Below are positions 1 to 64,000 of a stretch of DNA of 64,000 nt, in pieces. The notes under the pieces were generated by a model that saw only the letters and a program-made list of their open reading frames with translations, was not told where the DNA came from and did not search any database. Each line of letters starts with the position of its first letter. The stretch's first letter is position 1. The translations under genes were made by a program, and so were the position numbers. The stretch is from Roseovarius aestuarii (GTDB lineage Bacteria > Pseudomonadota > Alphaproteobacteria > Rhodobacterales > Rhodobacteraceae): the NCBI GenBank assembly GCA_027214255.1, contig JAPWHL010000004.1:124001-188000 (forward strand), given 5' to 3'.

Positions 1-299
1 TGATGAACCGGCAGGGCATACCCCACGGTGGAATACATGCCACCCTCATGGACTCAGCAATGGGATACGCAGGGTGCTATACGGGTGATCCAAACCTCCA
101 ACAAATGGCACTAACACTGTCGATGACCGTCAACTTTCTGGCGCAAGCCAAAGGTGCGCGGCTGATCGCCACAGCGCAATGCACCGGTGGCGGCCGTAAG
201 ACATATTTCGCCGAAGCCCGCGTCGAAGATGAAAAAGGCACCCTGATCGCCACGGCGACTGGCGTGTTCCGCTATCGCAGCTTGGTGCAGAAGGCTTGA
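1..299 (+). CDS. PaaI-type hotdog thioesterase, 3' part
   Basis: The gene enters from outside the window; 98 residues are visible from an internal Met at base 3. The motif NRQGIPHGGIHATLMDSAMG matches the HGG(x)DxAMG signature of the hotdog-fold PaaI/YbgC acyl-CoA thioesterases, whose Asp (here in LMDSAMG) and Gly residues form the active site. Family members hydrolyse phenylacetyl- or medium-chain acyl-CoA in the cytoplasm and are usually about 140 residues, so roughly 40 N-terminal residues are missing. The remainder (SMTVNFLAQAKG, then TGVFRY near the end) fits the family beta-sheet. The substrate cannot be deduced. It lies 59 bases upstream of the copper ATPase on the same strand, but no functional link is evident. 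Confidence 0.8.
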   Translation, partial: MNRQGIPHGGIHATLMDSAMGYAGCYTGDPNLQQMALTLSMTVNFLAQAKGARLIATAQCTGGGRKTYFAEARVEDEKGTLIATATGVFRYRSLVQKA

Positions 300-358
300 T
301 TCCGAATGCCCCACCGCCCTTATAGGAGGTGGCCCCACGATTGACATAAGGCGACGCG

Positions 359-2803
359 ATGCCCCGGACGTATTATATCCCGATCACTGGAATGTCTTGC
401 GCGGGATGCGCTGGGCGAGCCGAACGCGCCCTGACCGCCGTGCCGGGCGTTGCCGAGGTCTCGGTCAACTTTGCAGCGCGTAATGCCTCTGTAACAACGC
501 AAACCGCATCGTTGCCTGACCTGTTAGCGGCGCTGTCCAGCGCGGGATATCCAGCACAAGAAACCTCGGCGCGACTGTCTGTCAGCGGATTGAGTTGTGC
601 GTCATGTGTTGGACGGGCCGAAGCCGCGTTAAACGCGGTGCCGGGGGTGATCAACGCCACAGTCAATCTGGCCACACGTCAGGCCGACGTAACGTTTTTA
701 CCGGGCTCAACCAAACCACAAGCCTTGGCCGCGGCAGCCACCGAAGCGGGTTATCCGTCTGAGATAGTTCAAGACAATTCAATCTCTGTTCAGGCCCAAA
801 GTGAGCAGGAAACGCACGAGGCGCGGCGTGCAGCGATGATCGCCCTGTCGCTGACGCTGCCGGTTTTCATCATGGAAATGGGCGGGCATCTGTTTCCGCC
901 TTTGCACCACGCCATCGCCCGCGGAATTGGCATGCAAAACGCATGGATCATCCAGTTCGTATTAACGACATTGGTTTTAATCTGGCCCGGGCAAATGTTT
1001 TACCGTCTGGGTCTGCCGGCGCTGCTGCGTGGCGCACCCGAAATGAACAGCCTTGTCGCGTTAGGCACCTTGGCTGCGTGGATCTATAGCACCATCGCGC
1101 TGTTTGCGCCCGGCCTTCTGCCCGATACATCGCGCGCAGTCTATTTTGAGGCCGCCGCGGTCATCGTGACGCTGATCCTTCTGGGGCGGTGGATGGAAGC
1201 CCGTGCGCGGGGCCAAACCGGCGCTGCGATTGAAACCTTGATGCAATTGGCCCCCGACATCGCCCGTGTCGAGGAAAACGGAACAGTCATCGAGCGCCCT
1301 ACCGCCAGCCTGTCCATCGGTGCCGTGATCCATGCCCGCCCCGGAGAACGTATTGCTGTCGACGGTGAGGTCCTGAGCGGCACGTCGCATGTCGACGAGG
1401 CAATGATTACCGGGGAACCAATGCCGGTTTCCAAATCGCCCGGCGATGCAGTGGTGGGCGGCACCACCAATGGCGCAGGCGCGCTGGTCTATCGAGCAAC
1501 GCAAGTGGGCGCGGACACGGTCCTGTCCCGGATTGTAGCCATGGTACAGGACGCCCAAGGGGCCAAACTGCCAATTCAGGCGATGGCGGATCGCGTGGTG
1601 CGCGTATTCGTGCCCGTGGTCATTGCACTGGCCGCGCTAACAGTTCTGATATGGCTGCTTTTGGGAACGATCCCCATGGCGCTGGTGGCCGGTGTGTCAG
1701 TGCTGATCATCGCCTGCCCTTGTGCGATGGGTCTGGCGACCCCCACGTCGATCATGGTCGGCACCGGGCGCGCCGCCACGCTGGGCGTATTGTTTCGCAA
1801 AGGCGACGCGTTAGAACGATTGGCCCGCGCAAAGATTGTCGCATTCGACAAAACCGGAACGTTGACCCGTGGCCATCCCCAAGTGGTGGATATCGCGTTG
1901 GCCAATGATGTGTCGCGCGACTGTCTTTTGGCCCATACCGCCGCCGCTGAAAACGGATCGGAGCACCCCATCGCACGCGCAATTGAAGCGGCAGCAAAAG
2001 GACTGGACTTACCTCAGACGCGCGACATGCAAGCACACGGGGGATTAGGCCTGACGGCAACGGTGGGTACCGTGCAAATGCGCATAGGGTCGGCCCGGTT
2101 CATGGAAGAGGCAGGCGTGCATTTGGGCACTTTCTCGGATACTGCCCAAGGCTGGCAGGATCAGGGGCAAAGCGTGGTCTATGTCGCGATGGATGGCGTT
2201 TTGGCGGGCGCAATCTCGGTGGCCGACGCCCCGCGTGACACCAGCCAAGCCGCAATTGCAGCCCTGAAGGCTGCAGGCGTGGAAACGGCGATGATTTCGG
2301 GCGATAGCATAGCCGCAGCGCGCCATATGGCCCAGCGCCTAGATATTAAACATGTTTTTGCCGATCTGCGCCCCAAGGACAAGGTAAGCGCGCTTATCGA
2401 TCTACAAGAACGGTTCGGTACCGTTGCCTTTGTCGGGGATGGTATTAACGACGCCCCCGCTCTGGCGCAGGCCGATGTCGGGATTGCCATGGGCAGCGGC
2501 ACAGATGTTGCTATTGAGGCGGCCGATATTGTGCTGATGTCTGGCGATCCAATGGGCGTCGTTACGGCCCGCCATGTCTCGGTCAAGACGCTGGCCAATA
2601 TCCGTCAAAACCTGTTCTGGGCATTCGCCTATAACAGCGCGCTGATTCCAGTGGCTGCCGGGCTTTTGTATCCGCTAATGGGGCTAATGTTGTCCCCGAT
2701 GTTGGCCGCTGGAGCCATGGCCCTGTCATCGGTGTTTGTTTTAGGCAACGCGTTGCGCCTGCGTGGCCTTAAACGCCCCATGGTCACACGCGATCCGGCT
2801 TGA
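359..2803 (+). CDS. copA: Copper-translocating P1B-type ATPase
   Basis: An 814-residue inner-membrane heavy-metal pump. Two N-terminal metal-binding HMA domains carry CxxC at residues 14-17 (GMSCAGC) and 80-83 (GLSCASC). The transmembrane metal site is CPC at about 453-455, the phosphorylation motif DKTGTLT begins near residue 497, followed by the SEHP nucleotide-binding motif and the [10 protein letters not shown] hinge. CPC with two CxxC HMA domains is typical of P1B-1 Cu(I) exporters, so copper (or silver) is the probable ion. The length is normal and the gene intact. No CueR-like dyad was recognised in the short upstream gap, and no copper chaperone gene is next to it. The following trkH begins 33 bases downstream on the same strand, so the two may be co-transcribed. 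Confidence 0.93.
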
Positions 2804-2836
2804 CACCCGGCGCGCAGACATCCAACGCTGCCCCTT

Positions 2837-4285
2837 ATGTTGGACATGCGCCCAGTCGGATATGTTATTGGCCTGCTCGTCATGGCACTGGGATTGGCAA
2901 TGCTGTTCCCAATGCTTGTCGACTTGGCCGAAGGACGCGACCATTGGCCTGTTTTCGCAGAAAGTTCGATCCTGACGATGCTGGTGGGCGGGTTGATCGC
3001 ACTGACCTGCCGCAACGGCGTTGGCACCGGCCTGACCATTCAACAGACTTTCCTACTGACAACCGGTGTTTGGGTCGTCCTCCCAATGTTCGCATCTATG
3101 CCTCTCATGCTGGGCGCAAGTGATTTACGGTTTGTAGACGCGTTCTATGAATCGATGTCCGGCCTGACGACCACTGGTGCAACGGTAATGACCGGTCTGG
3201 ACACCCTGCCCAAGGGCCTGTTGCTATGGCGTGGTTTGATCCAGTGGCTGGGAGGTGTCGGTGTTATCGTTGTTGCCATGGTCTTTCTGCCCGAGTTGCG
3301 CGTGGGTGGTATGCAGCTTTTCAAGGCCGAAGCCTTTGATACGTTTGGCAAGATCCTCCCCCGCGCGACAGAGATCGCAGCAGGCATTTCAGTGATCTAT
3401 CTGGCTATGACCCTGATGTGCGTCGCAAGCTATTTGTTGGCCGGACTGAATGTTTTTGACGCAACCGTGCACGCGTTGACCACGATCTCGACCGGCGGAA
3501 TGGCGAATTACGATTCATCCTTCAATCATTTGCCGGATGCCGCAGAATATGTGGCATCAGTTTTCATGATCCTTGCGGCCCTGCCGTTTGTACGCTTTGT
3601 CCAAATGGCCGCCGGAACCGCCCGGCCTTTGCTGTATGACCCGCAGGTGCGCGCATTTTTCGGGACAGTGACCGTCATCATCCTGTCCTTGACCCTATGG
3701 CGGTGTTTTCAAATCGGGGAACTCAACGAGGATACTTTCCGCGAAGTGCTGTTCAACACCATTTCGATCATGACCGGCACTGGCTTTGCCAGCGAAAACT
3801 ACATGCTATGGGGCCCATTGCCCGTCACGGTGATCTTCCTTGTCGGCCTGATCGGGGGATGCGCCGGTTCAACCTCGTGCTCGATTAAGATTTTCCGCTT
3901 TCAGTTGTTGTTCGCGTCCATCCGGGTGCAGATGCAACGGATCCGCTCGCCACACGGCGTTTTCACACCCCGATACGGGGGGCGGGCGGTCGATGATGAT
4001 GTCATGAATTCGGTCATGTCCTTCTTTGTTTTCTTTGTTGTCTCATTGGGCCTGATCGCGGTCTTGCTTAGTCTGACGGGATTGGACTTTGTGACGTCTG
4101 TGACGGGCGCAGCATCGGCTTTGGCTAACATCGGCCCGGGGTTGGGTGACATCATCGGACCGGCTGGAAACTTTGCGACTCTCAACGACACCGCCAAATG
4201 GATACTCAGTGCTGCCATGTTGGTAGGTCGATTGGAAATTCTGGCGGTCTATGCAATCTTTACCGTTAATTTCTGGAGAACCTGA
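2837..4285 (+). CDS. trkH: TrkH-family potassium uptake channel subunit
   Basis: A 482-residue, very hydrophobic inner-membrane protein with the four-fold membrane-pore-membrane repeat of the Trk/Ktr/HKT superfamily. The four pore loops with selectivity-filter glycines are visible: GLTTTGAT, ISTGGMANYD, MTGTGFAS and ANIGPGLGD. Trk systems import K+ together with a cytoplasmic NAD/ATP-binding TrkA ring; no trkA gene is in the window, so the partner must lie elsewhere. The start is uncertain: ATG 2837 has only a poor ribosome-binding site and a second in-frame ATG lies at 2846, three codons later. Its TGA overlaps the ATG of the next gene (ATGA at 4282-4286 region), indicating translational coupling with an apparently unrelated ThDP enzyme. 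Confidence 0.92.
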   Translation: MLDMRPVGYVIGLLVMALGLAMLFPMLVDLAEGRDHWPVFAESSILTMLVGGLIALTCRNGVGTGLTIQQTFLLTTGVWVVLPMFASMPLMLGASDLRFVDAFYESMSGLTTTGATVMTGLDTLPKGLLLWRGLIQWLGGVGVIVVAMVFLPELRVGGMQLFKAEAFDTFGKILPRATEIAAGISVIYLAMTLMCVASYLLAGLNVFDATVHALTTISTGGMANYDSSFNHLPDAAEYVASVFMILAALPFVRFVQMAAGTARPLLYDPQVRAFFGTVTVIILSLTLWRCFQIGELNEDTFREVLFNTISIMTGTGFASENYMLWGPLPVTVIFLVGLIGGCAGSTSCSIKIFRFQLLFASIRVQMQRIRSPHGVFTPRYGGRAVDDDVMNSVMSFFVFFVVSLGLIAVLLSLTGLDFVTSVTGAASALANIGPGLGDIIGPAGNFATLNDTAKWILSAAMLVGRLEILAVYAIFTVNFWRT

Positions 4286-5871
4286 TGCCTGATCAAACTC
4301 GCCCTTTGGGCGCTCAAATTTCTCACATGCTGAAATCGCGCGGTGTAGATACCATCTTTGGCATTCCGGGCGTTCACAATCAGGAAATGTATCGCGGTAT
4401 TGAAGAATCTGGCATTCGCCATGTTCTCGCGCGGCACGAACAGGGCGCTGGATTCATGGCCGACGGGTATGCCCGCGCGTCAGGAAAACCCGGTGTCGCC
4501 TATGTGATCACCGGGCCGGGATTGTGCAATGCGATGACTGCAATGGGACAGGCCTATTCCGATAGCGTGTCCGTGTTGGTTCTGTCGTCATGTCTGGATG
4601 AAACCGCCTCGACTCGCGGCCAATTGCACCAGATGCTGGACCAAGAAGTGGCTGGCGCAACCGTGTCTGATTGGTCCCATACGGCACATACGGCACAAGC
4701 GGCCTATGGTCTGATCGACCGCGCCCTGACCGAGTTTCAGACACAACGCCCCCGAACCAAGCACATCCAGGTGCCCATCCAGGCCCTTGAAGCAGACGCC
4801 AAGGGCGCCCCTAAATCCGCGCCCAAGGTTACGCGTATCTCTCAATCTCTGCCGGCCGAGATCGCAGAACAGATCGCATCAGCAAAACGGCCGTTGTTTA
4901 TTCTGGGCGGTGGCAGCGTTCGGGCCTCAAACGAAGCGCGCAGCGCATTGCGCAGCTTGAAAGCGGCCAGCTTTCCCACTTACGCCGGGCGCGGCATCGT
5001 CTCGGTCAAGGATGACCCGCTGCACTTTGGCAGCTTTCTGGGCCGCCCCGAAAGCGAGACCGTTGCCGCCAGTGCCGATTTGGTGATCGTGGTCGGCAGT
5101 GAGTTGTCGGAAATGGACCTGTGGCGTGACAAGCTGGGTCATACTGCGACAATGATCCGCGTCGATATCGACCCCGAAGTCTTGGGACAAGAACCGGATA
5201 GCATCGCGGTTCATATGCATGCACAGGATTTCTTTGCCGGTTTGAATGCGGCTCTGAAAGACCACACAGCCGACACCAGTTGGACCGAAACCGAAGTCGT
5301 CAAGGCGCGCAAACGTTGGCGCGCCGAATCCGATGCCGAGCGCCCCGGCGTGATGCGTGTCTGTGATGCGTTGATCGATGTCATGCCCGAAGACACGATG
5401 TATTTCTCGGATATGACACAGTTCGCCTATACTGGCAAAGAAGTGTGGGACATGCATCGCCCGGGCCATTGGCATCACCCCTATGGGTTCGGCACGCTGG
5501 GCTACGCCTTGCCCGCCGGCATTGGCGGCGCGGCGGCCCGTCCGGGCCTGCCAACGGTCGTCATCGCTGGCGATTATGGATTTCAATATACTGTTCAAGA
5601 ACTGGGAACGGCGGTTGAACTGGGTCAACCATTGCCCATCCTGCTGTGGGATAACGGCAAACTGAAAGAGATCGAAGACAGCATGGTCCGTGCACAGATC
5701 GCGCCCAATTCGGTTATCGCACACAATCCCGACTTTTGCGCGTTGGCCAAGGCCTATGGCGCATATGCCGAGGCCCCCAAATCGCTGGGTGAGTTGAAAC
5801 AGGCCGTGACAGCCGCATTCAAGGCCGACGGCCCGACATTAATCTACATGACCACTGAAATGACCGACTAA
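4285..5871 (+). CDS. ThDP-dependent decarboxylase/acetolactate-synthase-like enzyme (AruI-like)
   Basis: A 528-residue protein with the three-domain layout of the pyruvate oxidase/acetolactate synthase family: an N-terminal PYR domain with the catalytic Glu at residue 52 (ARHEQGAGFMADGYAR), a central dinucleotide-type domain (LFILGGGSVRAS), and a C-terminal PP domain with GDYGFQYTVQEL and WDNGK binding Mg2+-diphosphate. It resembles proteins annotated as 5-guanidino-2-oxopentanoate decarboxylase (AruI, arginine transaminase pathway) in Roseobacters; this assignment rests on recall of the family and is not certain. A true biosynthetic acetolactate synthase is unlikely because no small-subunit gene follows. 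It is coupled by overlap to trkH. If AruI-like, it would link to the guanidine-related genes at 28-37 kb. Confidence 0.75.
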   Translation: MPDQTRPLGAQISHMLKSRGVDTIFGIPGVHNQEMYRGIEESGIRHVLARHEQGAGFMADGYARASGKPGVAYVITGPGLCNAMTAMGQAYSDSVSVLVLSSCLDETASTRGQLHQMLDQEVAGATVSDWSHTAHTAQAAYGLIDRALTEFQTQRPRTKHIQVPIQALEADAKGAPKSAPKVTRISQSLPAEIAEQIASAKRPLFILGGGSVRASNEARSALRSLKAASFPTYAGRGIVSVKDDPLHFGSFLGRPESETVAASADLVIVVGSELSEMDLWRDKLGHTATMIRVDIDPEVLGQEPDSIAVHMHAQDFFAGLNAALKDHTADTSWTETEVVKARKRWRAESDAERPGVMRVCDALIDVMPEDTMYFSDMTQFAYTGKEVWDMHRPGHWHHPYGFGTLGYALPAGIGGAAARPGLPTVVIAGDYGFQYTVQELGTAVELGQPLPILLWDNGKLKEIEDSMVRAQIAPNSVIAHNPDFCALAKAYGAYAEAPKSLGELKQAVTAAFKADGPTLIYMTTEMTD

Positions 5872-5877
5872 AGCGTT

Positions 5878-5907
5878 GCACCCGGAGGACATCTGTTTTC
5901 CGGGTGC
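5878..5907. terminator. Inverted repeat after the ThDP gene
   Basis: GCACCCGGA (5878-5886) pairs perfectly with TCCGGGTGC (5899-5907), a 9-bp stem with a 12-base loop, between the convergent ThDP gene and aroC. There is no clear T run on either side, so intrinsic termination is only probable. Confidence 0.45.
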
Positions 5908-5935
5908 CGATGATTTATCCCACTTGCCTTCAGGC

Positions 5936-7042
5936 TTAGCCGATGTGTCCCACGGGGCCTAACGCGCCAGTCTGGGCGCGATGCAACATCAACTGATCCA
6001 GCAGGACACAGGCCATCATTGCCTCGCCAACGGGCACGGCCCGCACACCGACGCAGGGATCATGACGGCCTTTTGTAACCACCTCGATCGGAGTCCCATC
6101 CATCGCGATGGACTTGCGCGGCGTCAGGATCGATGATGTTGGTTTGACCGCGAACCGCACAACCACGTCTTGCCCGGTTGATATACCGCCCAGAATCCCG
6201 CCCGCATGATTGGTGCCGTACTCCGGCCCGTTGGGCCCCATGAAAATCTCGTCCGCATTTTCGGTGCCGACCAATTCAGCGGCCCCCATGCCTTCACCAA
6301 TTTCGACGCCTTTGACGGCATTGATTGACATCATGGCAGCTGCAAGTTCTGTGTCCAACTTGCCGTAAATCGGTGCGCCCAGTCCGGCGGGCAAACCGCG
6401 TGCAACCACTTCGATCACAGCCCCGACCGAATTTTTCTCTTTGCGCAGTTTCTTTAGATAGGCCTCCCATTCGGGGGCAGCATCGGCGTCGGGCAGCCAG
6501 AAATCATTTCCGTCTATCGCGTCCCAGTCAAATCGCGAACGATCCAGCGCCATCGACCCCATTCGGGTCATGTATCCCTTGATCTGCAAATCCGGCAGCA
6601 ATTGCGCCAAGGCTGCTCGTGCAACCCCCCCGGCAGCCACCCGCGCAGCCGTTTCGCGTGCACTGCTTCGTCCGCCGCCCCGATAGTCACGCAACCCATA
6701 TTTCTGGTGATAGGTGATATCCGCATGGCCGGGACGAAAGGTATTGGCGATATCGCCATAATCACGGCTTCGCTGATCGGTGTTTTCGATCATCAACTGA
6801 ATGGATGTACCCGTCGTGCGACCCTCGAAGACTCCAGACAGGATTTGCACCGCGTCCGGTTCGTTTCGCTGGGTCATGTTCGGATTTTGGCCCGGTCGGC
6901 GTTTGTCCAGCCAGTGCTGCAACATGGCCGTATTGATCGCCACATTGGGCGGGCACCCGTCCACCGTGGCCCCCAAGGCGGGTCCATGGCTTTCACCCCA
7001 AGTAGTGACACGAAAGAGATGTCCGAATGTATTCAGGCTCAT
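5936..7042 (-). CDS. aroC: Chorismate synthase
   Basis: A 368-residue protein of the normal family length. It converts 5-enolpyruvylshikimate-3-phosphate to chorismate, the last step of the shikimate pathway, using reduced FMN. The N-terminal signature [12 protein letters not shown], the central block [18 protein letters not shown] and the C-terminal [17 protein letters not shown] are the three conserved regions of the family and contain the FMN- and substrate-binding His and Arg residues. The start [20 protein letters not shown] matches the usual N-terminus. It stands alone on the minus strand, about 200 bases downstream of nothing obviously co-regulated; ald ends 202 bases before it. Confidence 0.97.
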
Positions 7043-7244
7043 GGCGCGCTCCTTTGTCGAGACGGTCTAGCCCCGCCGCGCCCATGGCTCAAGCCTATTC
7101 CCTGCATTGCGCCAATGTGAAGGCGTGTTCGTGGCGCATTTCACAGGGTTGGCTAGATCAAGGAGATCCTGTTCCAGAGCCCTATTTGGCAAAACGCCTG
7201 CCCCGTCGAAGCGGGTCAGGCGCAAATCTTGACTGATCGGGCAT

Positions 7245-8363
7245 TCAGCCTTTTATGACACTCGCGGGCGAGATCACGTCGATGCCCAGCGCCTTACCAA
7301 CCGCGTAATACGTCAGCTGACCGGCATGCACATTCAATCCCGCCAAAAGATGTGGGTCATCCGCGCAGGCTTGTTTCCAACCCTTGTCCGCCAGCGCCAA
7401 CATGAATGGCATTGTGGCGTTGCCCAAAGCAATGGTTGATGTGCGAGCAACTGCGCCGGGCATATTGGCGACACAGTAATGGACAATCCCATCCACATCA
7501 TAGATCGGGTCCTGATGGGTGGTTGCACGCGATGTCTCGAAACAGCCACCCTGATCGATGGCAACATCCACAAGAACCGAACCGGGCTTCATCAGGCTAA
7601 GTTCATCGCGACTGACCAGTTTGGGGGCGGCGGCACCCGGAATCAGAACCGCACCCACCACCATATCCATTCGTGGCAGCAGTTCGACAACTGCGCCCTT
7701 GTCCGAGTATTGCGTGGTCAAGCGACCCATGAAAACATCGTCCAGATAGGACAGGCGCGCAATCGAACGGTCCAGAACGGTCACGTTCGCGCCCATGCCA
7801 ACGGCCACACGCGCCGCTGCCGCTCCAACAACACCACCGCCGATGATCGCAACATTGGCCGGGCGCACACCGGGCACGCCGCCCATCAACACGCCACTAC
7901 CACCATTGGCCTTCTGCAGGGCCCAAGACCCGGTTTGCGGCGCCAGACGGCCCGCGACTTCGGACATGGGCGCCAGCAGGGGCAGGCCGCCATTGCGGTC
8001 TGTCACGGTCTCATAGGCGATTGCCGTGCATCCAGACGCAATCAAATCCTTGGTTTGCTCAGGATCGGGCGCAAGGTGCAAATAGGTAAACAAGATCTGG
8101 CCTTCGCGCAGCATCTTACGCTCGCCGGCCTGCGGTTCCTTGACTTTGACGATCATGTCGGCGGTATCAAAAATCTCTGCGGCGTTGGCAAGAATTGTTG
8201 CACCGGCATCGATGTAATCTTGGTCTGTAAATCCCGAGCCATTCCCAGCGCCTGCCTGCATAAAGACATCATGACCGTGGGCTGTGGCCTCACGCGCGGC
8301 GTTAGGGGTGATGCCGACGCGGAATTCTTGTGGCTTAATCTCGGTTGGGCATCCGATTTTCAT
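7245..8363 (-). CDS. ald: Alanine dehydrogenase
   Basis: A 372-residue NAD-dependent enzyme that interconverts L-alanine and pyruvate plus ammonia in the cytoplasm. It has the N-terminal signature [20 protein letters not shown] with catalytic Lys, the KVKEPQ segment, and the Rossmann motif [24 protein letters not shown] near residue 170. The length is typical. The start is fixed by a strong ribosome-binding site (AGGAGGA) just upstream. An Lrp/AsnC-type regulator gene is divergently placed 136 bases away, the classic ald-aldR arrangement, so alanine-responsive activation by that regulator is likely by analogy. Confidence 0.97.
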
Positions 8364-8417
8364 GTTGGGGTCCTCCTCCTGAATGGACCGTTATTGACAC
8401 AAATTTCGCGCAATTGG

Positions 8418-8435
8418 CTTGAATTTTTTTTCAAG
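8418..8435. promoter_or_regulatory. Short inverted repeat in the ald/lrp intergenic region
   Basis: CTTGAA (8418-8423) and TTCAAG (8430-8435) flank a run of six T residues between the divergent ald and Lrp-type genes. Lrp-family operators are AT-rich, poorly conserved dyads, so this is a reasonable operator candidate; the assignment is inferred from position only. Confidence 0.4.
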
Positions 8436-8499
8436 TGGTGTTGTCTTGACGCAAGGTTCTTCGAATGAACTGGCCCAAATGGTGAAAGGTCTTGCACGA

Positions 8500-8958
8500 A
8501 TGTCACTGGATACGATTGATCGTCGCCTGTTGAACGTCCTGCAGAAACGTGGACGTATTTCGAACGCCGATCTGGCCGAGCAGGTAAACCTATCCGCCAG
8601 TGCCTGCCACAGACGGGTACAGCGACTGGAAAGCGACGGTTACATCGCCGGTTACGTCGCCCTTTTGAACGCGCAAAAGATGGGTGTACCCGCCACGGTT
8701 TTCGTAGAAATCACCCTCTCTACGCAGGCGGATGAAGTGCTGGATGCCTTTGAAAAGGCCGTTGCCCGCATCCCTGACGTTCTGGAGTGCCACCTGACGG
8801 CAGGTACGGCGGACTACATCCTCAAGATCGTGGCCGAAAACACCGAGGATTTCGCCCGGATTCACCGCCAGTATCTGACACGTCTTCCCGGTGTCGCCAA
8901 AATGCAGAGCAGTTTCGCCCTACGCACTGTCTGCATGACGACGGCATTGCCGGTTTGA
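8500..8958 (+). CDS. Lrp/AsnC-family transcriptional regulator
   Basis: A 152-residue regulator with an N-terminal winged helix-turn-helix (LDTIDRRLLNVLQKRGRISNADLAEQVNLSASACHRRVQRLE is split over residues 3-44) and a C-terminal RAM/effector domain (LECHLTAGTADYILKIV). The reading frame is open from 8419, but the start chosen is ATG 8500 because it gives the standard MSLDTIDRRLL terminus and is preceded by AAAGGT at suitable spacing; ATG 8479 is an alternative. The divergent position opposite ald suggests it is the alanine-responsive activator of ald (AldR-like). It probably also regulates itself through the shared intergenic region. Confidence 0.9.
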   Translation: MSLDTIDRRLLNVLQKRGRISNADLAEQVNLSASACHRRVQRLESDGYIAGYVALLNAQKMGVPATVFVEITLSTQADEVLDAFEKAVARIPDVLECHLTAGTADYILKIVAENTEDFARIHRQYLTRLPGVAKMQSSFALRTVCMTTALPV

Positions 8959-9035
8959 ATGATACCAATTTAGAAGTGGTTTGGTGTACTGCACCGCTTC
9001 AATCTGCCTCCACAACACAATCACTGAAACGAGGA

Positions 9036-9061
9036 ACGGCGGCCCTTGTAAGGACCGCCGT
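9036..9061. terminator. Bidirectional terminator between lrp and the beta-oxidation operon
   Basis: ACGGCGG (9036-9042) pairs with CCGCCGT (9055-9061) around a 12-base loop and is followed by CTTGTT. It lies between two convergent genes and probably ends the operon that runs from 16982 leftwards. Confidence 0.6.
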
Positions 9062-9084
9062 CTTGTTCAGATCTGCCTGATCAA

Positions 9085-11283
9085 TCAGGCCGCATCATCC
9101 GCCTGAATCGCGAACCGCGTATAAAAGCTTTGACCCTTGTCGCCCATCTCGCGCAACAGGTCAGGTGTTGCAAAACGCGGCCCGAATGCCTCGGCAAGTT
9201 GATCACACCGTTCGGCGGCATAGGGCGTACCGATGATGTCCAGCCAGCTGAACGGCCCCCCCGACCACGGCGCGAATCCCCAAGCCAGAATCGCGCCCAC
9301 GTCACCTTCGCGGATATCTTCCAATACGCCCTCTTCCAAGGCGCGCACGGCCTCTAACACCTGTGCAAACATCAGACGATGCTGCACCTCGTAGAGGTCA
9401 GGCTGTGTCTCGGTACGGGGGTATTTGTCCGCCAAGCCGTTCCAATAGCCTTGCCGCTTACCCTTGTCGTCATAGTCATAAAAACCAGCCTTGGATTTGC
9501 GGCCCAATCGGCCCTCACCTTCCATCCAGAAGATGACCTCGTCCACGGCCGCATCAGGATAATCATCGCCCATCGCGGCCTTGGTTGCCCGCGCAATTTT
9601 CGCCCCCAGATCAATCGAGGTTTCATCGACCAATTGCAGCGGCCCAACCGGAAAGCCCAGCTGTCGCGCAGCGTTGTCGATCAGCGCCGGAGCAACACCC
9701 TCGGCAACCATGCGCATCCCTTCGTTGATATAGGGGATAATGCAGCGGTTGCAGTAAAAGAACCGCGCATCATTCACGACGATCGGTGTTTTGCGAATTT
9801 GCCGCACATAGTCCAACGCCTTGGCTACAGCGACCGGGCCGGTTTTTTGACCTTTGATGATCTCGACCAGCATCATCTTTTCGACGGGGCTAAAGAAGTG
9901 GATGCCGATAAACTGTTCCGGCTTGTCGCTGGCTTTGGCAAGGTCGGATATTGGCAAGGTCGAAGTGTTGGTCGCAAAGATACAATCTTTGCCTACGTGC
10001 TTTAGCACCTCTTTGGTGACATCTGCCTTGACTTTGGGGTCTTCAAACACCGCTTCGATAATCAAATCACAACCCTGAAGCGCTGAATAATCCGTCGTGG
10101 CGGTGATACGTGCCAGTGCCGCTTCTTTCGTGTCCGGCGTGGCCTTACCCCGTTTGATCCCCTTGTCCATGTAATCGGCAGTATAGGATTTCCCACGATC
10201 TGCCGCCTCTTGCTTCTGGTCGATCAACACAACGTCCATCCCGGCCATGGCGGAAACCAACGTGATACCGGCCCCCATCATACCCGCGCCCATCACGCCA
10301 ACCTTTTTGACACGCTGGTCAGGCACATCGGGACGATTCGCGCCTTTCTCTAACGCTTCCTTATTGATGAACAGGCTGCGGATCATTGCGGCAGAGCTGG
10401 GATTCATCAGCACGTTGGTAAACCACCGCGCCTCGATCTTCAGCGCGGTGTCAAATGGCACTAATGCACCTTCATACACTGCCGACAGCAAGGCCTTTGC
10501 CGCAGGAAACGCGCCTTGGGTCTTACCGTTCACCATCGCAGATGCCCCGACGAACGTCATGAACCCGGCCGGATGATAAGGCGCACCGCCGGGCATTTTG
10601 TACCCCTTTTCATCCCACGGCTTGACGATAGATGGCCCCGAAAGCACCCATGCACGGGCCGCATCGATCAGTTCGTCAACAGGTACAACTTCGTGGACCA
10701 ATCCCGCAGACTTTGCCTTTTTCGGATCAGACAGCTTGCCCTCCAGCAAAAAGGGCGACGCGGCCATCGCACCCATCATCCGAACCAGACGTGTGGTGCC
10801 GCCCATACCAGGGAAAATCCCGACCATGATTTCAGGCAGTCCGATCTTTGCCTTGGGGTTATCTGCGGCAAAGATGCGATGACATGCCAACGGAATCTCA
10901 AACCCAATGCCCAGCGCAGTGCCAGGCAAACAGCATGCAATGGGCTTGCCGCCCTTGTTCTTGTCATCCATACCGCCGCGTTCAATCTTGCGCAGCATAC
11001 GGTGCGTGGCCATCAGGCCATCCATCAAGCCCTGCGCAGGCATATCGCCCGCGCTTTCCTTCATTTTGGCGATAATATTCAAGTCCATGCCGCCCGCAAA
11101 CGACCCATCCTTGCCCGAGGTAAGGATGACGCCCTTTACGGCATCATCGCCCAACGCGTCGTCAATCAACGCTTCTAGATCAACGAACCCTTGCTGGTTC
11201 ATCACATTCATCGACTTGCCAATAGTGTCCCAAGTGATGATCGCCACGCCATCGGCGTGTTTTTCCATTGTGAAGTCAGTCAT
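9085..11283 (-). CDS. fadJ: Multifunctional fatty-acid oxidation protein (enoyl-CoA hydratase/3-hydroxyacyl-CoA dehydrogenase)
   Basis: A 732-residue bifunctional beta-oxidation enzyme. The N-terminal crotonase domain (residues 1-200) contains the oxyanion-hole region SFAGGMDLN and PGMGGTTRLVRMMG. A linker leads to the 3-hydroxyacyl-CoA dehydrogenase NAD-binding domain with VGVMGAGMMGAGITLVSAM near residue 330 and the catalytic HFFSPVEKM His; the C-terminal dehydrogenase domain follows (FPVGPLQLVDE). It hydrates trans-2-enoyl-CoA and oxidises the resulting L-3-hydroxyacyl-CoA. It is the last gene of the operon and lies 21 bases after the thiolase, with which it should form the alpha2beta2-type complex. 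The start is backed by a GGGGAG ribosome-binding site. FadB versus FadJ naming is not decidable here. Confidence 0.94.
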   Translation of the reverse strand: MTDFTMEKHADGVAIITWDTIGKSMNVMNQQGFVDLEALIDDALGDDAVKGVILTSGKDGSFAGGMDLNIIAKMKESAGDMPAQGLMDGLMATHRMLRKIERGGMDDKNKGGKPIACCLPGTALGIGFEIPLACHRIFAADNPKAKIGLPEIMVGIFPGMGGTTRLVRMMGAMAASPFLLEGKLSDPKKAKSAGLVHEVVPVDELIDAARAWVLSGPSIVKPWDEKGYKMPGGAPYHPAGFMTFVGASAMVNGKTQGAFPAAKALLSAVYEGALVPFDTALKIEARWFTNVLMNPSSAAMIRSLFINKEALEKGANRPDVPDQRVKKVGVMGAGMMGAGITLVSAMAGMDVVLIDQKQEAADRGKSYTADYMDKGIKRGKATPDTKEAALARITATTDYSALQGCDLIIEAVFEDPKVKADVTKEVLKHVGKDCIFATNTSTLPISDLAKASDKPEQFIGIHFFSPVEKMMLVEIIKGQKTGPVAVAKALDYVRQIRKTPIVVNDARFFYCNRCIIPYINEGMRMVAEGVAPALIDNAARQLGFPVGPLQLVDETSIDLGAKIARATKAAMGDDYPDAAVDEVIFWMEGEGRLGRKSKAGFYDYDDKGKRQGYWNGLADKYPRTETQPDLYEVQHRLMFAQVLEAVRALEEGVLEDIREGDVGAILAWGFAPWSGGPFSWLDIIGTPYAAERCDQLAEAFGPRFATPDLLREMGDKGQSFYTRFAIQADDAA

Positions 11284-11304
11284 ATCTGTATCTCCCCTGC
11301 GCGC

Positions 11305-12516
11305 TTACACGCGCTCGATAATCGTGGCCGCGCCCATGCCGGATGCGATGCACAGCGTGGCAAGACCCACCTCTTTATCTGCGCGCTCAAGCTCGTCCAG
11401 CAATGTGCCAATGATGATTGCTCCGGTGGCACCCAATGGATGCCCCATGGCAATAGACCCGCCGTTGACGTTGACCACACCGGGATCCACATCAAACGCC
11501 TGCATAAAGCGCAGAACAACGGAAGCGAACGCTTCGTTCACTTCAAACAGGTCAATATCGCCAATGCTCATCCCCGCGTCGGCAAGGATCTTCTGTGTCG
11601 CAGGCACAGGTCCGGTCAACATGATGGTAGGATCGGTGCCGATCTTACAGGTCTGGCGGATACGCGCGCGCGGTTTCAGCCCATGCGCCTTACCAAACTC
11701 GGCATTCCCAATCAGAACGCCTGCAGACCCATCCACGATACCCGATGAGTTCCCGGCATGGTGAATGTGGTTGATCCGCTCCAAATGCGGGTACTTCAAC
11801 TTGGCCACCGCATCAAAGCCCGGCATGATCTCGCCCATGGCCTGAAAACTGGCGTTCAACGCACCCAACGTCTGCATATCCGTATCAGGGCGCATGTATT
11901 CGTCACGGTCCAGAATGATCAGATCATTCTGATCCTTCACCGCTATGATAGAGCGCTCAAACCGGTTGCCATCCCACGCAGCCTTGGCGCGTTTCTGCGA
12001 GTCCACGGCCAACGCATCGGCCTGCTCACGGGTGAACCCATATTCAGTCGCGATGATATCGGCGCTTATGCCCTGCGGGACAAAATACGTATCCATCGTC
12101 ACCGATGGGTCCACGGCAATCGCTGCCCCATCACTGCCCATCGGTACGCGGCCCATCATTTCAACGCCGCCCGCGATATAAGCCTGACCGGCCCCGCCCC
12201 GCACCTGATTGGCCGCAAGGTTAACCGCCTCCATGCCGCTGGCGCAAAACCGGTTGATCGCAAGGCCCGGAATGGCCTCATCCAGATCCGAAGCCAAAAC
12301 AGCCGTCCGCGCCAGACAACCGCCCTGCTCCATCACTTGCGTAACATTGCCCCAGATCACATCTTCAACCGCATGTCCCTCCAGACCATTACGGTCTTTC
12401 AGCGCATTCAGCACTTGCGCCGAAAGGCTAACCGCAGTCACCTCATGCAACGCACCGTCCTTGCGGCCCTTGCCACGCGGGGTGCGCACGGCGTCATAAA
12501 TATAGGCTTCGGTCAT
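11305..12516 (-). CDS. fadA: Acetyl-CoA C-acyltransferase (3-ketoacyl-CoA thiolase)
   Basis: A 403-residue thiolase that cleaves 3-ketoacyl-CoA with CoA to acetyl-CoA and a shortened acyl-CoA, partner of the FadJ-like protein encoded just downstream. The active-site cysteine lies in NRFCASGMEAVNLAANQV near residue 90; the C-terminal motifs NVNGGSIAMGHPLGATGA (His) and LCIASGMGAATIIE (second Cys) are present. The length and motifs are complete. A strong AAGGAG ribosome-binding site precedes the ATG. It lies 13 bases after the GST gene and is co-directional with it, supporting one transcript. Confidence 0.95.
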   Translation of the reverse strand: MTEAYIYDAVRTPRGKGRKDGALHEVTAVSLSAQVLNALKDRNGLEGHAVEDVIWGNVTQVMEQGGCLARTAVLASDLDEAIPGLAINRFCASGMEAVNLAANQVRGGAGQAYIAGGVEMMGRVPMGSDGAAIAVDPSVTMDTYFVPQGISADIIATEYGFTREQADALAVDSQKRAKAAWDGNRFERSIIAVKDQNDLIILDRDEYMRPDTDMQTLGALNASFQAMGEIMPGFDAVAKLKYPHLERINHIHHAGNSSGIVDGSAGVLIGNAEFGKAHGLKPRARIRQTCKIGTDPTIMLTGPVPATQKILADAGMSIGDIDLFEVNEAFASVVLRFMQAFDVDPGVVNVNGGSIAMGHPLGATGAIIIGTLLDELERADKEVGLATLCIASGMGAATIIERV

Positions 12517-12529
12517 ATCTTTCTCCTTC

Positions 12530-13168
12530 TTATGCGCGATCAGCGGGGCTGCCGGGCATCAGGTCATAGGGGTGCTTCCAGCCGGGAAGGGCCTGAATGT
12601 TGGACAGCCACCGATCAATATTCGACCAATCCGCGCGCACGAACCCAAACGGCTCAGGGTAAAAGAGATATCCACAACAGCTGAAATCGGCGTGGGTCAC
12701 ACCATCACCGACAATCCAATCGCGGCCCGTCAAATGCGAATCCAGCGTTTTATATGCGGCCTTCAGACGCCCTTGGGTAAAGGCAATCGCCTCGGCCGGG
12801 CGCTTGTCTTCGGCCAGAAAATTCATCAAAAATCGGGTCATTCCCGCCGGACTGCTCAGCTTGTGGTTATCCCACAAAACCCAGCGCAGAATATCCAGTT
12901 CTTCATCCCGATCTTTACCGCCAAACTTGCCCGTTTTGTCCGTGATATATGCCTGAATCACACCGGACTGACCAATGCGATAATCGCCATCAACCACAAC
13001 CGGCACTTCGCCCAGTGAATTCACCTCGGCGCGAAACGCATCGGTCCGTGTCTCCCCCCCAAAGAAATCGACATAGATCGGTTCCCATTTCAACCCCGAC
13101 AGTTCCAGAGGCAAAGCTGCTTTATAGGCGTTCCCACTCTCACCCATGCAGTACAGTTTGATCGTCAT
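12530..13168 (-). CDS. Glutathione S-transferase family protein
   Basis: A 212-residue cytoplasmic protein with a thioredoxin-like N-terminal half (IKLYCMGESGNAYKAALPLELSGLKWE) and an all-alpha C-terminal half (GDGVTHADFSCCGYLFY, the conserved GST Asp and N-capping box). The motif EVPVVVDGDYRIGQSGVIQAYI holds the cis-Pro and glutathione gamma-Glu binding Ser. Its position inside a beta-oxidation operon suggests removal of reactive acyl or epoxide intermediates, but this is inference. The last Cys pair is a family variation and not a recognisable motif. The substrate is unknown. Confidence 0.88.
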   Translation of the reverse strand: MTIKLYCMGESGNAYKAALPLELSGLKWEPIYVDFFGGETRTDAFRAEVNSLGEVPVVVDGDYRIGQSGVIQAYITDKTGKFGGKDRDEELDILRWVLWDNHKLSSPAGMTRFLMNFLAEDKRPAEAIAFTQGRLKAAYKTLDSHLTGRDWIVGDGVTHADFSCCGYLFYPEPFGFVRADWSNIDRWLSNIQALPGWKHPYDLMPGSPADRA

Positions 13169-13287
13169 TCAAGCTCTCCCAAAAATCTTTGTCATAGTCC
13201 TCACAGATCATCTGCTCTGACAGGATGAAAGACCAATCCTCGGCTTTCATCTTTCTGCAAATACCTATTCCACACCCGCAGCCCGCA

Positions 13288-14439
13288 TCAGCTTGCGCGT
13301 TTTTCTGTAAAGCTGCGTGAAATCAGCTCTTTCATCACTTCGTTGGTGCCACCATAGATGCGCTGGACACGGGCATCGGTCCACATTTCAGCCACGGCAT
13401 ATTCTTGCATGAATCCATAGCCGCCATGCAGTTGAACACAATCATTCAACACGTCGCCCTGAGTGTCGGTGATCCAGTATTTCGCCATCGCTGCCTTCTC
13501 TACCGTCAACTCACCCTTTAAATGTTCCGTGATACACTCATCCAAAAACGCCCGCGCAACACGGGTACGTGTCAGGCATTCTGCAAGTTTGAACCGGGTG
13601 TTCTGGAATTGCGTCAAAGGCCCGCCAAAGGCTTCACGCTCGTTACAGTACTTTATCGTGCGTTCAGTCCCGCCTTCCATCGCTCCAACAGCTCCACAGG
13701 CAATGATCAAACGCTCTTGGGGCAGTTGCTCCATCATTTGATAAAAACCGCGACCTTCGATACCACCCAGAATGTTGTCCGGTGGAATTTCGACATCGTC
13801 GAAAAACAACTCGCTGGTATCGGCCGCATGCATGCCGATCTTGTCCAGATTGCGACCCCGGGCAAAGCCCTCCGCACCATCTGTTTCAACCACCACCAAA
13901 CTGACACCCTTGGCCCCTGCGGTTGGGTCGGTCTTGGCCGCGACAATAATCAGATTGGCATGCTGGCCGTTGGTGATAAACGTTTTCTGCCCCGATACCC
14001 GGTATCCGTTGCCGTCGCGTACCGCGCGTGTTTTGATCCCTTGTAAATCCGAACCCGCCGACGGCTCGGTCATTGCCAGCGCGCCAACCATTTCGCCAGA
14101 CACCATCTGTGGCAACCAACGTTCTTTTTGCTCCTGCGAACCGTAGGCCAGAATGTAATGCGCCACGATACCGGAATGAATAGGATTACCCCAGCTGGCC
14201 AGATTGGCACGGGGCGCTTCAATCAATATCACCGCCTCATGCCCGAAATCACCCCCGGCTCCGCCGTATTCCTCCGGAATCGAAGGGCACAGCAGGCCCA
14301 GCTCACCGGCCTGCTGCCATGTTTCGCGATCCATCTGACCGGCCTTGCGCCAACGCTCAAAATGGGGGGCCCATTCTGCTTGGATAAAGCTGCGCGTCAT
14401 CTCGGCCAGCATTTTGTGTTCGTCAGTCATCCAGCTCAT
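13288..14439 (-). CDS. Acyl-CoA dehydrogenase
   Basis: A 383-residue flavoprotein of the classical acyl-CoA dehydrogenase fold: alpha N-terminal domain, beta domain with [18 protein letters not shown] and [15 protein letters not shown], and C-terminal helical domain ending in [37 protein letters not shown] (split across positions 340-375). The Glu in [11 protein letters not shown] is at the position used by many family members as the catalytic base. It oxidises acyl-CoA to trans-2-enoyl-CoA with electrons passing to ETF. It is most like long-/branched-chain or citronellyl-type dehydrogenases, though the substrate cannot be settled. ATG 14430 is an alternative start. Confidence 0.93.
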
Positions 14440-14484
14440 TGGGTCATCCCAGATCCGTTGATGGAAAGGCGTCAGACAGCAGCG

Positions 14485-14697
14485 CTATTTCTTGCGCGCC
14501 TCCAACTCAGAGTTGAAAATCCGCAGCCTATGCGCAAACGTGTCTTCATTGATCACACTGTCAAAGTTCTCAAACAGGAACGACAACGCCTCGCCCTCGT
14601 CCAATCCGGCCTCTTGGCTGAACTTGCGCAACCGCCGATAGCCATCTTCAGTCATGGCCGCATTAAAACGTCGGGTCAGGCGAAAACGTTTGGGCAT
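14485..14697 (-). CDS. Small conserved protein of unknown function between two acyl-CoA dehydrogenase genes
   Basis: A 70-residue basic protein (MPKRFRLTRRFNAAMTEDG at the N-terminus, ending in FNSELEARKK). The open frame reaches back to 14742, but ATG 14697 is preferred because AAAGGAG lies seven bases upstream, while the longer form would overlap the upstream gene's tail. The middle (GLDEGEALSFLFENFDSVI) is acidic and predicted helical; no signal peptide or membrane segment is visible. The N-terminus with RFRLTRRFN and a following helix is loosely like ribbon-helix-helix repressors, and a DNA-binding role is conceivable but unproven. It sits inside the beta-oxidation operon and probably shares its transcript. 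Confidence 0.7.
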   Translation of the reverse strand: MPKRFRLTRRFNAAMTEDGYRRLRKFSQEAGLDEGEALSFLFENFDSVINEDTFAHRLRIFNSELEARKK

Positions 14698-14744
14698 TGT
14701 CGCTCCTTTTGGGCTCTGTAAGGCGCGCTTCAGCGCGCCCAAGC

Positions 14745-16520
14745 TTAGAATTGTGCCGCATCCAGTGCCATGACCGTATCCGCCCCGGTTTGGATGCGCA
14801 CCAGATGCAAACCAGTGGCAGGCAAACGACGCGCCATATAGTAACGCCCTGTCGCCAGCTTGGTTTCATAAAACGCTGCATCGGATGCCCCGTTTTCCAG
14901 CGCCGTCAAGGCGGCACGCGCCATACGCGCCCACATCAGGCCAAGGCAGACATGGCCGAACAGATGCAGGAAATCAGTACTGCCCGCCAGTGCCGCGTTG
15001 GGGTTTTTCATCCCGTTTTGCATGAAAAACATTCCTGCCGCTTGCAGGTCTTTCGAGGCCGCTTTCAACGGTTCGGTAAACGCGGCCATACCTTCCACAT
15101 CGCCATTTTCCTTACAGAAGGTTTTGACCATGTCAAAGAACGCCATCACATGCTTGCCGCCGTCCTGTGCCAGTTTACGCCCGACAAGGTCCAAAGCCTG
15201 CACCCCATTCGCGCCTTCATAGATCATGGCAATTCGGGCATCGCGGGTGAACTGCGACATGCCCCATTCCTCGATGTACCCATGCCCGCCATAAATCTGT
15301 TGGGCCTGCACGGTCATGTCATAACCCTGATCTGTCAAAAACCCTTTGACCACCGGCGTCATCAACGAAATCAACCCCTCTGCTGCCGCATCGCCACCAC
15401 GATGCGATTGGTCGATCAGTTGCGAACTCCACAACAAGAATGCACGACCGCCTTCAACAAAGCTTTTCTGATCCATCAGCGAGCGACGAATGTCAGGATG
15501 TACAATCAACGGATCAGCAGGGCCATCGGGGTTTTCGGTACCCGTCACAGCGCGGCCCTGCAGACGGTCCAACGCGTATTCAACTGCGTTTTGATAGGCC
15601 ACGGAGGCCTGAGCCAATCCTTGCATGCCTACGCCAATGCGGGCTTCGTTCATCATCGTGAACATCGCGCGCATGCCTTTGTGCATGTCGCCCAGAAGCC
15701 AGCCCTTCGCGCCGTCATAATCCATTACACAGGTCGAATTGCCGTGGATACCCATTTTTTCTTCCAGCTTGCCGCAGGCAACGCCGTTGCGCTCCCCCAG
15801 CGAGCCATCGTCTTTCACCAAGAATTTGGGCACGATAAACAGCGAGACACCCTTGATGCCCTCGGGGCCGCCGGGGATTTTGGCCAACACCAGATGGATG
15901 ATGTTTTCGGCCATGTCATGTTCACCGGACGAAATAAAGATTTTCTGCCCCGTCACCGCATAGCTGCCATCTTCCTGCGGTTCGGCTTTGGTGCGCATCA
16001 AGCCCAGATCGGTGCCGCAATGCGGCTCGGTCAGGTTCATTGTGCCGGTCCAATCACAGGACGTCATCTTGGGCAGGTACTTGGCCTTCTGCTCATCCGT
16101 ACCATGCGCCAGAATGGCGCTGGCCGCACCATGGGTCAGACCCTGATACATGGTAAACGCCTGATTGGCGGCGGACGACAGTTCACCAACAGCCGTATAC
16201 ATGATGTAAGGCATGTTCTGACCGCCGAACTCGTCGGGCAGGTCGATACCGGGCCACCCACCCGCCTTCACCTGATCAAACGCATCCTTGAATCCGGCTG
16301 GCGTTCGCACAACACCATTGTCCAGTGTACAGCCCTCGGTGTCACCCACGCGATTCAACGGGGCCAGAACATCCGTGGCCATTTTGCCAGCTTCCTCCAG
16401 AATAGCCGAGGTAAAATCAGGCTCTAATTCTGCGTAACCAGGGGTTTCTTGCGCGCTGACGTTCAACATGTCATGCAATATGAATTGCAGATCTTTGATG
16501 GGGGCGGTGTAGCTGGGCAT
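14745..16520 (-). CDS. Acyl-CoA dehydrogenase, DmdC type
   Basis: A 591-residue member of the large acyl-CoA dehydrogenase subfamily that includes 3-methylmercaptopropionyl-CoA dehydrogenase (DmdC) and FadE-like enzymes; ordinary members are about 380 residues, and the extra C-terminal domain (about residue 450 onward) is characteristic. Conserved blocks are [26 protein letters not shown] and [19 protein letters not shown] followed by [15 protein letters not shown], where Glu of YEGAN is the catalytic base. It would oxidise an acyl-CoA with ETF as acceptor. Roseobacters carry several DmdC paralogues, so DMSP use is possible but not shown; the beta-oxidation context favours a fatty acyl-CoA. 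A ribosome-binding site AGGAAA supports the start. Confidence 0.92.
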
Positions 16521-16580
16521 GGGCGTGTTTCCTATGTCAGTCGAAATCGTTGATCGGGCAGTCCTCTCAGTGGGGCGCTA

Positions 16581-16982
16581 TCATTCAGCAGCTTTGTCCG
16601 TCTGCTCCATCGCACCCAACATGTTGCTGACCCATTTCATCTGGGCGTCCAGATCGGCAATGGCTTCGTTCAGTTCGGCACGCTGCGCCTGCATGTCTTT
16701 CATGCGCTGGGCGGCCAAATCCAATGTGCGCCGCATCTGCATGTGCTGTTGATCGCCAGCGTGGTAGAGGTCCAGCAGCTGGCGGATTTCCTCAAGGCTA
16801 AAACCAAAACGCTTGCCTCGCAAAATCAGCTTCAGCCGTGCGCGGTCTCGCTTGGTAAACAGGCGTTTCTGGCCGCTGCGAATGGGGGCCAACAATTCCT
16901 TGGCCTCATAAAATCGCAATGTGCGGGGCGTGACGTCAAAGGTGTCGCACATTTCACGTATGGTCAGTGTCTGATCGGTCAT
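16581..16982 (-). CDS. MerR-family regulator of the acyl-CoA degradation operon
   Basis: A 133-residue protein with an N-terminal MerR-type winged helix (IREMCDTFDVTPRTLRFYEAKELLAPIRSGQKR spans residues 7-39), followed by a long coiled coil (about residues 75-125) for dimerisation. There is no metal-binding cysteine set, so it is not a metal sensor. It resembles LiuR/PsrA-like MerR regulators that control branched-chain amino acid and fatty-acid degradation in proteobacteria and respond to acyl-CoA or similar ligands (known of that group). It is the first gene of the operon and a palindromic site lies directly upstream at 17051-17080, pointing to autoregulation and control of the genes down to 9085. 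Confidence 0.88.
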   Translation of the reverse strand: MTDQTLTIREMCDTFDVTPRTLRFYEAKELLAPIRSGQKRLFTKRDRARLKLILRGKRFGFSLEEIRQLLDLYHAGDQQHMQMRRTLDLAAQRMKDMQAQRAELNEAIADLDAQMKWVSNMLGAMEQTDKAAE

Positions 16983-17050
16983 GTCTATCCTGCGTCGTCA
17001 TTCCGAAAACTCCCGATGTGGGAGTGTTTCTAACAGGCTACAACATAGAT

Positions 17051-17080
17051 TGACGCTTACGTAAGCTAAACGTTACGTCA
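17051..17080. promoter_or_regulatory. Candidate MerR operator with nested palindromes
   Basis: The perfect 12-base palindrome GCTTACGTAAGC occupies 17055-17066. It is nested in a wider dyad TGACG (17051-17055) to CGTCA (17076-17080), which also contains ACGTTACGT-like half-sites. It lies about 70-100 bases upstream of the MerR start codon. TTACGTNNACGTNA-type sites are known for fatty-acid and branched-chain degradation MerR proteins; the assignment here is by resemblance and position. Confidence 0.6.
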
Positions 17081-17209
17081 CTTTGGCACGTTTATGACAG
17101 GTACATATGAAACCAGCACAGCATGCTACTCCTGCACCGCGAACAACCCGTGCGTGCCATCTCTCGGCCCGGCTCGGCGGCGCCAATCAACATTCGGGAT
17201 TTAGAAGGA

Positions 17210-18772
17210 CTAGATCGCGGCTTCGATCAGATAGGGGCCCGGTTCTTTTGCCGCATCCTGGATGGCGCGGATGAGGTCTTGGACATCCTCGACCCGCCGC
17301 CCGGGCACCCCCATACCTCTGGCCAATGCGACAAAGTCCAGATTGGGTCGATCAAGATTCAACATACTAAGCGCATCAGGCCCAGGTTGCGCCCCGACAT
17401 TGTGCAATTCTGTTTTGAGGATTTCATAAGATCGGTTTGCAAGGATAATCGTTGTCACATTCGAGTTCTCACGCGCTTGCGTCCAAAGACCCTGAATGGT
17501 GTACATGGCTGATCCATCCGCCTGCAATGTAATGACAGGACGGTCAGGACAGGCAATCGCAGACCCTGCCGCCAATGGAATCCCAATTCCGATTGATCCA
17601 CCCGTCAGCGCCAGCCATGAATTGGGCGGGGCGTAAGCACCTGCGGCAAACGTCCCCCCACCGGACGAAATCGCCTCGTCTATGATTATAGCATCCTCGG
17701 GCAGCGCGTTTGCCAGCGCAGCCGCGATATTGTCCAACGTGATTGCGCCCGCTTGGGGCGCAGGCAGCGGGCATGGATCGTGCGCCGTGCCGGGTTTTGC
17801 CCCGATCCGATCCGCCAATGCAGCCAGCGCCGCAGGGCCATCGCCATCGACACCCGCCAACGTAACAGTGTGACAGCCAACAGGCAGCAACAAACTGGGC
17901 CTGCCCGGATATGCAAAAAACGCCACCGGCGGAACTGTCTCAACCAGAACAGCGCGGGAATAGGATGTCAGGCTGGCGATGGCTTCGTTGATCGGATAGG
18001 GGATTTTCGCTACGGCAAATCGCCCGCGTCCGCGTTCGGTTCGGCGGCTTGATGTTGGGGCCATGATATCCGCACCGGTTTTTTCGGCAATTCCCTGCAA
18101 CAGGGCAAGTGCATCGGTGTTTTCCAAGACCGAATTCCCAACAAGGATGACCGTCTTGTCACCACTTTCCAGCGCGCTTACGGTCGCATCCAATGCACCC
18201 TCATCCAGTGGCACAGGAGCGTATGGTGTCACAACATCGGCCAGCTTGCCCCCCGCATCCCAACCAATATCAGCCGGGGCAATCAATGTAGCGATGCGCC
18301 CCGGCCGCCCCTTGGCGACGGCAAGGGCCGTCATCGCATCAGCAGCAAAGGTGGCCGCATCGCGCCCCGAGCGAACCCAGTCACTGAACGGCGCACAAGC
18401 CCCTTCAACATCAGCGGACAAAGGCGCGTCATATTGTTGGTGGCGCAACGCATGATCGCCCACAAGGTTTACCATCGGTACGTTGGCCTTGCGGGCGTTG
18501 TGCAGGTTTGCGGCGGCGTTGGCAAAACCGGGCGCAAGGTGCAACAGCGTGACGGCAGGTTTGCCCGCCATCCGCGCGTACCCATCCGCCGCCCCTGTCA
18601 CCACGCCTTCAAACAGGCCCAGCACGCAGCGCATAAGCTTGGTCCGGTCCAGCGCATCAACAAATTGCATTTCAGACGTGCCGGGGTTGGCAAAACACGT
18701 ATCAACGCCCCCGGCATGCAGGCTGCGCACTACGCTTTCGGCACCATTCATGTCCTTTGGAGTGCTGCTCAT
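17210..18772 (-). CDS. Acetolactate synthase large-subunit-like ThDP enzyme
   Basis: A 520-residue ThDP-dependent protein. The catalytic Glu of the PYR domain is at residue 55 (GLFEGVVTGAADGYAR), and a central domain has KTVILVGNSVLEN. In the PP domain the usual GDGS reads ADGSAMYTIQG, the Mg2+-binding Asp being kept, with the second ligand in LANRSYEIL. Its shortness, lack of an FAD-binding signature and lack of a partner ilvN argue against branched-chain amino-acid synthesis; benzoylformate-decarboxylase-like or oxo-acid decarboxylase activity is more likely. ATGA overlap (18769-18772) shows translational coupling to the upstream histone-deacetylase-like gene, suggesting a shared pathway. 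Confidence 0.82.
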   Translation of the reverse strand: MSSTPKDMNGAESVVRSLHAGGVDTCFANPGTSEMQFVDALDRTKLMRCVLGLFEGVVTGAADGYARMAGKPAVTLLHLAPGFANAAANLHNARKANVPMVNLVGDHALRHQQYDAPLSADVEGACAPFSDWVRSGRDAATFAADAMTALAVAKGRPGRIATLIAPADIGWDAGGKLADVVTPYAPVPLDEGALDATVSALESGDKTVILVGNSVLENTDALALLQGIAEKTGADIMAPTSSRRTERGRGRFAVAKIPYPINEAIASLTSYSRAVLVETVPPVAFFAYPGRPSLLLPVGCHTVTLAGVDGDGPAALAALADRIGAKPGTAHDPCPLPAPQAGAITLDNIAAALANALPEDAIIIDEAISSGGGTFAAGAYAPPNSWLALTGGSIGIGIPLAAGSAIACPDRPVITLQADGSAMYTIQGLWTQARENSNVTTIILANRSYEILKTELHNVGAQPGPDALSMLNLDRPNLDFVALARGMGVPGRRVEDVQDLIRAIQDAAKEPGPYLIEAAI

Positions 18773-19797
18773 CTACTTGCCTCGCGGAATGTCGTCAGGA
18801 ATGCTTTTGCATTATCTTCCAAGGACGGGCCCAAATACCCGCCCTCTTGGACCAACGCCGTCGGCAGGTTCAGCCCCGCCAACCGGCGCGCCATTTCTGC
18901 AAACCCATCGGCATAAACCTGCACCGCCGCCAGTGGGTCATCCGCAGCCATGTCGAACCCTAGCGACACCACCAACGCGTCGGCACCGAAATCACCAACC
19001 GCGACCAGAGCTGTATCCAGCGCGTTCAACACGTCATCCTGACTGGCACCTTGCGCCAACGGAATATTCAGCGATTTACCTTTTCCTTCGCCTTCGCCCG
19101 TTTCATCGGCATGTCCAAGATAAAAGGTCGGATAGGTTGACGGGTCCGGATGAAGGGAACAGAAAAAGATGTCCCCACGCTCGTACAGAATATCCAGCGA
19201 CCCGTTTCCGGTGTGCACGTCAATATCGACAAGTGCCACTTTATTGAACTGTCTCGTAAAGTGATGCGCGACAATTGACGCGTTATTGAAAAAGCAAAAT
19301 CCGTTTGAACAATCGCGCATCGCGTGATGTCCGGGCGGGCGGCACAAAGCGTAAGCTGCGCGCGCACCCGATAAAACCTCTTCTGCGGTTTCGATTGCAG
19401 TTTGGGCGGACCAATAGATCGCGTCCCACGTTCCTTCCGTCATGGGCGTGGACGTGTCGGTCATCCACCAACCCAATTGACCATGAATATCCTTGGGTTC
19501 CCGTCCGCGCCGCCGACCGGGATGCATCGTCGGGATCGCCAAGGCCTCGGGGCCGGCGCTGGCCACGAAACGGGCGTGCGCACCGGAAAGAAAATCCACA
19601 TAGTCAGGATTATGCACAGCCTTGATCGGGGCCAAGCCATGATCACGCGGCGCGCACAGATCAAAACCTTCTTTGATCAGCATATCACGCAAGATTTCCG
19701 CCCGTTCCGGTTGTTCGGGGTGTGACATAGCCGCGCCGCGCCGGAAATAAGTAGCAGGCGCGTGGCGCAATTGACGTTCGTCAAAAAAAGCTTTCAT
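18769..19797 (-). CDS. Histone deacetylase/acetylpolyamine amidohydrolase-fold protein
   Basis: A protein of 342 residues with the arginase/deacetylase fold. The zinc and catalytic motifs are clear: RPPGHHAMRDCSNGFCFFNN with the His pair, VALVDIDVHTGNGSLDILY with the zinc-binding Asp and His, and VVSLGFDMAADDPLA with the second zinc Asp. Bacterial members deacetylate acetylpolyamines or other small acylated amines. The start MKAFFDERQ (ATG 19797) is preferred over the 19809 ATG because GGAAA lies just upstream and the family begins with this motif. It overlaps the downstream ThDP gene by four bases. Given the polyamine-type ABC importer at 29.5-33.4 kb, an acetylamine substrate is attractive, but this is inference. 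Confidence 0.9.
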   Translation of the reverse strand: MKAFFDERQLRHAPATYFRRGAAMSHPEQPERAEILRDMLIKEGFDLCAPRDHGLAPIKAVHNPDYVDFLSGAHARFVASAGPEALAIPTMHPGRRRGREPKDIHGQLGWWMTDTSTPMTEGTWDAIYWSAQTAIETAEEVLSGARAAYALCRPPGHHAMRDCSNGFCFFNNASIVAHHFTRQFNKVALVDIDVHTGNGSLDILYERGDIFFCSLHPDPSTYPTFYLGHADETGEGEGKGKSLNIPLAQGASQDDVLNALDTALVAVGDFGADALVVSLGFDMAADDPLAAVQVYADGFAEMARRLAGLNLPTALVQEGGYLGPSLEDNAKAFLTTFREASR

Positions 19798-20042
19798 CAC
19801 AGTTTCCATAGGCTAATGCGGTTGCGCCAGAGCATTGCAGGTCTGAATCACGGGTTCAATATGTGTAGCGCATCAAAATCTAAGCCGTACGTCATTGCCA
19901 GTACGATCTAATATCCTGACGACGAACTAAGGCAGTGCCAACACCCGCAATTTTAATGAATTAACACACTCAGTTGGCCTGGCGGCTTGCCGATCCGCCC
20001 CGTGATCCCCAGATGAAGGGTCAGTAATTGAAAGGCCGCGCC

Positions 20043-21035
20043 ATGCTCTATTCTGTTCTCGACCTCGCTCCGGTACCCGAAGGCAGCGATACAGCCACGG
20101 CGATATCAAACAGTCGCAACCTTGCCATAGCGGCCGAAGAGATGGGTTATCATCGCTATTGGCTCGCCGAGCACCACAATATGCCCGGTATTGCCAGCGC
20201 GGCGACCTCGGTTCTGATTGGCCATATTGCGGATGCAACCCGGCGGATGCGCATCGGGGCAGGCGGCGTCATGTTGCCCAATCACGCACCGCTGGCCATT
20301 GCCGAGCAGTTCGGCACATTGGCCACCATTCACCCCGGCCGAATTGATTTGGGGCTGGGCCGCGCACCCGGCGGAGACATGGCCGTGGCGCGCGCATTAC
20401 GACGCGGTCTGGAAGCGGACCGGTTTCCCGACGATGTGGTCGAACTTATCGACTATCTGGGGGACGCACGGCCCGGCGCACCCGTTTCAGCACACCCCGG
20501 ACAAGGAACACATGTGCCGGTTTGGATTCTTGGATCCAGCCTTTATGGCGCGCAGCTGGCCGCGCATCTGGGCCTGCCCTACGCGTTCGCCTCGCATTTC
20601 GCACCCGACGCGCTGGAACAGGCGGTCGACATCTATCGCCGACAGTTTCAGCCGTCTGCGCAACTGAATCGACCATATTTTATGCTGGCGGTCAATGTAT
20701 TTGCCGCCGACACCGACGCCGAAGGCGCCTATCTACGCACCACGATGCAACAGGCATTCGCACGGTTGCGTACTGGCAAGCCCAGCAAACTGCCGACACC
20801 GGTCGATGACATTGAAGCCGCCATTGGCCCTGAGATGACCCGCGCCGTCAATCAAGCCTTACACGTTTCCGCCGTTGGGTCCGAAGCATCGGTACGTACG
20901 CAACTGCGCGCCATGTGCGACACCTATCAACCAGATGAAATGATCATAACCGGCCAGATCCATGATCATGCGGCAAGGGTAAAATCATTTGGTATCGCGG
21001 CAAAAGTTCTGGCCGAAATAAAGCAAGCCGCCTAG
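20043..21035 (+). CDS. Luciferase-like (LLM class) flavin-dependent oxidoreductase
   Basis: A 330-residue protein of the bacterial luciferase-like TIM-barrel family (YwcH/MsnO8 subgroup). Typical blocks are [15 protein letters not shown] at the N-terminus, [40 protein letters not shown] and [13 protein letters not shown]. These enzymes use FMNH2 or F420 with O2; the substrate is unknown. The start ATG 20043 is chosen because AAAGG precedes it; an upstream TTG at 20028 would add five residues. It stands between divergent and downstream MFS genes and may be co-transcribed with the exporter gene 66 bases further on. Confidence 0.9.
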
Positions 21036-21101
21036 GCGCTTGAGGTTGCTCTGACTGTGGATCGGTATATGTTCCGGACGTAACCTGCCCGGAGACCCAT
21101 C

Positions 21102-22736
21102 GTGCCGGATCGCCCTTCTGCCCTGACCCTGTTTAGAAACCAAACATTCCGATCGCTCTGGATTTCGTCTCTGGCGTCGAATTTCGGCGGGCTGGTGCAG
21201 GCCGTTGGTGCGGCATGGCTGATGACCTCACTAACCGACTCCCAAAGTATGGTCGCACTGGTTCAAGGGTCTGTATCCTTGCCAATCATGGTCTTTTCTT
21301 TGCTAGCGGGCGTGTTCGCTGACAGCTTTGACCGCCGCCGCGTCATGCTGATCGCCCAATCATTCATGTTTGTTGTATCCGTCGGCCTGACGTTCATGGC
21401 CTTCGAGGGCTGGCTAACGCCGTGGATCCTGTTGGGATTCACCTTTTTGATTGGATGCGGCACTGCTCTGCACAACCCTTCGTGGCAGGCAACCATGGGC
21501 GATATTGTAACGCGTCAAGAGCTGCCAACAGCGGTATCGTTGAACAGCATGGGGTTCAATCTGATGCGCAGCGTCGGTCCGGCAGCGGGCGGAGCCATTG
21601 TTGCCATCGCCGGTGCGGCGGCGGCATTCGCGGTGAATGCGCTGAGTTATGTAGCAATCATTCTTGCCCTGCTGCGCTGGAAAGCCCCCGAACGCCAAGC
21701 ACACCTTCCGCGCGAATCTTTTGGCAGCGCCTTTGCCGCTGGCCTGCGCTATGTTGCGATGTCACCAAACCTGATCCGCGTGATCTTTCGTGGGTTCTGG
21801 TTTGGGCTGACCGGTATCGTATTGCTGGCGCTTTTGCCGGTTGTGGTGCGTGAAGTGTTGGAGGGCACAGCATTTATCTATGGAGTGCTGTTGGGTTGTT
21901 TTGGTCTGGGCGCAGTTGGTGGCGCACTGTCCAACGCCACCCTGCGCGAAAGGTTTCGCAATGAAATCATCGCGCGCGGCGCCTTCGTTGGATTTGCCGT
22001 TGCCGTGTTTGTACTGGCGCTTAGCGGCAATGCCATCCTCAGCGGGGCGGCAATCATGTTGGCTGGGGCGTGCTGGGTTCTGGCGCTGTCAATGTTCAAC
22101 GTCACGGTGCAACTCTCGACCCCTCGTTGGGTGGTCGGGCGCGCACTCGCGCTTTACCAGACCGGAACGTTTGGTGGCATGGCTGCAGGCAGCTGGATTT
22201 GGGGGGCTCTTTCAGAAAGCGCAGGGTCTTCTGCGACATTGATGTTGGTCTCGGTCTTGTTGGTGGTTGGGGCATTGATCGGCTTGCGTCTGCCCCTGCC
22301 AGAATTCGACGGGCTGAACCTTGATCCGCTGAATCGGTTCAAGGAACCCGCGCTGCGGTTCGATCTGACCTATCGCAGCGGGCCTGTGATGGTCATGGTC
22401 GACTATGAAATAGACGAGGCCGACGTGCCCCGCTTCCTTTCCGCAATGAGCAAACGCCGCCGCGTGCGCATCCGTGACGGAGCACAGCAATGGGCCTTGT
22501 TACGCGACCTGCAACACCCAGAGCACTGGAGCGAAAGCTATCATGTTCCCACATGGGGCGAGTACGTCCGCCACAATGAACGCCGGACCCAATCCGACGC
22601 CGAACTGTCAGACCTTTTGCGTAGCTTGCACCGTGGCCCCAACGCACCGGTGGTACATCGCATGATCGAACGCCAGACCGTGCCGATACGCGAAAACCTT
22701 GCGCTGAAACCCAATCCCGAACCCGACCAGGCCTGA
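21102..22736 (+). CDS. MFS transporter (MFS_3/EntS-like) with C-terminal soluble domain
   Basis: A 544-residue inner-membrane protein beginning at GTG with a GGAG ribosome-binding site. Residues 1-400 hold about twelve hydrophobic segments of the major facilitator fold with the loop motif FADSFDRRRVML between helices 2 and 3. From about residue 425 to the end is a cytoplasmic, charged extension (MVDYEIDEADVPRFLSAMSK, RRVRIRDGAQQWALLRDLQ, ESYHVPTWGEYVRH) that resembles the ferredoxin-like antibiotic-monooxygenase-type domain seen in a subset of MFS_3 transporters. Family members export siderophores or small toxic molecules. The substrate is unknown, and the role of the extension is unexplained. 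Confidence 0.9.
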   Translation: MPDRPSALTLFRNQTFRSLWISSLASNFGGLVQAVGAAWLMTSLTDSQSMVALVQGSVSLPIMVFSLLAGVFADSFDRRRVMLIAQSFMFVVSVGLTFMAFEGWLTPWILLGFTFLIGCGTALHNPSWQATMGDIVTRQELPTAVSLNSMGFNLMRSVGPAAGGAIVAIAGAAAAFAVNALSYVAIILALLRWKAPERQAHLPRESFGSAFAAGLRYVAMSPNLIRVIFRGFWFGLTGIVLLALLPVVVREVLEGTAFIYGVLLGCFGLGAVGGALSNATLRERFRNEIIARGAFVGFAVAVFVLALSGNAILSGAAIMLAGACWVLALSMFNVTVQLSTPRWVVGRALALYQTGTFGGMAAGSWIWGALSESAGSSATLMLVSVLLVVGALIGLRLPLPEFDGLNLDPLNRFKEPALRFDLTYRSGPVMVMVDYEIDEADVPRFLSAMSKRRRVRIRDGAQQWALLRDLQHPEHWSESYHVPTWGEYVRHNERRTQSDAELSDLLRSLHRGPNAPVVHRMIERQTVPIRENLALKPNPEPDQA

Positions 22737-22765
22737 CCTTCTAGGGGTGACAAACATCACATTTG

Positions 22766-23237
22766 TCAGAAATTCTCTTCGACAAGGCGCCATGCGGTTT
22801 CGGCCCGAATACATGCAATAGAAATCAAGAAGCTCTTGCTCAGTCGGAATGCCCAACGCCTTACAATCAAGCCCCTTGAACTTTCCGGTGGGCAGAGTTC
22901 CGACGTGATTAAGGGCACAAACATAGCCCAAATCCGCAAGAGGATGCCCAAGGGTGGACAGCTCCCGGTCCGATTGCGCGATCACCTCAGAGGCCTCATC
23001 GCTTACAATCGCATTACCGGATCGAAAATCGTCATGCACGATGGAGGCGGCATCATCATCCGGCAAATTCGCCGGTCGCCAATCCATCAGATTGTTCATC
23101 ATGATGATGGTGTCAGTTTCCGTCGCCCCATACTGTTTGCTCCAACGGGCAATCTCACGGCCAAAATAGCCTTTGAAACAACCCAAATCACCCAAACCAA
23201 CTGCTTCGGTCTCGACGGCATGCAAGGCAGCAAGCAA
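22766..23237 (-). pseudogene. Decayed phosphotransferase-family (APH/ACAD10-type) gene fragment
   Basis: On the minus strand the frame reading LLAALHAVETEAVGLGDLG, ARWSKQYGATETDTIIMM, LMDWRPANLPDDD and ELSTLGHPLADLGYVC matches the middle of the aminoglycoside-phosphotransferase-like family often found with acyl-CoA dehydrogenases. Intact members are about 340 residues; here the N-terminal 120 or so residues are absent, a TGA lies immediately upstream of the matching region, and the C-terminal third is lost after ALGIPTEQELLDFYC. The catalytic loop HGDFRxDN has become HDDFRSGN, and the metal-binding DWE has become SDRE. It therefore cannot be an active kinase. No transposon scar is visible; it appears to be a deletion remnant in the 714 bases between the MFS gene and the Rieske gene. 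Confidence 0.82.
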
Positions 23238-23443
23238 CCCCGATCAGCAGGTGCAAAAACTAGCCTAATTTACGACAGGTGCTCTCCAAGAAAGGGGCAG
23301 TATCTCACAATCCAAACCGGCGCAGATTTTTATCTGACATCGTTCGCGATCACGCAAATCAAGTGACAAGCTTTGTATAGTCTTGTGACCTGAAAAGCTC
23401 CCTGAACGACCCGCCACCGTCCGAAGAACCAAACGCCACGTGC

Positions 23444-23463
23444 GGGGCCGTCAGGACGGCCCC
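23444..23463. terminator. Strong hairpin over the Rieske stop codon
   Basis: GGGGCCGT (23444-23451) pairs perfectly with ACGGCCCC (23456-23463) around a four-base loop and includes the TGA of the minus-strand Rieske gene. No T run follows on the minus strand, so it may stabilise the mRNA end as much as terminate. Confidence 0.4.
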
Positions 23464-24596
23464 AGATTGGCACCCAAAGCATCCAGAACCATTTTCTGAA
23501 AATGATGCACCGCGTGTTCGCTCAACTCGGTTCGACCGGCATCAACGATAAACCGCCCCTGATTGTAGGCCTTGGATTTCAACCCGCGCTGCACACTTTC
23601 GCAAAGGTCGATATCTTCGGGTTGCAACACGTCTTTTTGGTAGGTAGCCGCATCTTTCAACTGTGGAGACAATACGCCACCCAAGGTAAACCAGTCCTGA
23701 TACTCGATCGTGACCTCCGGCTTGAGCGGGTTCATCTGCAATACGGACAAATTGGCCTCACCCGGATACAACCAGATGGTAATGTTGGGCCACAAAAAGA
23801 AACCAGCATACCCAAATTCCACTTCACCAGTCTCAAAACTGAAAGCCTTGCTTCTTGTCGTCAATGGCGCGGCGGCGCACTGCGACGAATACCGATCACG
23901 TGTAATGGTCCGATAGGTATCCATATTCACCAAGTCCACAAAGTCCTTGTGAGCCGGGGCGCAGTGATAACATTCCAGAAAATTGTCGACCAAAACCTTC
24001 CAGTTTGCATCGACTTCAAAGGTGTCGCGTTGCGCAAAAGACAGCTTGTCTACGGACGGCATGTACTGCCGGATCTCTTCGTCCAGGCCAGCGTATTCTT
24101 CTGCAAATGGTTTCGCATTTGGATCAAGGTTGATCATGATCATGCCACAGAAGATTTCCAGCGTGACTTCTTTGAGCGAGAAGTCACACTTGTTGAATCC
24201 TTCAACATTTTCCGAATTGCGCGCATTGATCAGGTTACCCTGAAAATCAAACGCCCACGCATGATAGGGGCAAGTGATCACGTTTTTCTTGCCGGACCCT
24301 TCCAGCAATTCATGTCCGCGATGCGCACAAACGTTATAGAATGCACGTGTCTTACCATCCCGACCGTGCGCAACAAAAATATTTTGTTCGTGAATCTTGG
24401 TCGTGAAATACATTCCCGGTTCGGCCACCTGCGACACATGTCCTGCGTAATGCCAAGATTTGTAGAAAATCGCCTCTTTCTCCATCTCATAGATGTCAGC
24501 GTCCACATAGAACCGCGCAGGCATGGTAAATGACTTTGCGCCATCTGCATGGAACGGCGATTCACCTTCTTGTAGGTCCAAAAGATGCTTGTTCAT
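23451..24596 (-). CDS. Rieske-type aromatic-ring/amine oxygenase, alpha subunit
   Basis: A 381-residue oxygenase component. The Rieske 2Fe-2S ligands are C90-x-H92 and C109-x2-H112; the mononuclear iron site is formed by the His pair in NFLECYHCAPAH (H211, H216), with N205 and the bridging acidic residue E208. The C-terminal LCESVQRGLKSKAYNQGRF is typical of the GbcA/CntA-like branch, which demethylates or cleaves quaternary amines such as glycine betaine, carnitine or proline betaine. No reductase gene is adjacent, so an electron-supplying partner must lie elsewhere. A LysR gene is divergent, and a perfect inverted repeat separates the two starts. The substrate is inferred to be a quaternary or N-methyl amine, not proven. 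Confidence 0.85.
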   Translation of the reverse strand: MNKHLLDLQEGESPFHADGAKSFTMPARFYVDADIYEMEKEAIFYKSWHYAGHVSQVAEPGMYFTTKIHEQNIFVAHGRDGKTRAFYNVCAHRGHELLEGSGKKNVITCPYHAWAFDFQGNLINARNSENVEGFNKCDFSLKEVTLEIFCGMIMINLDPNAKPFAEEYAGLDEEIRQYMPSVDKLSFAQRDTFEVDANWKVLVDNFLECYHCAPAHKDFVDLVNMDTYRTITRDRYSSQCAAAPLTTRSKAFSFETGEVEFGYAGFFLWPNITIWLYPGEANLSVLQMNPLKPEVTIEYQDWFTLGGVLSPQLKDAATYQKDVLQPEDIDLCESVQRGLKSKAYNQGRFIVDAGRTELSEHAVHHFQKMVLDALGANLGPS

Positions 24597-24631
24597 GCGC
24601 TCGCCCTCCGCTGGCAGAAAATCATATCCTG

Positions 24632-24712
24632 TTTGACATAAGGTATACTCACCCTAATAACCGTTCAAACGATCAATATTTGCTCTTTTGGTATAGTTAA
24701 TCTTATGTCAAA
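24632..24712. promoter_or_regulatory. Perfect 11-bp inverted repeat between Rieske and LysR genes
   Basis: TTTGACATAAG at 24632-24642 is repeated in inverted form as CTTATGTCAAA at 24702-24712, with GGTATA-type extensions inward of each arm. The second arm contains the LysR start ATG (24705). The 59-base interior includes the T-rich ATATTTGCTCTTTTGG. Two distant identical half-sites facing each other suggest an operator at which a LysR dimer of dimers loops DNA or autorepresses. Confidence 0.65.
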
Positions 24713-25625
24713 TATCAGAGCCCGCCTTCCACACTTGGACCCTCTTGTTGCTTTCGAAGCCGCGGCACGGTTGGGTAGCTTTAAACACGCTGCGGACGAA
24801 CTATGCGTTACAGCATCAGCAGTCAGTCAACAGATCAGGGCACTAGAATCACAAATGAACGTGGCCTTGTTCGAACGCGGGCACCGTTCCGTTTGGTTGA
24901 CAGACAGGGGTAAGGATTTTCACAACAGCGTCGTTGTTGCCCTAAACCACCTTGCAAACGCCGCTGACGAGGCACGGTTGAATGACGGCAAAGAACGGCT
25001 GAAAATCGCGACTGATACGTCTTTTGCAGCGCATTGGTTCATACCGCGACTGCCCAAATTCGAAGCCCTGCACCCCGACATCTCTTTGCACATTATGGTG
25101 ACCGACGTACGAAACGACCTATTGAACGGCGATTGCCAGGTCGCCATGGTCCACGGCGAGGGCGATTGGCGCGGCTATGTGACCGAGCAACTGTTTGGCG
25201 AAGAAGTGTTCCCTGTCTGCTCCCCAGACTACCTTGAGAAATGGAACGGAACAATTACGCCAAACGATTTGGTGAACGCAGATCTCTTGGACCTCGACTA
25301 TGAAAAATGGAATTGGATGAACTGGGCGATCTGGTTGACCGAAATGAACATTTCCATGCCAAACCTGCCCCGCAAACTCCGGATGAACAGCTATCCTCTT
25401 TTGGTTGATGCTGCAAAGCGCGGGGCGGGTATCGCGCTTGCGTGGCGCTACTTGGTTGATGATGACCTTGTTAACGGGTCATTGATCCGACCCTTGGATC
25501 ACTCTGTCAAAACCAAATACGGTTATCACATCGCGAGCCCTTTCAACGACAAGCGGTCCCACGCCACCGATTGCTTTGTCGAATGGCTGTTGAGCGAACG
25601 CAATCTGCAACGGGCATGCATCTAG
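24705..25625 (+). CDS. LysR-family regulator, divergent to the Rieske oxygenase
   Basis: A 306-residue protein with an N-terminal winged helix-turn-helix (LVAFEAAARLGSFKHAADELCVTASAVSQQ across residues 13-42, recognisably the GcvA-type LysR DNA-binding helix) and a C-terminal periplasmic-binding-like effector domain (KIATDTSFAAHWFIPRLPKF, VAMVHGEGDWRGY). It should bind the inverted repeat at 24632-24712 and control the divergent oxygenase gene. Its ATG is embedded in the right arm of that repeat, so binding would interfere with its own transcription or translation. The effector is unknown; a quaternary amine would fit. Confidence 0.9.
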   Translation: MSNIRARLPHLDPLVAFEAAARLGSFKHAADELCVTASAVSQQIRALESQMNVALFERGHRSVWLTDRGKDFHNSVVVALNHLANAADEARLNDGKERLKIATDTSFAAHWFIPRLPKFEALHPDISLHIMVTDVRNDLLNGDCQVAMVHGEGDWRGYVTEQLFGEEVFPVCSPDYLEKWNGTITPNDLVNADLLDLDYEKWNWMNWAIWLTEMNISMPNLPRKLRMNSYPLLVDAAKRGAGIALAWRYLVDDDLVNGSLIRPLDHSVKTKYGYHIASPFNDKRSHATDCFVEWLLSERNLQRACI

Positions 25626-25721
25626 TATCAGAAAACAGCAAGAATAGCGGCTTGACTAGTCATACGAACCTTCGCAGCTTTCCATTTCAACTGTGGCTTT
25701 CGATGCCCCGTGTCGGACGAC

Positions 25722-25738
25722 GCCCGTTAGGAACGGGC
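25722..25738. terminator. Hairpin between convergent lysR and amidohydrolase genes
   Basis: GCCCGTT (25722-25728) pairs with AACGGGC (25732-25738), overlapping the amidohydrolase stop. The 7-bp stem lacks a T run. Confidence 0.35.
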
Positions 25739-27352
25739 ATAGACCTGCCTGCCGCCAACATAGGTTTCCGCCACCTGGACCTGGTCGATCTGATCCGGGG
25801 ATATGGCAAAAATATCGTCTTCCAGAATCGTAAAATCAGCTAGCTTTCCGATGGTCAACTGCCCCTTCAGATGCTCTTCGCGACCAACATAGGCTCCAAG
25901 AACGGTATAGGCCTGAATCGCCTCAAAAACGGTCACGGCCTCGCCTTGATATAGATCTGCCCCGCTGGCGGTCCGACGATTGACCATTGAGTGAATGCCA
26001 CGCATCGGATTGGGGTGACAAACCGGGCAATCCGAATGACCCGGGGCCACGATACCCGCATCGATCATTGAACGATGCGGCCACATGTATTGCATCGCGT
26101 CTGCGCCACGGTTGCGGATGTAGGAATCGCCAAGATCATATGCAAACCCTGTCGCGGACGAACAGATAACCTTTAGCCGGCTCAGGCGATTGAGGATCGC
26201 AGGTGTGACGTTGCAACAATGTTCAACCCGCAAGCGGTGATCCTTGACCGGATGGTGGTTTAACGCGTTCTCAAAAGCGTCGAGTACGAAATCAATGCCA
26301 CGGTCTCCGACTCCGTCGCAACCAACCATCAACCCCGCTTTGTGCGCCCGCAGCACGCGTTGATTAAAATCCTCGGCCTCATACAACAGCATACCGCGGT
26401 TGTCGTCCGGCTCGCCGATGATCTTTTCGCCAATATAGGGCTCGTAATAGGCCGCCGTGCGGCCCGAAGTGCTGCAATCGGGGCACCATTCCACACCGGT
26501 CAGCCGAACCCATTCATCACCGAATCCTGTGCGCCATCCCGAACGAATTATGGCATCAATCAGATCGTCTTCGCGCCCACTGGCCAGCAAGCCAACACGC
26601 ATGTTCAGTGTCCCGGCCTCGCGCATCAGTTGATAAGCTTCGATCCCTTCAGTTGAACACAGGCTGTTGTGAACCGACGTGATGCCATATCCGGCGAAAT
26701 CCTTGAAAACACGCTCCAGCCCACCACTGTAATCGGCGGTGGTGAATTTGGACTGACAATAATTGACGATGGCATGGGCTGCGGTTTCGCGCAAAAGGCC
26801 GGTGGGATCGCCTGTAACGGGATCGCGATCGATACGACCAAACGCAGGATCGGGCGTGTCCGCATCATACCCGATGATCTTTAATGCCGCGCTATTGGCA
26901 AACCCCAGATGCGCGTCGCGCCGGTTAAGATAGGCAGGACGCCCACCCGCCGCCGCATCCAGCGCGTCCCGCGTTGGATATCCCCCAAGGCGGTGATCGT
27001 CATATCCAAACCCGACAAACCACTGATCCTGTGGCGTCCCTTCGGTTTTGCGGCGAACCAGATCAAGCAGGGCATCGATACTGTCGGGACCGTCGCCAAG
27101 ATACGTCCACCTACCCAATTGCGCGCCGTATCGGTCCGGATGGCAATGGCTGTCGATAAAACCCGGAAGAACCAGTCGCCCACGTGCATCGATCACCGTG
27201 GCACTCGGTGCAAGATCGCGAATTTCGGCGGATGAGCCTGTGGCAACGATACGCCCGTCCGCGATTGCCATCGCCGCGACAAAATCGCCTGGCGTCTGCA
27301 TCGAGGCAATTTTGCCGTCAACAATGATAGTATCAATTGGGTTGAGGTTCAT
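25727..27352 (-). CDS. YtcJ-like amidohydrolase (metal-dependent hydrolase, amidohydrolase_3)
   Basis: About 541 residues of the amidohydrolase superfamily. The N-terminal beta-sandwich strand (TIIVDGKIASM) leads to the barrel metal motif LPGFIDSHCHPDRYG, with later metal residues in DGVGDRGIDF, RVEHCCNVTP and GHSDCPVCHPNPM; the C-terminal LKGQLTIGKLADFTILEDDIF closes the fold. Members hydrolyse exocyclic amides, formamides or ureido bonds. The frame opens at 27400, but ATG 27352 is chosen since the family starts with this strand and AAAGGA lies upstream. It follows a LysR gene on the same strand and may be in its regulon; the substrate is unknown. Confidence 0.86.
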   Translation of the reverse strand: MNLNPIDTIIVDGKIASMQTPGDFVAAMAIADGRIVATGSSAEIRDLAPSATVIDARGRLVLPGFIDSHCHPDRYGAQLGRWTYLGDGPDSIDALLDLVRRKTEGTPQDQWFVGFGYDDHRLGGYPTRDALDAAAGGRPAYLNRRDAHLGFANSAALKIIGYDADTPDPAFGRIDRDPVTGDPTGLLRETAAHAIVNYCQSKFTTADYSGGLERVFKDFAGYGITSVHNSLCSTEGIEAYQLMREAGTLNMRVGLLASGREDDLIDAIIRSGWRTGFGDEWVRLTGVEWCPDCSTSGRTAAYYEPYIGEKIIGEPDDNRGMLLYEAEDFNQRVLRAHKAGLMVGCDGVGDRGIDFVLDAFENALNHHPVKDHRLRVEHCCNVTPAILNRLSRLKVICSSATGFAYDLGDSYIRNRGADAMQYMWPHRSMIDAGIVAPGHSDCPVCHPNPMRGIHSMVNRRTASGADLYQGEAVTVFEAIQAYTVLGAYVGREEHLKGQLTIGKLADFTILEDDIFAISPDQIDQVQVAETYVGGRQVYARS

Positions 27353-27396
27353 GCAAAGGCGTCCTTTTTGGCGATTTGATTCATGCCTTACCCACG

Positions 27397-28284
27397 TCAA
27401 TCCAACTGCTTGCGTTGAATGTTCAGGGTAAGCCAGTCAATGAAGGCTGCAATGGGCCCGTTAATGGGTAGATTGGGAGCGACGACGAGGTAATAGGCAA
27501 GGCTTTGACGGCTGATCATCGCAGGCAGCGGCCGTACCAATCGACCCGTGGCGAGATCGCTGGCCATCGTCAGATCATCGCCGATGGCCACGCCTAAACC
27601 TTCGCGCGCGGCAACAATACCGTGGTTGAAATCATCAAAGCGCAACCTTCTGTTGATCAACGAAGGATCCTTGCCGTGCGCCACCATAAACTCGCGCCAA
27701 TGCGCCCCTCCCGGTTCATCAATCATGACATGCTTGAACAAATCATCGATCTTTCTCACCGGTTCCGGCCCGTTCATTATGCGCGGGCTGCACACCGGAA
27801 AAACGTCAAGTTGGCGAAGGAGCCGAATGTTTCGATCCGGCCATTCAGGACGCCCATAGAGTATCTCAAGATCGGATTCTGCCCTTTGGCGCGTGCTGGC
27901 CGACAAAATGGTAATAGAGATGTCAGGATAGCTTTTGAAAAATTGTGGCAATCGTGGAACCAGCCATGTCGCGGCCAGACCGGGCATACACGTCACTGTC
28001 AGTTCCCCCTCAAAGCTTTGCTCGGTGACAGCCCGCAACGCGATGTCAATGTCATCAAATGCCTTTGATAACTGTGGCATCAATTGCCGGCCCTTTGGTG
28101 TCAGCTCGATTCCGCGCCCAGAGCGCCGGGTCAGGGTCACGCCAAGAGCGTTTTCAAGGGCTTTGACCTGTTTGCTGATAGCGCCGTGGGTCACATAAAG
28201 CTCTTGCGCCGCCTTGCTAATATTAAGCCTGCGGCCCGCAGCTTCAAAGGCACGTATTGCGCTGAATGGGGGTAAGTCGCGCAT
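27397..28284 (-). CDS. LysR-family (GcvA-like) regulator
   Basis: A 295-residue LysR regulator, starting at ATG 28284 (MRDLPPFSAIRAFEAAGR), the classical start of the GcvA subgroup; the TTG start at 28323 would add 13 residues that do not fit the family. The HTH region is NISKAAQELYVTHGAISKQV; the effector domain contains TVTCMPGLAATWLVPRLPQF. It is divergent to the guanidine-modifying enzyme gene at 28428 and upstream of the amidohydrolase gene at 27352. It therefore most likely controls the ABC importer operon to its right, via the repeated sites at 28309-28352. Confidence 0.9.
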   Translation of the reverse strand: MRDLPPFSAIRAFEAAGRRLNISKAAQELYVTHGAISKQVKALENALGVTLTRRSGRGIELTPKGRQLMPQLSKAFDDIDIALRAVTEQSFEGELTVTCMPGLAATWLVPRLPQFFKSYPDISITILSASTRQRAESDLEILYGRPEWPDRNIRLLRQLDVFPVCSPRIMNGPEPVRKIDDLFKHVMIDEPGGAHWREFMVAHGKDPSLINRRLRFDDFNHGIVAAREGLGVAIGDDLTMASDLATGRLVRPLPAMISRQSLAYYLVVAPNLPINGPIAAFIDWLTLNIQRKQLD

Positions 28285-28308
28285 TTGCAGTTTGTCTTTC
28301 CTTAGGGA

Positions 28309-28352
28309 CGAAAAGTGGATCAATATGTGAGTTTTTTTCCGAAAAGTTGGAT
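28309..28352. promoter_or_regulatory. Tandem operator repeats upstream of the guanidine/ABC operon
   Basis: CGAAAAGTGGAT at 28309-28320 is repeated as CGAAAAGTTGGAT at 28340-28352, both followed by AT(A/T)TGTG-like bases. The 31-base spacing is close to three helical turns, so both sites face the same side of the helix. This is the expected geometry for a LysR tetramer in the divergent region between 27397-28284 and 28428. Confidence 0.55.
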
Positions 28353-28427
28353 ATTTTGTGGTATTGTGTCATCATTTTTCACAGCTTAGCCTGCATTTGA
28401 CAAGACATAATCGGGAAGGGCCTTGAG

Positions 28428-29444
28428 ATGTCTCAACCAGCTGCGCAAAAGAACATCAGCGTCTACAGCGCCACAATCAAAATGTTCGGCTCGGAACCTG
28501 ACCCCGCTTTTGACGATCCCGAAAGGCTTGTCCGCCTGTGGGGAAAACAGTGGGGGTGCGACAACGATGTGGGGCAGCTTCGCGCGGTGCTGATGCATCG
28601 CCCCGGCGACGAATTCAACATCATCGACCGAAACAAGGCGATCCCAGAAACCGGTGGATTTGGTGATCTAGACACTGGCTGGTACTGGCAAAGCCAAGAA
28701 ATCCCCGATCTGACCGAGCTACAAGCCCAGCACGACGGTTTGGCAACCGCATTGCGTGCGGAAGGGGCGGAAGTAATCTATCTTGAAGGCGTCACCGATG
28801 GACGGTTCAAGTCTGTCTATACCCGCGACTCCTGCATTGCCGTACCGGGGGGGGCAATCGTAACGCGCCTTGCCCCGCGGATGCGCCATGGCGAAGAACA
28901 AGTGGTGACACGTACTCTGGCCAAAGCGGGCGCACCGATTCTGCGTACGCTGCACGGTAGGGCCATGTCCGAAGGCGGCAGCTTTGCTTGGCTGAATTCC
29001 AAGACCGCAGTGATCGGACGGGGTATTCGTCAGAACGACGAAGGAATCGCCCAGATTTCCGAAGTGCTGGCACATATGGGTGTCGAACTGTTGGTGGTCG
29101 ATTTACGCGGGTACGATATCCACCTCGACGGGCATTTTCTGATGCTCGCACCGGATCTCGCGTTGATCTGGGCACGGGGGCTGCCATTTAGTTTTCTCGA
29201 AAAACTGAAAGAGCTGAACATCCGTACGATCGAAATGTCCGAAGCCGATAATCGGTGGATCGTCAACGGGTTAGCAGTACGACCCCGACGCGTTCTCATG
29301 CCCGAAGGCATATCCGACGAAACGCGCATCGCTCTTGAACACGAAGGCGTGGAAATAGTCACTGTGCCTTATGACAGGGTACAAATGAACGGAGGCGGGA
29401 TTCATTGCTCGACTTCGCCATTGATCCGCGACAGCATAACCTAA
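28428..29444 (+). CDS. Guanidine-modifying enzyme (arginine deiminase/DDAH/amidinotransferase fold)
   Basis: A 338-residue alpha/beta-propeller enzyme. The catalytic set is complete: D134 in RDSCIAVPGG, E182 in SEGGSF, H232 and D234 in IHLDGHF, and the nucleophile C327 in NGGGIHCST. The family attacks the guanidinium carbon of arginine, methylarginines or similar compounds, producing citrulline plus an amine, or transferring the amidine. It is longer than DDAH (about 255 residues) and shorter than arginine deiminase (about 410), nearest in size and motif order to the bacterial amidinotransferase/ADI-like group. As the first gene of an operon with an ABC importer, an oxidase and a deacylase, it probably acts in catabolism. 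Confidence 0.87.
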   Translation: MSQPAAQKNISVYSATIKMFGSEPDPAFDDPERLVRLWGKQWGCDNDVGQLRAVLMHRPGDEFNIIDRNKAIPETGGFGDLDTGWYWQSQEIPDLTELQAQHDGLATALRAEGAEVIYLEGVTDGRFKSVYTRDSCIAVPGGAIVTRLAPRMRHGEEQVVTRTLAKAGAPILRTLHGRAMSEGGSFAWLNSKTAVIGRGIRQNDEGIAQISEVLAHMGVELLVVDLRGYDIHLDGHFLMLAPDLALIWARGLPFSFLEKLKELNIRTIEMSEADNRWIVNGLAVRPRRVLMPEGISDETRIALEHEGVEIVTVPYDRVQMNGGGIHCSTSPLIRDSIT

Positions 29445-29505
29445 AGTCAGGCCGAAAGAGCCGACACACAACAAACCAACCACACAGACCAACAGGGAGA
29501 AAGAG

Positions 29506-30546
29506 ATGAACTTTCGTAAAACACTGCTGAGTGTCACCGCATTAACGACCATTATGGGCGCGGGTGCAGGTGCGGTTTTGGCACAGGATTCGATCACGAT
29601 TGCATCGTGGGGCGGCGCCTATCAAGAGGCCCAGCGCAAGGCTTGGTTCGACGTTGTCGAAGAAGAGCTCGGCATCAAAGTTATCGAGGACACGACATCG
29701 GGCGCAGCAGACGTGCGCGTACAGGTCGCCTCGGGTGCTCCGACGTGGGATCTGGTTCAACAAGGCAACTACAGCTGCGCAATCCTTGAAAACGAAGGCA
29801 ATGTCGAAATGCTGGACGAATCTGTCCTGAGCGTGCCCGGCATTCCCGACATCATGAAAGGCAAGGGCTGGATCAGTAACCTTGTTTACGGTGCCGTTCT
29901 GGCGCGCAGCGACGCAGCCTATCCCGAAGATAAACCAAACTCGTGGGCTGATTTCTGGGATACCGAAAAATTCCCCGGCCCGCGCAGCCTGCGCCGCAAC
30001 CCGGTCTATAGCTTGGAAGCCGCACTTATTGCTGATGGCGTCCCCATGGACGAACTGTATCCCCTTGATACCGAGCGCGCCTTTAACAAGCTGAAAGAAC
30101 TGAAGGACGATGTCGCCGTCTGGTGGAGCTCGGGTGCGCAATCCGCGCAGATTCTGCAAGATGGCGAAGTGGACATGGCGTTGGTGTGGAATGGCCGCGC
30201 GCAATCCATCGCAGATGCGGGTGCTCCGGTCAGCATTACCTTTGATCAGCAAATGGTTCTGACAGACTGCTGGGTCATCCCAAAAGGCGCCAAGAACAAA
30301 GACCTGGCAATGAAGGCAATCGAGATCATGAGCCGCCCAGAAGTTCAGGCGCGCATCTCGCTGTTCATCAATTATGGTCCGGCAAACGCGGATGCGTTCG
30401 ACACCGGTGTAATCGATGACGACGTGGCCAAAGGTCTGCCCAGCCATCCCGATAACGTCGCCAAAGGCTTTGTTCTGGATGCCGGTTATTGGGCAGAGAA
30501 CCTCGACAAGCTGACGCAGGACTTCGACTTTTTCATCCAGGAATAA
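29506..30546 (+). CDS. Periplasmic substrate-binding protein of a polyamine/opine-type ABC importer
   Basis: A 346-residue secreted protein with an N-terminal signal peptide (MNFRKTLLSVTALTTIMGAG, cleavage likely after VLA at about residue 26). The mature part has the PotD/PotF-type type-II fold (ITIASWGGAYQEAQRK, VWWSSGAQSAQILQDGEVDMAL, PKGAKNKDLAMKAIEIM). It would deliver the solute to the permeases encoded downstream. The binding pocket differs enough from PotD that the ligand cannot be named; a guanidino compound or polyamine fits the operon. An AGGGAGAAAGAG ribosome-binding region precedes the ATG. Confidence 0.92.
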   Translation: MNFRKTLLSVTALTTIMGAGAGAVLAQDSITIASWGGAYQEAQRKAWFDVVEEELGIKVIEDTTSGAADVRVQVASGAPTWDLVQQGNYSCAILENEGNVEMLDESVLSVPGIPDIMKGKGWISNLVYGAVLARSDAAYPEDKPNSWADFWDTEKFPGPRSLRRNPVYSLEAALIADGVPMDELYPLDTERAFNKLKELKDDVAVWWSSGAQSAQILQDGEVDMALVWNGRAQSIADAGAPVSITFDQQMVLTDCWVIPKGAKNKDLAMKAIEIMSRPEVQARISLFINYGPANADAFDTGVIDDDVAKGLPSHPDNVAKGFVLDAGYWAENLDKLTQDFDFFIQE

Positions 30547-30552
30547 GTAGCA

Positions 30553-31689
30553 ATGCATGATGTGAACAAATCCACCGGCCCGGTATCCACCGGGCCGGAC
30601 GTGGCATCGGGCCGCGGCCGCGCCTTGCCGATTAGCGTAAAGTCACTGACAAAAACCTATGGCGCATTCAATGCGCTGAACAACGTCAGTATCGACATCC
30701 GCAGCGGTGAGTTCATGACCCTGCTTGGTCCGTCTGGATCAGGCAAAACGACCCTTTTGATGGTGCTGGCCGGATTTGTGCGCCCCGATAGCGGATCGGT
30801 GCTGTTTGGCGATGACGAAGTCCTGCTGCTACCGCCGCACAAGCGCGACATCGGGATGGTGTTCCAAAACTACGCTTTATTCCCACATATGACGGTCGCA
30901 GAAAACCTAGCGTATCCGCTGAAACTACGCAGCATTGGAAAATCCGAAAGGCAAGACCGGGTCAACCGCGCGCTTGATCTTGTACAACTCGGCGGTCTGG
31001 GCGACCGGGGCATCGACGCTCTGTCAGGTGGCCAACGCCAGCGTGTGGCACTGGCCCGCGCCGTCATCTTTGAACCGCGCATTCTGTTGATGGATGAACC
31101 CCTTTCGGCACTGGACAAGAATCTGCGCGAACAGATGCAGTTCGAAGTCCGCGCGTTACATGACCGGCTAGGTATCACCACTGTTTATGTTACACACGAT
31201 CAACGCGAAGCGCTGACAATGTCAGATCGTATCGCAGTTATCAACGATGGCCAGATTCAGCAGGTCGATCCACCACAACGCCTGTATGAGCGGCCCAAAA
31301 CCTTCTTTGTCGCCAGTTTCATCGGAGAAACCTATCGCCTGCCTGTGGACGTAACCAACGGCACGGCCAGCCTGTTTGGCCAACCAATCAAAACAGGTGG
31401 GCCGTTGGAGTCCACCGCCTTGCAACAGGCCCTGATCTTGCGACCCGAGATGCTGCAAATCGCCGATGGCGGCCCCGGACCAGACGAAAACCAGATGACC
31501 GGCACGTTGCGTCAAACCGTATTTCAAGGCGACAGCATCGTCAGTTACATTTCCATTCACGGCGATCATGAAATTGCAGTCCGCAGCCAGCATCGCAGCA
31601 ATCAAACCTTGCCCGTCCCCGGTAGCCAAGTACGGTTGTCATGGTTGATTCAGGACACGGTCATTCTTCCCGAGGATGACCAGACATGA
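30553..31689 (+). CDS. ABC importer ATPase (PotA-type)
   Basis: A 378-residue ATP-binding subunit. It has Walker A LLGPSGSGKTTLLM, the Q-loop MVFQNYALFPHMTV, signature DALSGGQRQRVALARA, Walker B ILLMDEPLSALD and the H-loop VTHDQREAL, then a C-terminal TOBE regulatory domain from about residue 260. It powers import by the two permeases that follow. It lies seven bases after the binding-protein gene and overlaps the next gene by four bases, so the operon is tightly coupled. Confidence 0.95.
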   Translation: MHDVNKSTGPVSTGPDVASGRGRALPISVKSLTKTYGAFNALNNVSIDIRSGEFMTLLGPSGSGKTTLLMVLAGFVRPDSGSVLFGDDEVLLLPPHKRDIGMVFQNYALFPHMTVAENLAYPLKLRSIGKSERQDRVNRALDLVQLGGLGDRGIDALSGGQRQRVALARAVIFEPRILLMDEPLSALDKNLREQMQFEVRALHDRLGITTVYVTHDQREALTMSDRIAVINDGQIQQVDPPQRLYERPKTFFVASFIGETYRLPVDVTNGTASLFGQPIKTGGPLESTALQQALILRPEMLQIADGGPGPDENQMTGTLRQTVFQGDSIVSYISIHGDHEIAVRSQHRSNQTLPVPGSQVRLSWLIQDTVILPEDDQT

Positions 31690-32573
31690 CCGCTACGGAA
31701 CACACAGAACCCCTGAACAAACAGGCTCTGAAAAGGCAGGCACGCACACAACAGCGCAACGAGCTGTCTTTGTCGCTTCCCGCATTCATCCTTGTTGGGA
31801 GCCTTGTTCTGGTCCCGATTGGCTGGCTGTTCTGGTTGTCGATCTATGGTGCGGATGGCTTCACAGCCGAGAACTATATTCGTCTGCTGCACCCATCCTA
31901 CAAGAAAACCTTGATCACTACATTCGAGCTCGCCTTTCTGGTCACCGGTCTTTGTATTTTGCTGGGTTATCCGCTGGCATATCTGGCTTCGCAGCTGAAA
32001 CCGCGCATGGCAAGTTTGGTGTTGCTATGTGTGCTGTTTCCATTCTGGACCTCGCTTTTGGTGCGGACCTATGCATGGTTGGTGCTGCTGCAACGCCGCG
32101 GATTAATTAACACTTGGCTGATGGACATGGGGCTGATCGACGCCCCGCTAAAACTGGCACATAACTTTACGGGGACCACTATTGGAATGGTGCATATCAT
32201 GTTGCCATTCTTCGTTCTGCCGCTCTATGCGAGCATGAAAACCGTGGATCTTAGCCTGCTAAAGGCTGCCGCCAACTTGGGTGCGTCACCGGTCAAAGCC
32301 TTTTGGCAGATCTATGTGCCACTGACCTTGTCGGGGTTGGGCGCTGGCGTGATTTTGGTCTTTGTTCTGTCGCTGGGTTTCTATGTAACCCCCGCCCTAC
32401 TGGGCGGTGGCCGTGTGATGATGTGGGCCATGCAAATCGAACGATCAATGGCGGTCTATGCAGACTGGGGTGCGGCCAGCGCGCTGGGCGTTGTCCTGTT
32501 GGTTATGACCTTAGGTATCCTTTGGGCGTTTGCGCGCCTGACAGGAGCCATGTCATCGGTGGAGGGGAAGTAA
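31686..32573 (+). CDS. ABC importer permease (PotB-type)
   Basis: A 295-residue inner-membrane subunit with about six transmembrane helices and the EAA loop KAAANLGASPVKAFWQIYVPL near residue 197 that contacts the ATPase. It forms the channel with the second permease. Its ATG overlaps the TGA of the ATPase gene. Confidence 0.94.
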   Translation: MTATEHTEPLNKQALKRQARTQQRNELSLSLPAFILVGSLVLVPIGWLFWLSIYGADGFTAENYIRLLHPSYKKTLITTFELAFLVTGLCILLGYPLAYLASQLKPRMASLVLLCVLFPFWTSLLVRTYAWLVLLQRRGLINTWLMDMGLIDAPLKLAHNFTGTTIGMVHIMLPFFVLPLYASMKTVDLSLLKAAANLGASPVKAFWQIYVPLTLSGLGAGVILVFVLSLGFYVTPALLGGGRVMMWAMQIERSMAVYADWGAASALGVVLLVMTLGILWAFARLTGAMSSVEGK

Positions 32574-32574
32574 T

Positions 32575-33381
32575 ATGTGGAACAAGCCCGCAACCGACAC
32601 ACAGGTCACGCATCTTCAGCGGCTTTGGCTATATATCTTGTGTACGCTGGTCCTCTTGTTTCTGGTTATGCCCACCCTACTCGTGATTCCGATGAGTTTT
32701 TCGGATTCGCGCTATCTAAGCTTCCCGCCAGAATCGTGGTCATTACGGTGGTATCGTGCCTATTTCAGTTCCGCGGAATGGTTACAGGCCACTGCCGTAT
32801 CCTTTAAGGTGGCCTTTCTGACGATGATATTGGCGACAACCACTGGCACCCTCGCGTCTTACGGGTTGCATACAACGCGTGCGCGCTTGGGCAAGTACAT
32901 GATGGTGCTGCTGACAATGCCAATGATTATTCCGGTGATCCTTCTGGCTGTCGGAATATTCCTGACCTTCGCGCCCGTCGGTCTAAACTCGACCATTGGG
33001 GGGCTGGTGCTGGCGCATACCGTGCTGGCTATTCCATTGGTGATGATCACCGTGACCGCAGGATTAAAAAACTTCGACATCAACCAAGAAATGGTCGCGC
33101 GCTCAATGGGGGCTTCACGGCCTTGGGCTTTCTTGACGGTAACATTGCCGCAAATTCGTAACTCGGTTTTGTCGGGTGCCTTGCTCGCCTTTATCATCTC
33201 GCTGGACGAGGTCGTGATCGCACTACTGATTGCAGGCGGTGACAAAGCAACCCTGACCCGTCGCATGTTCCTGGCATTGCGTGACGAGATCGACCCGACG
33301 ATTGCAGCCATCTCGACGTTGCTGATTGTGTTTTCAATCGTGATGTTGGCCCTTTCGCAATTTCTTCAATCCAAAAAATAG
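32575..33381 (+). CDS. ABC importer permease (PotC-type)
   Basis: A 268-residue six-helix membrane subunit with the EAA loop MVARSMGASRPWAFLTVTLPQ near residue 176. The pair PotB-PotC-type permeases completes the importer. It starts one base after the previous stop. There is no sign of truncation. Confidence 0.94.
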   Translation: MWNKPATDTQVTHLQRLWLYILCTLVLLFLVMPTLLVIPMSFSDSRYLSFPPESWSLRWYRAYFSSAEWLQATAVSFKVAFLTMILATTTGTLASYGLHTTRARLGKYMMVLLTMPMIIPVILLAVGIFLTFAPVGLNSTIGGLVLAHTVLAIPLVMITVTAGLKNFDINQEMVARSMGASRPWAFLTVTLPQIRNSVLSGALLAFIISLDEVVIALLIAGGDKATLTRRMFLALRDEIDPTIAAISTLLIVFSIVMLALSQFLQSKK

Positions 33382-33390
33382 GCTTCCGGC

Positions 33391-34698
33391 ATGCAGGACG
33401 AGCGTCTCTTCACCCCCGATTTCAAGACGCAACCATACTGGTGGGATGCCGCGCGTCCCGGCATAGGCGCCCCGGCACAGATACCGACAAAAGTCGATGT
33501 TTGCATCATCGGCGGCGGCTTTACCGGACTGTCCTGCGCGTTGGAATTGGCCCGTGATGGCACATCATGCGCAGTATTAGACTCAAAACGAATTGGGCAA
33601 GGGGCCAGCTCGCGCAATGGCGGGCTGGTATCGGGCGCACTGAAACATGCAGAATCCTCGCTGGTTGGTCATGTCGGCGAAGAACGCGCCATGCAGCTCA
33701 TGCGCGAAGCCGCAGGAACCCTTCAGTTCCTTGATGATCTGATTACCCGCGAGGGGATTGAATGTGATTTTGCCCGCGTCGGCCGGTTTAGCTGTGCGTG
33801 GTCGCGTAAACACTATGACAGCATGGCACGTAGCGCGGAAAAGACCGCAATGCTGACGGGTGAACCCGCCTATATGGTCCCGCAAAACCACCAGCGTGAT
33901 GAGATCGGCAGCGACTACTTTTTTGGCGGGCAGGTGTCTGAAGGTGCGGCAACAATTCATCCGGGCAAATACGTCGCCGGTCTGGCAGACGCCGCTCAGC
34001 GCGCTGGAGCGCAGTTGCTGGGGCAGACCCATATGAAGGGGATGACCCGCACCGCGCAGGGCTGGCTGGTCGAAACCGATCGAGGTGTGATCGAAGCGGA
34101 ACGCGTGATGCTGGGCACGAACGGATACACCGGGCGTGAAACGCCATGGTTCCGACGGCGGCTTGTCCCGGTGGCAAGTTTCCTAGTTGCCACCGAAGAA
34201 TTGCCCGAGGGCCTTGCCCAAGAACTGGTTCCTAACGCCCGCGGTCTTGCGGATTCGCGCCGCGTTCTAAATTATTTCCGCCTGTCACCCGATCACAAGC
34301 GGGTACTGTGGGGTGGGCGCGTCGGAACCCACGCGATGGATGCACGCCAAAGCGGGTTGCGCCTGCACAAAACGATGTGCCGTGTCTGGCCGCAGTTAAA
34401 GGACGTGCGCATATCTCACAGTTGGAACGGCAACGTCGCCTTCACCCTGGATTTCATCCCGCATCTGGGCGCGCACGAAGGCGTGCACTATGCGCTTGGC
34501 TGTCAAGGCAGCGGCGTGGCGATGCAATCATGGATGGGCACACAGGCCGCCCGCACCATGCTGCGCGGCAATAGCCAAAGCGCCTTTGCCGGTCTCGATT
34601 TTCCTGCTCAGCCCGGCTATGGCGGCAACCCATGGTTCTTGCCTCTGATCCTCCAATGGTACCGGCTGCGCGATCAAATAGACAGGAGGCTACAATGA
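33391..34698 (+). CDS. DAO-family FAD-dependent amine oxidase
   Basis: A 435-residue flavoprotein with the FAD-binding Rossmann fold VDVCIIGGGFTGLSCALELARD near residue 30 and the SSRNGGLVSG motif typical of gamma-glutamylputrescine oxidase (PuuB)/glycine- and sarcosine-oxidase relatives. It oxidises a C-N bond of a primary or secondary amine, releasing H2O2 or passing electrons on. The C-terminal GCQGSGVAMQ completes FAD binding. The operon position after the importer suggests it acts on the imported compound after deamidination or deacylation. It overlaps the next start by four bases. Confidence 0.88.
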   Translation: MQDERLFTPDFKTQPYWWDAARPGIGAPAQIPTKVDVCIIGGGFTGLSCALELARDGTSCAVLDSKRIGQGASSRNGGLVSGALKHAESSLVGHVGEERAMQLMREAAGTLQFLDDLITREGIECDFARVGRFSCAWSRKHYDSMARSAEKTAMLTGEPAYMVPQNHQRDEIGSDYFFGGQVSEGAATIHPGKYVAGLADAAQRAGAQLLGQTHMKGMTRTAQGWLVETDRGVIEAERVMLGTNGYTGRETPWFRRRLVPVASFLVATEELPEGLAQELVPNARGLADSRRVLNYFRLSPDHKRVLWGGRVGTHAMDARQSGLRLHKTMCRVWPQLKDVRISHSWNGNVAFTLDFIPHLGAHEGVHYALGCQGSGVAMQSWMGTQAARTMLRGNSQSAFAGLDFPAQPGYGGNPWFLPLILQWYRLRDQIDRRLQ

Positions 34699-35963
34699 CG
34701 GCTCATGACGACAACCGCGCCGAAATCCTTGGTTGGCTAGACGACGAACGCGATAACATTATCAACCTGCTCAAGACGTTCCTGCGCGCCCCGTCACCCA
34801 ATCCGCCGGGAAACACTTTGGCCGCAGCGCAGGTTGTACGTGATTATCTCGATGCTGCGGGACTGGACTACCGGGTAATTGACCCACATCCCGAAATGCC
34901 CAACATCGTCGCCACATTCGAGGGCAGCAGTGCGGGCCGGCACCTCGTTCTGAACGGTCATATGGATGTTTTTCCCGTCCCAGAAAGCAAAGCAGGCTGG
35001 ACTCATGAGCCATGGGGCGGTGAGGAAAAAGATGGACGCATCTATGGGCGCGGTGCCTGCGATATGAAACCGGGCACGACCGCTTCCATCATCACATATT
35101 GCCTTTTGCATCGCCTTCGCGACCGTCTGCACGGTCGATTAACGCTAACCTGCGTCTCGGACGAAGAGACATTTGGCCCCTGGGGCGCGCGCTATCTGAT
35201 GGAACATCACCCGGAAGTGCACGGTGATTGCCTGTTGAACGGCGAACCGGGCGGGCCGGAGTCGATCCGCTTTGGAGAGCGCGGCCCACTTTGGGTTGAG
35301 TTTACCGCCCGCGCCACGGGAGCGCATGGCGCTTATGTCCACATCACTGAAAGTGCCACCAAGATTGCCATGAATGTCGCACGCGACCTAGAGGAACTGA
35401 CAACACTCGAAGGAGCACCACCGCATAACGTCGCCAGTGCCGTGGATGCAGGCCGAAAAACCATGGACAGTATGATGGGCGACGGGGCTGGCGATCTGGT
35501 ATCGCGCGTCACGCTCAATATTGGGCTGATAAAAGGCGGGGAAAAGGCGAATATGATCCCGTCGGAATGCAGTTTTACCGCCGATTTGCGGCTCCCCGTG
35601 GGTATGTCCAAATCCGATCTTCTCCCGAAAATTGAAGACATCGCCGCGCGCTATCCCGGTGTTGAATGGAAAGTTGTTGGGGGAGACGAACCCTCATGGT
35701 GTGATCCGTATCACGAAATGGTCGGAATCCTCCAAAACAACGTCGAAGCATTCGGGCGCCCGCGCCCCACCCCCATCGTAAGCCTTGGCGGAACCGATGC
35801 ACGGCTTTGGCGGCATCATGGCGTCCCCGCGTATGTTTATGGCCCCTACCCGTATGGAATGGGCTCACACGACGAGAATGTCGATATCGAAGAATTCCTG
35901 CATATCGTGCGCACCCATGTACTGTCAGCATGCGACTATCTCAGTCGCCCAAAGGACAGCTAA
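34695..35963 (+). CDS. M20-family deacylase (ArgE/DapE/ACY1 type)
   Basis: A 422-residue zinc hydrolase. The start is ATG 34695, preceded by AGGAGG and overlapping the previous stop, instead of the longer frame from 34632. Metal ligands and catalytic residues are visible: NGHMDVFPV (His and Asp), GRGACDMKPG (bridging Asp), SDEETFGP (catalytic Glu pair), LNGEPGGPE and the C-terminal GSHDENVDI His. The family removes N-acyl groups or hydrolyses N-carbamoyl and N-acetyl amino acids. It is placed like EutE/DoeB, the deacetylase of ectoine breakdown, but no eutB/eutC genes are in this window. Confidence 0.9.
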   Translation: MTAHDDNRAEILGWLDDERDNIINLLKTFLRAPSPNPPGNTLAAAQVVRDYLDAAGLDYRVIDPHPEMPNIVATFEGSSAGRHLVLNGHMDVFPVPESKAGWTHEPWGGEEKDGRIYGRGACDMKPGTTASIITYCLLHRLRDRLHGRLTLTCVSDEETFGPWGARYLMEHHPEVHGDCLLNGEPGGPESIRFGERGPLWVEFTARATGAHGAYVHITESATKIAMNVARDLEELTTLEGAPPHNVASAVDAGRKTMDSMMGDGAGDLVSRVTLNIGLIKGGEKANMIPSECSFTADLRLPVGMSKSDLLPKIEDIAARYPGVEWKVVGGDEPSWCDPYHEMVGILQNNVEAFGRPRPTPIVSLGGTDARLWRHHGVPAYVYGPYPYGMGSHDENVDIEEFLHIVRTHVLSACDYLSRPKDS

Positions 35964-35988
35964 GGCATCCCACCTGATCTCAGGCCTG

Positions 35989-36016
35989 CAGGGGCGGCAC
36001 GATACCGCCGCCCCTG
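35989..36016. terminator. Hairpin between the M20 and M24 genes
   Basis: CAGGGGCGGC (35989-35998) pairs with GCCGCCCCTG (36007-36016) around an eight-base loop. It lies between convergent genes and likely terminates both ends of the cluster, although a T run is weak. Confidence 0.55.
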
Positions 36017-36027
36017 TAGGGGACCGC

Positions 36028-37191
36028 TTAGCGCGTGATCAAGGCATCCAAAGGCAGCCGGCTCAGTACCTCGGGCGCTTGGCCATCTGCGCGCGTCAGG
36101 ATCGTATAGCCTGCTGACATGGCAAGGTTGCGCGGTGCATCAATCAAGATCGCGTGCAGGAACAGGATCATGCCTGGCACGATCGGCGTCGGGTTCCCCG
36201 AATGCAGCATCGGCGGCACATCCATCCATGATGGCGAATACGTCGCGCCCAATGAATACCCACAAGCCGACATGCGTGTCTTCTCGAACCCGGCCGCATC
36301 ATATGTCGCCCGGTGTGCGTCATCAATCTGACCAATTGTATTCCCGACGCGGGCCGCATCCGTCATCGCAGCAATGGCGTCTCGCGTAGCTGCAAACATC
36401 TCAAGATGCTGATCACTCGCCCTGCCTATTGTGATCGTGCGCATCAGACAGGCACAATAGTGTCGATAGCTGCCAGCGTGCTCGATGGTCAGTTGATCCA
36501 CATCATCCAGAGTCCGATACCCGGTCGCGCTGCGCACCAAAAGCGCGCGGTCGCCCGATCCCAGCACCGGACCGGATGGGGGCATATCGCCGCCGCCTTC
36601 AAGGATCGGCGAAATTCCAGCAGCCGCAATCTTGCCCTCAAAAACACCGGGACCGGATGCCTCGACCATCGCTTCCAGCGACTGGTCGGCCAGTTCGGCA
36701 GCTTCACGCACATAGGCAATCTCGGCGTCCGATTTCACCAATCGCAACTCCCGCACCAAATGCGAGGCATCAATCATCGTGGCATAGTCGTCAAACCGCT
36801 GCCGAAGCCTCTCATGGTTGTCACCGGTCAGCCCGAAACTCCGCAACTCGACCCCGATCTTGCACCCCTTCAGGCCTTTTTCGTCAAGGATCACTTGCAA
36901 TTCGGCAGTAGGGTCAATGCCCGGTGCATCGTACCATAAACGAATATCGTCAATAATCGACGTGCGCCGCGCCTGCTCAAGGTCAGGCCGTCGCGTCAAC
37001 AAGGTCACAGGGCTGTCATCCACCGTCAGTACGGCACATTGGAAAAAGACATACCCTTTGGTGTCAAACCCAGTCAGGTAGTAATGACTTTCCTGAGCGA
37101 AAATCAACAACGCATCCAGCCCGTCCCGCCGCATAAGCCGACGCGCCGCAGCGATCCTTTGATCAAACTCTGACCGTTCGAAATGCAACAT
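36028..37191 (-). CDS. M24 'pita-bread' hydrolase lacking metal ligands (creatinase/ectoine-hydrolase type)
   Basis: A 387-residue member of peptidase family M24. An N-terminal domain (QRIAAARRLMRRDGLDALLI) precedes the pita-bread domain from about residue 155. The five metal ligands of true aminopeptidases are not in place: the first Asp lies in a segment reading IEHAGSYRHYCACLMRT, so the second Asp is absent, and the His block reads GYSLGATYSPSW instead of GHGIG. This pattern is that of metal-free members such as creatinase and ectoine hydrolase (EutD/DoeA), which open a cyclic or guanidino compound. The specific substrate is unknown. It points toward the M20 gene, with which it probably works. 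Confidence 0.85.
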   Translation of the reverse strand: MLHFERSEFDQRIAAARRLMRRDGLDALLIFAQESHYYLTGFDTKGYVFFQCAVLTVDDSPVTLLTRRPDLEQARRTSIIDDIRLWYDAPGIDPTAELQVILDEKGLKGCKIGVELRSFGLTGDNHERLRQRFDDYATMIDASHLVRELRLVKSDAEIAYVREAAELADQSLEAMVEASGPGVFEGKIAAAGISPILEGGGDMPPSGPVLGSGDRALLVRSATGYRTLDDVDQLTIEHAGSYRHYCACLMRTITIGRASDQHLEMFAATRDAIAAMTDAARVGNTIGQIDDAHRATYDAAGFEKTRMSACGYSLGATYSPSWMDVPPMLHSGNPTPIVPGMILFLHAILIDAPRNLAMSAGYTILTRADGQAPEVLSRLPLDALITR

Positions 37192-37519
37192 CTAAAGTCC
37201 TCCACTGCCCGCATGAATTGCGGTTGTTGGTCTATATTAAGTTCAAGACTTCACCCTAACTCAAACTGTATACATTAATAGATCCAAGCTGCGTCAGGTA
37301 AGACGACAAAGCAAGAATTCGATTGCAAAGCCAAGATTTTGAGCTCTGGTGCCACGTCGGCTGTTACCCCGCCATCACCACGGGCAAGGCTAGTAACCCT
37401 GCATTCAAACAAGCCTCAGAATTTCCAGATCAATCGCGCCCGGCAAAAAACGTGCCAACCTCAGGCCAAAATCCGGCCCCGGCTTTTTCTTGGTTCAAGT
37501 ACCCAAACCAACAGCTATT
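37192..37519. other. 328-base gene-free region upstream of the M24 gene
   Basis: No convincing open frame, repeat or RNA gene was found. A weak minus-strand promoter candidate is TTGAGT (37259-37264) with an 18-base spacer to TTAATA (37235-37240), 44 bases from the M24 start. Confidence 0.4.
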
Positions 37520-38239
37520 TCAGCCGATCAGCCCGGCTTTTTGCCCCACAACATGCAAACCATCCTGCCACGCTCTATCCGGCGCGATGGCTGTGACCAT
37601 TGCTCCCTGCGCTTCCAAAGCAGCGCCGTAAAGCGGCGCATCTTCAACCACCAGCACCTCTTGACCCAACCAATAACGGCGCATTGCTGCCAGCTCGGCG
37701 CCTATCAGATGCCCTGTCACCGAATCGGCCTTATCGGCCAGCGCGGCGGACTGCAGATGCACGGCCAATCTCTCGGGGTGCGATAGCGTGTCTTCCAATG
37801 CTTGTACCGCGCAATCCCCTTCGGCCCCGCCCAGTGCAGAGATCAAACGACCCGTTGCCGCGCTCTGAAAACTGACCACTTCACCGGCGCTGACATGCAC
37901 CCAGTGGGTCGTCTCTTGTTCAGTAAGGCAGACAACCCCGTCCCAATTGGCCCGTGCACGTATCACACCCGCCAACATGATGCGCTGCACCGATGACAGC
38001 CATGCCAAGGGGGTCTCCTGCAATACACCTCCCAGATCGGTGACTGCATCCGGCAACACCCGTACAGGCGGCTCTACGGCAGGAGCGGCACCCAGAACAA
38101 CCAAGCGATCGGTCGGCACAATAGCCGCTTCTATCGCATCGTCTTGGCTGTCGTACGCAGATGGGGCTGTGGACCCATCCCCCAGATACAGTTGCGCGCC
38201 CCCTGGCGTGCTCAGAACCAAGCCCCATGGAAGCGTCAT
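37520..38239 (-). CDS. Divergent 2-dehydro-3-deoxygalactonokinase-like (DgoK-like) protein
   Basis: A 239-residue protein that ends with the typical DgoK blocks: TPLAWLSSVQRIMLAGVIRARANWDG, WVHVSAGEVVSFQSAATGRLISALGG, GHLIGAELAAMRRYWLG and VLVVEDAPLYGAALEAQG. Intact DgoK kinases are about 300 residues and start with a phosphate-binding DWGTSxxRAW motif; here the N-terminus reads MTLPWGLVLSTPGGAQLY, so that loop is missing or degenerate. ATP-dependent sugar kinase activity is doubtful, so the function is unknown. The gene is 9 bases after the DUF442 gene on the same strand. Confidence 0.72.
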   Translation of the reverse strand: MTLPWGLVLSTPGGAQLYLGDGSTAPSAYDSQDDAIEAAIVPTDRLVVLGAAPAVEPPVRVLPDAVTDLGGVLQETPLAWLSSVQRIMLAGVIRARANWDGVVCLTEQETTHWVHVSAGEVVSFQSAATGRLISALGGAEGDCAVQALEDTLSHPERLAVHLQSAALADKADSVTGHLIGAELAAMRRYWLGQEVLVVEDAPLYGAALEAQGAMVTAIAPDRAWQDGLHVVGQKAGLIG

Positions 38240-38248
38240 TGCTCGATT

Positions 38249-38671
38249 CTAACCCCTCTGGCGCGACATTTGCGCGACCAAACCGGACATATCGTAACCT
38301 GCCGCGGCGGTTGCTTCGATAATCTGCTCACCGGGCATTTGATCCATATGTGAAATGCTCCACAGCATCGTACAACGCGTTCCACTGCGGCAATATGCCA
38401 GAATGGGCGCAGGCAGTTCGGCTAACGCAGTATTGAAATCGGTCAGATCCGTTTCGTTAACTGACCCGGAAGTAATCGGAACGCACCGAAATTCTAATCC
38501 CGCTTCAAGCGCTGCTGTCTGGACCGCAGCATGCTCGATCTGGCCCAGTTCTTCGCCGTCAGGACGGTTGCACAGAATCGACCGAAACCCGGCCTTGGCT
38601 ATGGCGGGCACATCATCCAGATTGATCTGTGGTGAGACGCTGAAAGTGTCTGTGATCTTTCGCAGGTCCAT
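38249..38671 (-). CDS. TIGR01244/DUF442 phosphatase-like protein
   Basis: A 140-residue protein with a CX5R phosphatase loop (YCRSGTRCTMLW) near residue 93, and the family blocks FSVSPQINLDDVPAIAKAGF and SILCNRPDGEE at the N-terminus. The family (beta-lactamase-hydrolase-like/DUF442) has the dual-specificity phosphatase fold and in some bacteria is fused to a sulfur dioxygenase or rhodanese; here it is free-standing. A role in sulfide or persulfide metabolism is known for relatives. The gene appears to be the first of a two-gene unit with the DgoK-like gene. Confidence 0.85.
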   Translation of the reverse strand: MDLRKITDTFSVSPQINLDDVPAIAKAGFRSILCNRPDGEELGQIEHAAVQTAALEAGLEFRCVPITSGSVNETDLTDFNTALAELPAPILAYCRSGTRCTMLWSISHMDQMPGEQIIEATAAAGYDMSGLVAQMSRQRG

Positions 38672-38809
38672 GAACGGGCTCCTTGGGCGATTTTTACGGT
38701 ATATGACCTAATTCCGGGGCCCATATCAATTTCCGGAGCAAGGAACAATCACATGGGTTTCGCAAAAACGTTAACCAAGGCTTAGTAATTTTGGTCAACC
38801 CTTGGTGAC

Positions 38810-39577
38810 ATGACGCCATATTCCTATTTCAACGATGCTGCTTTGCCTCTGTTCTCCGAGGACGAAGCGCCTGTTGCACCGACTCCACCGCGCAACACGG
38901 CACAGCCGTCCTATATTCGCGATCACCGCGCCCGCCTGCGCGCGCGTTTTCTGCAGGGCGGGGCGCAAGCCATACCAGACTATGAAATGCTTGAATTGGT
39001 TCTGTTTCGCGCCATTCCGCGTCGCGATGTCAAACCTTTGGCGCGTCAGTTGCTGGACATCTTCGGCGATTTCAACGGCGTGGTTTCAGCCCCGGTAGAA
39101 CGTTTGAAATCTGTCAACGGCATCGGCGAAGCGGTGATCGTAGAGCTAAAGATAATCGAAGCAGCCAGCCACCGTTTATCCCGTTCTCGCGTGATGAAAC
39201 GACAGGTTCTGTCGTCATGGAATGCGTTGTTAGAGTATTGTCAGGCCACAATGGCTCACCGCGATACCGAGCAATTTCGGCTGTTTTTTCTGGATACGAA
39301 GAACGTTTTGATTGCCGACGAAGAACAGGCAAAAGGCACCGTTGATCATGTCCCCGTCTATCCGAGAGAGGTCGTGAAACGAGCGCTAGAGTTGAACGCC
39401 TCTGCGTTGATTCTGGTGCACAATCACCCATCAGGTGATCCGACACCGTCAGAGGCGGATATTATTATGACCCGCAAGATTCAGGACGCTGCCGAAGTCA
39501 TGGGAATCACTCTGCACGACCATTTGATCATCGGGAAGTCCTGCGAGCTCAGCTTTCGCAGCGAAGGGTATTTATAG
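38810..39577 (+). CDS. radC: RadC-family JAB-domain protein (UPF0758)
   Basis: A 255-residue protein with a helix-hairpin-helix-like segment (RLKSVNGIGEAVIVELK near residue 100) and the C-terminal JAMM metal motif LVHNHPSGDPTPSEAD, in which two His and an Asp bind zinc. Earlier claims of DNA repair are not well supported; the molecular role of RadC is still open. The length is normal. It is divergent to the DUF442 gene; no other mobile or repair gene is nearby. Confidence 0.92.
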   Translation: MTPYSYFNDAALPLFSEDEAPVAPTPPRNTAQPSYIRDHRARLRARFLQGGAQAIPDYEMLELVLFRAIPRRDVKPLARQLLDIFGDFNGVVSAPVERLKSVNGIGEAVIVELKIIEAASHRLSRSRVMKRQVLSSWNALLEYCQATMAHRDTEQFRLFFLDTKNVLIADEEQAKGTVDHVPVYPREVVKRALELNASALILVHNHPSGDPTPSEADIIMTRKIQDAAEVMGITLHDHLIIGKSCELSFRSEGYL

Positions 39578-39612
39578 GAACTTATCCCGGACATGCACTG
39601 GTGTAGCTCAGG

Positions 39613-41175
39613 TTATCGCACCCAAATCTCAACTCGTCGATTGGCGCGCCGTCCCCATTCGGTATCATCACAAGCCATCGGCATCGCCTCACCATATGCG
39701 TCGGTTTCTAGGCTTAACCGGTTTAACTGCGCCGTTTCAGCGGTGCGTACCACCGCATCGCGCACGGCATTGGCGCGCCGCAAGGCGATCTCGCGATTGT
39801 TTTGCGCCGGGCCTTCGCCATCGGAAAACCCGACAAACACAAGACGCCGCCCGTCGTAGAACCCGCTTTCCAAGGCGTGTGCCAATCCCGACACGTTCGA
39901 GCGTGATTGCGCATCCAGCCGCGCCGATCCTGCCTCGAACCGAAAGGTGGTAGTCAAACGTTTCAGCGGGCTAAGCGCCTCGACCATGCGTTGCAACTCT
40001 TCCAAACCGATTTCGCCTCCGGCGCGCAAAACTGCGTTAGCAAAGCGATCTCCCTGTGCGTTGATCTCAATCTCTTCGGGCAATTGGTCGACAAATCCTG
40101 CCCGCCGAATGACCAGCTGCGCGGCAGGCTCACGCGAAAACGCCAGAAACTCGCGCACCAGTTTCGGCATACGCCGTGCAGGGGTATAAAGAAACATGGG
40201 CGCGGTCAGCGGGTAATCCTCGGTTTTGACCGCACGGCGGTCCGCTTTCATCGCGAACCCACAGGCCCCTTTCAGGGATAGCTCAAACGTAAGCCCCATT
40301 TCCGAGCGACTGCCCACACCCAACGCAAACGGATCGCGCGAAACACCGTGCGACAACGATTCGCCATCCAGATGCCGTTGGGCATCGGAAACGAAGCTGT
40401 TTGCGCCGTTGATCAGCATCCGCTCGGCGGTGGATTGTCCCAGACCCGTTGTCGGGTCATGCAGATGGACAGCGATAGGAGCATCTGGTCCGCCCAGACC
40501 TACCCAACTGGTAATTTCACCTGACAGTACCTGCGCAAGTTCGGAAGTGGTGATCGACGTCACCGGGTTACCCACCGAAACCAGCGGCACCAGCGCATCC
40601 AGCGCCAAAACCCGGCTGCGTGCGGCATCGCGTAAATCCCCCAATCCGGCATCGCGTCCGCGCACCGCCTCGTCCCGCGTGACTTCGCGCAGGGACATCG
40701 CAATGTCCGCCTCGCCAGCAAGCAGATCGGCAAAGCCTTCATCGGTATTTGTCAGTCGGAACCAAAACCGTCCGCGCACCTGATCGGCTTCGCGGTCAGT
40801 CAGTATATACGCGAACCGGGTTTCTGACAGATTTTCGCGGCTCAGTTCCAAACCCTGACGCAAGGCAAAGGCCTCGATCAACGCCGGCATCAAAACGCGT
40901 CCGATAGTGGGGGCCCCGGACAGGGTGACTTCGGCCACGTAATTGTTCAGGTTGGGACACCCTGGCCCCTCGCACAGCACGCCCGAGCCATCCACCGTCA
41001 ATTCGCCATAGATCGTGTCGACGCGATAAAATTCGCCATCAAATCCCATCAAATCGCCAGAAATTTCAACTTCGCCGTCGCGAGACGTCAAGGTGACATC
41101 CTGCGCAACAGCCCCGAAGGTCAGTCCAAATAGAAAAAGTGCGGCGACAATCGCCGCACGCACCAAAGCCATCAA
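39613..41175 (-). CDS. Periplasmic phosphate-binding-like domain fused to OmpA domain
   Basis: A 520-residue exported protein. A signal peptide (MMALVRAAIVAALFLFGLTFGAVAQ) is followed by a short beta-rich part (VTLTSRDGEVEISGDLMG) and a PstS-type periplasmic binding domain, about residues 80-370 (IAVHLHDPTTGLGQSTAERM). It ends with an OmpA/MotB peptidoglycan-binding domain (TTFRFEAGSARLDAQSRSNV, LVFVGFSDGEGPAQNNREIALRRANAV). This fits a cell-wall-anchored solute sensor or scavenger, but no PstSCAB transporter is in the window. Its companion downstream gene, of unknown function, is 22 bases away on the same strand. A second Met at 41172 is an equal start choice. Confidence 0.85.
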   Translation of the reverse strand: MMALVRAAIVAALFLFGLTFGAVAQDVTLTSRDGEVEISGDLMGFDGEFYRVDTIYGELTVDGSGVLCEGPGCPNLNNYVAEVTLSGAPTIGRVLMPALIEAFALRQGLELSRENLSETRFAYILTDREADQVRGRFWFRLTNTDEGFADLLAGEADIAMSLREVTRDEAVRGRDAGLGDLRDAARSRVLALDALVPLVSVGNPVTSITTSELAQVLSGEITSWVGLGGPDAPIAVHLHDPTTGLGQSTAERMLINGANSFVSDAQRHLDGESLSHGVSRDPFALGVGSRSEMGLTFELSLKGACGFAMKADRRAVKTEDYPLTAPMFLYTPARRMPKLVREFLAFSREPAAQLVIRRAGFVDQLPEEIEINAQGDRFANAVLRAGGEIGLEELQRMVEALSPLKRLTTTFRFEAGSARLDAQSRSNVSGLAHALESGFYDGRRLVFVGFSDGEGPAQNNREIALRRANAVRDAVVRTAETAQLNRLSLETDAYGEAMPMACDDTEWGRRANRRVEIWVR

Positions 41176-41197
41176 AAGACCCCCGGAGGTTGCGGAA

Positions 41198-42181
41198 TTA
41201 ATTCCGCGCGATAGTCAGGTCATTTAGCAGGTTTTTCAACACAAGAAAGTCACCAGCGGCATCGCATTCAGGCATTGCCAGCGAAACATCCTGCACCTGA
41301 AGGTCACCACCCGCCCGCAATTGCAGCGATTGGGCCTCGACATCGCGGGCACAATTGGCTGCGCTCACTTCGGCCTCGACGCTTAGGCTGACGCTACCAT
41401 CGGGCCCGGTCAGTTGGCTGGGGAAAGTGTATACTTCTGCCATCAATGACCCTGACAGTGTAGGATTACCCAAGCGGGTCAGGAAACCACGCTCGCCGGT
41501 TGCAGCGTCGCTAACATCACGAGGTGCCTCGGACCAGACGTGGCCTTCTGAGCCATAGTCCGCGCCAAATTCGAGCGCGTGCAAATGCATGTCCAAATCA
41601 CCCTGCCATTGAACGGCAACGCGCTCGTAAAACTCCAACGCATCAATTGTGGTGTTGGCCACCGCACCTTCGCCATTCGGAAAGGCCGCGATAAACACAG
41701 CCTCCGTCGCAAGCGCGGGCACCAACATGCTGGCATGGCCGCCCTCGTCAGTGACTTGACTGAACATCAAGCCGTTGTGGTGCATGGTAAAGCGTTCGTT
41801 TGGCATGCAGGGCACATCCAGAGACAGCAACGCCATAGCACCCGGCGCTGCGTCCGCAGTTAGGGTGTAATCACATGTGAATGCAGGCGCAGGTTCTTCA
41901 CCCGGCACATCGTCCAGAATGCTCGTATCCAACGCAGCAGGAGTCTCCGCAGCGGGGGGTTGCGCCAATGGGCTGGGTTGCAGTGTGGCTGACGGCAAGG
42001 CCGACGTCAGGGTGATTTCGTCCAATTCCAACGCGCCAGACGCGTTAGACTCCTGGATGGATGTCGGCGGGGATGTGTTAGCGAAAGGCGTTGTTTTTCC
42101 ACCCGACTGCATGAAATAGCCGGCGCCCAGCGCCACTGCCACTGTACCGCAGCCCAAGGCGATCAATCTGATCTTTTGCAT
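41198..42181 (-). CDS. Exported or membrane-anchored protein of unknown function
   Basis: A 327-residue protein. The N-terminal hydrophobic stretch IRLIALGCGTVAVALGAGYF (residues 3-22) acts as a membrane anchor or uncleaved signal. A low-complexity Pro/Ala/Ser linker follows to about residue 95. The C-terminal domain holds several conserved-looking Cys (FTCDYTL, VPCMPNE, SAANCARD, MPECDAAG) that could form disulfides in the periplasm, with a beta-rich pattern. I do not recognise the family. Its gene precedes the binding-domain/OmpA fusion gene on the minus strand and probably shares a transcript with it. Confidence 0.7.
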   Translation of the reverse strand: MQKIRLIALGCGTVAVALGAGYFMQSGGKTTPFANTSPPTSIQESNASGALELDEITLTSALPSATLQPSPLAQPPAAETPAALDTSILDDVPGEEPAPAFTCDYTLTADAAPGAMALLSLDVPCMPNERFTMHHNGLMFSQVTDEGGHASMLVPALATEAVFIAAFPNGEGAVANTTIDALEFYERVAVQWQGDLDMHLHALEFGADYGSEGHVWSEAPRDVSDAATGERGFLTRLGNPTLSGSLMAEVYTFPSQLTGPDGSVSLSVEAEVSAANCARDVEAQSLQLRAGGDLQVQDVSLAMPECDAAGDFLVLKNLLNDLTIARN

Positions 42182-42321
42182 AACGATTCTCCACGAAACT
42201 CAGGAACTCTCACAGAGATACTTACTTCGTGAAAACGGCGCCTATATGGCCATGGCGCGGAGTCATTCGGGCCGCAGCATGGCGGCCCGGTGACGGAAAA
42301 TCAGGAATAGCCGCGGAATGA

Positions 42322-45021
42322 TCAGGCTAAACGGCCGTGGCAATGCTTGAACTTCTTGCCCGATCCACATGGGCAAAGCGAGTTACGCGTTGGATTGCCC
42401 CATGTGGATGGATCGTTCTCGTCAAAACCCTCAATAGCGCCTTCAAGGGGCTGTGAGGCATCGATCGCATCATCCAGCTTGGACTGAGCTGCAGCCTGCT
42501 GTTCCATTAACTGTTGCAACAATGCTTGCTGATCTTCTTCCGAGACAGGCTGTGCCTGAGCCAGTTTCTGAGTGACGTCCTGACGCAGCCCATCCAGCAT
42601 TGATTCGAACAGTTGGAACGCCTCATTCTTATATTCGCTCAACGGGTCACGTTGCGCATAGCCGCGAAACCCGACAACGCTGCGCAAATGCTCAAGCGTC
42701 AACAGGTGTTCGCGCCATTTTGCGTCAATCGTTTGCAGCAACAGTTGCTTTTCGACCTGACGCATGTTCGTCGCGCCAAAGGCAACGGCCTTTTGCGCCA
42801 TCATTTCATCCGCAGCTTTTTCAATGCGTTCGGAAATTTCTTCATCGTCCACACCCTCTTCGGCGGCCCATTCGGTCACCGGCAGGTCCATGTTCAGGCT
42901 TTCGATGATCGCAGCGCGCAGGCCTTCTACGTCCCATTGGTCGGCATAGGTTTTGGGTGGCATGTACTGATCAATCAAGTCATCGATCACCTCCCCGCGC
43001 ATGTCCTTGACGATAGAACTAAGATCTGCGGCGCGCATGATTTCCAAACGCTGACCAAAGATCACCTTACGCTGTTCGTTCATTACATCGTCGAACTTCA
43101 GCAGCTGTTTACGAATATCAAAGTTGCGCCCTTCAACCTTGGCCTGAGCACGCTCTAGCGATTTATTCACCCATGGGTGGATAATCGCTTCGTCTTCTTT
43201 CATGCCAAGGCCTGACAGAACTTTTTCCAGACGCTCTGACCCGAAAATACGCATCAGATCGTCATCGAGACTGAGGAAGAAGGCGGACTTACCGGGGTCA
43301 CCCTGACGGCCAGAACGGCCGCGAAGCTGATTGTCGATACGCCGGCTTTCGTGGCGTTCTGTTGCCAGAACGAACAGACCACCCGCATCCTTGACTGCCT
43401 GCTCATCCGCAGTATGCGCGGCTTCTAACTTGGCCCGGATTGCTTCGGGGTCGCCCTCGGGGTCGTCGGCAATCGCCTGAAGAATCTTCAGTTCAAGATT
43501 GCCGCCCAGTTTGATATCGGTACCACGACCGGCCATATTGGTGGCAATTGTCACCGCCCCCAGCTTACCAGCGTCGCCGACGATTTGCGCTTCTTTTTCG
43601 TGCTGACGCGCGTTCAGGACGTTATGTTCGATCCCTGCAGCCGTCAAAAGCTGACTGAGCGTTTCAGACTTTTCGATAGATGTGGTGCCGACCAGCGTAG
43701 GCTGACCTTTTTCATGCGCCGCCTGAATTGCCTTGATCACCGCCTTGAATTTCTCGTCCTGCGTTCGATAGACGGCGTCATCTTTGTCTTCGCGGGCGAT
43801 GGGGCGGTTAGTGGGCACTTCTACAACGCCCAGACCATAGATTTCGCCAAATTCCTCGGCTTCGGTGGCCGCAGTACCGGTCATGCCGGACAGGCGATCG
43901 TATAGACGGAAATAGTTCTGGAACGTGACCTGCGCCAGCGTCACGTTTTCGGGTTGAATATCACAGCCTTCTTTGGCCTCAATCGCCTGATGCAGCCCGT
44001 CTGACAGGCGTCGACCAGCCATCATGCGGCCCGTAAACTCATCGATCAACATCACTTCGCCGTCGCGAACGATATAATCCTTGTCCTTGGTGAACAGTTT
44101 ATGCGCACGCAAACCCTGATTAACGTGGTGCACGATTGTCGTACTTTCAGGATCATACAAGGATTGGTCGGCCGGCAGGATCCCGCGTTCAACCAACAGT
44201 TTCTCTAGAAACTCGTTACCTTCATCCGTGAAGGTAACGTTGCGCGTTTTCTCGTCCAGCTTGAAATGCTCGTCCGCCAATTCGGGAATCAACGTGTCGA
44301 TGGACAGATAAAGATCCGAGCGATCCTGCGCCGGGCCAGAAATGATCAGCGGTGTCCGCGCCTCGTCAATCAGGATACTGTCAACCTCGTCCACAATAGC
44401 AAAATTGTGGCCACGTTGCGCCATCTGGCCCAGATCCGAGCGCATATTGTCCCGCAAGTAATCAAAGCCCAACTCGTTGTTCGTGGCATAGGTCACGTCA
44501 CAGGCATAGGCTGCGCGCTTCTCTCCGTCGGGTTGTTGGGGGTAAACGACACCGGTGGTCATGCCCAGCGCGGTAAACACGTTGCTCATCCATTCCGCGT
44601 CACGCTTGGCCAGATAATCGTTAACTGTAACGATATGCACGCCTTTGCCGGTCAGAGCATTCAGATAGGCGGGAAAAGTCGCCACGAGAGTTTTGCCCTC
44701 GCCCGTTTTCATTTCCGAAATATTGCCCTGATGCAAAAAGATTCCGCCCATCAGCTGCACGTCAAATGCGCGTAGCCCCAAGGCACGGCGTGCCGCCTCG
44801 CGGCAATTCGCAAACGCCTCTGGCAGAAGATCGTCCAGACTCTCTCCTGCGGCGGCGCGTTTACGCAATTCGCCAGTTTTTTCAATCAGGCCTTCATCCG
44901 AGAGCTTTTCGATCTCAGGTTCCAGCGCGTTAATCTTAACTATCAGGGGGCGCGTCGCTTTGACCTTGCGGTCATTGGGGGTGCCGAACACCTTTTTGGC
45001 GACAGTTCCTAAACCCAGCAT
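42322..45021 (-). CDS. secA: Protein translocase ATPase SecA
   Basis: An 899-residue motor of the Sec pathway, which drives unfolded preproteins through SecYEG. The start is ATG 45021 ([19 protein letters not shown]), the conserved N-terminus, instead of the longer open frame to 45081. Motifs: Walker [16 protein letters not shown]-like box [16 protein letters not shown], a second RecA-type domain with [14 protein letters not shown], and the C-terminal zinc finger [17 protein letters not shown] that binds SecB. A long Gln/Ala-rich linker (residues about 830-865) lies before the zinc finger. Convergent or downstream genes do not suggest an operon. It is divergent to the parvulin gene. Confidence 0.98.
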
Positions 45022-45211
45022 ATTCAATCCGTTCCGGTGATTTGACGTCTCATTGTTGGCAATGACTTGCCCCGTTACCATTGCACGCCTAAAACGGGCA
45101 TATAATGGCGGGAATGCCTTGATCTTAAGGCGATGTAAGGGCCTGCTGCCACAGTGTCAACGTTGCGCTCCACGCGCCCGCCATCTCCCTAGAGGACAAA
45201 GGACCCCTTGT

Positions 45212-46069
45212 ATGCTTGACTATTTCAGAACTTTAGCTGCCGCGCTTGCCCTTGGAGGGTTGGTTGCGACCCCTTCCATGGCCGCTGAAGACGCACCCAC
45301 CGCCGATACGGTCGTTGCGACGGTGAACGGCACGGACATTACTTTGGGTCACATGTTGGTTTTACGCGAGGGTCTGCCGCAACAGTTTGCGCAACTTCCC
45401 GCCGAAGTACTGTTTGGCGGTATTCTGGATCAATTGATCAGCCAGACACTGCTGATGGACGCCTACGAAGGCGATGTCTCTAAACGCATTGAACGGACGC
45501 TGGAAAACGAACGCCGCGCTCTGATCGCGACGGATGAAATGACCCGTATCGTCGAAGGTGGGCTTACAGAAGAAGCCATCGCCGCCGCGTATAAAGAAAC
45601 ATACGCCGATGCCCCGGACACTACAGAGTATCAGGCCGCGCATATTTTGGTCGAAACCGAAGAAAAAGCCCTGGAACTGATTGGCATGCTGGATGATGGC
45701 GCAGACTTTGCTGCACTGGCTCAGGAACATTCTACCGGCCCCTCCGGCCCCAGTGGTGGCAAGTTGGGCTGGTTCAGCACCGGAATGATGGTTCAACCCT
45801 TTCAGGACGCCGTCGAAAAATTGTCCCCCGGGGACGTGTCGGGACCGGTTCAAACGCAATTTGGCTGGCATGTTATCCTGCTGGAAGACACTCGCACCAA
45901 AGATCAGCCAAAATTGGAAGACGTCCGTGGCGATATCGAAAGTCAGCTTAGCCAGCAAGTTATCGACGCCGAAATCCAGCGTCTGACAAAACTGGGCAGC
46001 GTCGATCGCGCGGCAGGTGATGCCCTGAACCCATCCGTTCTGGATCAAGTAGACCTTTTGGAAGAGTAA
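45212..46069 (+). CDS. Parvulin-type periplasmic peptidylprolyl isomerase
   Basis: A 285-residue exported protein. The ATG at 45212 is chosen because it is followed by a signal peptide (MLDYFRTLAAALALGGLVATPSMA), whereas the frame upstream (45053) runs into the secA promoter region. A SurA-N-like helical region leads to the rotamase domain (EYQAAHILVETEEKALELI, GPSGPSGGKLGWFSTGMMVQPFQD, TQFGWHVILLEDTR). It isomerises prolyl bonds and assists folding of exported proteins. The position next to secA and upstream of argJ is a conserved Rhodobacterales arrangement. Confidence 0.93.
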   Translation: MLDYFRTLAAALALGGLVATPSMAAEDAPTADTVVATVNGTDITLGHMLVLREGLPQQFAQLPAEVLFGGILDQLISQTLLMDAYEGDVSKRIERTLENERRALIATDEMTRIVEGGLTEEAIAAAYKETYADAPDTTEYQAAHILVETEEKALELIGMLDDGADFAALAQEHSTGPSGPSGGKLGWFSTGMMVQPFQDAVEKLSPGDVSGPVQTQFGWHVILLEDTRTKDQPKLEDVRGDIESQLSQQVIDAEIQRLTKLGSVDRAAGDALNPSVLDQVDLLEE

Positions 46070-46075
46070 ACAATC

Positions 46076-47305
46076 GTGGCAAAAATAACGTCCGTTTCTC
46101 CCTTGGCCCCAGCGGCCTTTCCTGACTTGCCTGTGATAAAAGGCGTACGCTTTGCCACCGTGGCAGCAGGCGTGCGTTATCAAGGACGAACTGACGTTAT
46201 GCTGGCGCATCTCGCGCCGGGAAGTTCGGTGGCGGGCGTTTTCACACGCTCGGCCACGCGGGCGGCACCGGTGTTGGACTGTCAGGCCAAGATTGGGCGT
46301 GCCGGGGATGAAGGTGCGGCAATCATTGTAAACTCAGGCAATGCTAATGCCTTTACCGGTCGGCATGGGATCGAATCGGTCCGCCACATCACCAACGCGG
46401 TCGCCACCGCGCTCGATCTGCCTGAAACGCGTGTTTTTTCATCCTCGACCGGGGTGATTGGGGAACCATTGGCCCATAATCGCATAACCGCAAAGGTCGA
46501 CGATCTGACGCGCGCATTGGACGCTGGCGCAATCGAAGCGGCGGCGCGGGCCATCATGACCACCGACACGTTCCCCAAAGGGTCGACCACAAGTGTGGAA
46601 ATCGACGGACAAACTGTGCAGATCGCGGGGATCGCCAAAGGCTCGGGCATGATCGAGCCCGACATGGGCACGATGCTGGTCTACATTTTCACTGATGCGC
46701 GTGTTGAACTGCCTGTTCTTCAATCCATGGTGTCGGCGCTGAACCGGCAAACATTTAACTGCATCACCGTAGACAGTGATACGTCAACGTCTGACATGGT
46801 TTTGGTCGGCGCAACCGGCGCGTCAGGCGTAGATATCACCGAACACTCCATTGGCTTTATGGAGGGTTTGCGCCGCGTGATGCTGGACCTCGCGCAACAG
46901 GTGGTACGTGACGGCGAAGGCGCAACCAAACTTGTCGAAGTTTCTGTTACCGGCGCGGCCAGCGACAGCGACGCGCACATCCATGCCAAATCGATAGCCA
47001 ACTCACCCCTGGTGAAAACGGCAATAGCAGGCGAAGACCCCAATTGGGGCCGCGTCGTCATGGCAGTTGGAAAATCCGGCGCGCGCGCGGATCGGGATAC
47101 GTTGTCAATCTGGTTTGGCGACATACGCGTGGCCGAGAATGGCTGGGTCAGCCCAGATTACAACGAAGAGGCCGCAGCGGCCTACATGAAAAACCCCGAG
47201 TTGATGATTCAGGTTGATCTGGGCCTTGGCGGCGGAACCGCCCGTGTTTGGACCTGTGACCTGACCCATGGCTATATCGACATTAACGCAGACTATCGTT
47301 CATGA
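46076..47305 (+). CDS. argJ: Bifunctional glutamate N-acetyltransferase/ornithine acetyltransferase
   Basis: A 409-residue enzyme of arginine biosynthesis. It makes N-acetylglutamate and recycles the acetyl group from N-acetylornithine. It autocleaves into alpha and beta chains before a conserved Thr: the site here reads IEPDMGTMLVY, with Gly where most homologues have Ala, while the nucleophilic Thr is kept. Other blocks are AAIIVNSGNANAFTG and the C-terminal SWINADYRS-like DINADYRS. The start is GTG 46076, seven bases after the parvulin stop, and the stop overlaps mutT, so the three are probably one transcript. Confidence 0.95.
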   Translation: MAKITSVSPLAPAAFPDLPVIKGVRFATVAAGVRYQGRTDVMLAHLAPGSSVAGVFTRSATRAAPVLDCQAKIGRAGDEGAAIIVNSGNANAFTGRHGIESVRHITNAVATALDLPETRVFSSSTGVIGEPLAHNRITAKVDDLTRALDAGAIEAAARAIMTTDTFPKGSTTSVEIDGQTVQIAGIAKGSGMIEPDMGTMLVYIFTDARVELPVLQSMVSALNRQTFNCITVDSDTSTSDMVLVGATGASGVDITEHSIGFMEGLRRVMLDLAQQVVRDGEGATKLVEVSVTGAASDSDAHIHAKSIANSPLVKTAIAGEDPNWGRVVMAVGKSGARADRDTLSIWFGDIRVAENGWVSPDYNEEAAAAYMKNPELMIQVDLGLGGGTARVWTCDLTHGYIDINADYRS

Positions 47306-47700
47306 AGATGGTTCTGGTTTCGGCGGTCGCTCTGATTGATGTCGACGGGCGGATTTTGCTAACGCAGCGCCCCGAAGGTAAATCAATGGCCGGTTTGTGG
47401 GAGTTTCCCGGTGGCAAGGTAGAACAAGGTGAAACGCCTGAGGGCGCCTTGATTCGCGAACTGCAGGAAGAGTTGGGAATCAACACCTGGGCCAGCTGCC
47501 TGGCGCCATTAACTTTTGCCAGCCATCGTTATGATGATTTTCATCTGCTGATGCCCCTGTTTGCCTGCCGTAAATGGGAGGGTATCCCCCACGGACGCGA
47601 GAATCAGGCGCTCAAATGGGTTCGAGCAATCGATTTAAAATCCTATCCGATGCCCCCCGCCGATATCCCGTTAATCCCAATCTTGCGGGAATGGGTCTAA
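47302..47700 (+). CDS. mutT: MutT-type Nudix 8-oxo-dGTP diphosphatase
   Basis: A 132-residue Nudix hydrolase with the box GKVEQGETPEGALIRELQEELGI (residues about 34-56), containing the REXXEE metal-binding core. It sanitises the nucleotide pool by hydrolysing 8-oxo-dGTP. ATG 47302 overlaps the argJ stop by four bases. The length is that of MutT. Confidence 0.94.
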   Translation: MKMVLVSAVALIDVDGRILLTQRPEGKSMAGLWEFPGGKVEQGETPEGALIRELQEELGINTWASCLAPLTFASHRYDDFHLLMPLFACRKWEGIPHGRENQALKWVRAIDLKSYPMPPADIPLIPILREWV

Positions 47701-47787
47701 ATGCGGCTTTTTTGCGGCGCTTTCTGGGCGGTGATGTGAAATAGAGTGTTTTCTAGACAGTTTATTAGGAATAAATTAACCTTATCC

Positions 47788-47818
47788 TTGATATCAACGC
47801 CTGAAAGAGTGATTTTAA
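47788..47818 (+). promoter_or_regulatory. Candidate sigma-70 promoter of the 44-residue small protein
   Basis: TTGATA (47788-47793), an 18-base spacer and ATTTTA (47812-47817) lie in an unusually AT-rich stretch 40 bases upstream of the small gene. This is a consensus match by eye only. Confidence 0.3.
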
Positions 47819-47855
47819 GACAAATGAGATACGTCACTATCTGGGGGGATATGAC

Positions 47856-47990
47856 ATGATTCGCACAATTCGACTTGGAAGCTGCGTTTTGGTGCAGGGC
47901 ATTTTCGTTAAACTTCTACCCGATGGACGGGTTCAGGTTCGTGATGGTGATCGCGTGTTTTCCGGCCAGCCGGTTGGCAAAGCTGCCTAG
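47856..47990 (+). CDS. Small basic protein of 44 residues
   Basis: The frame ATG 47856 to TAG 47990 encodes 44 residues: it begins MIRTIRLGSCVLVQGIFVKL and ends with SGQPVGKAA after LPDGRVQVRDGDRVF. The start is supported by a GGGGGGAT ribosome-binding region seven bases upstream, the gene has its own AT-rich promoter region, and terminator hairpins follow at once, so it is a free-standing transcription unit. The compact beta pattern with KLLPDGRVQVRDGD is not one I can assign to a domain. I believe similar small proteins occur in other Rhodobacterales, but this is recall only. Confidence 0.65.
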   Translation: MIRTIRLGSCVLVQGIFVKLLPDGRVQVRDGDRVFSGQPVGKAA

Positions 47991-48021
47991 AACAATCAAA
48001 TTCTCGGATAGATAGACGTGC

Positions 48022-48047
48022 AGCGTTTGGAGTTTTGTCCAAACGCT
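48022..48047 (+). terminator. First of two tandem hairpins after the small gene
   Basis: AGCGTTTGGA (48022-48031) pairs perfectly with TCCAAACGCT (48038-48047), a 10-bp stem with a six-base loop followed by TTT. It can be an intrinsic terminator or the start of a small RNA with the next hairpin. Confidence 0.6.
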
Positions 48048-48052
48048 TTTAT

Positions 48053-48082
48053 GGGCCAACCCTAAGGGATGGCCCTTTTTTT
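48053..48082 (+). terminator. Second tandem hairpin with T run
   Basis: GGGCCA pairs with TGGCCC enclosing an inner CCC/GGG pair and a TAA loop, and is followed by seven T residues. It has the form of a strong intrinsic terminator for the plus strand. Confidence 0.75.
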
Positions 48083-48115
48083 GTTGCGGACACCTTAGAA
48101 GATTGAAGGAATGAA

Positions 48116-48142
48116 AAAGGGCCGCGCAATGCACGGCCCTTT
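48116..48142 (-). terminator. infB terminator
   Basis: AAAGGGCCG (48116-48124) pairs with CGGCCCTTT (48134-48142). The A run at the plus-strand left flank gives U residues for minus-strand transcripts, so it terminates the rimP-nusA-ylxR-infB unit. Confidence 0.75.
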
Positions 48143-48165
48143 CCTATTTCCAATTCTGTCGATCT

Positions 48166-50664
48166 TTACAAAGAACGTTCGATTTCTTCGCGCTCGAAGA
48201 TTTCGATCACGTCGTTTGGACGGATGTCCTCGTAGTTCTCGAACGCCATCCCGCATTCTTGACCCGATTGAACCTCGGACACTTCGTCCTTGAAGCGTTT
48301 CAGGGTTTTCAGCGTGCCTTCGTGGATCACAACATCGTCGCGCAACAGGCGCACACCAGCCGAACGGCGAGCGACGCCTTCGGTCACAAGGCAGCCGGCA
48401 ACTTTGCCAATTCCTGTAACCTTGAAGACCTCTTTGATCTTTGCGTAGCCGATGAATTTTTCCCGGATCTCGGCGCCCAACAGGCCCGACGCTGCGGCCT
48501 TAACGTCATCAACCAGATCGTAGATGATCGAGTAATACCGGATCTCGACACCCTTCTGGTTTGCACTTTGACGTGCAGGAGCGTTTGCCCGGACGTTGAA
48601 ACCAAAGACAGGCGCGCCGGACGCTTCGGCCAGACCGATATCCGATTCAGTAATCGCGCCAACACCCGAGTGCAGAACCCGCACGCGTACCTCGTCGTTA
48701 CCGATCTTCTCCATCGCTTGCACGATTGCTTCGGCAGAGCCCTGAACGTCAGCTTTCACAAGAATAGGCATTTCCGCCATCGACTTGCTCTCTTTGGCCT
48801 GCGCCATCAACTGATCCAAAGTAACGGCAGCGCCTGCAACGGCCCGCTTTTCCTTGGCAGCTTTTTCGCGGTATTCAGCGATTTCACGCGCTTGCGCCTC
48901 GGATTTTACGACGTTCAGAACATCGCCCGCCTCAGGTGTGCCATTCAGGCCCAGAACCTCGACAGGAACGGATGGACCCGCCTCTTTGACGCGCTCGCCG
49001 TGATCGTTGATCAAGGCGCGAACCTTACCGTATTGCTCGCCGACAACAAAGATGTCGCCTTGGCGCAAGGTACCGTTCTTGACCAAAACGGTTGCAACCG
49101 GCCCACGGCCCACGTCCAACTGCGCTTCGATCACCGCGCCCTCTGCGGCACGGTTTGGATTCGCTTTCAGCTCAAGAAGCTCGGCTTGTAGGGCAATCGC
49201 CTCAAGCAGTTCATCCAGACCCTGACCCGTCAGTGCGCTAACTTCGACGTCCTGCACTTCGCCGGACATCTTTTCGACGATCACTTCGTGCTGCAACAGA
49301 TCCGTGCGGACCTTGTCAGGATTGGCCGCAGGTTTATCGATCTTGTTGATCGCAACGATCATCGGCACTTGGGCCGCTTTCGCGTGGTTAATCGCTTCGA
49401 TCGTCTGAGGCATGACAGCGTCATCTGCCGCCACCACCAGAACAACGATATCTGTCACCTGCGCCCCACGGGCTCGCATCGATGTAAAGGCCGCGTGACC
49501 GGGCGTATCCAAGAAGCTCAGGACCGATCCGCCATCGGTCGTCACCTGATAGGCGCCGATGTGTTGCGTAATACCGCCAGCTTCGCCAGCAACAACCTTG
49601 GCATCGCGGATTGCATCCAGCAGGGAGGTTTTACCGTGGTCAACGTGGCCCATGATCGTGATCACGGGTGGGCGCTCTTGCAAATCTTCCGGCTTGTCTT
49701 CGACCTGAATGATCACATCTTCGACGTCTGAATCCGACACACGTACAACACGGTGCCCGAATTCTTCGATCAACAGTTCCGCGGTATCCGCATCGATCGC
49801 TTCGTTCTGAGTGACCATCATGTCATGGCCCATCAGAGCCTTGATAACATCTCCGACACGCTCGGCCATACGAATGGCCAGCTCGGAAACGGCGATTGTT
49901 TCGGGCAACTGTACGTCGCGCACAATCTTTTCGCGCTCTTGAGTGCCGCCCATTGCCTTTTGACGGGCGCGCTCTTGCTTGCGCTTCATCGCGGCCATGG
50001 ATTTCTGACGTCCACCTTCGCCACCGGACAATGCCTGGTTCAGCGTCAGTTTACCCGAGCGACGATTGTCGTCGCCCATGCCTTTGCCCTTGGTGGGGCG
50101 TTGTTCACGTTCGCGGTCAGACTTGCGCGGTGTCGCGGCGGGACCCGGACGATTAACCGGCGCACCACGGCCTGTGGGGGCCTCGGCTGCGGGGCTGGGC
50201 GCAGGTTTGGCCGCTTCTTTGGCCGCTTCTTCGGCTGCGCGGCGCGCACGCTCTTCTTCTTCGGCCTTGGCTTTCAGAGCCTGCTCGCGCTCTTGCTCGG
50301 CACGCTCTTTGGCTTCGGCCTCTTCGCGGCGGCGCTGGCGCTCTTGCTCGCGTTCTTTTTCCTCGGCCTCTCGGCGCGCGGCATCTTCGGCTTCGCGGGA
50401 TTTCGCGGCCTGCAATGCCTTCATCCGGCGTTCCATTTCCGCATCAGAAATTCCCGCAGGGCGGCGGGATGGGCTGGCGGACGCGGCAGGTTTACCACTG
50501 GCTCCGGGGGTAACTCCCGCAGCAGGCTTGGGCACCACAACGCGTTTGCGCTTGGTTTCCACCACGACGTTCTTAGTCCGGCCATGGCTGAAGCTTTGCT
50601 TCACGTTGCCCGCACGGGGACCGCCACGCACACCCAGAGTTTTCTTTCCGTCGTTGTCGCTCAT
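48166..50664 (-). CDS. infB: Translation initiation factor IF-2
   Basis: An 832-residue GTPase that places fMet-tRNA on the 30S subunit. The first 290 residues form a long, highly charged, low-complexity linker with Arg/Glu/Ala repeats ([15 protein letters not shown] and similar), which explains the many spurious frames in it. The GTPase domain has [22 protein letters not shown] and NKIDKP; C-terminal domains include [11 protein letters not shown] and [12 protein letters not shown]. The length and N-terminal expansion are normal for alphaproteobacteria. It is the last gene of its operon and is followed by a terminator. Confidence 0.97.
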
Positions 50665-50669
50665 CTGGT

Positions 50670-51305
50670 CTACTTTCCTTTCCGATGGCCGTTGCCATCG
50701 TCCGAGACACGCAGGCCTTTCAGCCTTGCCGCCTCCTCTACAACACGTTGCGCCAAACCACCAGCATGCAGTGCTGCATGTATAGTTGTTTGCCGCCCAA
50801 AGGCCTGGCCCAGCTCATCCGCTGTCAGCCACCCTATGAATGAGCCGCCATAAGGCGTGCTCAGTTTTGATTTTCCCCGTTCCGAACCATCGCTGGCCTG
50901 AATCAAGACTTCGGCCTCGTCCTTGGACAGCCAATCCTTGACCTTTTCATACCCTGACACCGCATGCCCGCCTTTACGGCACAGGCTAATCAGGTCAACG
51001 ACCCGGCGCGCCATCATTTTTTCGACCTGTTCGACCAATCCATCCGGAACGGTCACAGCCTGCTTTGCCGACCGCGCGAACAAACCCTTTTGTGCCGCCT
51101 TGGTCAGCGCCTCGGGGGTCGCTGACACCCAAATGCCACGCCCCGGTAGTTTTTCCGCAACATCCGGTACGATCTGCCCGTCAGGGCTGACCACGAAACG
51201 TACGAGTCCCGTCTTGGGCTGCACCTCGCCAGTGGCGATGCATTTCCGCTCGGGACCGTTCTCTCGGTCTTTGGGTTGCCCGCCGCGCCCCATCTGGTCA
51301 CTCAC
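50670..51305 (-). CDS. YlxR/DUF448 RNA-binding protein with L7Ae-like domain
   Basis: A 211-residue protein. The N-terminal YlxR domain has the [17 protein letters not shown] and PGRGIWVSA motifs; from about residue 100 there is an L7Ae/L30e-like RNA-binding domain ([19 protein letters not shown]). The fused form is normal in Rhodobacterales. It lies between nusA and infB, where YlxR genes are universally placed, and probably acts as an RNA-binding accessory of transcription/translation. The distance to infB is five bases. Confidence 0.9.
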
Positions 51306-51316
51306 GAGGCCTGAGA

Positions 51317-52933
51317 TCAGGCCTCGCTCTCCTCGTCAGAGTCGCCGGCGTCTTCATCCGCCTCGGATTCAAGCTCTGTAGGATCAACCCAGCCCAGAAT
51401 GATACGGGCCGTCATGACCATGTTCTGTGCCTCTTCCAGAGACACATCAAAGGGTTCCAAAATACCATCGTCTTTCGAACGCTCGCCGTCGACAATGGTC
51501 CAGCCACCTGCCAGCTCCCAATCGGCGCAGGTTGCGAAGTCTTCCAGCGTTTTCACATCGTCTTCGGCCAGCGCCAGAATCATCGGAGGCGTCAGGCCTT
51601 CGAACTCGAACAGGCTGTCTTCAACACCCAATTCACGGGCCTTGTCCAACGCCGCTTTGGCCTGAGCCTCGAGGATATCGCGGGCACGGGCCTGTAGCTC
51701 TTGCGCGGTGTCTTCGTCAACGCCGTCAATGACCAGCAGTTCATCCTGCTCGACATAGGCAACCTCTTCGAGGCTGGTGAAGCCTTCGGATACCAGAAGC
51801 TGCGCAAAGAACTCATCCAAATCCAGATGGTCCATGAACAGCTGCGTGCGCTCTTCAAATTCTTTCTGACGGCGCTCGCTATCCTGCGCTTCGGTCATGA
51901 TGTCGATGTCCAACCCGGTCAGCTGGCTGGCCAAACGCACGTTCTGACCGCGACGGCCAATGGCAAGGCTCAGTTGTTCTTCGGGCACAACAACGTCGAT
52001 TTTACCGGCCTCTTCGTCCAGCACAACCTTGGTAACCTCGGCAGGCTGCAACGCGTTTACCAAGAACGTCGGCTGGTCGTCATTCCATGGAATGATGTCG
52101 ATCTTTTCGCCCTGAAGCTCGTTCACGACAGCCTGCACGCGGCTGCCGCGCATACCAACACAGGCCCCCACAGGGTCGATGCTGCCATCGTGGCTGATGA
52201 CGGCAATCTTGGCACGGCTCCCCGGATCGCGGGCACAGGCTTTGATTTCAATGATGCCGTCATAAATTTCAGGCACTTCCATCTTGAACAGTTCTTCCAT
52301 GAACTCAGGCGCGGTGCGCGACAGGAAGATTTGCGGGCCTCGTTGTTCGCGGCGCACGTCCTTGATGTAGCAGCGGATACGGTCATTGGGGCGGTACGCC
52401 TCACGACCGATTTTTTCGTTGCGGCGAAGGATCGCTTCGCCACGACCCACATCGACGATGACGTTGCCGTATTCCTCGCGCTTAACCAAACCGTTGATGA
52501 TGGTCCCAGCCCGATCCTTGAATTCTTCAAACTGGCGATCACGCTCGGCTTCGCGGACCTTTTGCAAGATAACCTGCTTGGCCGATTGCGCGGCGATCCG
52601 GCCCATTTCAACAGGCGGCACTTCTTCGATGAATTCCTGCCCGATTTCGGGATCGGCCATGTATTGCTTGGCTTGTTCAACGGTGAACTCAGCCTGATAG
52701 TTTTCCAGCTCGTCATCGGCAACCACGGTGCGCACACGGGTAAACGTAGCGCGACCAGTCTTGCGATCGATGCTGACACGGATGTCCATTTCGGCGCCAT
52801 AGCGCGATTTCGCAGCGCGGCTCAGGCTTTCTTCCATTGCCTCGACGACCAGACCGGGGTCGATCATCTTTTCGCGGGCAACGGCCTCGGCTGTTTGCAG
52901 CAGCTCGAGCTGGTTGGCTGATGTAATGGCCAT
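51317..52933 (-). CDS. nusA: Transcription termination/antitermination factor NusA
   Basis: A 538-residue RNA polymerase-binding factor. The start is ATG 52933 (MAITSANQLELLQTAEAV), with GAGGAGG upstream; the longer frame to 52978 is not supported. It contains the N-terminal RNA polymerase-binding domain, an S1 domain (about residues 130-200, with ANGLVKREEYGNVIVDVG-like features in the frame), two KH domains (VGACVGMRGSRVQAVVNEL and LAIGRRGQNVRLASQL) and C-terminal acidic repeats (VDEDTAQELQARARDILE) with a highly acidic tail (DEDAGDSDEESEA). It controls pausing, termination and antitermination. It is four bases after rimP. Confidence 0.96.
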   Translation of the reverse strand: MAITSANQLELLQTAEAVAREKMIDPGLVVEAMEESLSRAAKSRYGAEMDIRVSIDRKTGRATFTRVRTVVADDELENYQAEFTVEQAKQYMADPEIGQEFIEEVPPVEMGRIAAQSAKQVILQKVREAERDRQFEEFKDRAGTIINGLVKREEYGNVIVDVGRGEAILRRNEKIGREAYRPNDRIRCYIKDVRREQRGPQIFLSRTAPEFMEELFKMEVPEIYDGIIEIKACARDPGSRAKIAVISHDGSIDPVGACVGMRGSRVQAVVNELQGEKIDIIPWNDDQPTFLVNALQPAEVTKVVLDEEAGKIDVVVPEEQLSLAIGRRGQNVRLASQLTGLDIDIMTEAQDSERRQKEFEERTQLFMDHLDLDEFFAQLLVSEGFTSLEEVAYVEQDELLVIDGVDEDTAQELQARARDILEAQAKAALDKARELGVEDSLFEFEGLTPPMILALAEDDVKTLEDFATCADWELAGGWTIVDGERSKDDGILEPFDVSLEEAQNMVMTARIILGWVDPTELESEADEDAGDSDEESEA

Positions 52934-52937
52934 GGTT

Positions 52938-53513
52938 TCAGTCCTCCTCAGAACCGTCGTCAGTCTCGATTGAATCAAAGTTGTCTTCGTCGATGGTGCC
53001 TGCCGCCTTACGTTGGCGCAGCATTTCCTTGATCAGGTCGTCTGTCAGCACCAGCTTGGCGTCGGCAAGCCAGTCAAATTCCAGTCCGATCGTGCCCTCT
53101 TCGACGTTGATCAGCACCTCGGTACCTTCAACCCCGGCCAGAACACCTTTGAACCGCTTCCGCCCATCGATCAATTCGTTGGTTTCGATCTTAGCCTCGT
53201 AGCCTTCAAACGTCTCAAAGTGCTTTAGCATGGTCAGTGGACGGTCAATACCCGGGCTACTGACTTCCAAAGTATAGGCTTCGCTCAGCGGATCTTCGAC
53301 ATCCAGCGTTGCGCTGACCGCCGTCGAAATTTGGGCGCATTCATCCACTTCAATGCCACCCTCAGGCCGCTCGGCCATGATTTGCAGCGTATGGTATTTG
53401 CTGCCCATCAAACGCACCCGCACCAGATCAAAGCCCATACCCTCGATCACCGGTGTGATGATCTCGGCCATGCGGCGATCAATGGCAGCTTTGGCAATTA
53501 GGTCATTGGTCAT
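52938..53513 (-). CDS. rimP: Ribosome maturation factor RimP
   Basis: A 191-residue protein needed for 30S subunit maturation. The conserved blocks are [54 protein letters not shown] and [15 protein letters not shown]. The start [15 protein letters not shown] (53513) is preferred over the upstream 53540 start for fit to the family length; no strong ribosome-binding site is visible at either. The acidic C-terminal tail is common. First gene of the nusA-infB operon. Confidence 0.92.
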
Positions 53514-53675
53514 TGGTTTGGTCAGATCTCTCAAGCACAAAAAAACGGGCGCGCGGCCCGTCGAAATTCTCGATGGAGCCTTTCGGTATGGACCCGATAA
53601 GCGCCGCTGTTGAGGGGGATATAACGAGGGTATGGGTGGGATGCAAGGAAAATGCAGATCTTTGCAAATTCGTGC

Positions 53676-54641
53676 CTATACCATCCGGTCCATCACCCGC
53701 ACCAAGGCCTCGCTGATGCCCGGTTCGGACAGGGCGTGCCCCGCGACCGGCACCATATGCAAACGCGCGCGCGGCCATGCCTCGGCCAAAGCATAGGCAG
53801 AACTGGGCGGGCAAATCATGTCATAGCGGCCCTGAATGATTGTGCCCGGCACATCGCTCAGGGCTGCCATATTGGCCAAAATCCAACCGTCATGATCTAA
53901 AAAGCCGCCATTGATAAAATAATGGTTCTCTAACCGGGCAAAAGCGCGTGCATACTCGGCGGCGCAATCACTCCCCACACCGGTTGAATGCACGGTTGCC
54001 AGCGCGTTTTCCCACGCGCTCCACGCCTTTGCATACGTCGTTTCGGTGCGCGGATCATTCGAGAATAACCGCCGATGATAGGCCGCTATTAAATCGCCCC
54101 GCTCGCCTTCAGGGATAATCTGTACAAAGCGCTGCCACGTCTCGGGCCAGAACCGGGAAGCGCCGCCGCCATAGAACCAATCCAACTCGCCCTGCGTCAT
54201 GGTAAAGACACCGCGCAGCACCAGATGACGGCACCGATCCGGGTGCGTGATCCCATAGATCAAGGACAGCGTCGCGCCCCAGCTACCGCCAAACACGATC
54301 CAGCTTTCGATACCCAATTCTCTACGAATCTGTTCGATATCCGCCACCAGATGCCATGTCGTATTGGCCTCGACACTGGCATGCGGTCGCGACCGACCAC
54401 AACCGCGCTGGTCAAACAGGATAATCCGGTATCGCAACGGGTCAAAATAACGCCGCATCGCCGGGCTACAACCGCCGCCGGGGCCACCATGCAGCACCAC
54501 AACAGGAATACCGTCGGGATTGCCGGACTGCTCCATGTAAATCACATGCCCGTCGCCGACATCCATCATCCGGCTGTCATATGGTTCGACCGGAGGATGC
54601 AGATATTGTACTGCGCTTTTATGACCCAAGATTTTATTCAT
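53676..54641 (-). CDS. pip: Prolyl aminopeptidase
   Basis: A 321-residue alpha/beta hydrolase of peptidase family S33, which removes N-terminal proline. It carries LHGGPGGGCSPAMRRYFD (oxyanion hole), FDQRGCGRS, the nucleophile elbow GGSWGATLSL, the catalytic Asp region IQGRYDMICP and the His in VAGHALSE. The length is typical. It is not obviously in an operon with its neighbours. Confidence in the reaction is high from the motif set. Confidence 0.95.
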   Translation of the reverse strand: MNKILGHKSAVQYLHPPVEPYDSRMMDVGDGHVIYMEQSGNPDGIPVVVLHGGPGGGCSPAMRRYFDPLRYRIILFDQRGCGRSRPHASVEANTTWHLVADIEQIRRELGIESWIVFGGSWGATLSLIYGITHPDRCRHLVLRGVFTMTQGELDWFYGGGASRFWPETWQRFVQIIPEGERGDLIAAYHRRLFSNDPRTETTYAKAWSAWENALATVHSTGVGSDCAAEYARAFARLENHYFINGGFLDHDGWILANMAALSDVPGTIIQGRYDMICPPSSAYALAEAWPRARLHMVPVAGHALSEPGISEALVRVMDRMV

Positions 54642-54690
54642 GATCGTCCTATGTTAAACGCTCTGAATAATTGATCAATTGGAGATCAGA

Positions 54691-55443
54691 ATGCAACCCG
54701 CCCGCAGCACCATAGACCCTGCCGAAGTCGCCAAGTTTCAGGCAATGGCCGCCGAATGGTGGGACCCCAACGGTAAATTCAAGCCACTGCATATGCTGAA
54801 TCCGTGCCGTCTGGATTACATCACCGCGCAAATCGCCGCCGAATTTGACCGCGACCTTGGATCACCTGCGCCGTTTACAGGATTGCGTATTCTGGACATC
54901 GGATGTGGCGGCGGCTTACTGGCCGAACCTATGGCGCGCTTGGGCGCCGACGTGGTTGGCGCAGATGCCGCCGAGGGCAACATCCCAGTGGCAACGGTTC
55001 ACGCGGAGCAATCCGGCCTGACCATCGACTATCGCCACACCACGGCCGAGGATTTGGCCGCCAGCGGCGAACAGTTCGACGTGGTCCTGAATATGGAGGT
55101 GGTCGAACATGTCGCCAGCCCCATCGACTATCTGACCGCGTGCCGCCAACTGTTGAAGCCCGGCGGGCTACACATTTGCTCGACTTTAAACCGCAACGCC
55201 AAAAGCTATGCCGTGGCCATCATCGGGGCCGAGCACATCATGCGGTGGTTGCCCAAAGGCACACATGAATGGTCCAAGTTCATCACTCCGGACGAACTGT
55301 ATCAACTGTTGCGTGACGCGGGGCTTGATCCCGTCGACCGAAAGGGATTCGTTTTTAATCCAATTCTTTGGTCGTGGTCCCTGTCGGATCGAGATCTTAG
55401 CGTGAATTACGTTACCGCCAGCGTCAAACCCGAAGCCCCCTAG
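54691..55443 (+). CDS. ubiG: Ubiquinone biosynthesis O-methyltransferase
   Basis: A 250-residue SAM-dependent methyltransferase catalysing both O-methylation steps of ubiquinone. The start is ATG 54691 with GGAG upstream; the TTG 54679 adds only four residues. Motif I reads [20 protein letters not shown]; post-motifs are [11 protein letters not shown] and [14 protein letters not shown]. The N-terminal [21 protein letters not shown] is the UbiG signature. Its 3' end overlaps the convergent marR gene by four bases. Confidence 0.96.
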
Positions 55444-55886
55444 TTTTCTTCACCCAGCCGCGCCCGCAGACTGCGCAGGACAGGCAAAATGGCGCGAACG
55501 CGGTCTTCGCCCAACTCGCCCACAACATCCTCAATCAAGGGCGCGATGGATGAAATGGCCGCTTCGCGCGCTTTGCGTCCGGCCGGGCTGATCGATACGC
55601 GTTTACGGCGGGCATCCTCCCAGTCCGGGCGAATGTGGATATATCCGGCCCACTCCAGCTTGCTGAGTGTGTTGGTCATCGCACCGCGCGTCACATGAAA
55701 ACTCTTGGCGAGCTGCGCAGGGCTTCGTTCATCCCCGGCGCGTGCCAGATGGTTCAGCACCGAAAAATGCGACACTTCCATACCTTTGGGCAACACGCGG
55801 CTTAACTGAATGCGGATCAACTGATCATTCGTCAGGATCTCACCAAACAGGGCAACGGCCAAGGAACTGGCAGTGGTTTCAGACAT
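55440..55886 (-). CDS. MarR-family transcriptional regulator
   Basis: A 148-residue regulator with the winged-helix core [40 protein letters not shown] (residues about 39-79) and the wing [17 protein letters not shown]. It is co-directional and abutting with the amidase gene upstream, so it may belong to the grx-amidase unit. The ligand and regulon are unknown. Confidence 0.9.
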
Positions 55887-56717
55887 TCAGGGTCCGCTAA
55901 ACTTTGGAACATGGGTTAACGAAGGAATCCGTTGCCTTGCTTGTGCCACTGCGGCGCGGTCCAGATCAACGTGAATAAGGCCAGTTTTTTCCCCGGCATC
56001 CGCCACCACCTCGCCCCAAGGCGATACCGCCAGCGCATGACCATAGGTTTGACGCGGCTTGCCTTGGGTTGTGGCATGCGTGCCGGTTTGGGCCGGGGCC
56101 AGTATCCATGCACCTGTTTCAATCGCACGCGCGCGCAACAACATATGCCAATGCGCGGCACCTGTGACGGGCGAAAACGCCGATGGCACACTGATCACTT
56201 CTGCGCCTGACTGGGCTAGATGGCGGTAGAGGTGGGGAAACCGGACATCGTAACAAATGGTCATACCCAACGGGCCACAGGGCATGTCGGCCAGCACAGC
56301 CTGCGAACCGGGGCGATATCCGGCTGATTCGCGGTAGGATTCGGTGTCCGAAACTGTAACGTCGAACATATGTATTTTGTCATACCGCGCTGAAATCTCG
56401 CCCGTGGGCGCGATCAGATACGAACGGTTGGCAAATCGCCCGTCCGCGTCATCCGTTTTGATCGCCAGTGAACCAATCAGTAACCAGACACCGCGTTTCG
56501 CTGCCAGATCTCGCAGAGCCGCAAGAGTGATATCCACGCCCTCTTTGCGCAGCACATCGTTCTGGTGGGCACGGCTGGACGACACACAGTTCGTGACCTC
56601 TGGCGTCAAAACGAATGTAGCGCCCTCGGCTGCTGCGCGATCTATGAGCCCGGTTGTGACCTTCAGGTTGGCAGCCGGATCATCCCCGCTACAAAGCTGA
56701 AGCAAGGTAGCTTTCAT
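55887..56717 (-). CDS. Carbon-nitrogen hydrolase (nitrilase family, NitB/Nit2-like amidase)
   Basis: A 276-residue enzyme with the Glu-Lys-Cys triad: Glu in FVLTPEVTNCV, Lys in RYDKIHMFDV and Cys in TICYDVRFPHLY. The motif order and size match Nit1/Nit2-type amidases that hydrolyse deaminated glutathione or omega-amides. The preceding glutaredoxin gene (4-base overlap) supports a glutathione-related role; this is inference. The frame ends one base before the marR start. Confidence 0.92.
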   Translation of the reverse strand: MKATLLQLCSGDDPAANLKVTTGLIDRAAAEGATFVLTPEVTNCVSSSRAHQNDVLRKEGVDITLAALRDLAAKRGVWLLIGSLAIKTDDADGRFANRSYLIAPTGEISARYDKIHMFDVTVSDTESYRESAGYRPGSQAVLADMPCGPLGMTICYDVRFPHLYRHLAQSGAEVISVPSAFSPVTGAAHWHMLLRARAIETGAWILAPAQTGTHATTQGKPRQTYGHALAVSPWGEVVADAGEKTGLIHVDLDRAAVAQARQRIPSLTHVPKFSGP

Positions 56718-56971
56718 GATTTCAACAATGGGTCCAACTTGCCCGACCGGTCCAGCGCAAACAAGTCGTCACAGCCACCCACATGTGTCGTGCCGATAAA
56801 AATCTGCGGAACCGTGCGGCCCCCATTGGCGCGCTTCATCATTTCCGCACGGCGTTCGGGCTGACGCGAGATGTCGATCTCGGAAAAATTGACGTTTTTT
56901 TGCGACAACAGCCGCTTGGCGGCGTGACAGAAACCACACAAGGGTGAGGTATAGATTTCGACGGGCTGCAT
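56714..56971 (-). CDS. grxC: Glutaredoxin 3
   Basis: An 85-residue thioredoxin-fold protein with the active site TSPLCGFCHAAKRLL (CGFC instead of the usual CPYC), the cis-Pro at TVPQIF and GTTHVGGCDDL for glutathione binding. It reduces protein and small-molecule disulfides with glutathione. It overlaps the amidase gene by four bases and lies 39 bases after comF. Confidence 0.93.
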   Translation of the reverse strand: MQPVEIYTSPLCGFCHAAKRLLSQKNVNFSEIDISRQPERRAEMMKRANGGRTVPQIFIGTTHVGGCDDLFALDRSGKLDPLLKS

Positions 56972-57010
56972 AACGTGATCCTTGGAATAGCAAGTAATGT
57001 GAACACATAC

Positions 57011-57748
57011 CTAAGGTTCCTTGCCCGCTCGCGCCAGTACCAGAATGCTGACATCCACCGCACCAACGGCAAGACAAGCCTCTGCAGCAGCGGTGAATGT
57101 CGCGCCCGACGTCATCACATCGTCAACCAACAGAACATGTCGCCCAGCCAACCTGTGTTTTCGCTTGGGGTGAACCTCTATTGCACCGGTGAGTGTAGCA
57201 AAGCGTTCATCGCGCCCCCGAATGCCCAGCGTGGGAGTGTGGCGCGGACGGATCAAAAGATCGGGACACCATGCGTGATCCACCTGTTGCGCAACAGCAC
57301 GCGCCAGCAGCGCGGCCTGATTGTATCGCCGCTTTAGCAAGCGCAGCCAATGCAGTGGCACAGGCGCAATCAAGGTGTCAGGACGCAGCAACGGCTGCGC
57401 CGCACGTGCCATCCAGATTGCAGCAGGGCGAACAACATCATGCCGGTCACCATGTTTCAACGCCAGAACCAGCTTGCGGCCATTGTCGCGGTACATCACT
57501 GCAGCGCGTCCCGCGGTCCATGGACGTGGCAGGTTCAGACAATCATCGCAGTGTAAATTGCCCTCGTCGGCATCCGGCCCCGCAGGTAAATGCACACCAC
57601 ACAGGTTGCACGCAGCACCGGAGATAAAAGGCGTGTCTCTCCAACAAGGGCCGCACAGGCCGAAATCGCTGTCGACCAATACGCCACACACGATACAACG
57701 CGGCGGATAGATCATACGCAGGCCTGATTGCAAAAGGGCAGCCTTCAC
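57011..57748 (-). CDS. comF: ComF-family phosphoribosyltransferase-like protein
   Basis: A 245-residue protein with an N-terminal four-cysteine zinc finger (RCIVCGVLVDSDFGLCGPC, CNLCG, CDDCLN) and a C-terminal PRTase domain with the PRPP loop VLLVDDVMTSGATFTAAAE. ComF homologues take part in DNA uptake for natural transformation, though many Rhodobacterales carry the gene without known competence. ATG 57715 (MIYPPRCIVCG) is an alternative start, which would leave more promoter space for the divergent methyltransferase only 15 bases away. Confidence 0.9.
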   Translation of the reverse strand: MKAALLQSGLRMIYPPRCIVCGVLVDSDFGLCGPCWRDTPFISGAACNLCGVHLPAGPDADEGNLHCDDCLNLPRPWTAGRAAVMYRDNGRKLVLALKHGDRHDVVRPAAIWMARAAQPLLRPDTLIAPVPLHWLRLLKRRYNQAALLARAVAQQVDHAWCPDLLIRPRHTPTLGIRGRDERFATLTGAIEVHPKRKHRLAGRHVLLVDDVMTSGATFTAAAEACLAVGAVDVSILVLARAGKEP

Positions 57749-57763
57749 TTATATGTCCCTTCT

Positions 57764-58588
57764 ATGAATACGCCCCCGCCTCTGACTGACCGCGCCGCGC
57801 TGAAGCGCCAACGCGCCCGCGCCGCTGCCGGTACGCCCGCATTGTTCCTGCACGATGCCGCACTGGACGAAGTGCAGGATCGCCTTGCTATGGTTAATAA
57901 ATCATTTACCGCTCCCGGCATCGTTACTGGCTGGCCCGCGCCTTGGGCGGGTGCGTTTCCGAATGCGCATATAGTCGCGGATGACGACACACTCGCGTTG
58001 GATCCCGGGGCGTATGATTTGATCATCCACGCGCTTTGCCTGCATTGGGCAAATGATCCGGTGGGCCAGTTGATCCAGTCGCGCCGCGCATTGCGTCCGG
58101 ATGGTTTGTTTTTATGTGTCACGTTGGGTGGGACCACCTTGCACCAGTTACGCGCGTGTCTAGCTGAGGCCGAAGCCGAAGTTACCGGCGGCCTGTCGCC
58201 CCGCATCGCCCCCATGGGAGAATTGCGCGACATGGGCGGGTTATTGCAGCGCGCGGGGCTCACCTTGCCGGTGGCCGACGTCAGCCCCCTAACTGCCAGT
58301 TATGCTGACGCCTTCGCCCTGATGCGCGACCTGCGTGCAATGGGCGAGGGCAACGCCATGCAGGCCCGCCCCCGGCATGTAACCCGGCCATCCATCCTGC
58401 GCCGCGCCAGTGAAATATATACGCAGCGGCTGGCGGGGCCGGATGGGCGTATCCCTGCAACATACGATCTCATCTGCCTCACCGGCTGGTCGCCAGACCC
58501 CTCGCAACCCCAACCACTGCGCCCCGGATCCGCCAGCGCCCGTTTGGCTGACGCTCTGCGCACAGACGAAACCAAGCTGAGCGATTGA
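57764..58588 (+). CDS. SAM-dependent methyltransferase (BioC/NDUFAF5-like)
   Basis: A 274-residue methyltransferase. The start MNTPPPLTDRAALKRQR (57764) is preferred; the frame also opens at 57728 inside comF. The core includes LDPGAYDLIIHALCLHWANDPVGQ and RRALRPDGLFLCVTLGG, resembling the BioC/NDUFAF5 (arginine-hydroxylase) group. Motif I glycines are poorly conserved, as in some NDUFAF5 relatives, so catalytic activity is not certain. No bio genes are near. Confidence 0.8.
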   Translation: MNTPPPLTDRAALKRQRARAAAGTPALFLHDAALDEVQDRLAMVNKSFTAPGIVTGWPAPWAGAFPNAHIVADDDTLALDPGAYDLIIHALCLHWANDPVGQLIQSRRALRPDGLFLCVTLGGTTLHQLRACLAEAEAEVTGGLSPRIAPMGELRDMGGLLQRAGLTLPVADVSPLTASYADAFALMRDLRAMGEGNAMQARPRHVTRPSILRRASEIYTQRLAGPDGRIPATYDLICLTGWSPDPSQPQPLRPGSASARLADALRTDETKLSD

Positions 58589-58645
58589 CGGCGCGCGTAA
58601 ACCCCCTATGTCCCGACCCACCGGCGCATCTTCAAAGGAACACCC

Positions 58646-59716
58646 ATGTTGAACGCATCCAGTCAGGCAACCTGCCCCAGACACGCCCCTGCCGATCATC
58701 CCAAGGTGCCGCAGGAAAAAATTGGCATTCTACTGGCCAATCTGGGCACACCTGACGCGACAGATTATTGGTCAATGCGCCGTTACCTGAATGAATTTCT
58801 GTCTGACAAACGGGTCATCGATTATCCAAAGTGGAAATGGCAGCCGCTTTTACAGTTGATCATTCTAACCAAACGCCCCTTTGCCAGTGGCAAGGCCTAT
58901 GCATCCATCTGGAATAATGAGCGCGACGAAAGCCCCTTGATGACGATCACCCGTGATCAAACAACCGCGATAGCCAACACGATGGCGGCCGAGTACGGAG
59001 ATCAGGTGATGGTGGATTTCTGCATGCGCTATGGCAATCCTTCTACCGCATCAAAGGTGCGCCAAATGGTACAGGCGGGTTGCACCCGCATTCTGTTCTT
59101 CCCACTTTATCCGCAATACGCGGGGGCCACATCCGCCACAGCCAACGATCAGTTTTTTCGCGCCTTGATGGATGAAACACAACAGCCCGCCGCGCGTACT
59201 GTCCCGGCGTATTTCGATCACCCGCATTACATTGATGCATTGGCCCGTTCCGTCGAAACGGCCTATTCCGCAGCAGCAAACCGGCCCGACATTTTGGTGG
59301 TGTCCTATCACGGCATGCCACAACGCTATCTGACTCAGGGCGATCCCTATCATTGCCAGTGCCAGAAAACGACCCGCCTGCTCAAAGAGCGCCTGGGTTG
59401 GGACGAAACCCAGATCAAAACCACATTCCAATCGGTTTTTGGTCCGGAAGAATGGCTAAAACCGTATACTGTCAAAGAGGTTGCGCGCCTTGCTAAGGAA
59501 GACGGCAAAAAGCGTATTGCAGTCATCGCCCCGGCTTTTTCGGCGGATTGCGTCGAAACTCTGGAAGAGATCAATGAGGAAATACGCGAGAGTTTTGAAG
59601 CCGCAGGTGGTGAGGATTTCACCTATATTCCCTGCCTGAATGACGCCCCCGATCATATCGAGGCGCTATCGTCTGTCATCCGCGACAACCTGCGCGGTTG
59701 GATTGAGCCGGCCTGA
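58646..59716 (+). CDS. hemH: Ferrochelatase
   Basis: A 356-residue enzyme that inserts Fe2+ into protoporphyrin IX at the membrane face. The conserved blocks are IGILLANLGTPD, FFPLYPQYAGATSATAND, VVSYHGMPQRYLTQGDPYHCQCQKT (with the active-site His) and ITLAPAFSADCVETLEEI in similar form. Cys residues near HCQC may bind a 2Fe-2S cluster as in other alphaproteobacterial forms. It follows a methyltransferase gene at 58588. Terminator at 59752-59771. Confidence 0.95.
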   Translation: MLNASSQATCPRHAPADHPKVPQEKIGILLANLGTPDATDYWSMRRYLNEFLSDKRVIDYPKWKWQPLLQLIILTKRPFASGKAYASIWNNERDESPLMTITRDQTTAIANTMAAEYGDQVMVDFCMRYGNPSTASKVRQMVQAGCTRILFFPLYPQYAGATSATANDQFFRALMDETQQPAARTVPAYFDHPHYIDALARSVETAYSAAANRPDILVVSYHGMPQRYLTQGDPYHCQCQKTTRLLKERLGWDETQIKTTFQSVFGPEEWLKPYTVKEVARLAKEDGKKRIAVIAPAFSADCVETLEEINEEIRESFEAAGGEDFTYIPCLNDAPDHIEALSSVIRDNLRGWIEPA

Positions 59717-59751
59717 CAGCCCGATTGAATTTCAATAGCACAAAAGAAAAA

Positions 59752-59771
59752 GGCGGTGGAAATCCACCGCC
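59752..59771. terminator. Bidirectional terminator after hemH
   Basis: GGCGGTGGA (59752-59760) pairs perfectly with TCCACCGCC (59763-59771). AAAAGAAAAA lies left of it for minus-strand transcripts and CTTTCC right, so both convergent genes may stop here. Confidence 0.75.
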
Positions 59772-59795
59772 CTTTCCAATTCGAAACTGACTAGA

Positions 59796-59984
59796 TTAGT
59801 CAGCTGCGACAACAGCAGCGACGATCGCCAGCAGGATCAGGGGAACCCAGATGCCTGCAGCGGACGAGCTTGCAGCAGCTTCTTCAACAATGACAGGTGC
59901 TTCCATTACTGGCTCTTCGTAGTTACCAGCGAACGCAGTCGAAGCAGCAGCAGTCAGAGCAGCAGCGAGAACGAGTTTTTTCAT
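59796..59984 (-). CDS. Small membrane protein of unknown function
   Basis: A 62-residue protein starting at ATG 59984, preceded by GGAGGAT. Its N-terminal signal peptide MKKLVLAAALTAAASTAFAG is followed by a Glu/Val-rich stretch (NYEEPVMEAPVIVEEAA) and a single hydrophobic C-terminal helix (GIWVPLILLAIVAAVVAAD). The layout suggests a protein anchored at the periplasmic face. Its own terminator and strong ribosome-binding site argue for a real, well-expressed gene. Function unknown; similar proteins seem common in Rhodobacterales. Confidence 0.75.
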   Translation of the reverse strand: MKKLVLAAALTAAASTAFAGNYEEPVMEAPVIVEEAAASSSAAGIWVPLILLAIVAAVVAAD

Positions 59985-60125
59985 GTTATCCTCCAGAAAT
60001 TGGCCTGACGCAGAGTAAACAACGCCAAGCACCCAAGACTTACCTCGTGCTTTTTTCTAATCAGCAAACAAGGCGGAATGCAAACTCAACTTATGCTGCA
60101 CCTGCGATAATCGAACTCGACATCG

Positions 60126-60728
60126 TCAAATTAGCAACACCTGAGTGCCTACTTTGGCCAGACCAAACAATTCAGCGATGTGTTGATTGTACAAACCGAT
60201 GCAACCATTGGAAGAACGGCGCCCGATTTTACGTGTATCGTGTGTGCCATGGATACGGTAGTAAGTCCAACTTAGATACAAAGCATGCGTGCCCAGCGGA
60301 TTGTCAGGACCGGGTCCGACATAGGCGGGCCATTCTGGATTTCGCTGCAACATAGACGGAGTCGGGCGCCAGCTGGGCCCTTCGACTTTGCGCACGACGC
60401 TGGTGCGTCCGCGGCGCGTCAAATCTTCAGACAAGGGCACGGATGACGGATACAGCTTATAGGTCACCCCGTCAGCATCCCAATAATGCAGCGCTCGCGA
60501 ATCGATATCCACCAAAACCGCACCATTGTTCAGGTTTGAGAAATACGGCCGCCAGTCCAGCGCACGAAAACTTGATATGTTCCGGCGTACTGTTTCCGTT
60601 ACCTGACGCTCCATTTCAACCGTACCGGTTGAATCCATCGTCTGGGCAAGTGCGGGTGTTCCGATAACCGCCGCAGAACCAGCCAAAAAGGTGCGTCTAT
60701 TCAATGCTTTGGAAAAGGATTGGGTCAT
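60126..60728 (-). CDS. L,D-transpeptidase (YkuD domain), Tat-exported
   Basis: A 200-residue periplasmic enzyme. The N-terminus has a Tat signal NRRTFLAGSAAVIGTPALAQ, meaning export in folded form. The YkuD catalytic block reads IHGTHDTRKIGRRSSNGCIGLYN, with His and the nucleophilic Cys in SNGCIGLYN. L,D-transpeptidases cross-link peptidoglycan or attach lipoproteins to it. It is one of two such enzymes in this 2-kb region. Confidence 0.92.
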   Translation of the reverse strand: MTQSFSKALNRRTFLAGSAAVIGTPALAQTMDSTGTVEMERQVTETVRRNISSFRALDWRPYFSNLNNGAVLVDIDSRALHYWDADGVTYKLYPSSVPLSEDLTRRGRTSVVRKVEGPSWRPTPSMLQRNPEWPAYVGPGPDNPLGTHALYLSWTYYRIHGTHDTRKIGRRSSNGCIGLYNQHIAELFGLAKVGTQVLLI

Positions 60729-60901
60729 TGAGTGCCTCCTAGACGTCTCGCTCTAGACTTCTACCCGGAATATATGGCGCGAAAGACGCAGTCGCAATTC
60801 AAACATGAGGTAGGTGACAAACTTCCGCCCAAGTGGGTTTGAAACGCAACGAGGACCACTGTACAGCATATGGAAACAAATAATCAGGTGGTTTTTCGCC
60901 A

Positions 60902-61420
60902 ATGTCGCGTATCCTTATCCTTCTTTTATCAGCCGTTCTTACCCTTAGCGCCTGCGCGGCCCCGCCGCCTTCGCAGCCCCAACTGGGCGCGGATGGCAAA
61001 CCTCTACCCAAAGTTTATCGAATCCGCGCCGGAGATTCATCCAAGATACAATTCCGGATGCTCGACTCCATCAACTCGCTGCGCGCGGCGGCTGGTCAAT
61101 CCCCTGTACAACTGAACGCCAAACTGAACGCCGCTGCCGCGACCCATTCGCGGGATATGTCGGTGCAAAACCGGCCTTGGCACTTCGGGTCGGACGCATC
61201 ATCCCCGATCGACCGCGTTCGCCGCGTCGGATACGAAGGCAATCTCATCGGTGAAACGATTTCAGAAACCTACGAAACCGAGCTTGAAACACTGGCTGCA
61301 TGGATGGACGATTCTAGCACCCGCAAGGTGATCTTGGCGCCAAACGCGCGCAACCTTGGATTTTCCTGGCTTCAAGAAGATAACGGCAAAATCTGGTGGA
61401 CGCTGGTGATGGGCAACTGA
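60902..61420 (+). CDS. CAP/SCP-domain lipoprotein
   Basis: A 172-residue protein with a lipoprotein signal peptide (LILLLSAVLTLSACAAP, lipobox LSAC, Cys at about residue 19). The CAP domain motifs are MLDSINSLRAAAGQSPVQLN, AATHSRDMSVQNRPWHFGSD and GENL-like NLIGETISETYE, ending in NLGFSWLQEDNGKIWWTLVMG. Bacterial CAP proteins bind envelope components; function is not known in detail. It lies between the two L,D-transpeptidase genes, convergent with the second. Confidence 0.88.
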   Translation: MSRILILLLSAVLTLSACAAPPPSQPQLGADGKPLPKVYRIRAGDSSKIQFRMLDSINSLRAAAGQSPVQLNAKLNAAAATHSRDMSVQNRPWHFGSDASSPIDRVRRVGYEGNLIGETISETYETELETLAAWMDDSSTRKVILAPNARNLGFSWLQEDNGKIWWTLVMGN

Positions 61421-61461
61421 TCCGCAACCGCGAATCAGCCCTTAGTGCTTAAACAATTCTG

Positions 61462-61491
61462 AAAACGCGCGGGAAAACTCCCGCGCGTTTT
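61462..61491. terminator. Strong bidirectional terminator between CAP lipoprotein and second L,D-transpeptidase
   Basis: AAAACGCGCGGG (61462-61473) pairs perfectly with CCCGCGCGTTTT (61480-61491), a 12-bp stem and six-base loop. The terminal TTTT and AAAA allow termination in both directions. Confidence 0.85.
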
Positions 61492-61492
61492 C

Positions 61493-62002
61493 TTATGGGT
61501 TGATCGTTATTGGCGTTCCGTTCTTGACCATTGCATAGATCCATTCGATCTCGCGGTCTTTCACGGCGATACATCCTGCAGTCCAGTCCGGGCTTTTACG
61601 GCTTTTGTCCTTGTTAGGCTGGCCGTGAATAAAGATATCCCCACCCGGACTTACCCCGCGCGCCCGTGCTTGCTCAAAATCAGCTTTGTTCGGGTACGAG
61701 ATCCCGATGGACAGATGAAAATCGCTGTTCGGGTTGCGACGGTCAATCAGATAGGTGCCCTCGGGCGTACGTCCATCGCCACGTTCTGTCTTGTGGCCAT
61801 CAGGTGCAAAGCCCAGATCGAACTTGTAGCTTTCCAGTACTTTTTCGTGATGCAAAAGATACATCTTGCGCGCACCCTTGTTGACCACGACATGTGTGAC
61901 CTCGGGGCCGTTGTATGTTTTGAACTTGGATCCGCAGGCCGACAAGCCGACGACCATGAACATCACAGCCATTAATTTCAGAAACCGCATTACCTGCCTC
62001 AT
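61493..62002 (-). CDS. L,D-transpeptidase lipoprotein
   Basis: A 169-residue YkuD-domain protein with a lipoprotein signal (AVMFMVVGLSACGS, lipobox Cys at about 23). The catalytic block runs from IFIHGQPN (His) to PDWTAGCIAVKDREIEWI (Cys). ATG 61990 is an alternative start. It is the second L,D-transpeptidase of the region, here membrane-anchored where the first is Tat-exported. The methyltransferase gene upstream on the same strand ends 51 bases before it. Confidence 0.92.
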   Translation of the reverse strand: MRQVMRFLKLMAVMFMVVGLSACGSKFKTYNGPEVTHVVVNKGARKMYLLHHEKVLESYKFDLGFAPDGHKTERGDGRTPEGTYLIDRRNPNSDFHLSIGISYPNKADFEQARARGVSPGGDIFIHGQPNKDKSRKSPDWTAGCIAVKDREIEWIYAMVKNGTPITINP

Positions 62003-62053
62003 AGGTTATTTTTGTCTTCATACCGCGTTGAGGCGGGGTCCAGATAGGGAATT

Positions 62054-63280
62054 TTACGCTTTTGTCGAAATCCGTTCAAATCCAGCGACCAGCTCGACGT
62101 GGCTGGACCAACGGAACTGATCGACAACGCGCAACTGGCTAATCCGATAACCGCCTGCCACCAACGCCGCAGCATCACGCGCAAAGGTTACCGGGTTGCA
62201 CGACACATATGCGATGCGGGGCACGCCAGCAGTGATCAATTCTGCAACCTGTGCCTCGGCCCCGGCGCGCGGGGGGTCAATCACGGCTGCGTCGAATTTG
62301 GCCATTTCATCCGGCAGCAATGGGCGGCGGAACAGATCACGCGCCTCGACACTCAATTGTTTCAGCCCTTCGGCCTTACGCCACCCTGCCTGCATCGCTT
62401 CGGTCATCGCCGCGTCACCTTCGGCGGCATGAACACGCGCCGTCGCACACAGCGGAAGCGCAAAAGTACCACAACCGGCGAACAGATCCACGATGCGCCC
62501 AGCACCTTCTGTAATCTGCATTACATCGGCCAGCAACGCGGCCTCGCCCTGAGCGGTGGCTTGCAAAAACGCGCCGGGCGGAGGTGTAACACTTGCTGCG
62601 CCGAACTTTTGCGACGGGGTGCGACGGGTCGCGATAATCTCATCCGCCCAAGCGATCCGCGCCAGATCATGTGCCTCTGCGATTTGCGCCAAAATGATCC
62701 GCAATGGGCCATCCAGATCCTTGCCGCCGCTGACCTGCACATCCAACCCGCCCGCAGACAAACAAACCGCCACACTTAATCCGCCCTTTCGGGTGGCTGT
62801 CTGTTGGGCCAAATCCTCGGCCAGAGGCAGAGCGCGCATCATATCGGGATGCAAAAGCTGACAGTCGGGCACTTCGACAATCACGTCCGACGCGCGGCCA
62901 TGAAACCCAGCCATCGCTGCCTTTTTCGTACGCCGCGCACTTAGCGTGGCGCGCCGACGCGCCTGTGCGGGCGAGGTGGCAATGGGCAGCCATGGCGCAC
63001 TCAAACCATGCGCATCTAACGCAGCGCGTACAACACTGACCTTCCAGTCCGCAACAAACGCATCCGAGGCATGTTGCAACTGACATCCACCACAAGCCTT
63101 GAAGTGTCGGCACGGTGGCTTCACCCGATCATCACTGGGCGTTTCAATACGCACCTCACTAAGGCGCGTACCGTTCAGCACCCCGGTCACGATATCGCCC
63201 GGTACGGTCAGCGGGGCAAAAACCGGACCTTCGGCAATACCGTCACCCTGATGGCCCAATCTTTGAATAAGAAAGCTCAA
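62054..63280 (-). CDS. TrmA/RlmD-type class I RNA m5U methyltransferase
   Basis: A 408-residue methyltransferase. A TRAM-like N-terminal region (IAEGPVFAPLTVPGDIV) and the four-Cys 4Fe-4S motif CRHFKACGGCQLQH precede the methylase core: VDLFAGCGTFALPL (motif I), IDPPRAGAEAQVAEL and the catalytic Cys loop YVSCNPVTFARDAAAL. It methylates uridine C5 in 23S rRNA or tRNA; which one cannot be read from the sequence. Its start overlaps the stop of the upstream CCA-transferase gene by four bases. Confidence 0.92.
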   Translation of the reverse strand: MSFLIQRLGHQGDGIAEGPVFAPLTVPGDIVTGVLNGTRLSEVRIETPSDDRVKPPCRHFKACGGCQLQHASDAFVADWKVSVVRAALDAHGLSAPWLPIATSPAQARRRATLSARRTKKAAMAGFHGRASDVIVEVPDCQLLHPDMMRALPLAEDLAQQTATRKGGLSVAVCLSAGGLDVQVSGGKDLDGPLRIILAQIAEAHDLARIAWADEIIATRRTPSQKFGAASVTPPPGAFLQATAQGEAALLADVMQITEGAGRIVDLFAGCGTFALPLCATARVHAAEGDAAMTEAMQAGWRKAEGLKQLSVEARDLFRRPLLPDEMAKFDAAVIDPPRAGAEAQVAELITAGVPRIAYVSCNPVTFARDAAALVAGGYRISQLRVVDQFRWSSHVELVAGFERISTKA

Positions 63281-64000
63281 CCGTCATCCCCTAACAATGC
63301 AGCGCGCCCAAGCGCAAAGTCCGACGCGATCCAGCGCGCCTCAATCTGCTTTAACCGTTTGCCCAACTCAGGTCCGGTGTATGCAGGCATCAAGTCCCGT
63401 GCAGTTACCGGAAAAACCGCCCGCGCCCCTACATCGGAGCGGTCCAATGCGTCATCTGACAACGGTTGTTCTAAAAGCGCCGCACGCAACAACAGGATCG
63501 AGCGTGCATTTTCTGCCCCGTACCGATAGCCTAGTGCACCGGGACCGTCCACCGTGGCAACACCATCGCGCAGGACCTGCAACCGGTTCGCATCCGCATT
63601 GGACAATCGCAACCGCGCTTGCATATCGTCCCCGCCTAGCGCAGCCAGACGCCGGATACTATCCGGTGGCGTGTCGGTCTGACACTCCAAATGGATCAAC
63701 GGGGCCAGTGCGCGCATATCACCGCCGGGCAGAACCCGCATCAGCACCCCCGTCTGGGCCATCGCCGCCACGGTAGGGGCCGGATCAGGCGCAGCCAAAA
63801 GACGTACTATCTCCGAGCCGACACGCTCGCGCGCCAGCCTATCCAACCCATCCAAATGCGATGCAATGGCCGCCAGCCCTTCGGCATCCAGCCCGCTTTC
63901 ACCACTGTACCACGCGTGAAATCGAAAAAACCGCAGGCTGCGCAGATAATCCTCGGAAATGCGTTGATTGGCATCCTCGATAAATCGAACCCGTCCCGCC
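63277..64000 (-). CDS. cca: CCA tRNA nucleotidyltransferase/poly(A) polymerase-like, C-terminal part
   Basis: The gene runs off the right edge; 241 residues are visible. In the right-edge segment the frame continues past the first apparent start (63855) and reads RVRFIEDANQRISEDYLRSLRFFRFHAWYS, the CCA-adding enzyme signature linking head and neck domains; the downstream half contains LDRLARERVGSEIVRLL. The catalytic nucleotidyltransferase head (GGxVRD and DxD) lies outside the window. The enzyme adds or repairs the 3' CCA of tRNAs. The stop overlaps the RNA methyltransferase start. Confidence 0.88.
   Translation of the reverse strand, partial: AGRVRFIEDANQRISEDYLRSLRFFRFHAWYSGESGLDAEGLAAIASHLDGLDRLARERVGSEIVRLLAAPDPAPTVAAMAQTGVLMRVLPGGDMRALAPLIHLECQTDTPPDSIRRLAALGGDDMQARLRLSNADANRLQVLRDGVATVDGPGALGYRYGAENARSILLLRAALLEQPLSDDALDRSDVGARAVFPVTARDLMPAYTGPELGKRLKQIEARWIASDFALGRAALLGDDG

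Follow-up and report, generated by a model that had tools for sequence, protein, structure and literature searches.

An M24-fold protein of Roseovarius aestuarii without the peptidase metal ligands belongs to a distinct EutD-like clade

INTRODUCTION

Among described proteins of the M24 (creatinase) fold, the one closest to the subject of this study is the ectoine hydrolase EutD (DoeA). In the part of PMC5924519 that deals with ectoine breakdown, EutD and then EutE act in series. Other described members include DddP, and a section of PMC4108388 states that the DddP family keeps its metal-binding residues throughout, while passages of two further papers (PMC6790972, PMC7848895) treat the Xaa-Pro aminopeptidases found in sponge archaea as hypothetical analogues of creatinase. 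Searches of the open-licence PMC literature listed papers on EutD, DddP, EBP1 and creatinase, and none on a characterised relative from the clade described below.

We analysed a 64,000-nucleotide stretch of the Roseovarius aestuarii genome (the window; assembly GCA_027214255.1, contig JAPWHL010000004.1, positions 124,001 to 188,000), which encodes an M24-fold protein next to an M20-type deacylase. Here we compare this protein and its gene neighbours with the known systems and find that it represents a separate clade of EutD-like M24-fold proteins that appears to be uncharacterised.

RESULTS

The gene product has a predicted M24 fold that is closest to EutD

The gene under study is the following.

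36028-37191, minus strand: M24/creatinase-fold protein of 387 aa with an ATG start (identified by alignment, Pfam, structural model and clade)

Pfam matches to Creatinase_N (9.2e-22, 78.4 bits, gathering score 22) and to Peptidase_M24 (3.7e-24, 86.1 bits, gathering score 23) give it the domain combination of an M24B metallopeptidase. The two segments that a sequence-only reading had marked as the places of the metal ligands are both present, IEHAGSYRHYCACLMRT as residues 236-252 and GYSLGATYSPSW as residues 311-322. The same reading had likened the protein to the EutD/creatinase type rather than to the metallopeptidases, and this likeness held in both comparisons that we made: EutD is the closest solved structure by sequence (E 7e-28) and also the nearest by fold (Z 47). 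An AlphaFold2 model built from 44 aligned sequences had a mean pLDDT of 94.1 and a pTM of 0.92. When Foldseek was run with this model, EutD chains ranked first (E 1.9e-34 to 1.7e-32), and VIA-align gave Z scores of 47.3, 47.1 and 46.3 for three EutD entries (1.7-1.9 Å over 371-379 residues), with the next structure at 40.9 and prolidases and creatinase at about 40.

The protein falls into a well-supported clade next to the EutD-like proteins

We placed the protein in a tree of 141 sequences, made up of 125 clade rows, 12 EutD-like rows and four other M24 proteins, with no row that is a creatinase by name. The 125 rows, which include the window protein (124 distinct sequences), form one clade with a support of 0.965; they are the best matches listed plus four plasmid proteins, a sample and no census. 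The 12 EutD-like rows form a clade of their own (support 0.506) that adjoins it.

The source genome has at least three clade copies, the window protein included: among the matches listed there are two further copies of 45-46% identity, together with one EutD-like protein. Across the 198 genomes of the family that we searched, copies among the matches listed were 39-50% identical (>260 bits), with one at 31% (206.5 bits), and EutD-like proteins scored 149.7 bits or less, which leaves a gap below the clade copies. A scan of genome contigs found a relative encoded in at least 574 of the 595 matched stretches, the best 80 loci being 44-87% identical. The closest named copy among the matches listed is that of Roseovarius spongiae (87%); the Roseovarius pacificus copy (locus L045) is 81% identical, and a copy in another genome of the genus (G231) has the same sequence as L045. 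One 53% relative (L141/L183, G418:C29:18880-20010) carries a single in-frame TAG in an otherwise full-length match.

All five metal ligands are replaced, and four other residues are fixed

The residues on which the following comparison turns are listed with their codons; rows are those of the tree.

36532-36534, minus strand: R220, in the place of EutD H238 and prolidase H192; Arg in 125/125 clade rows
36481-36483, minus strand: E237, aligned with EutD E255 and with the first Asp ligand; Glu in 125/125 clade rows
36448-36456, minus strand: C246-A247-C248, with C248 at the position of the bridging Asp
36256-36258, minus strand: Y312, in the place of prolidase H284; Tyr in 125/125 clade rows and in 12/12 EutD-like rows
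36154-36156, minus strand: H346, aligned with the fourth ligand (E313 of prolidase); His in 125/125 clade rows, Met or Pro in EutD-like rows

For comparison we used the prolidase of P. furiosus, in which we take D209, D220, H280, E313 and E327 to be the dinuclear-metal ligands (Asp, Asp, His, Glu and Glu) and H192 and H284 to be active-site His residues. In the alignment the ligands correspond to E237, C248, S308, H346 and G361, so that none of the five is kept; neither of the two His is kept either, their columns holding R220 and Y312 (each in all 125 clade rows). HMMER alignments agree with this pairing. The claim that the protein is without the dinuclear metal ligands is thus borne out. The protein is likely to be metal-free, judging from these columns; we stop short of calling this proven because E237 and H346 could in principle bind a metal.

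The window protein has both the four-residue set R220, E237, Y312 and H346 and its place within the single clade, and this set is kept even in actinobacterial members of 36-37% identity. Y245 is also invariant in the 125 rows, and H293 and D351 are present in 122 and 121 of them. The Cys residues vary more: among the 16 rows of at least 56% identity (window included) C248 is found in all 16 and C246 in 14, the other two having His or Asn at 246, and 99 of the 102 paralogue rows have His at position 246, while 80 have Ala at position 248. The R220 column appears less fixed across M24 than the ligands, as two of the four other M24 rows (own_L204 and own_L205) are without His there. A further M24 protein of the same genome (L203, G000:C77:25862-26986) has His, Asn, Ala and Glu at the R220, E237, C248 and H346 columns, a set that, as far as sequence goes, recalls creatinase.

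Among orthologues, dN was 0.08-0.14 against a dS of 1.1-2.6 (five Roseovarius-type pairs, dS near or at saturation). Chance or decay is insufficient to account for the altered active site, because the four residues are fixed in 125/125 clade rows and dN is far below dS. A decaying gene was ruled out on these same two grounds.

The protein differs from ectoine hydrolase at invariant positions

At the columns of R220, E237, Y245, Y312 and H346, the 12 EutD-like rows have His, Glu, Tyr, Tyr and Met or Pro. The counterpart of EutD Glu255 is present throughout, as Glu in 125/125 clade rows and in 12/12 EutD-like rows, whereas EutD His238, Arg326, His361 and Glu377, all invariant in the 12 EutD-like rows, are absent from the window protein. 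The Arg326 column is Arg in 12/12 EutD-like rows and Ala (residue 309) in 120/125 clade rows; position 344 is His in 12/12 and Phe in 125/125; and the Glu377 column holds Glu in only 10 of the 125 clade rows. From these column counts, the clade and EutD have the Glu and Tyr in common, and the clade has its His and Arg elsewhere. Because residues that are invariant in the EutD-like rows are missing, EutD chemistry may not carry over.

The curated NCBIfam models for ectoine hydrolase were both missed, NF038259 with 163.1 bits (cut-off 575) and TIGR02993 with 142.3 bits (cut-off 613), and TIGR02993 also gives matches under its cut-off in all 14 control genomes. A different gene of the source genome, on contig C31, scores 629.9 bits and so exceeds the TIGR02993 (DoeA) cut-off. 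We therefore rejected identity with EutD on four counts, namely the missed cut-offs, the separate clade, the differing active-site residues and the other DoeA gene in the genome, and ectoine is an unlikely substrate.

An M20 deacylase, an FAD oxidoreductase and a Pot-type importer are encoded nearby

The genes and elements next to the M24 gene are as follows.

34692-35963, plus strand: M20 ArgE/DapE-type deacylase, convergent neighbour of the M24 gene
35989-36016: perfect inverted repeat of 10 bp (35989-35998 and 36007-36016) between the M20 and M24 stops, with no T-run
33391-34698, plus strand: FAD-dependent oxidoreductase of the DAO family
32575-33381, plus strand: ABC importer permease 2, PotC/PotI-like
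31686-32573, plus strand: ABC importer permease 1, PotB/PotH-like
30553-31689, plus strand: ABC importer ATPase (375.1 bits, above the potA subfamily cut-off of 355.6)
29506-30546, plus strand: solute-binding protein of the Pot-type ABC importer
28428-29444, plus strand: arginine-deiminase/DDAH-superfamily protein with a GGGIHC motif, far under the specific cut-offs
27397-28323, minus strand: LysR-type regulator, transcribed divergently from the cluster; a relative starts at the edge of L051 and L179
25727-27400, minus strand: Amidohydro_3 (YtcJ-type) amidohydrolase; in L180 a relative of 55% identity comes after M24 and M20

The M20 gene does lie convergently beside the M24 gene, as the earlier reading had it, and its product carries the usual motifs of the family, which we take to be metal-ligand motifs. 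That reading went on to see in the two genes the M24 (EutD) and M20 (EutE) pair of ectoine catabolism, and here it failed. The best match of the EutE model in the genome (259 bits, cut-off 402.7, contig C47) is an AstE/AspA-type protein, and no AstE_AspA domain was found in the 13 window proteins scanned (22608-37191). The M20 neighbour was accordingly ruled out as EutE, and since EutE is not an M20 protein, the ectoine analogy for the M24-M20 pair breaks down at the level of the family.

The two stop codons are separated by 64 bases that contain the perfect inverted repeat, which, from its sequence, is a possible shared transcript end of the M20 and M24 genes. A terminator scan gave four matches, where shuffled sequences gave 1.4 on average (sd 1.4); the M20-M24 gap contains none of the four, and the 10-bp repeat is not among them. 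A promoter scan gave one match, which equals the chance expectation.

The FAD, arginine-deiminase-like and YtcJ-type neighbours reached no NCBIfam cut-off among the matches listed (the best 25 of longer lists). The deiminase-like protein scored at most 58.9 bits against models with cut-offs of at least 300. Its GGGIHC is presumably the motif of arginine-deiminase/DDAH-type proteins, and its relatives (78-84%) adjoin the importer in L051, L178 and L179; because it is kept beside the importer in these loci, the product is probably a guanidine-modifying enzyme.

Two genes lie farther out. A Rieske oxygenase alpha subunit (23451-24596, minus strand) matches GbcA (glycine betaine monooxygenase) best, with a weak score of 155.7/670 bits, and has a 29% relative near the M24 gene of L039. 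A short ORF with a TTG start (22608-23237, minus strand) aligns with the APH phosphotransferase domain over its second half alone (103-211 of 239) and is possibly a remnant or has a wrong start.

The M24, M20 and importer genes recur together in part of the close loci

Among the matches listed, 18 distinct loci have an M24 gene of at least 56% identity (the window, L035-L045, L050, L051, L178 and L180-L182). L045 and L179 were counted as one genome (R. pacificus), and genes in the related loci were called by our own simple ORF calls. At least two importer parts are present in 11 of the 18 (the window, L035, L036, L042-L045, L051, L178, L180 and L181), those of L044 being merely 35-45% identical, and an M20 gene is present in seven (the window, L036, L045, L051, L178, L180 and L181) and absent from 11. 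When the window is left out, the importer is found in 10 of 17 loci and M20 in six of 17, three of these six (L045, L051 and L178) being close relatives of the window. No importer was found in seven of the 18 loci (L037-L041, L050 and L182, the last with one part at the contig start). The sequence of L037, L039, L044, L050 and L182 is short on at least one side, whereas L038, L040 and L041 have no such importer despite 8 kb on both sides.

The two genes are convergent in the window and in L181, while in L180 they are on the same strand, 3 bases apart, with the YtcJ-type gene coming next. This recurrent linkage in six of 17 close loci supports the idea, first drawn from the window, that M24 and M20 are partners. 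An extra DAO-type gene lies between M20 and M24 in L179 (8234-9553), from R. pacificus, and in L178 (7629-8930), from a second congener, and this second DAO-type gene is absent from the window and L051. L180 has a DAO+GCV_T dehydrogenase-like protein. The best below-cut-off matches of the flavin enzymes in L035 and L036 are mycofactocin-type or BaiCD-like old yellow enzymes, not amine dehydrogenases, and because of this N-demethylation as a common theme of the clusters is weakened.

More distant members have other neighbours. In actinobacterial plasmids (L136 9911-12046 and L137 9995-12009, 36-37% identity) the M24 gene directly precedes a creatininase-family gene, which is followed by an MFS transporter, a PLP enzyme and a RidA-type protein. 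In a Terrarubrum plasmid (L134) two clade members (9977-11155 and 16132-17328) flank one ABC importer, and genes for a carbamoylase, PxpB, AtzE/AtzF (allophanate hydrolase) and HpxZ are nearby. L190 also has two clade copies, with ABC ATPase matches between them. The member on a Rhizobium plasmid (L135 9995-11146) has pgeF and prs on either side, with lgt and a methyltransferase close by. Such surroundings, in contrast to the catabolic ones in the window, suggest a housekeeping role; ORF lengths in unannotated Rhizobiales loci suggest that others share the order pgeF-M24-prs.

DISCUSSION

We propose that the window protein is a metal-free, Glu-dependent C-N hydrolase of an EutD-like clade that acts on an imported nitrogen-rich solute other than ectoine, a reading that we hold to have close to an even chance of being right. 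The neighbouring Pot-type ABC importer would supply the solute. E237 would then play the part of EutD Glu255 as nucleophile or general base on an amidine or amide carbon; we cast it in this part because we take Glu255 to be the catalytic residue of EutD. R220 and H346 may stand in for EutD His238, Arg326 and His361 in substrate binding and protonation. The reaction would be a C-N hydrolysis, either a ring opening or the removal of an amidino or acyl-type group, the product would pass to the M20 deacylase, and the amine so freed would go to the FAD oxidoreductase. As the creatininase, carbamoylase, PxpB and allophanate-hydrolase neighbours of other members are C-N hydrolases by name, an amidine, guanidino, ureide or lactam-like compound would fit as substrate. 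The place of the Rhizobium member among housekeeping genes counts against a catabolic scheme, and the close loci without the importer (seven of 18) or without the M20 gene (11 of 18) also weigh against this reading.

In a bolder form, which we consider doubtful, the clade would have rebuilt its active site, sharing Glu and Tyr with EutD, losing the EutD His and Arg and gaining Arg and His elsewhere. The Cys-Ala-Cys of the orthologues in the old metal pocket would then serve new chemistry, either thiol-assisted or based on a novel mononuclear metal site. The nutrient acted on would be one with an undescribed route of breakdown, imported by the Pot-type system and finished by the M20 enzyme and FAD oxidase.

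Several other explanations were weighed against the proposed metal-free hydrolase. The protein could be an amidinohydrolase for creatine-like or other guanidino acids that yields urea together with an N-methyl or N-alkyl amino acid, the latter then being oxidised by the FAD enzyme. The fold is the same as that of creatinase (Z 40.1), a creatininase-family gene adjoins the actinobacterial members, and the window cluster combines an arginine-deiminase/DDAH-type protein with a DAO oxidase; L180 has the DAO+GCV_T protein. We nevertheless find it unlikely: the protein matches creatinase weakly in sequence (E 6e-7), and the column of EutD H238 and prolidase H192, which presumably also takes in the catalytic His232 of creatinase, is Arg in 125/125 rows. 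Also improbable is a metalloenzyme with a new mononuclear site formed by E237, H346 and C246/C248 (H246 in paralogues). E237 and H346 do occupy former ligand positions, C248 sits at that of the bridging Asp, and C246 with C248 marks the orthologue group, with His at 246 in 99/102 paralogue rows; yet C246 is His or Asn in two of the 16 close rows, position 248 is mostly Ala in the paralogues (80/102) and the remaining ligands are lost. A non-catalytic pseudo-enzyme, such as a sensor or a protein that associates with the M20 enzyme, would explain why every peptidase metal ligand is gone, and it has precedents in M24 pseudo-peptidases (EBP1, in a section of PMC11266112) and in the Spt16 structures among the fold matches. 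However, all 125 rows share new charged residues where the active site used to be, a pattern more in keeping with catalysis or ligand binding than with a scaffold, and we give this explanation a small chance.

That the protein hydrolyses ectoine or hydroxyectoine together with the M20 enzyme is very improbable. DoeA/EutD is the nearest structure and gives the best NCBIfam matches, and the E255 equivalent is present, but the scores are far under the cut-offs, the protein lies outside the EutD-like clade with different active-site residues, the 13 scanned window proteins include no EutE of the AstE/AspA type, and another gene exceeds the DoeA cut-off. A prolidase or aminopeptidase P with ligands in shifted positions, as the Pfam M24 domain and the public-record names of relatives would have it, is scarcely credible with 0/5 ligands and neither of the two His retained.

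Public plasmid records do give members of the clade the name 'Xaa-Pro peptidase family protein', the kind of annotation against which the earlier reading had warned. Because of these record names, a widespread clade is probably filed under the wrong activity. If our reading of a metal-free hydrolase is true, the clade adds a further metal-free, non-peptidase branch of M24 beside creatinase and EutD, and it offers four defined residues for mutation and a defined gene set through which the substrate might be sought. The Rhizobium member between pgeF and prs, near lgt, raises the separate question of a housekeeping role.

The window protein compares with the known systems as follows. EBP1/PA2G4 and the N-domain of Spt16 have the M24 fold, yet they are eukaryotic and non-enzymatic, whereas the clade has a fixed set of new charged residues in its pocket. 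The DMSP lyase DddP (4b28, R. denitrificans; Z 32.1) is likewise a non-peptidase of the M24 fold and marine; it has the M24 metal ligands, which the window protein is without. With Xaa-Pro dipeptidase and aminopeptidase P (M24B) both domains and the fold are shared, but all five metal ligands and the two His of P. furiosus prolidase are substituted. Creatinase (1chm, 1kp0, 7yto) has a similar fold (Z 39.5-40.1) at 17-20% identity, and the column in which its catalytic His presumably falls holds Arg in the clade. EutD/DoeA of Halomonas elongata (6twj, 6twk, 6yo9) is alike over the whole fold (Z 46-47, 1.7-1.9 Å, 27% identity), its sequence is likewise without the prolidase metal ligands, and its Glu255, Tyr263, Tyr329, Pro337 and Trp339 are kept as E237, Y245, Y312, P320 and W322. 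The window protein differs from it in the changes of His238 to R220, Arg326 to A309, His361 to F344, Met363 to H346 and Glu377 to Y362, in its separate clade and in its other gene neighbours.
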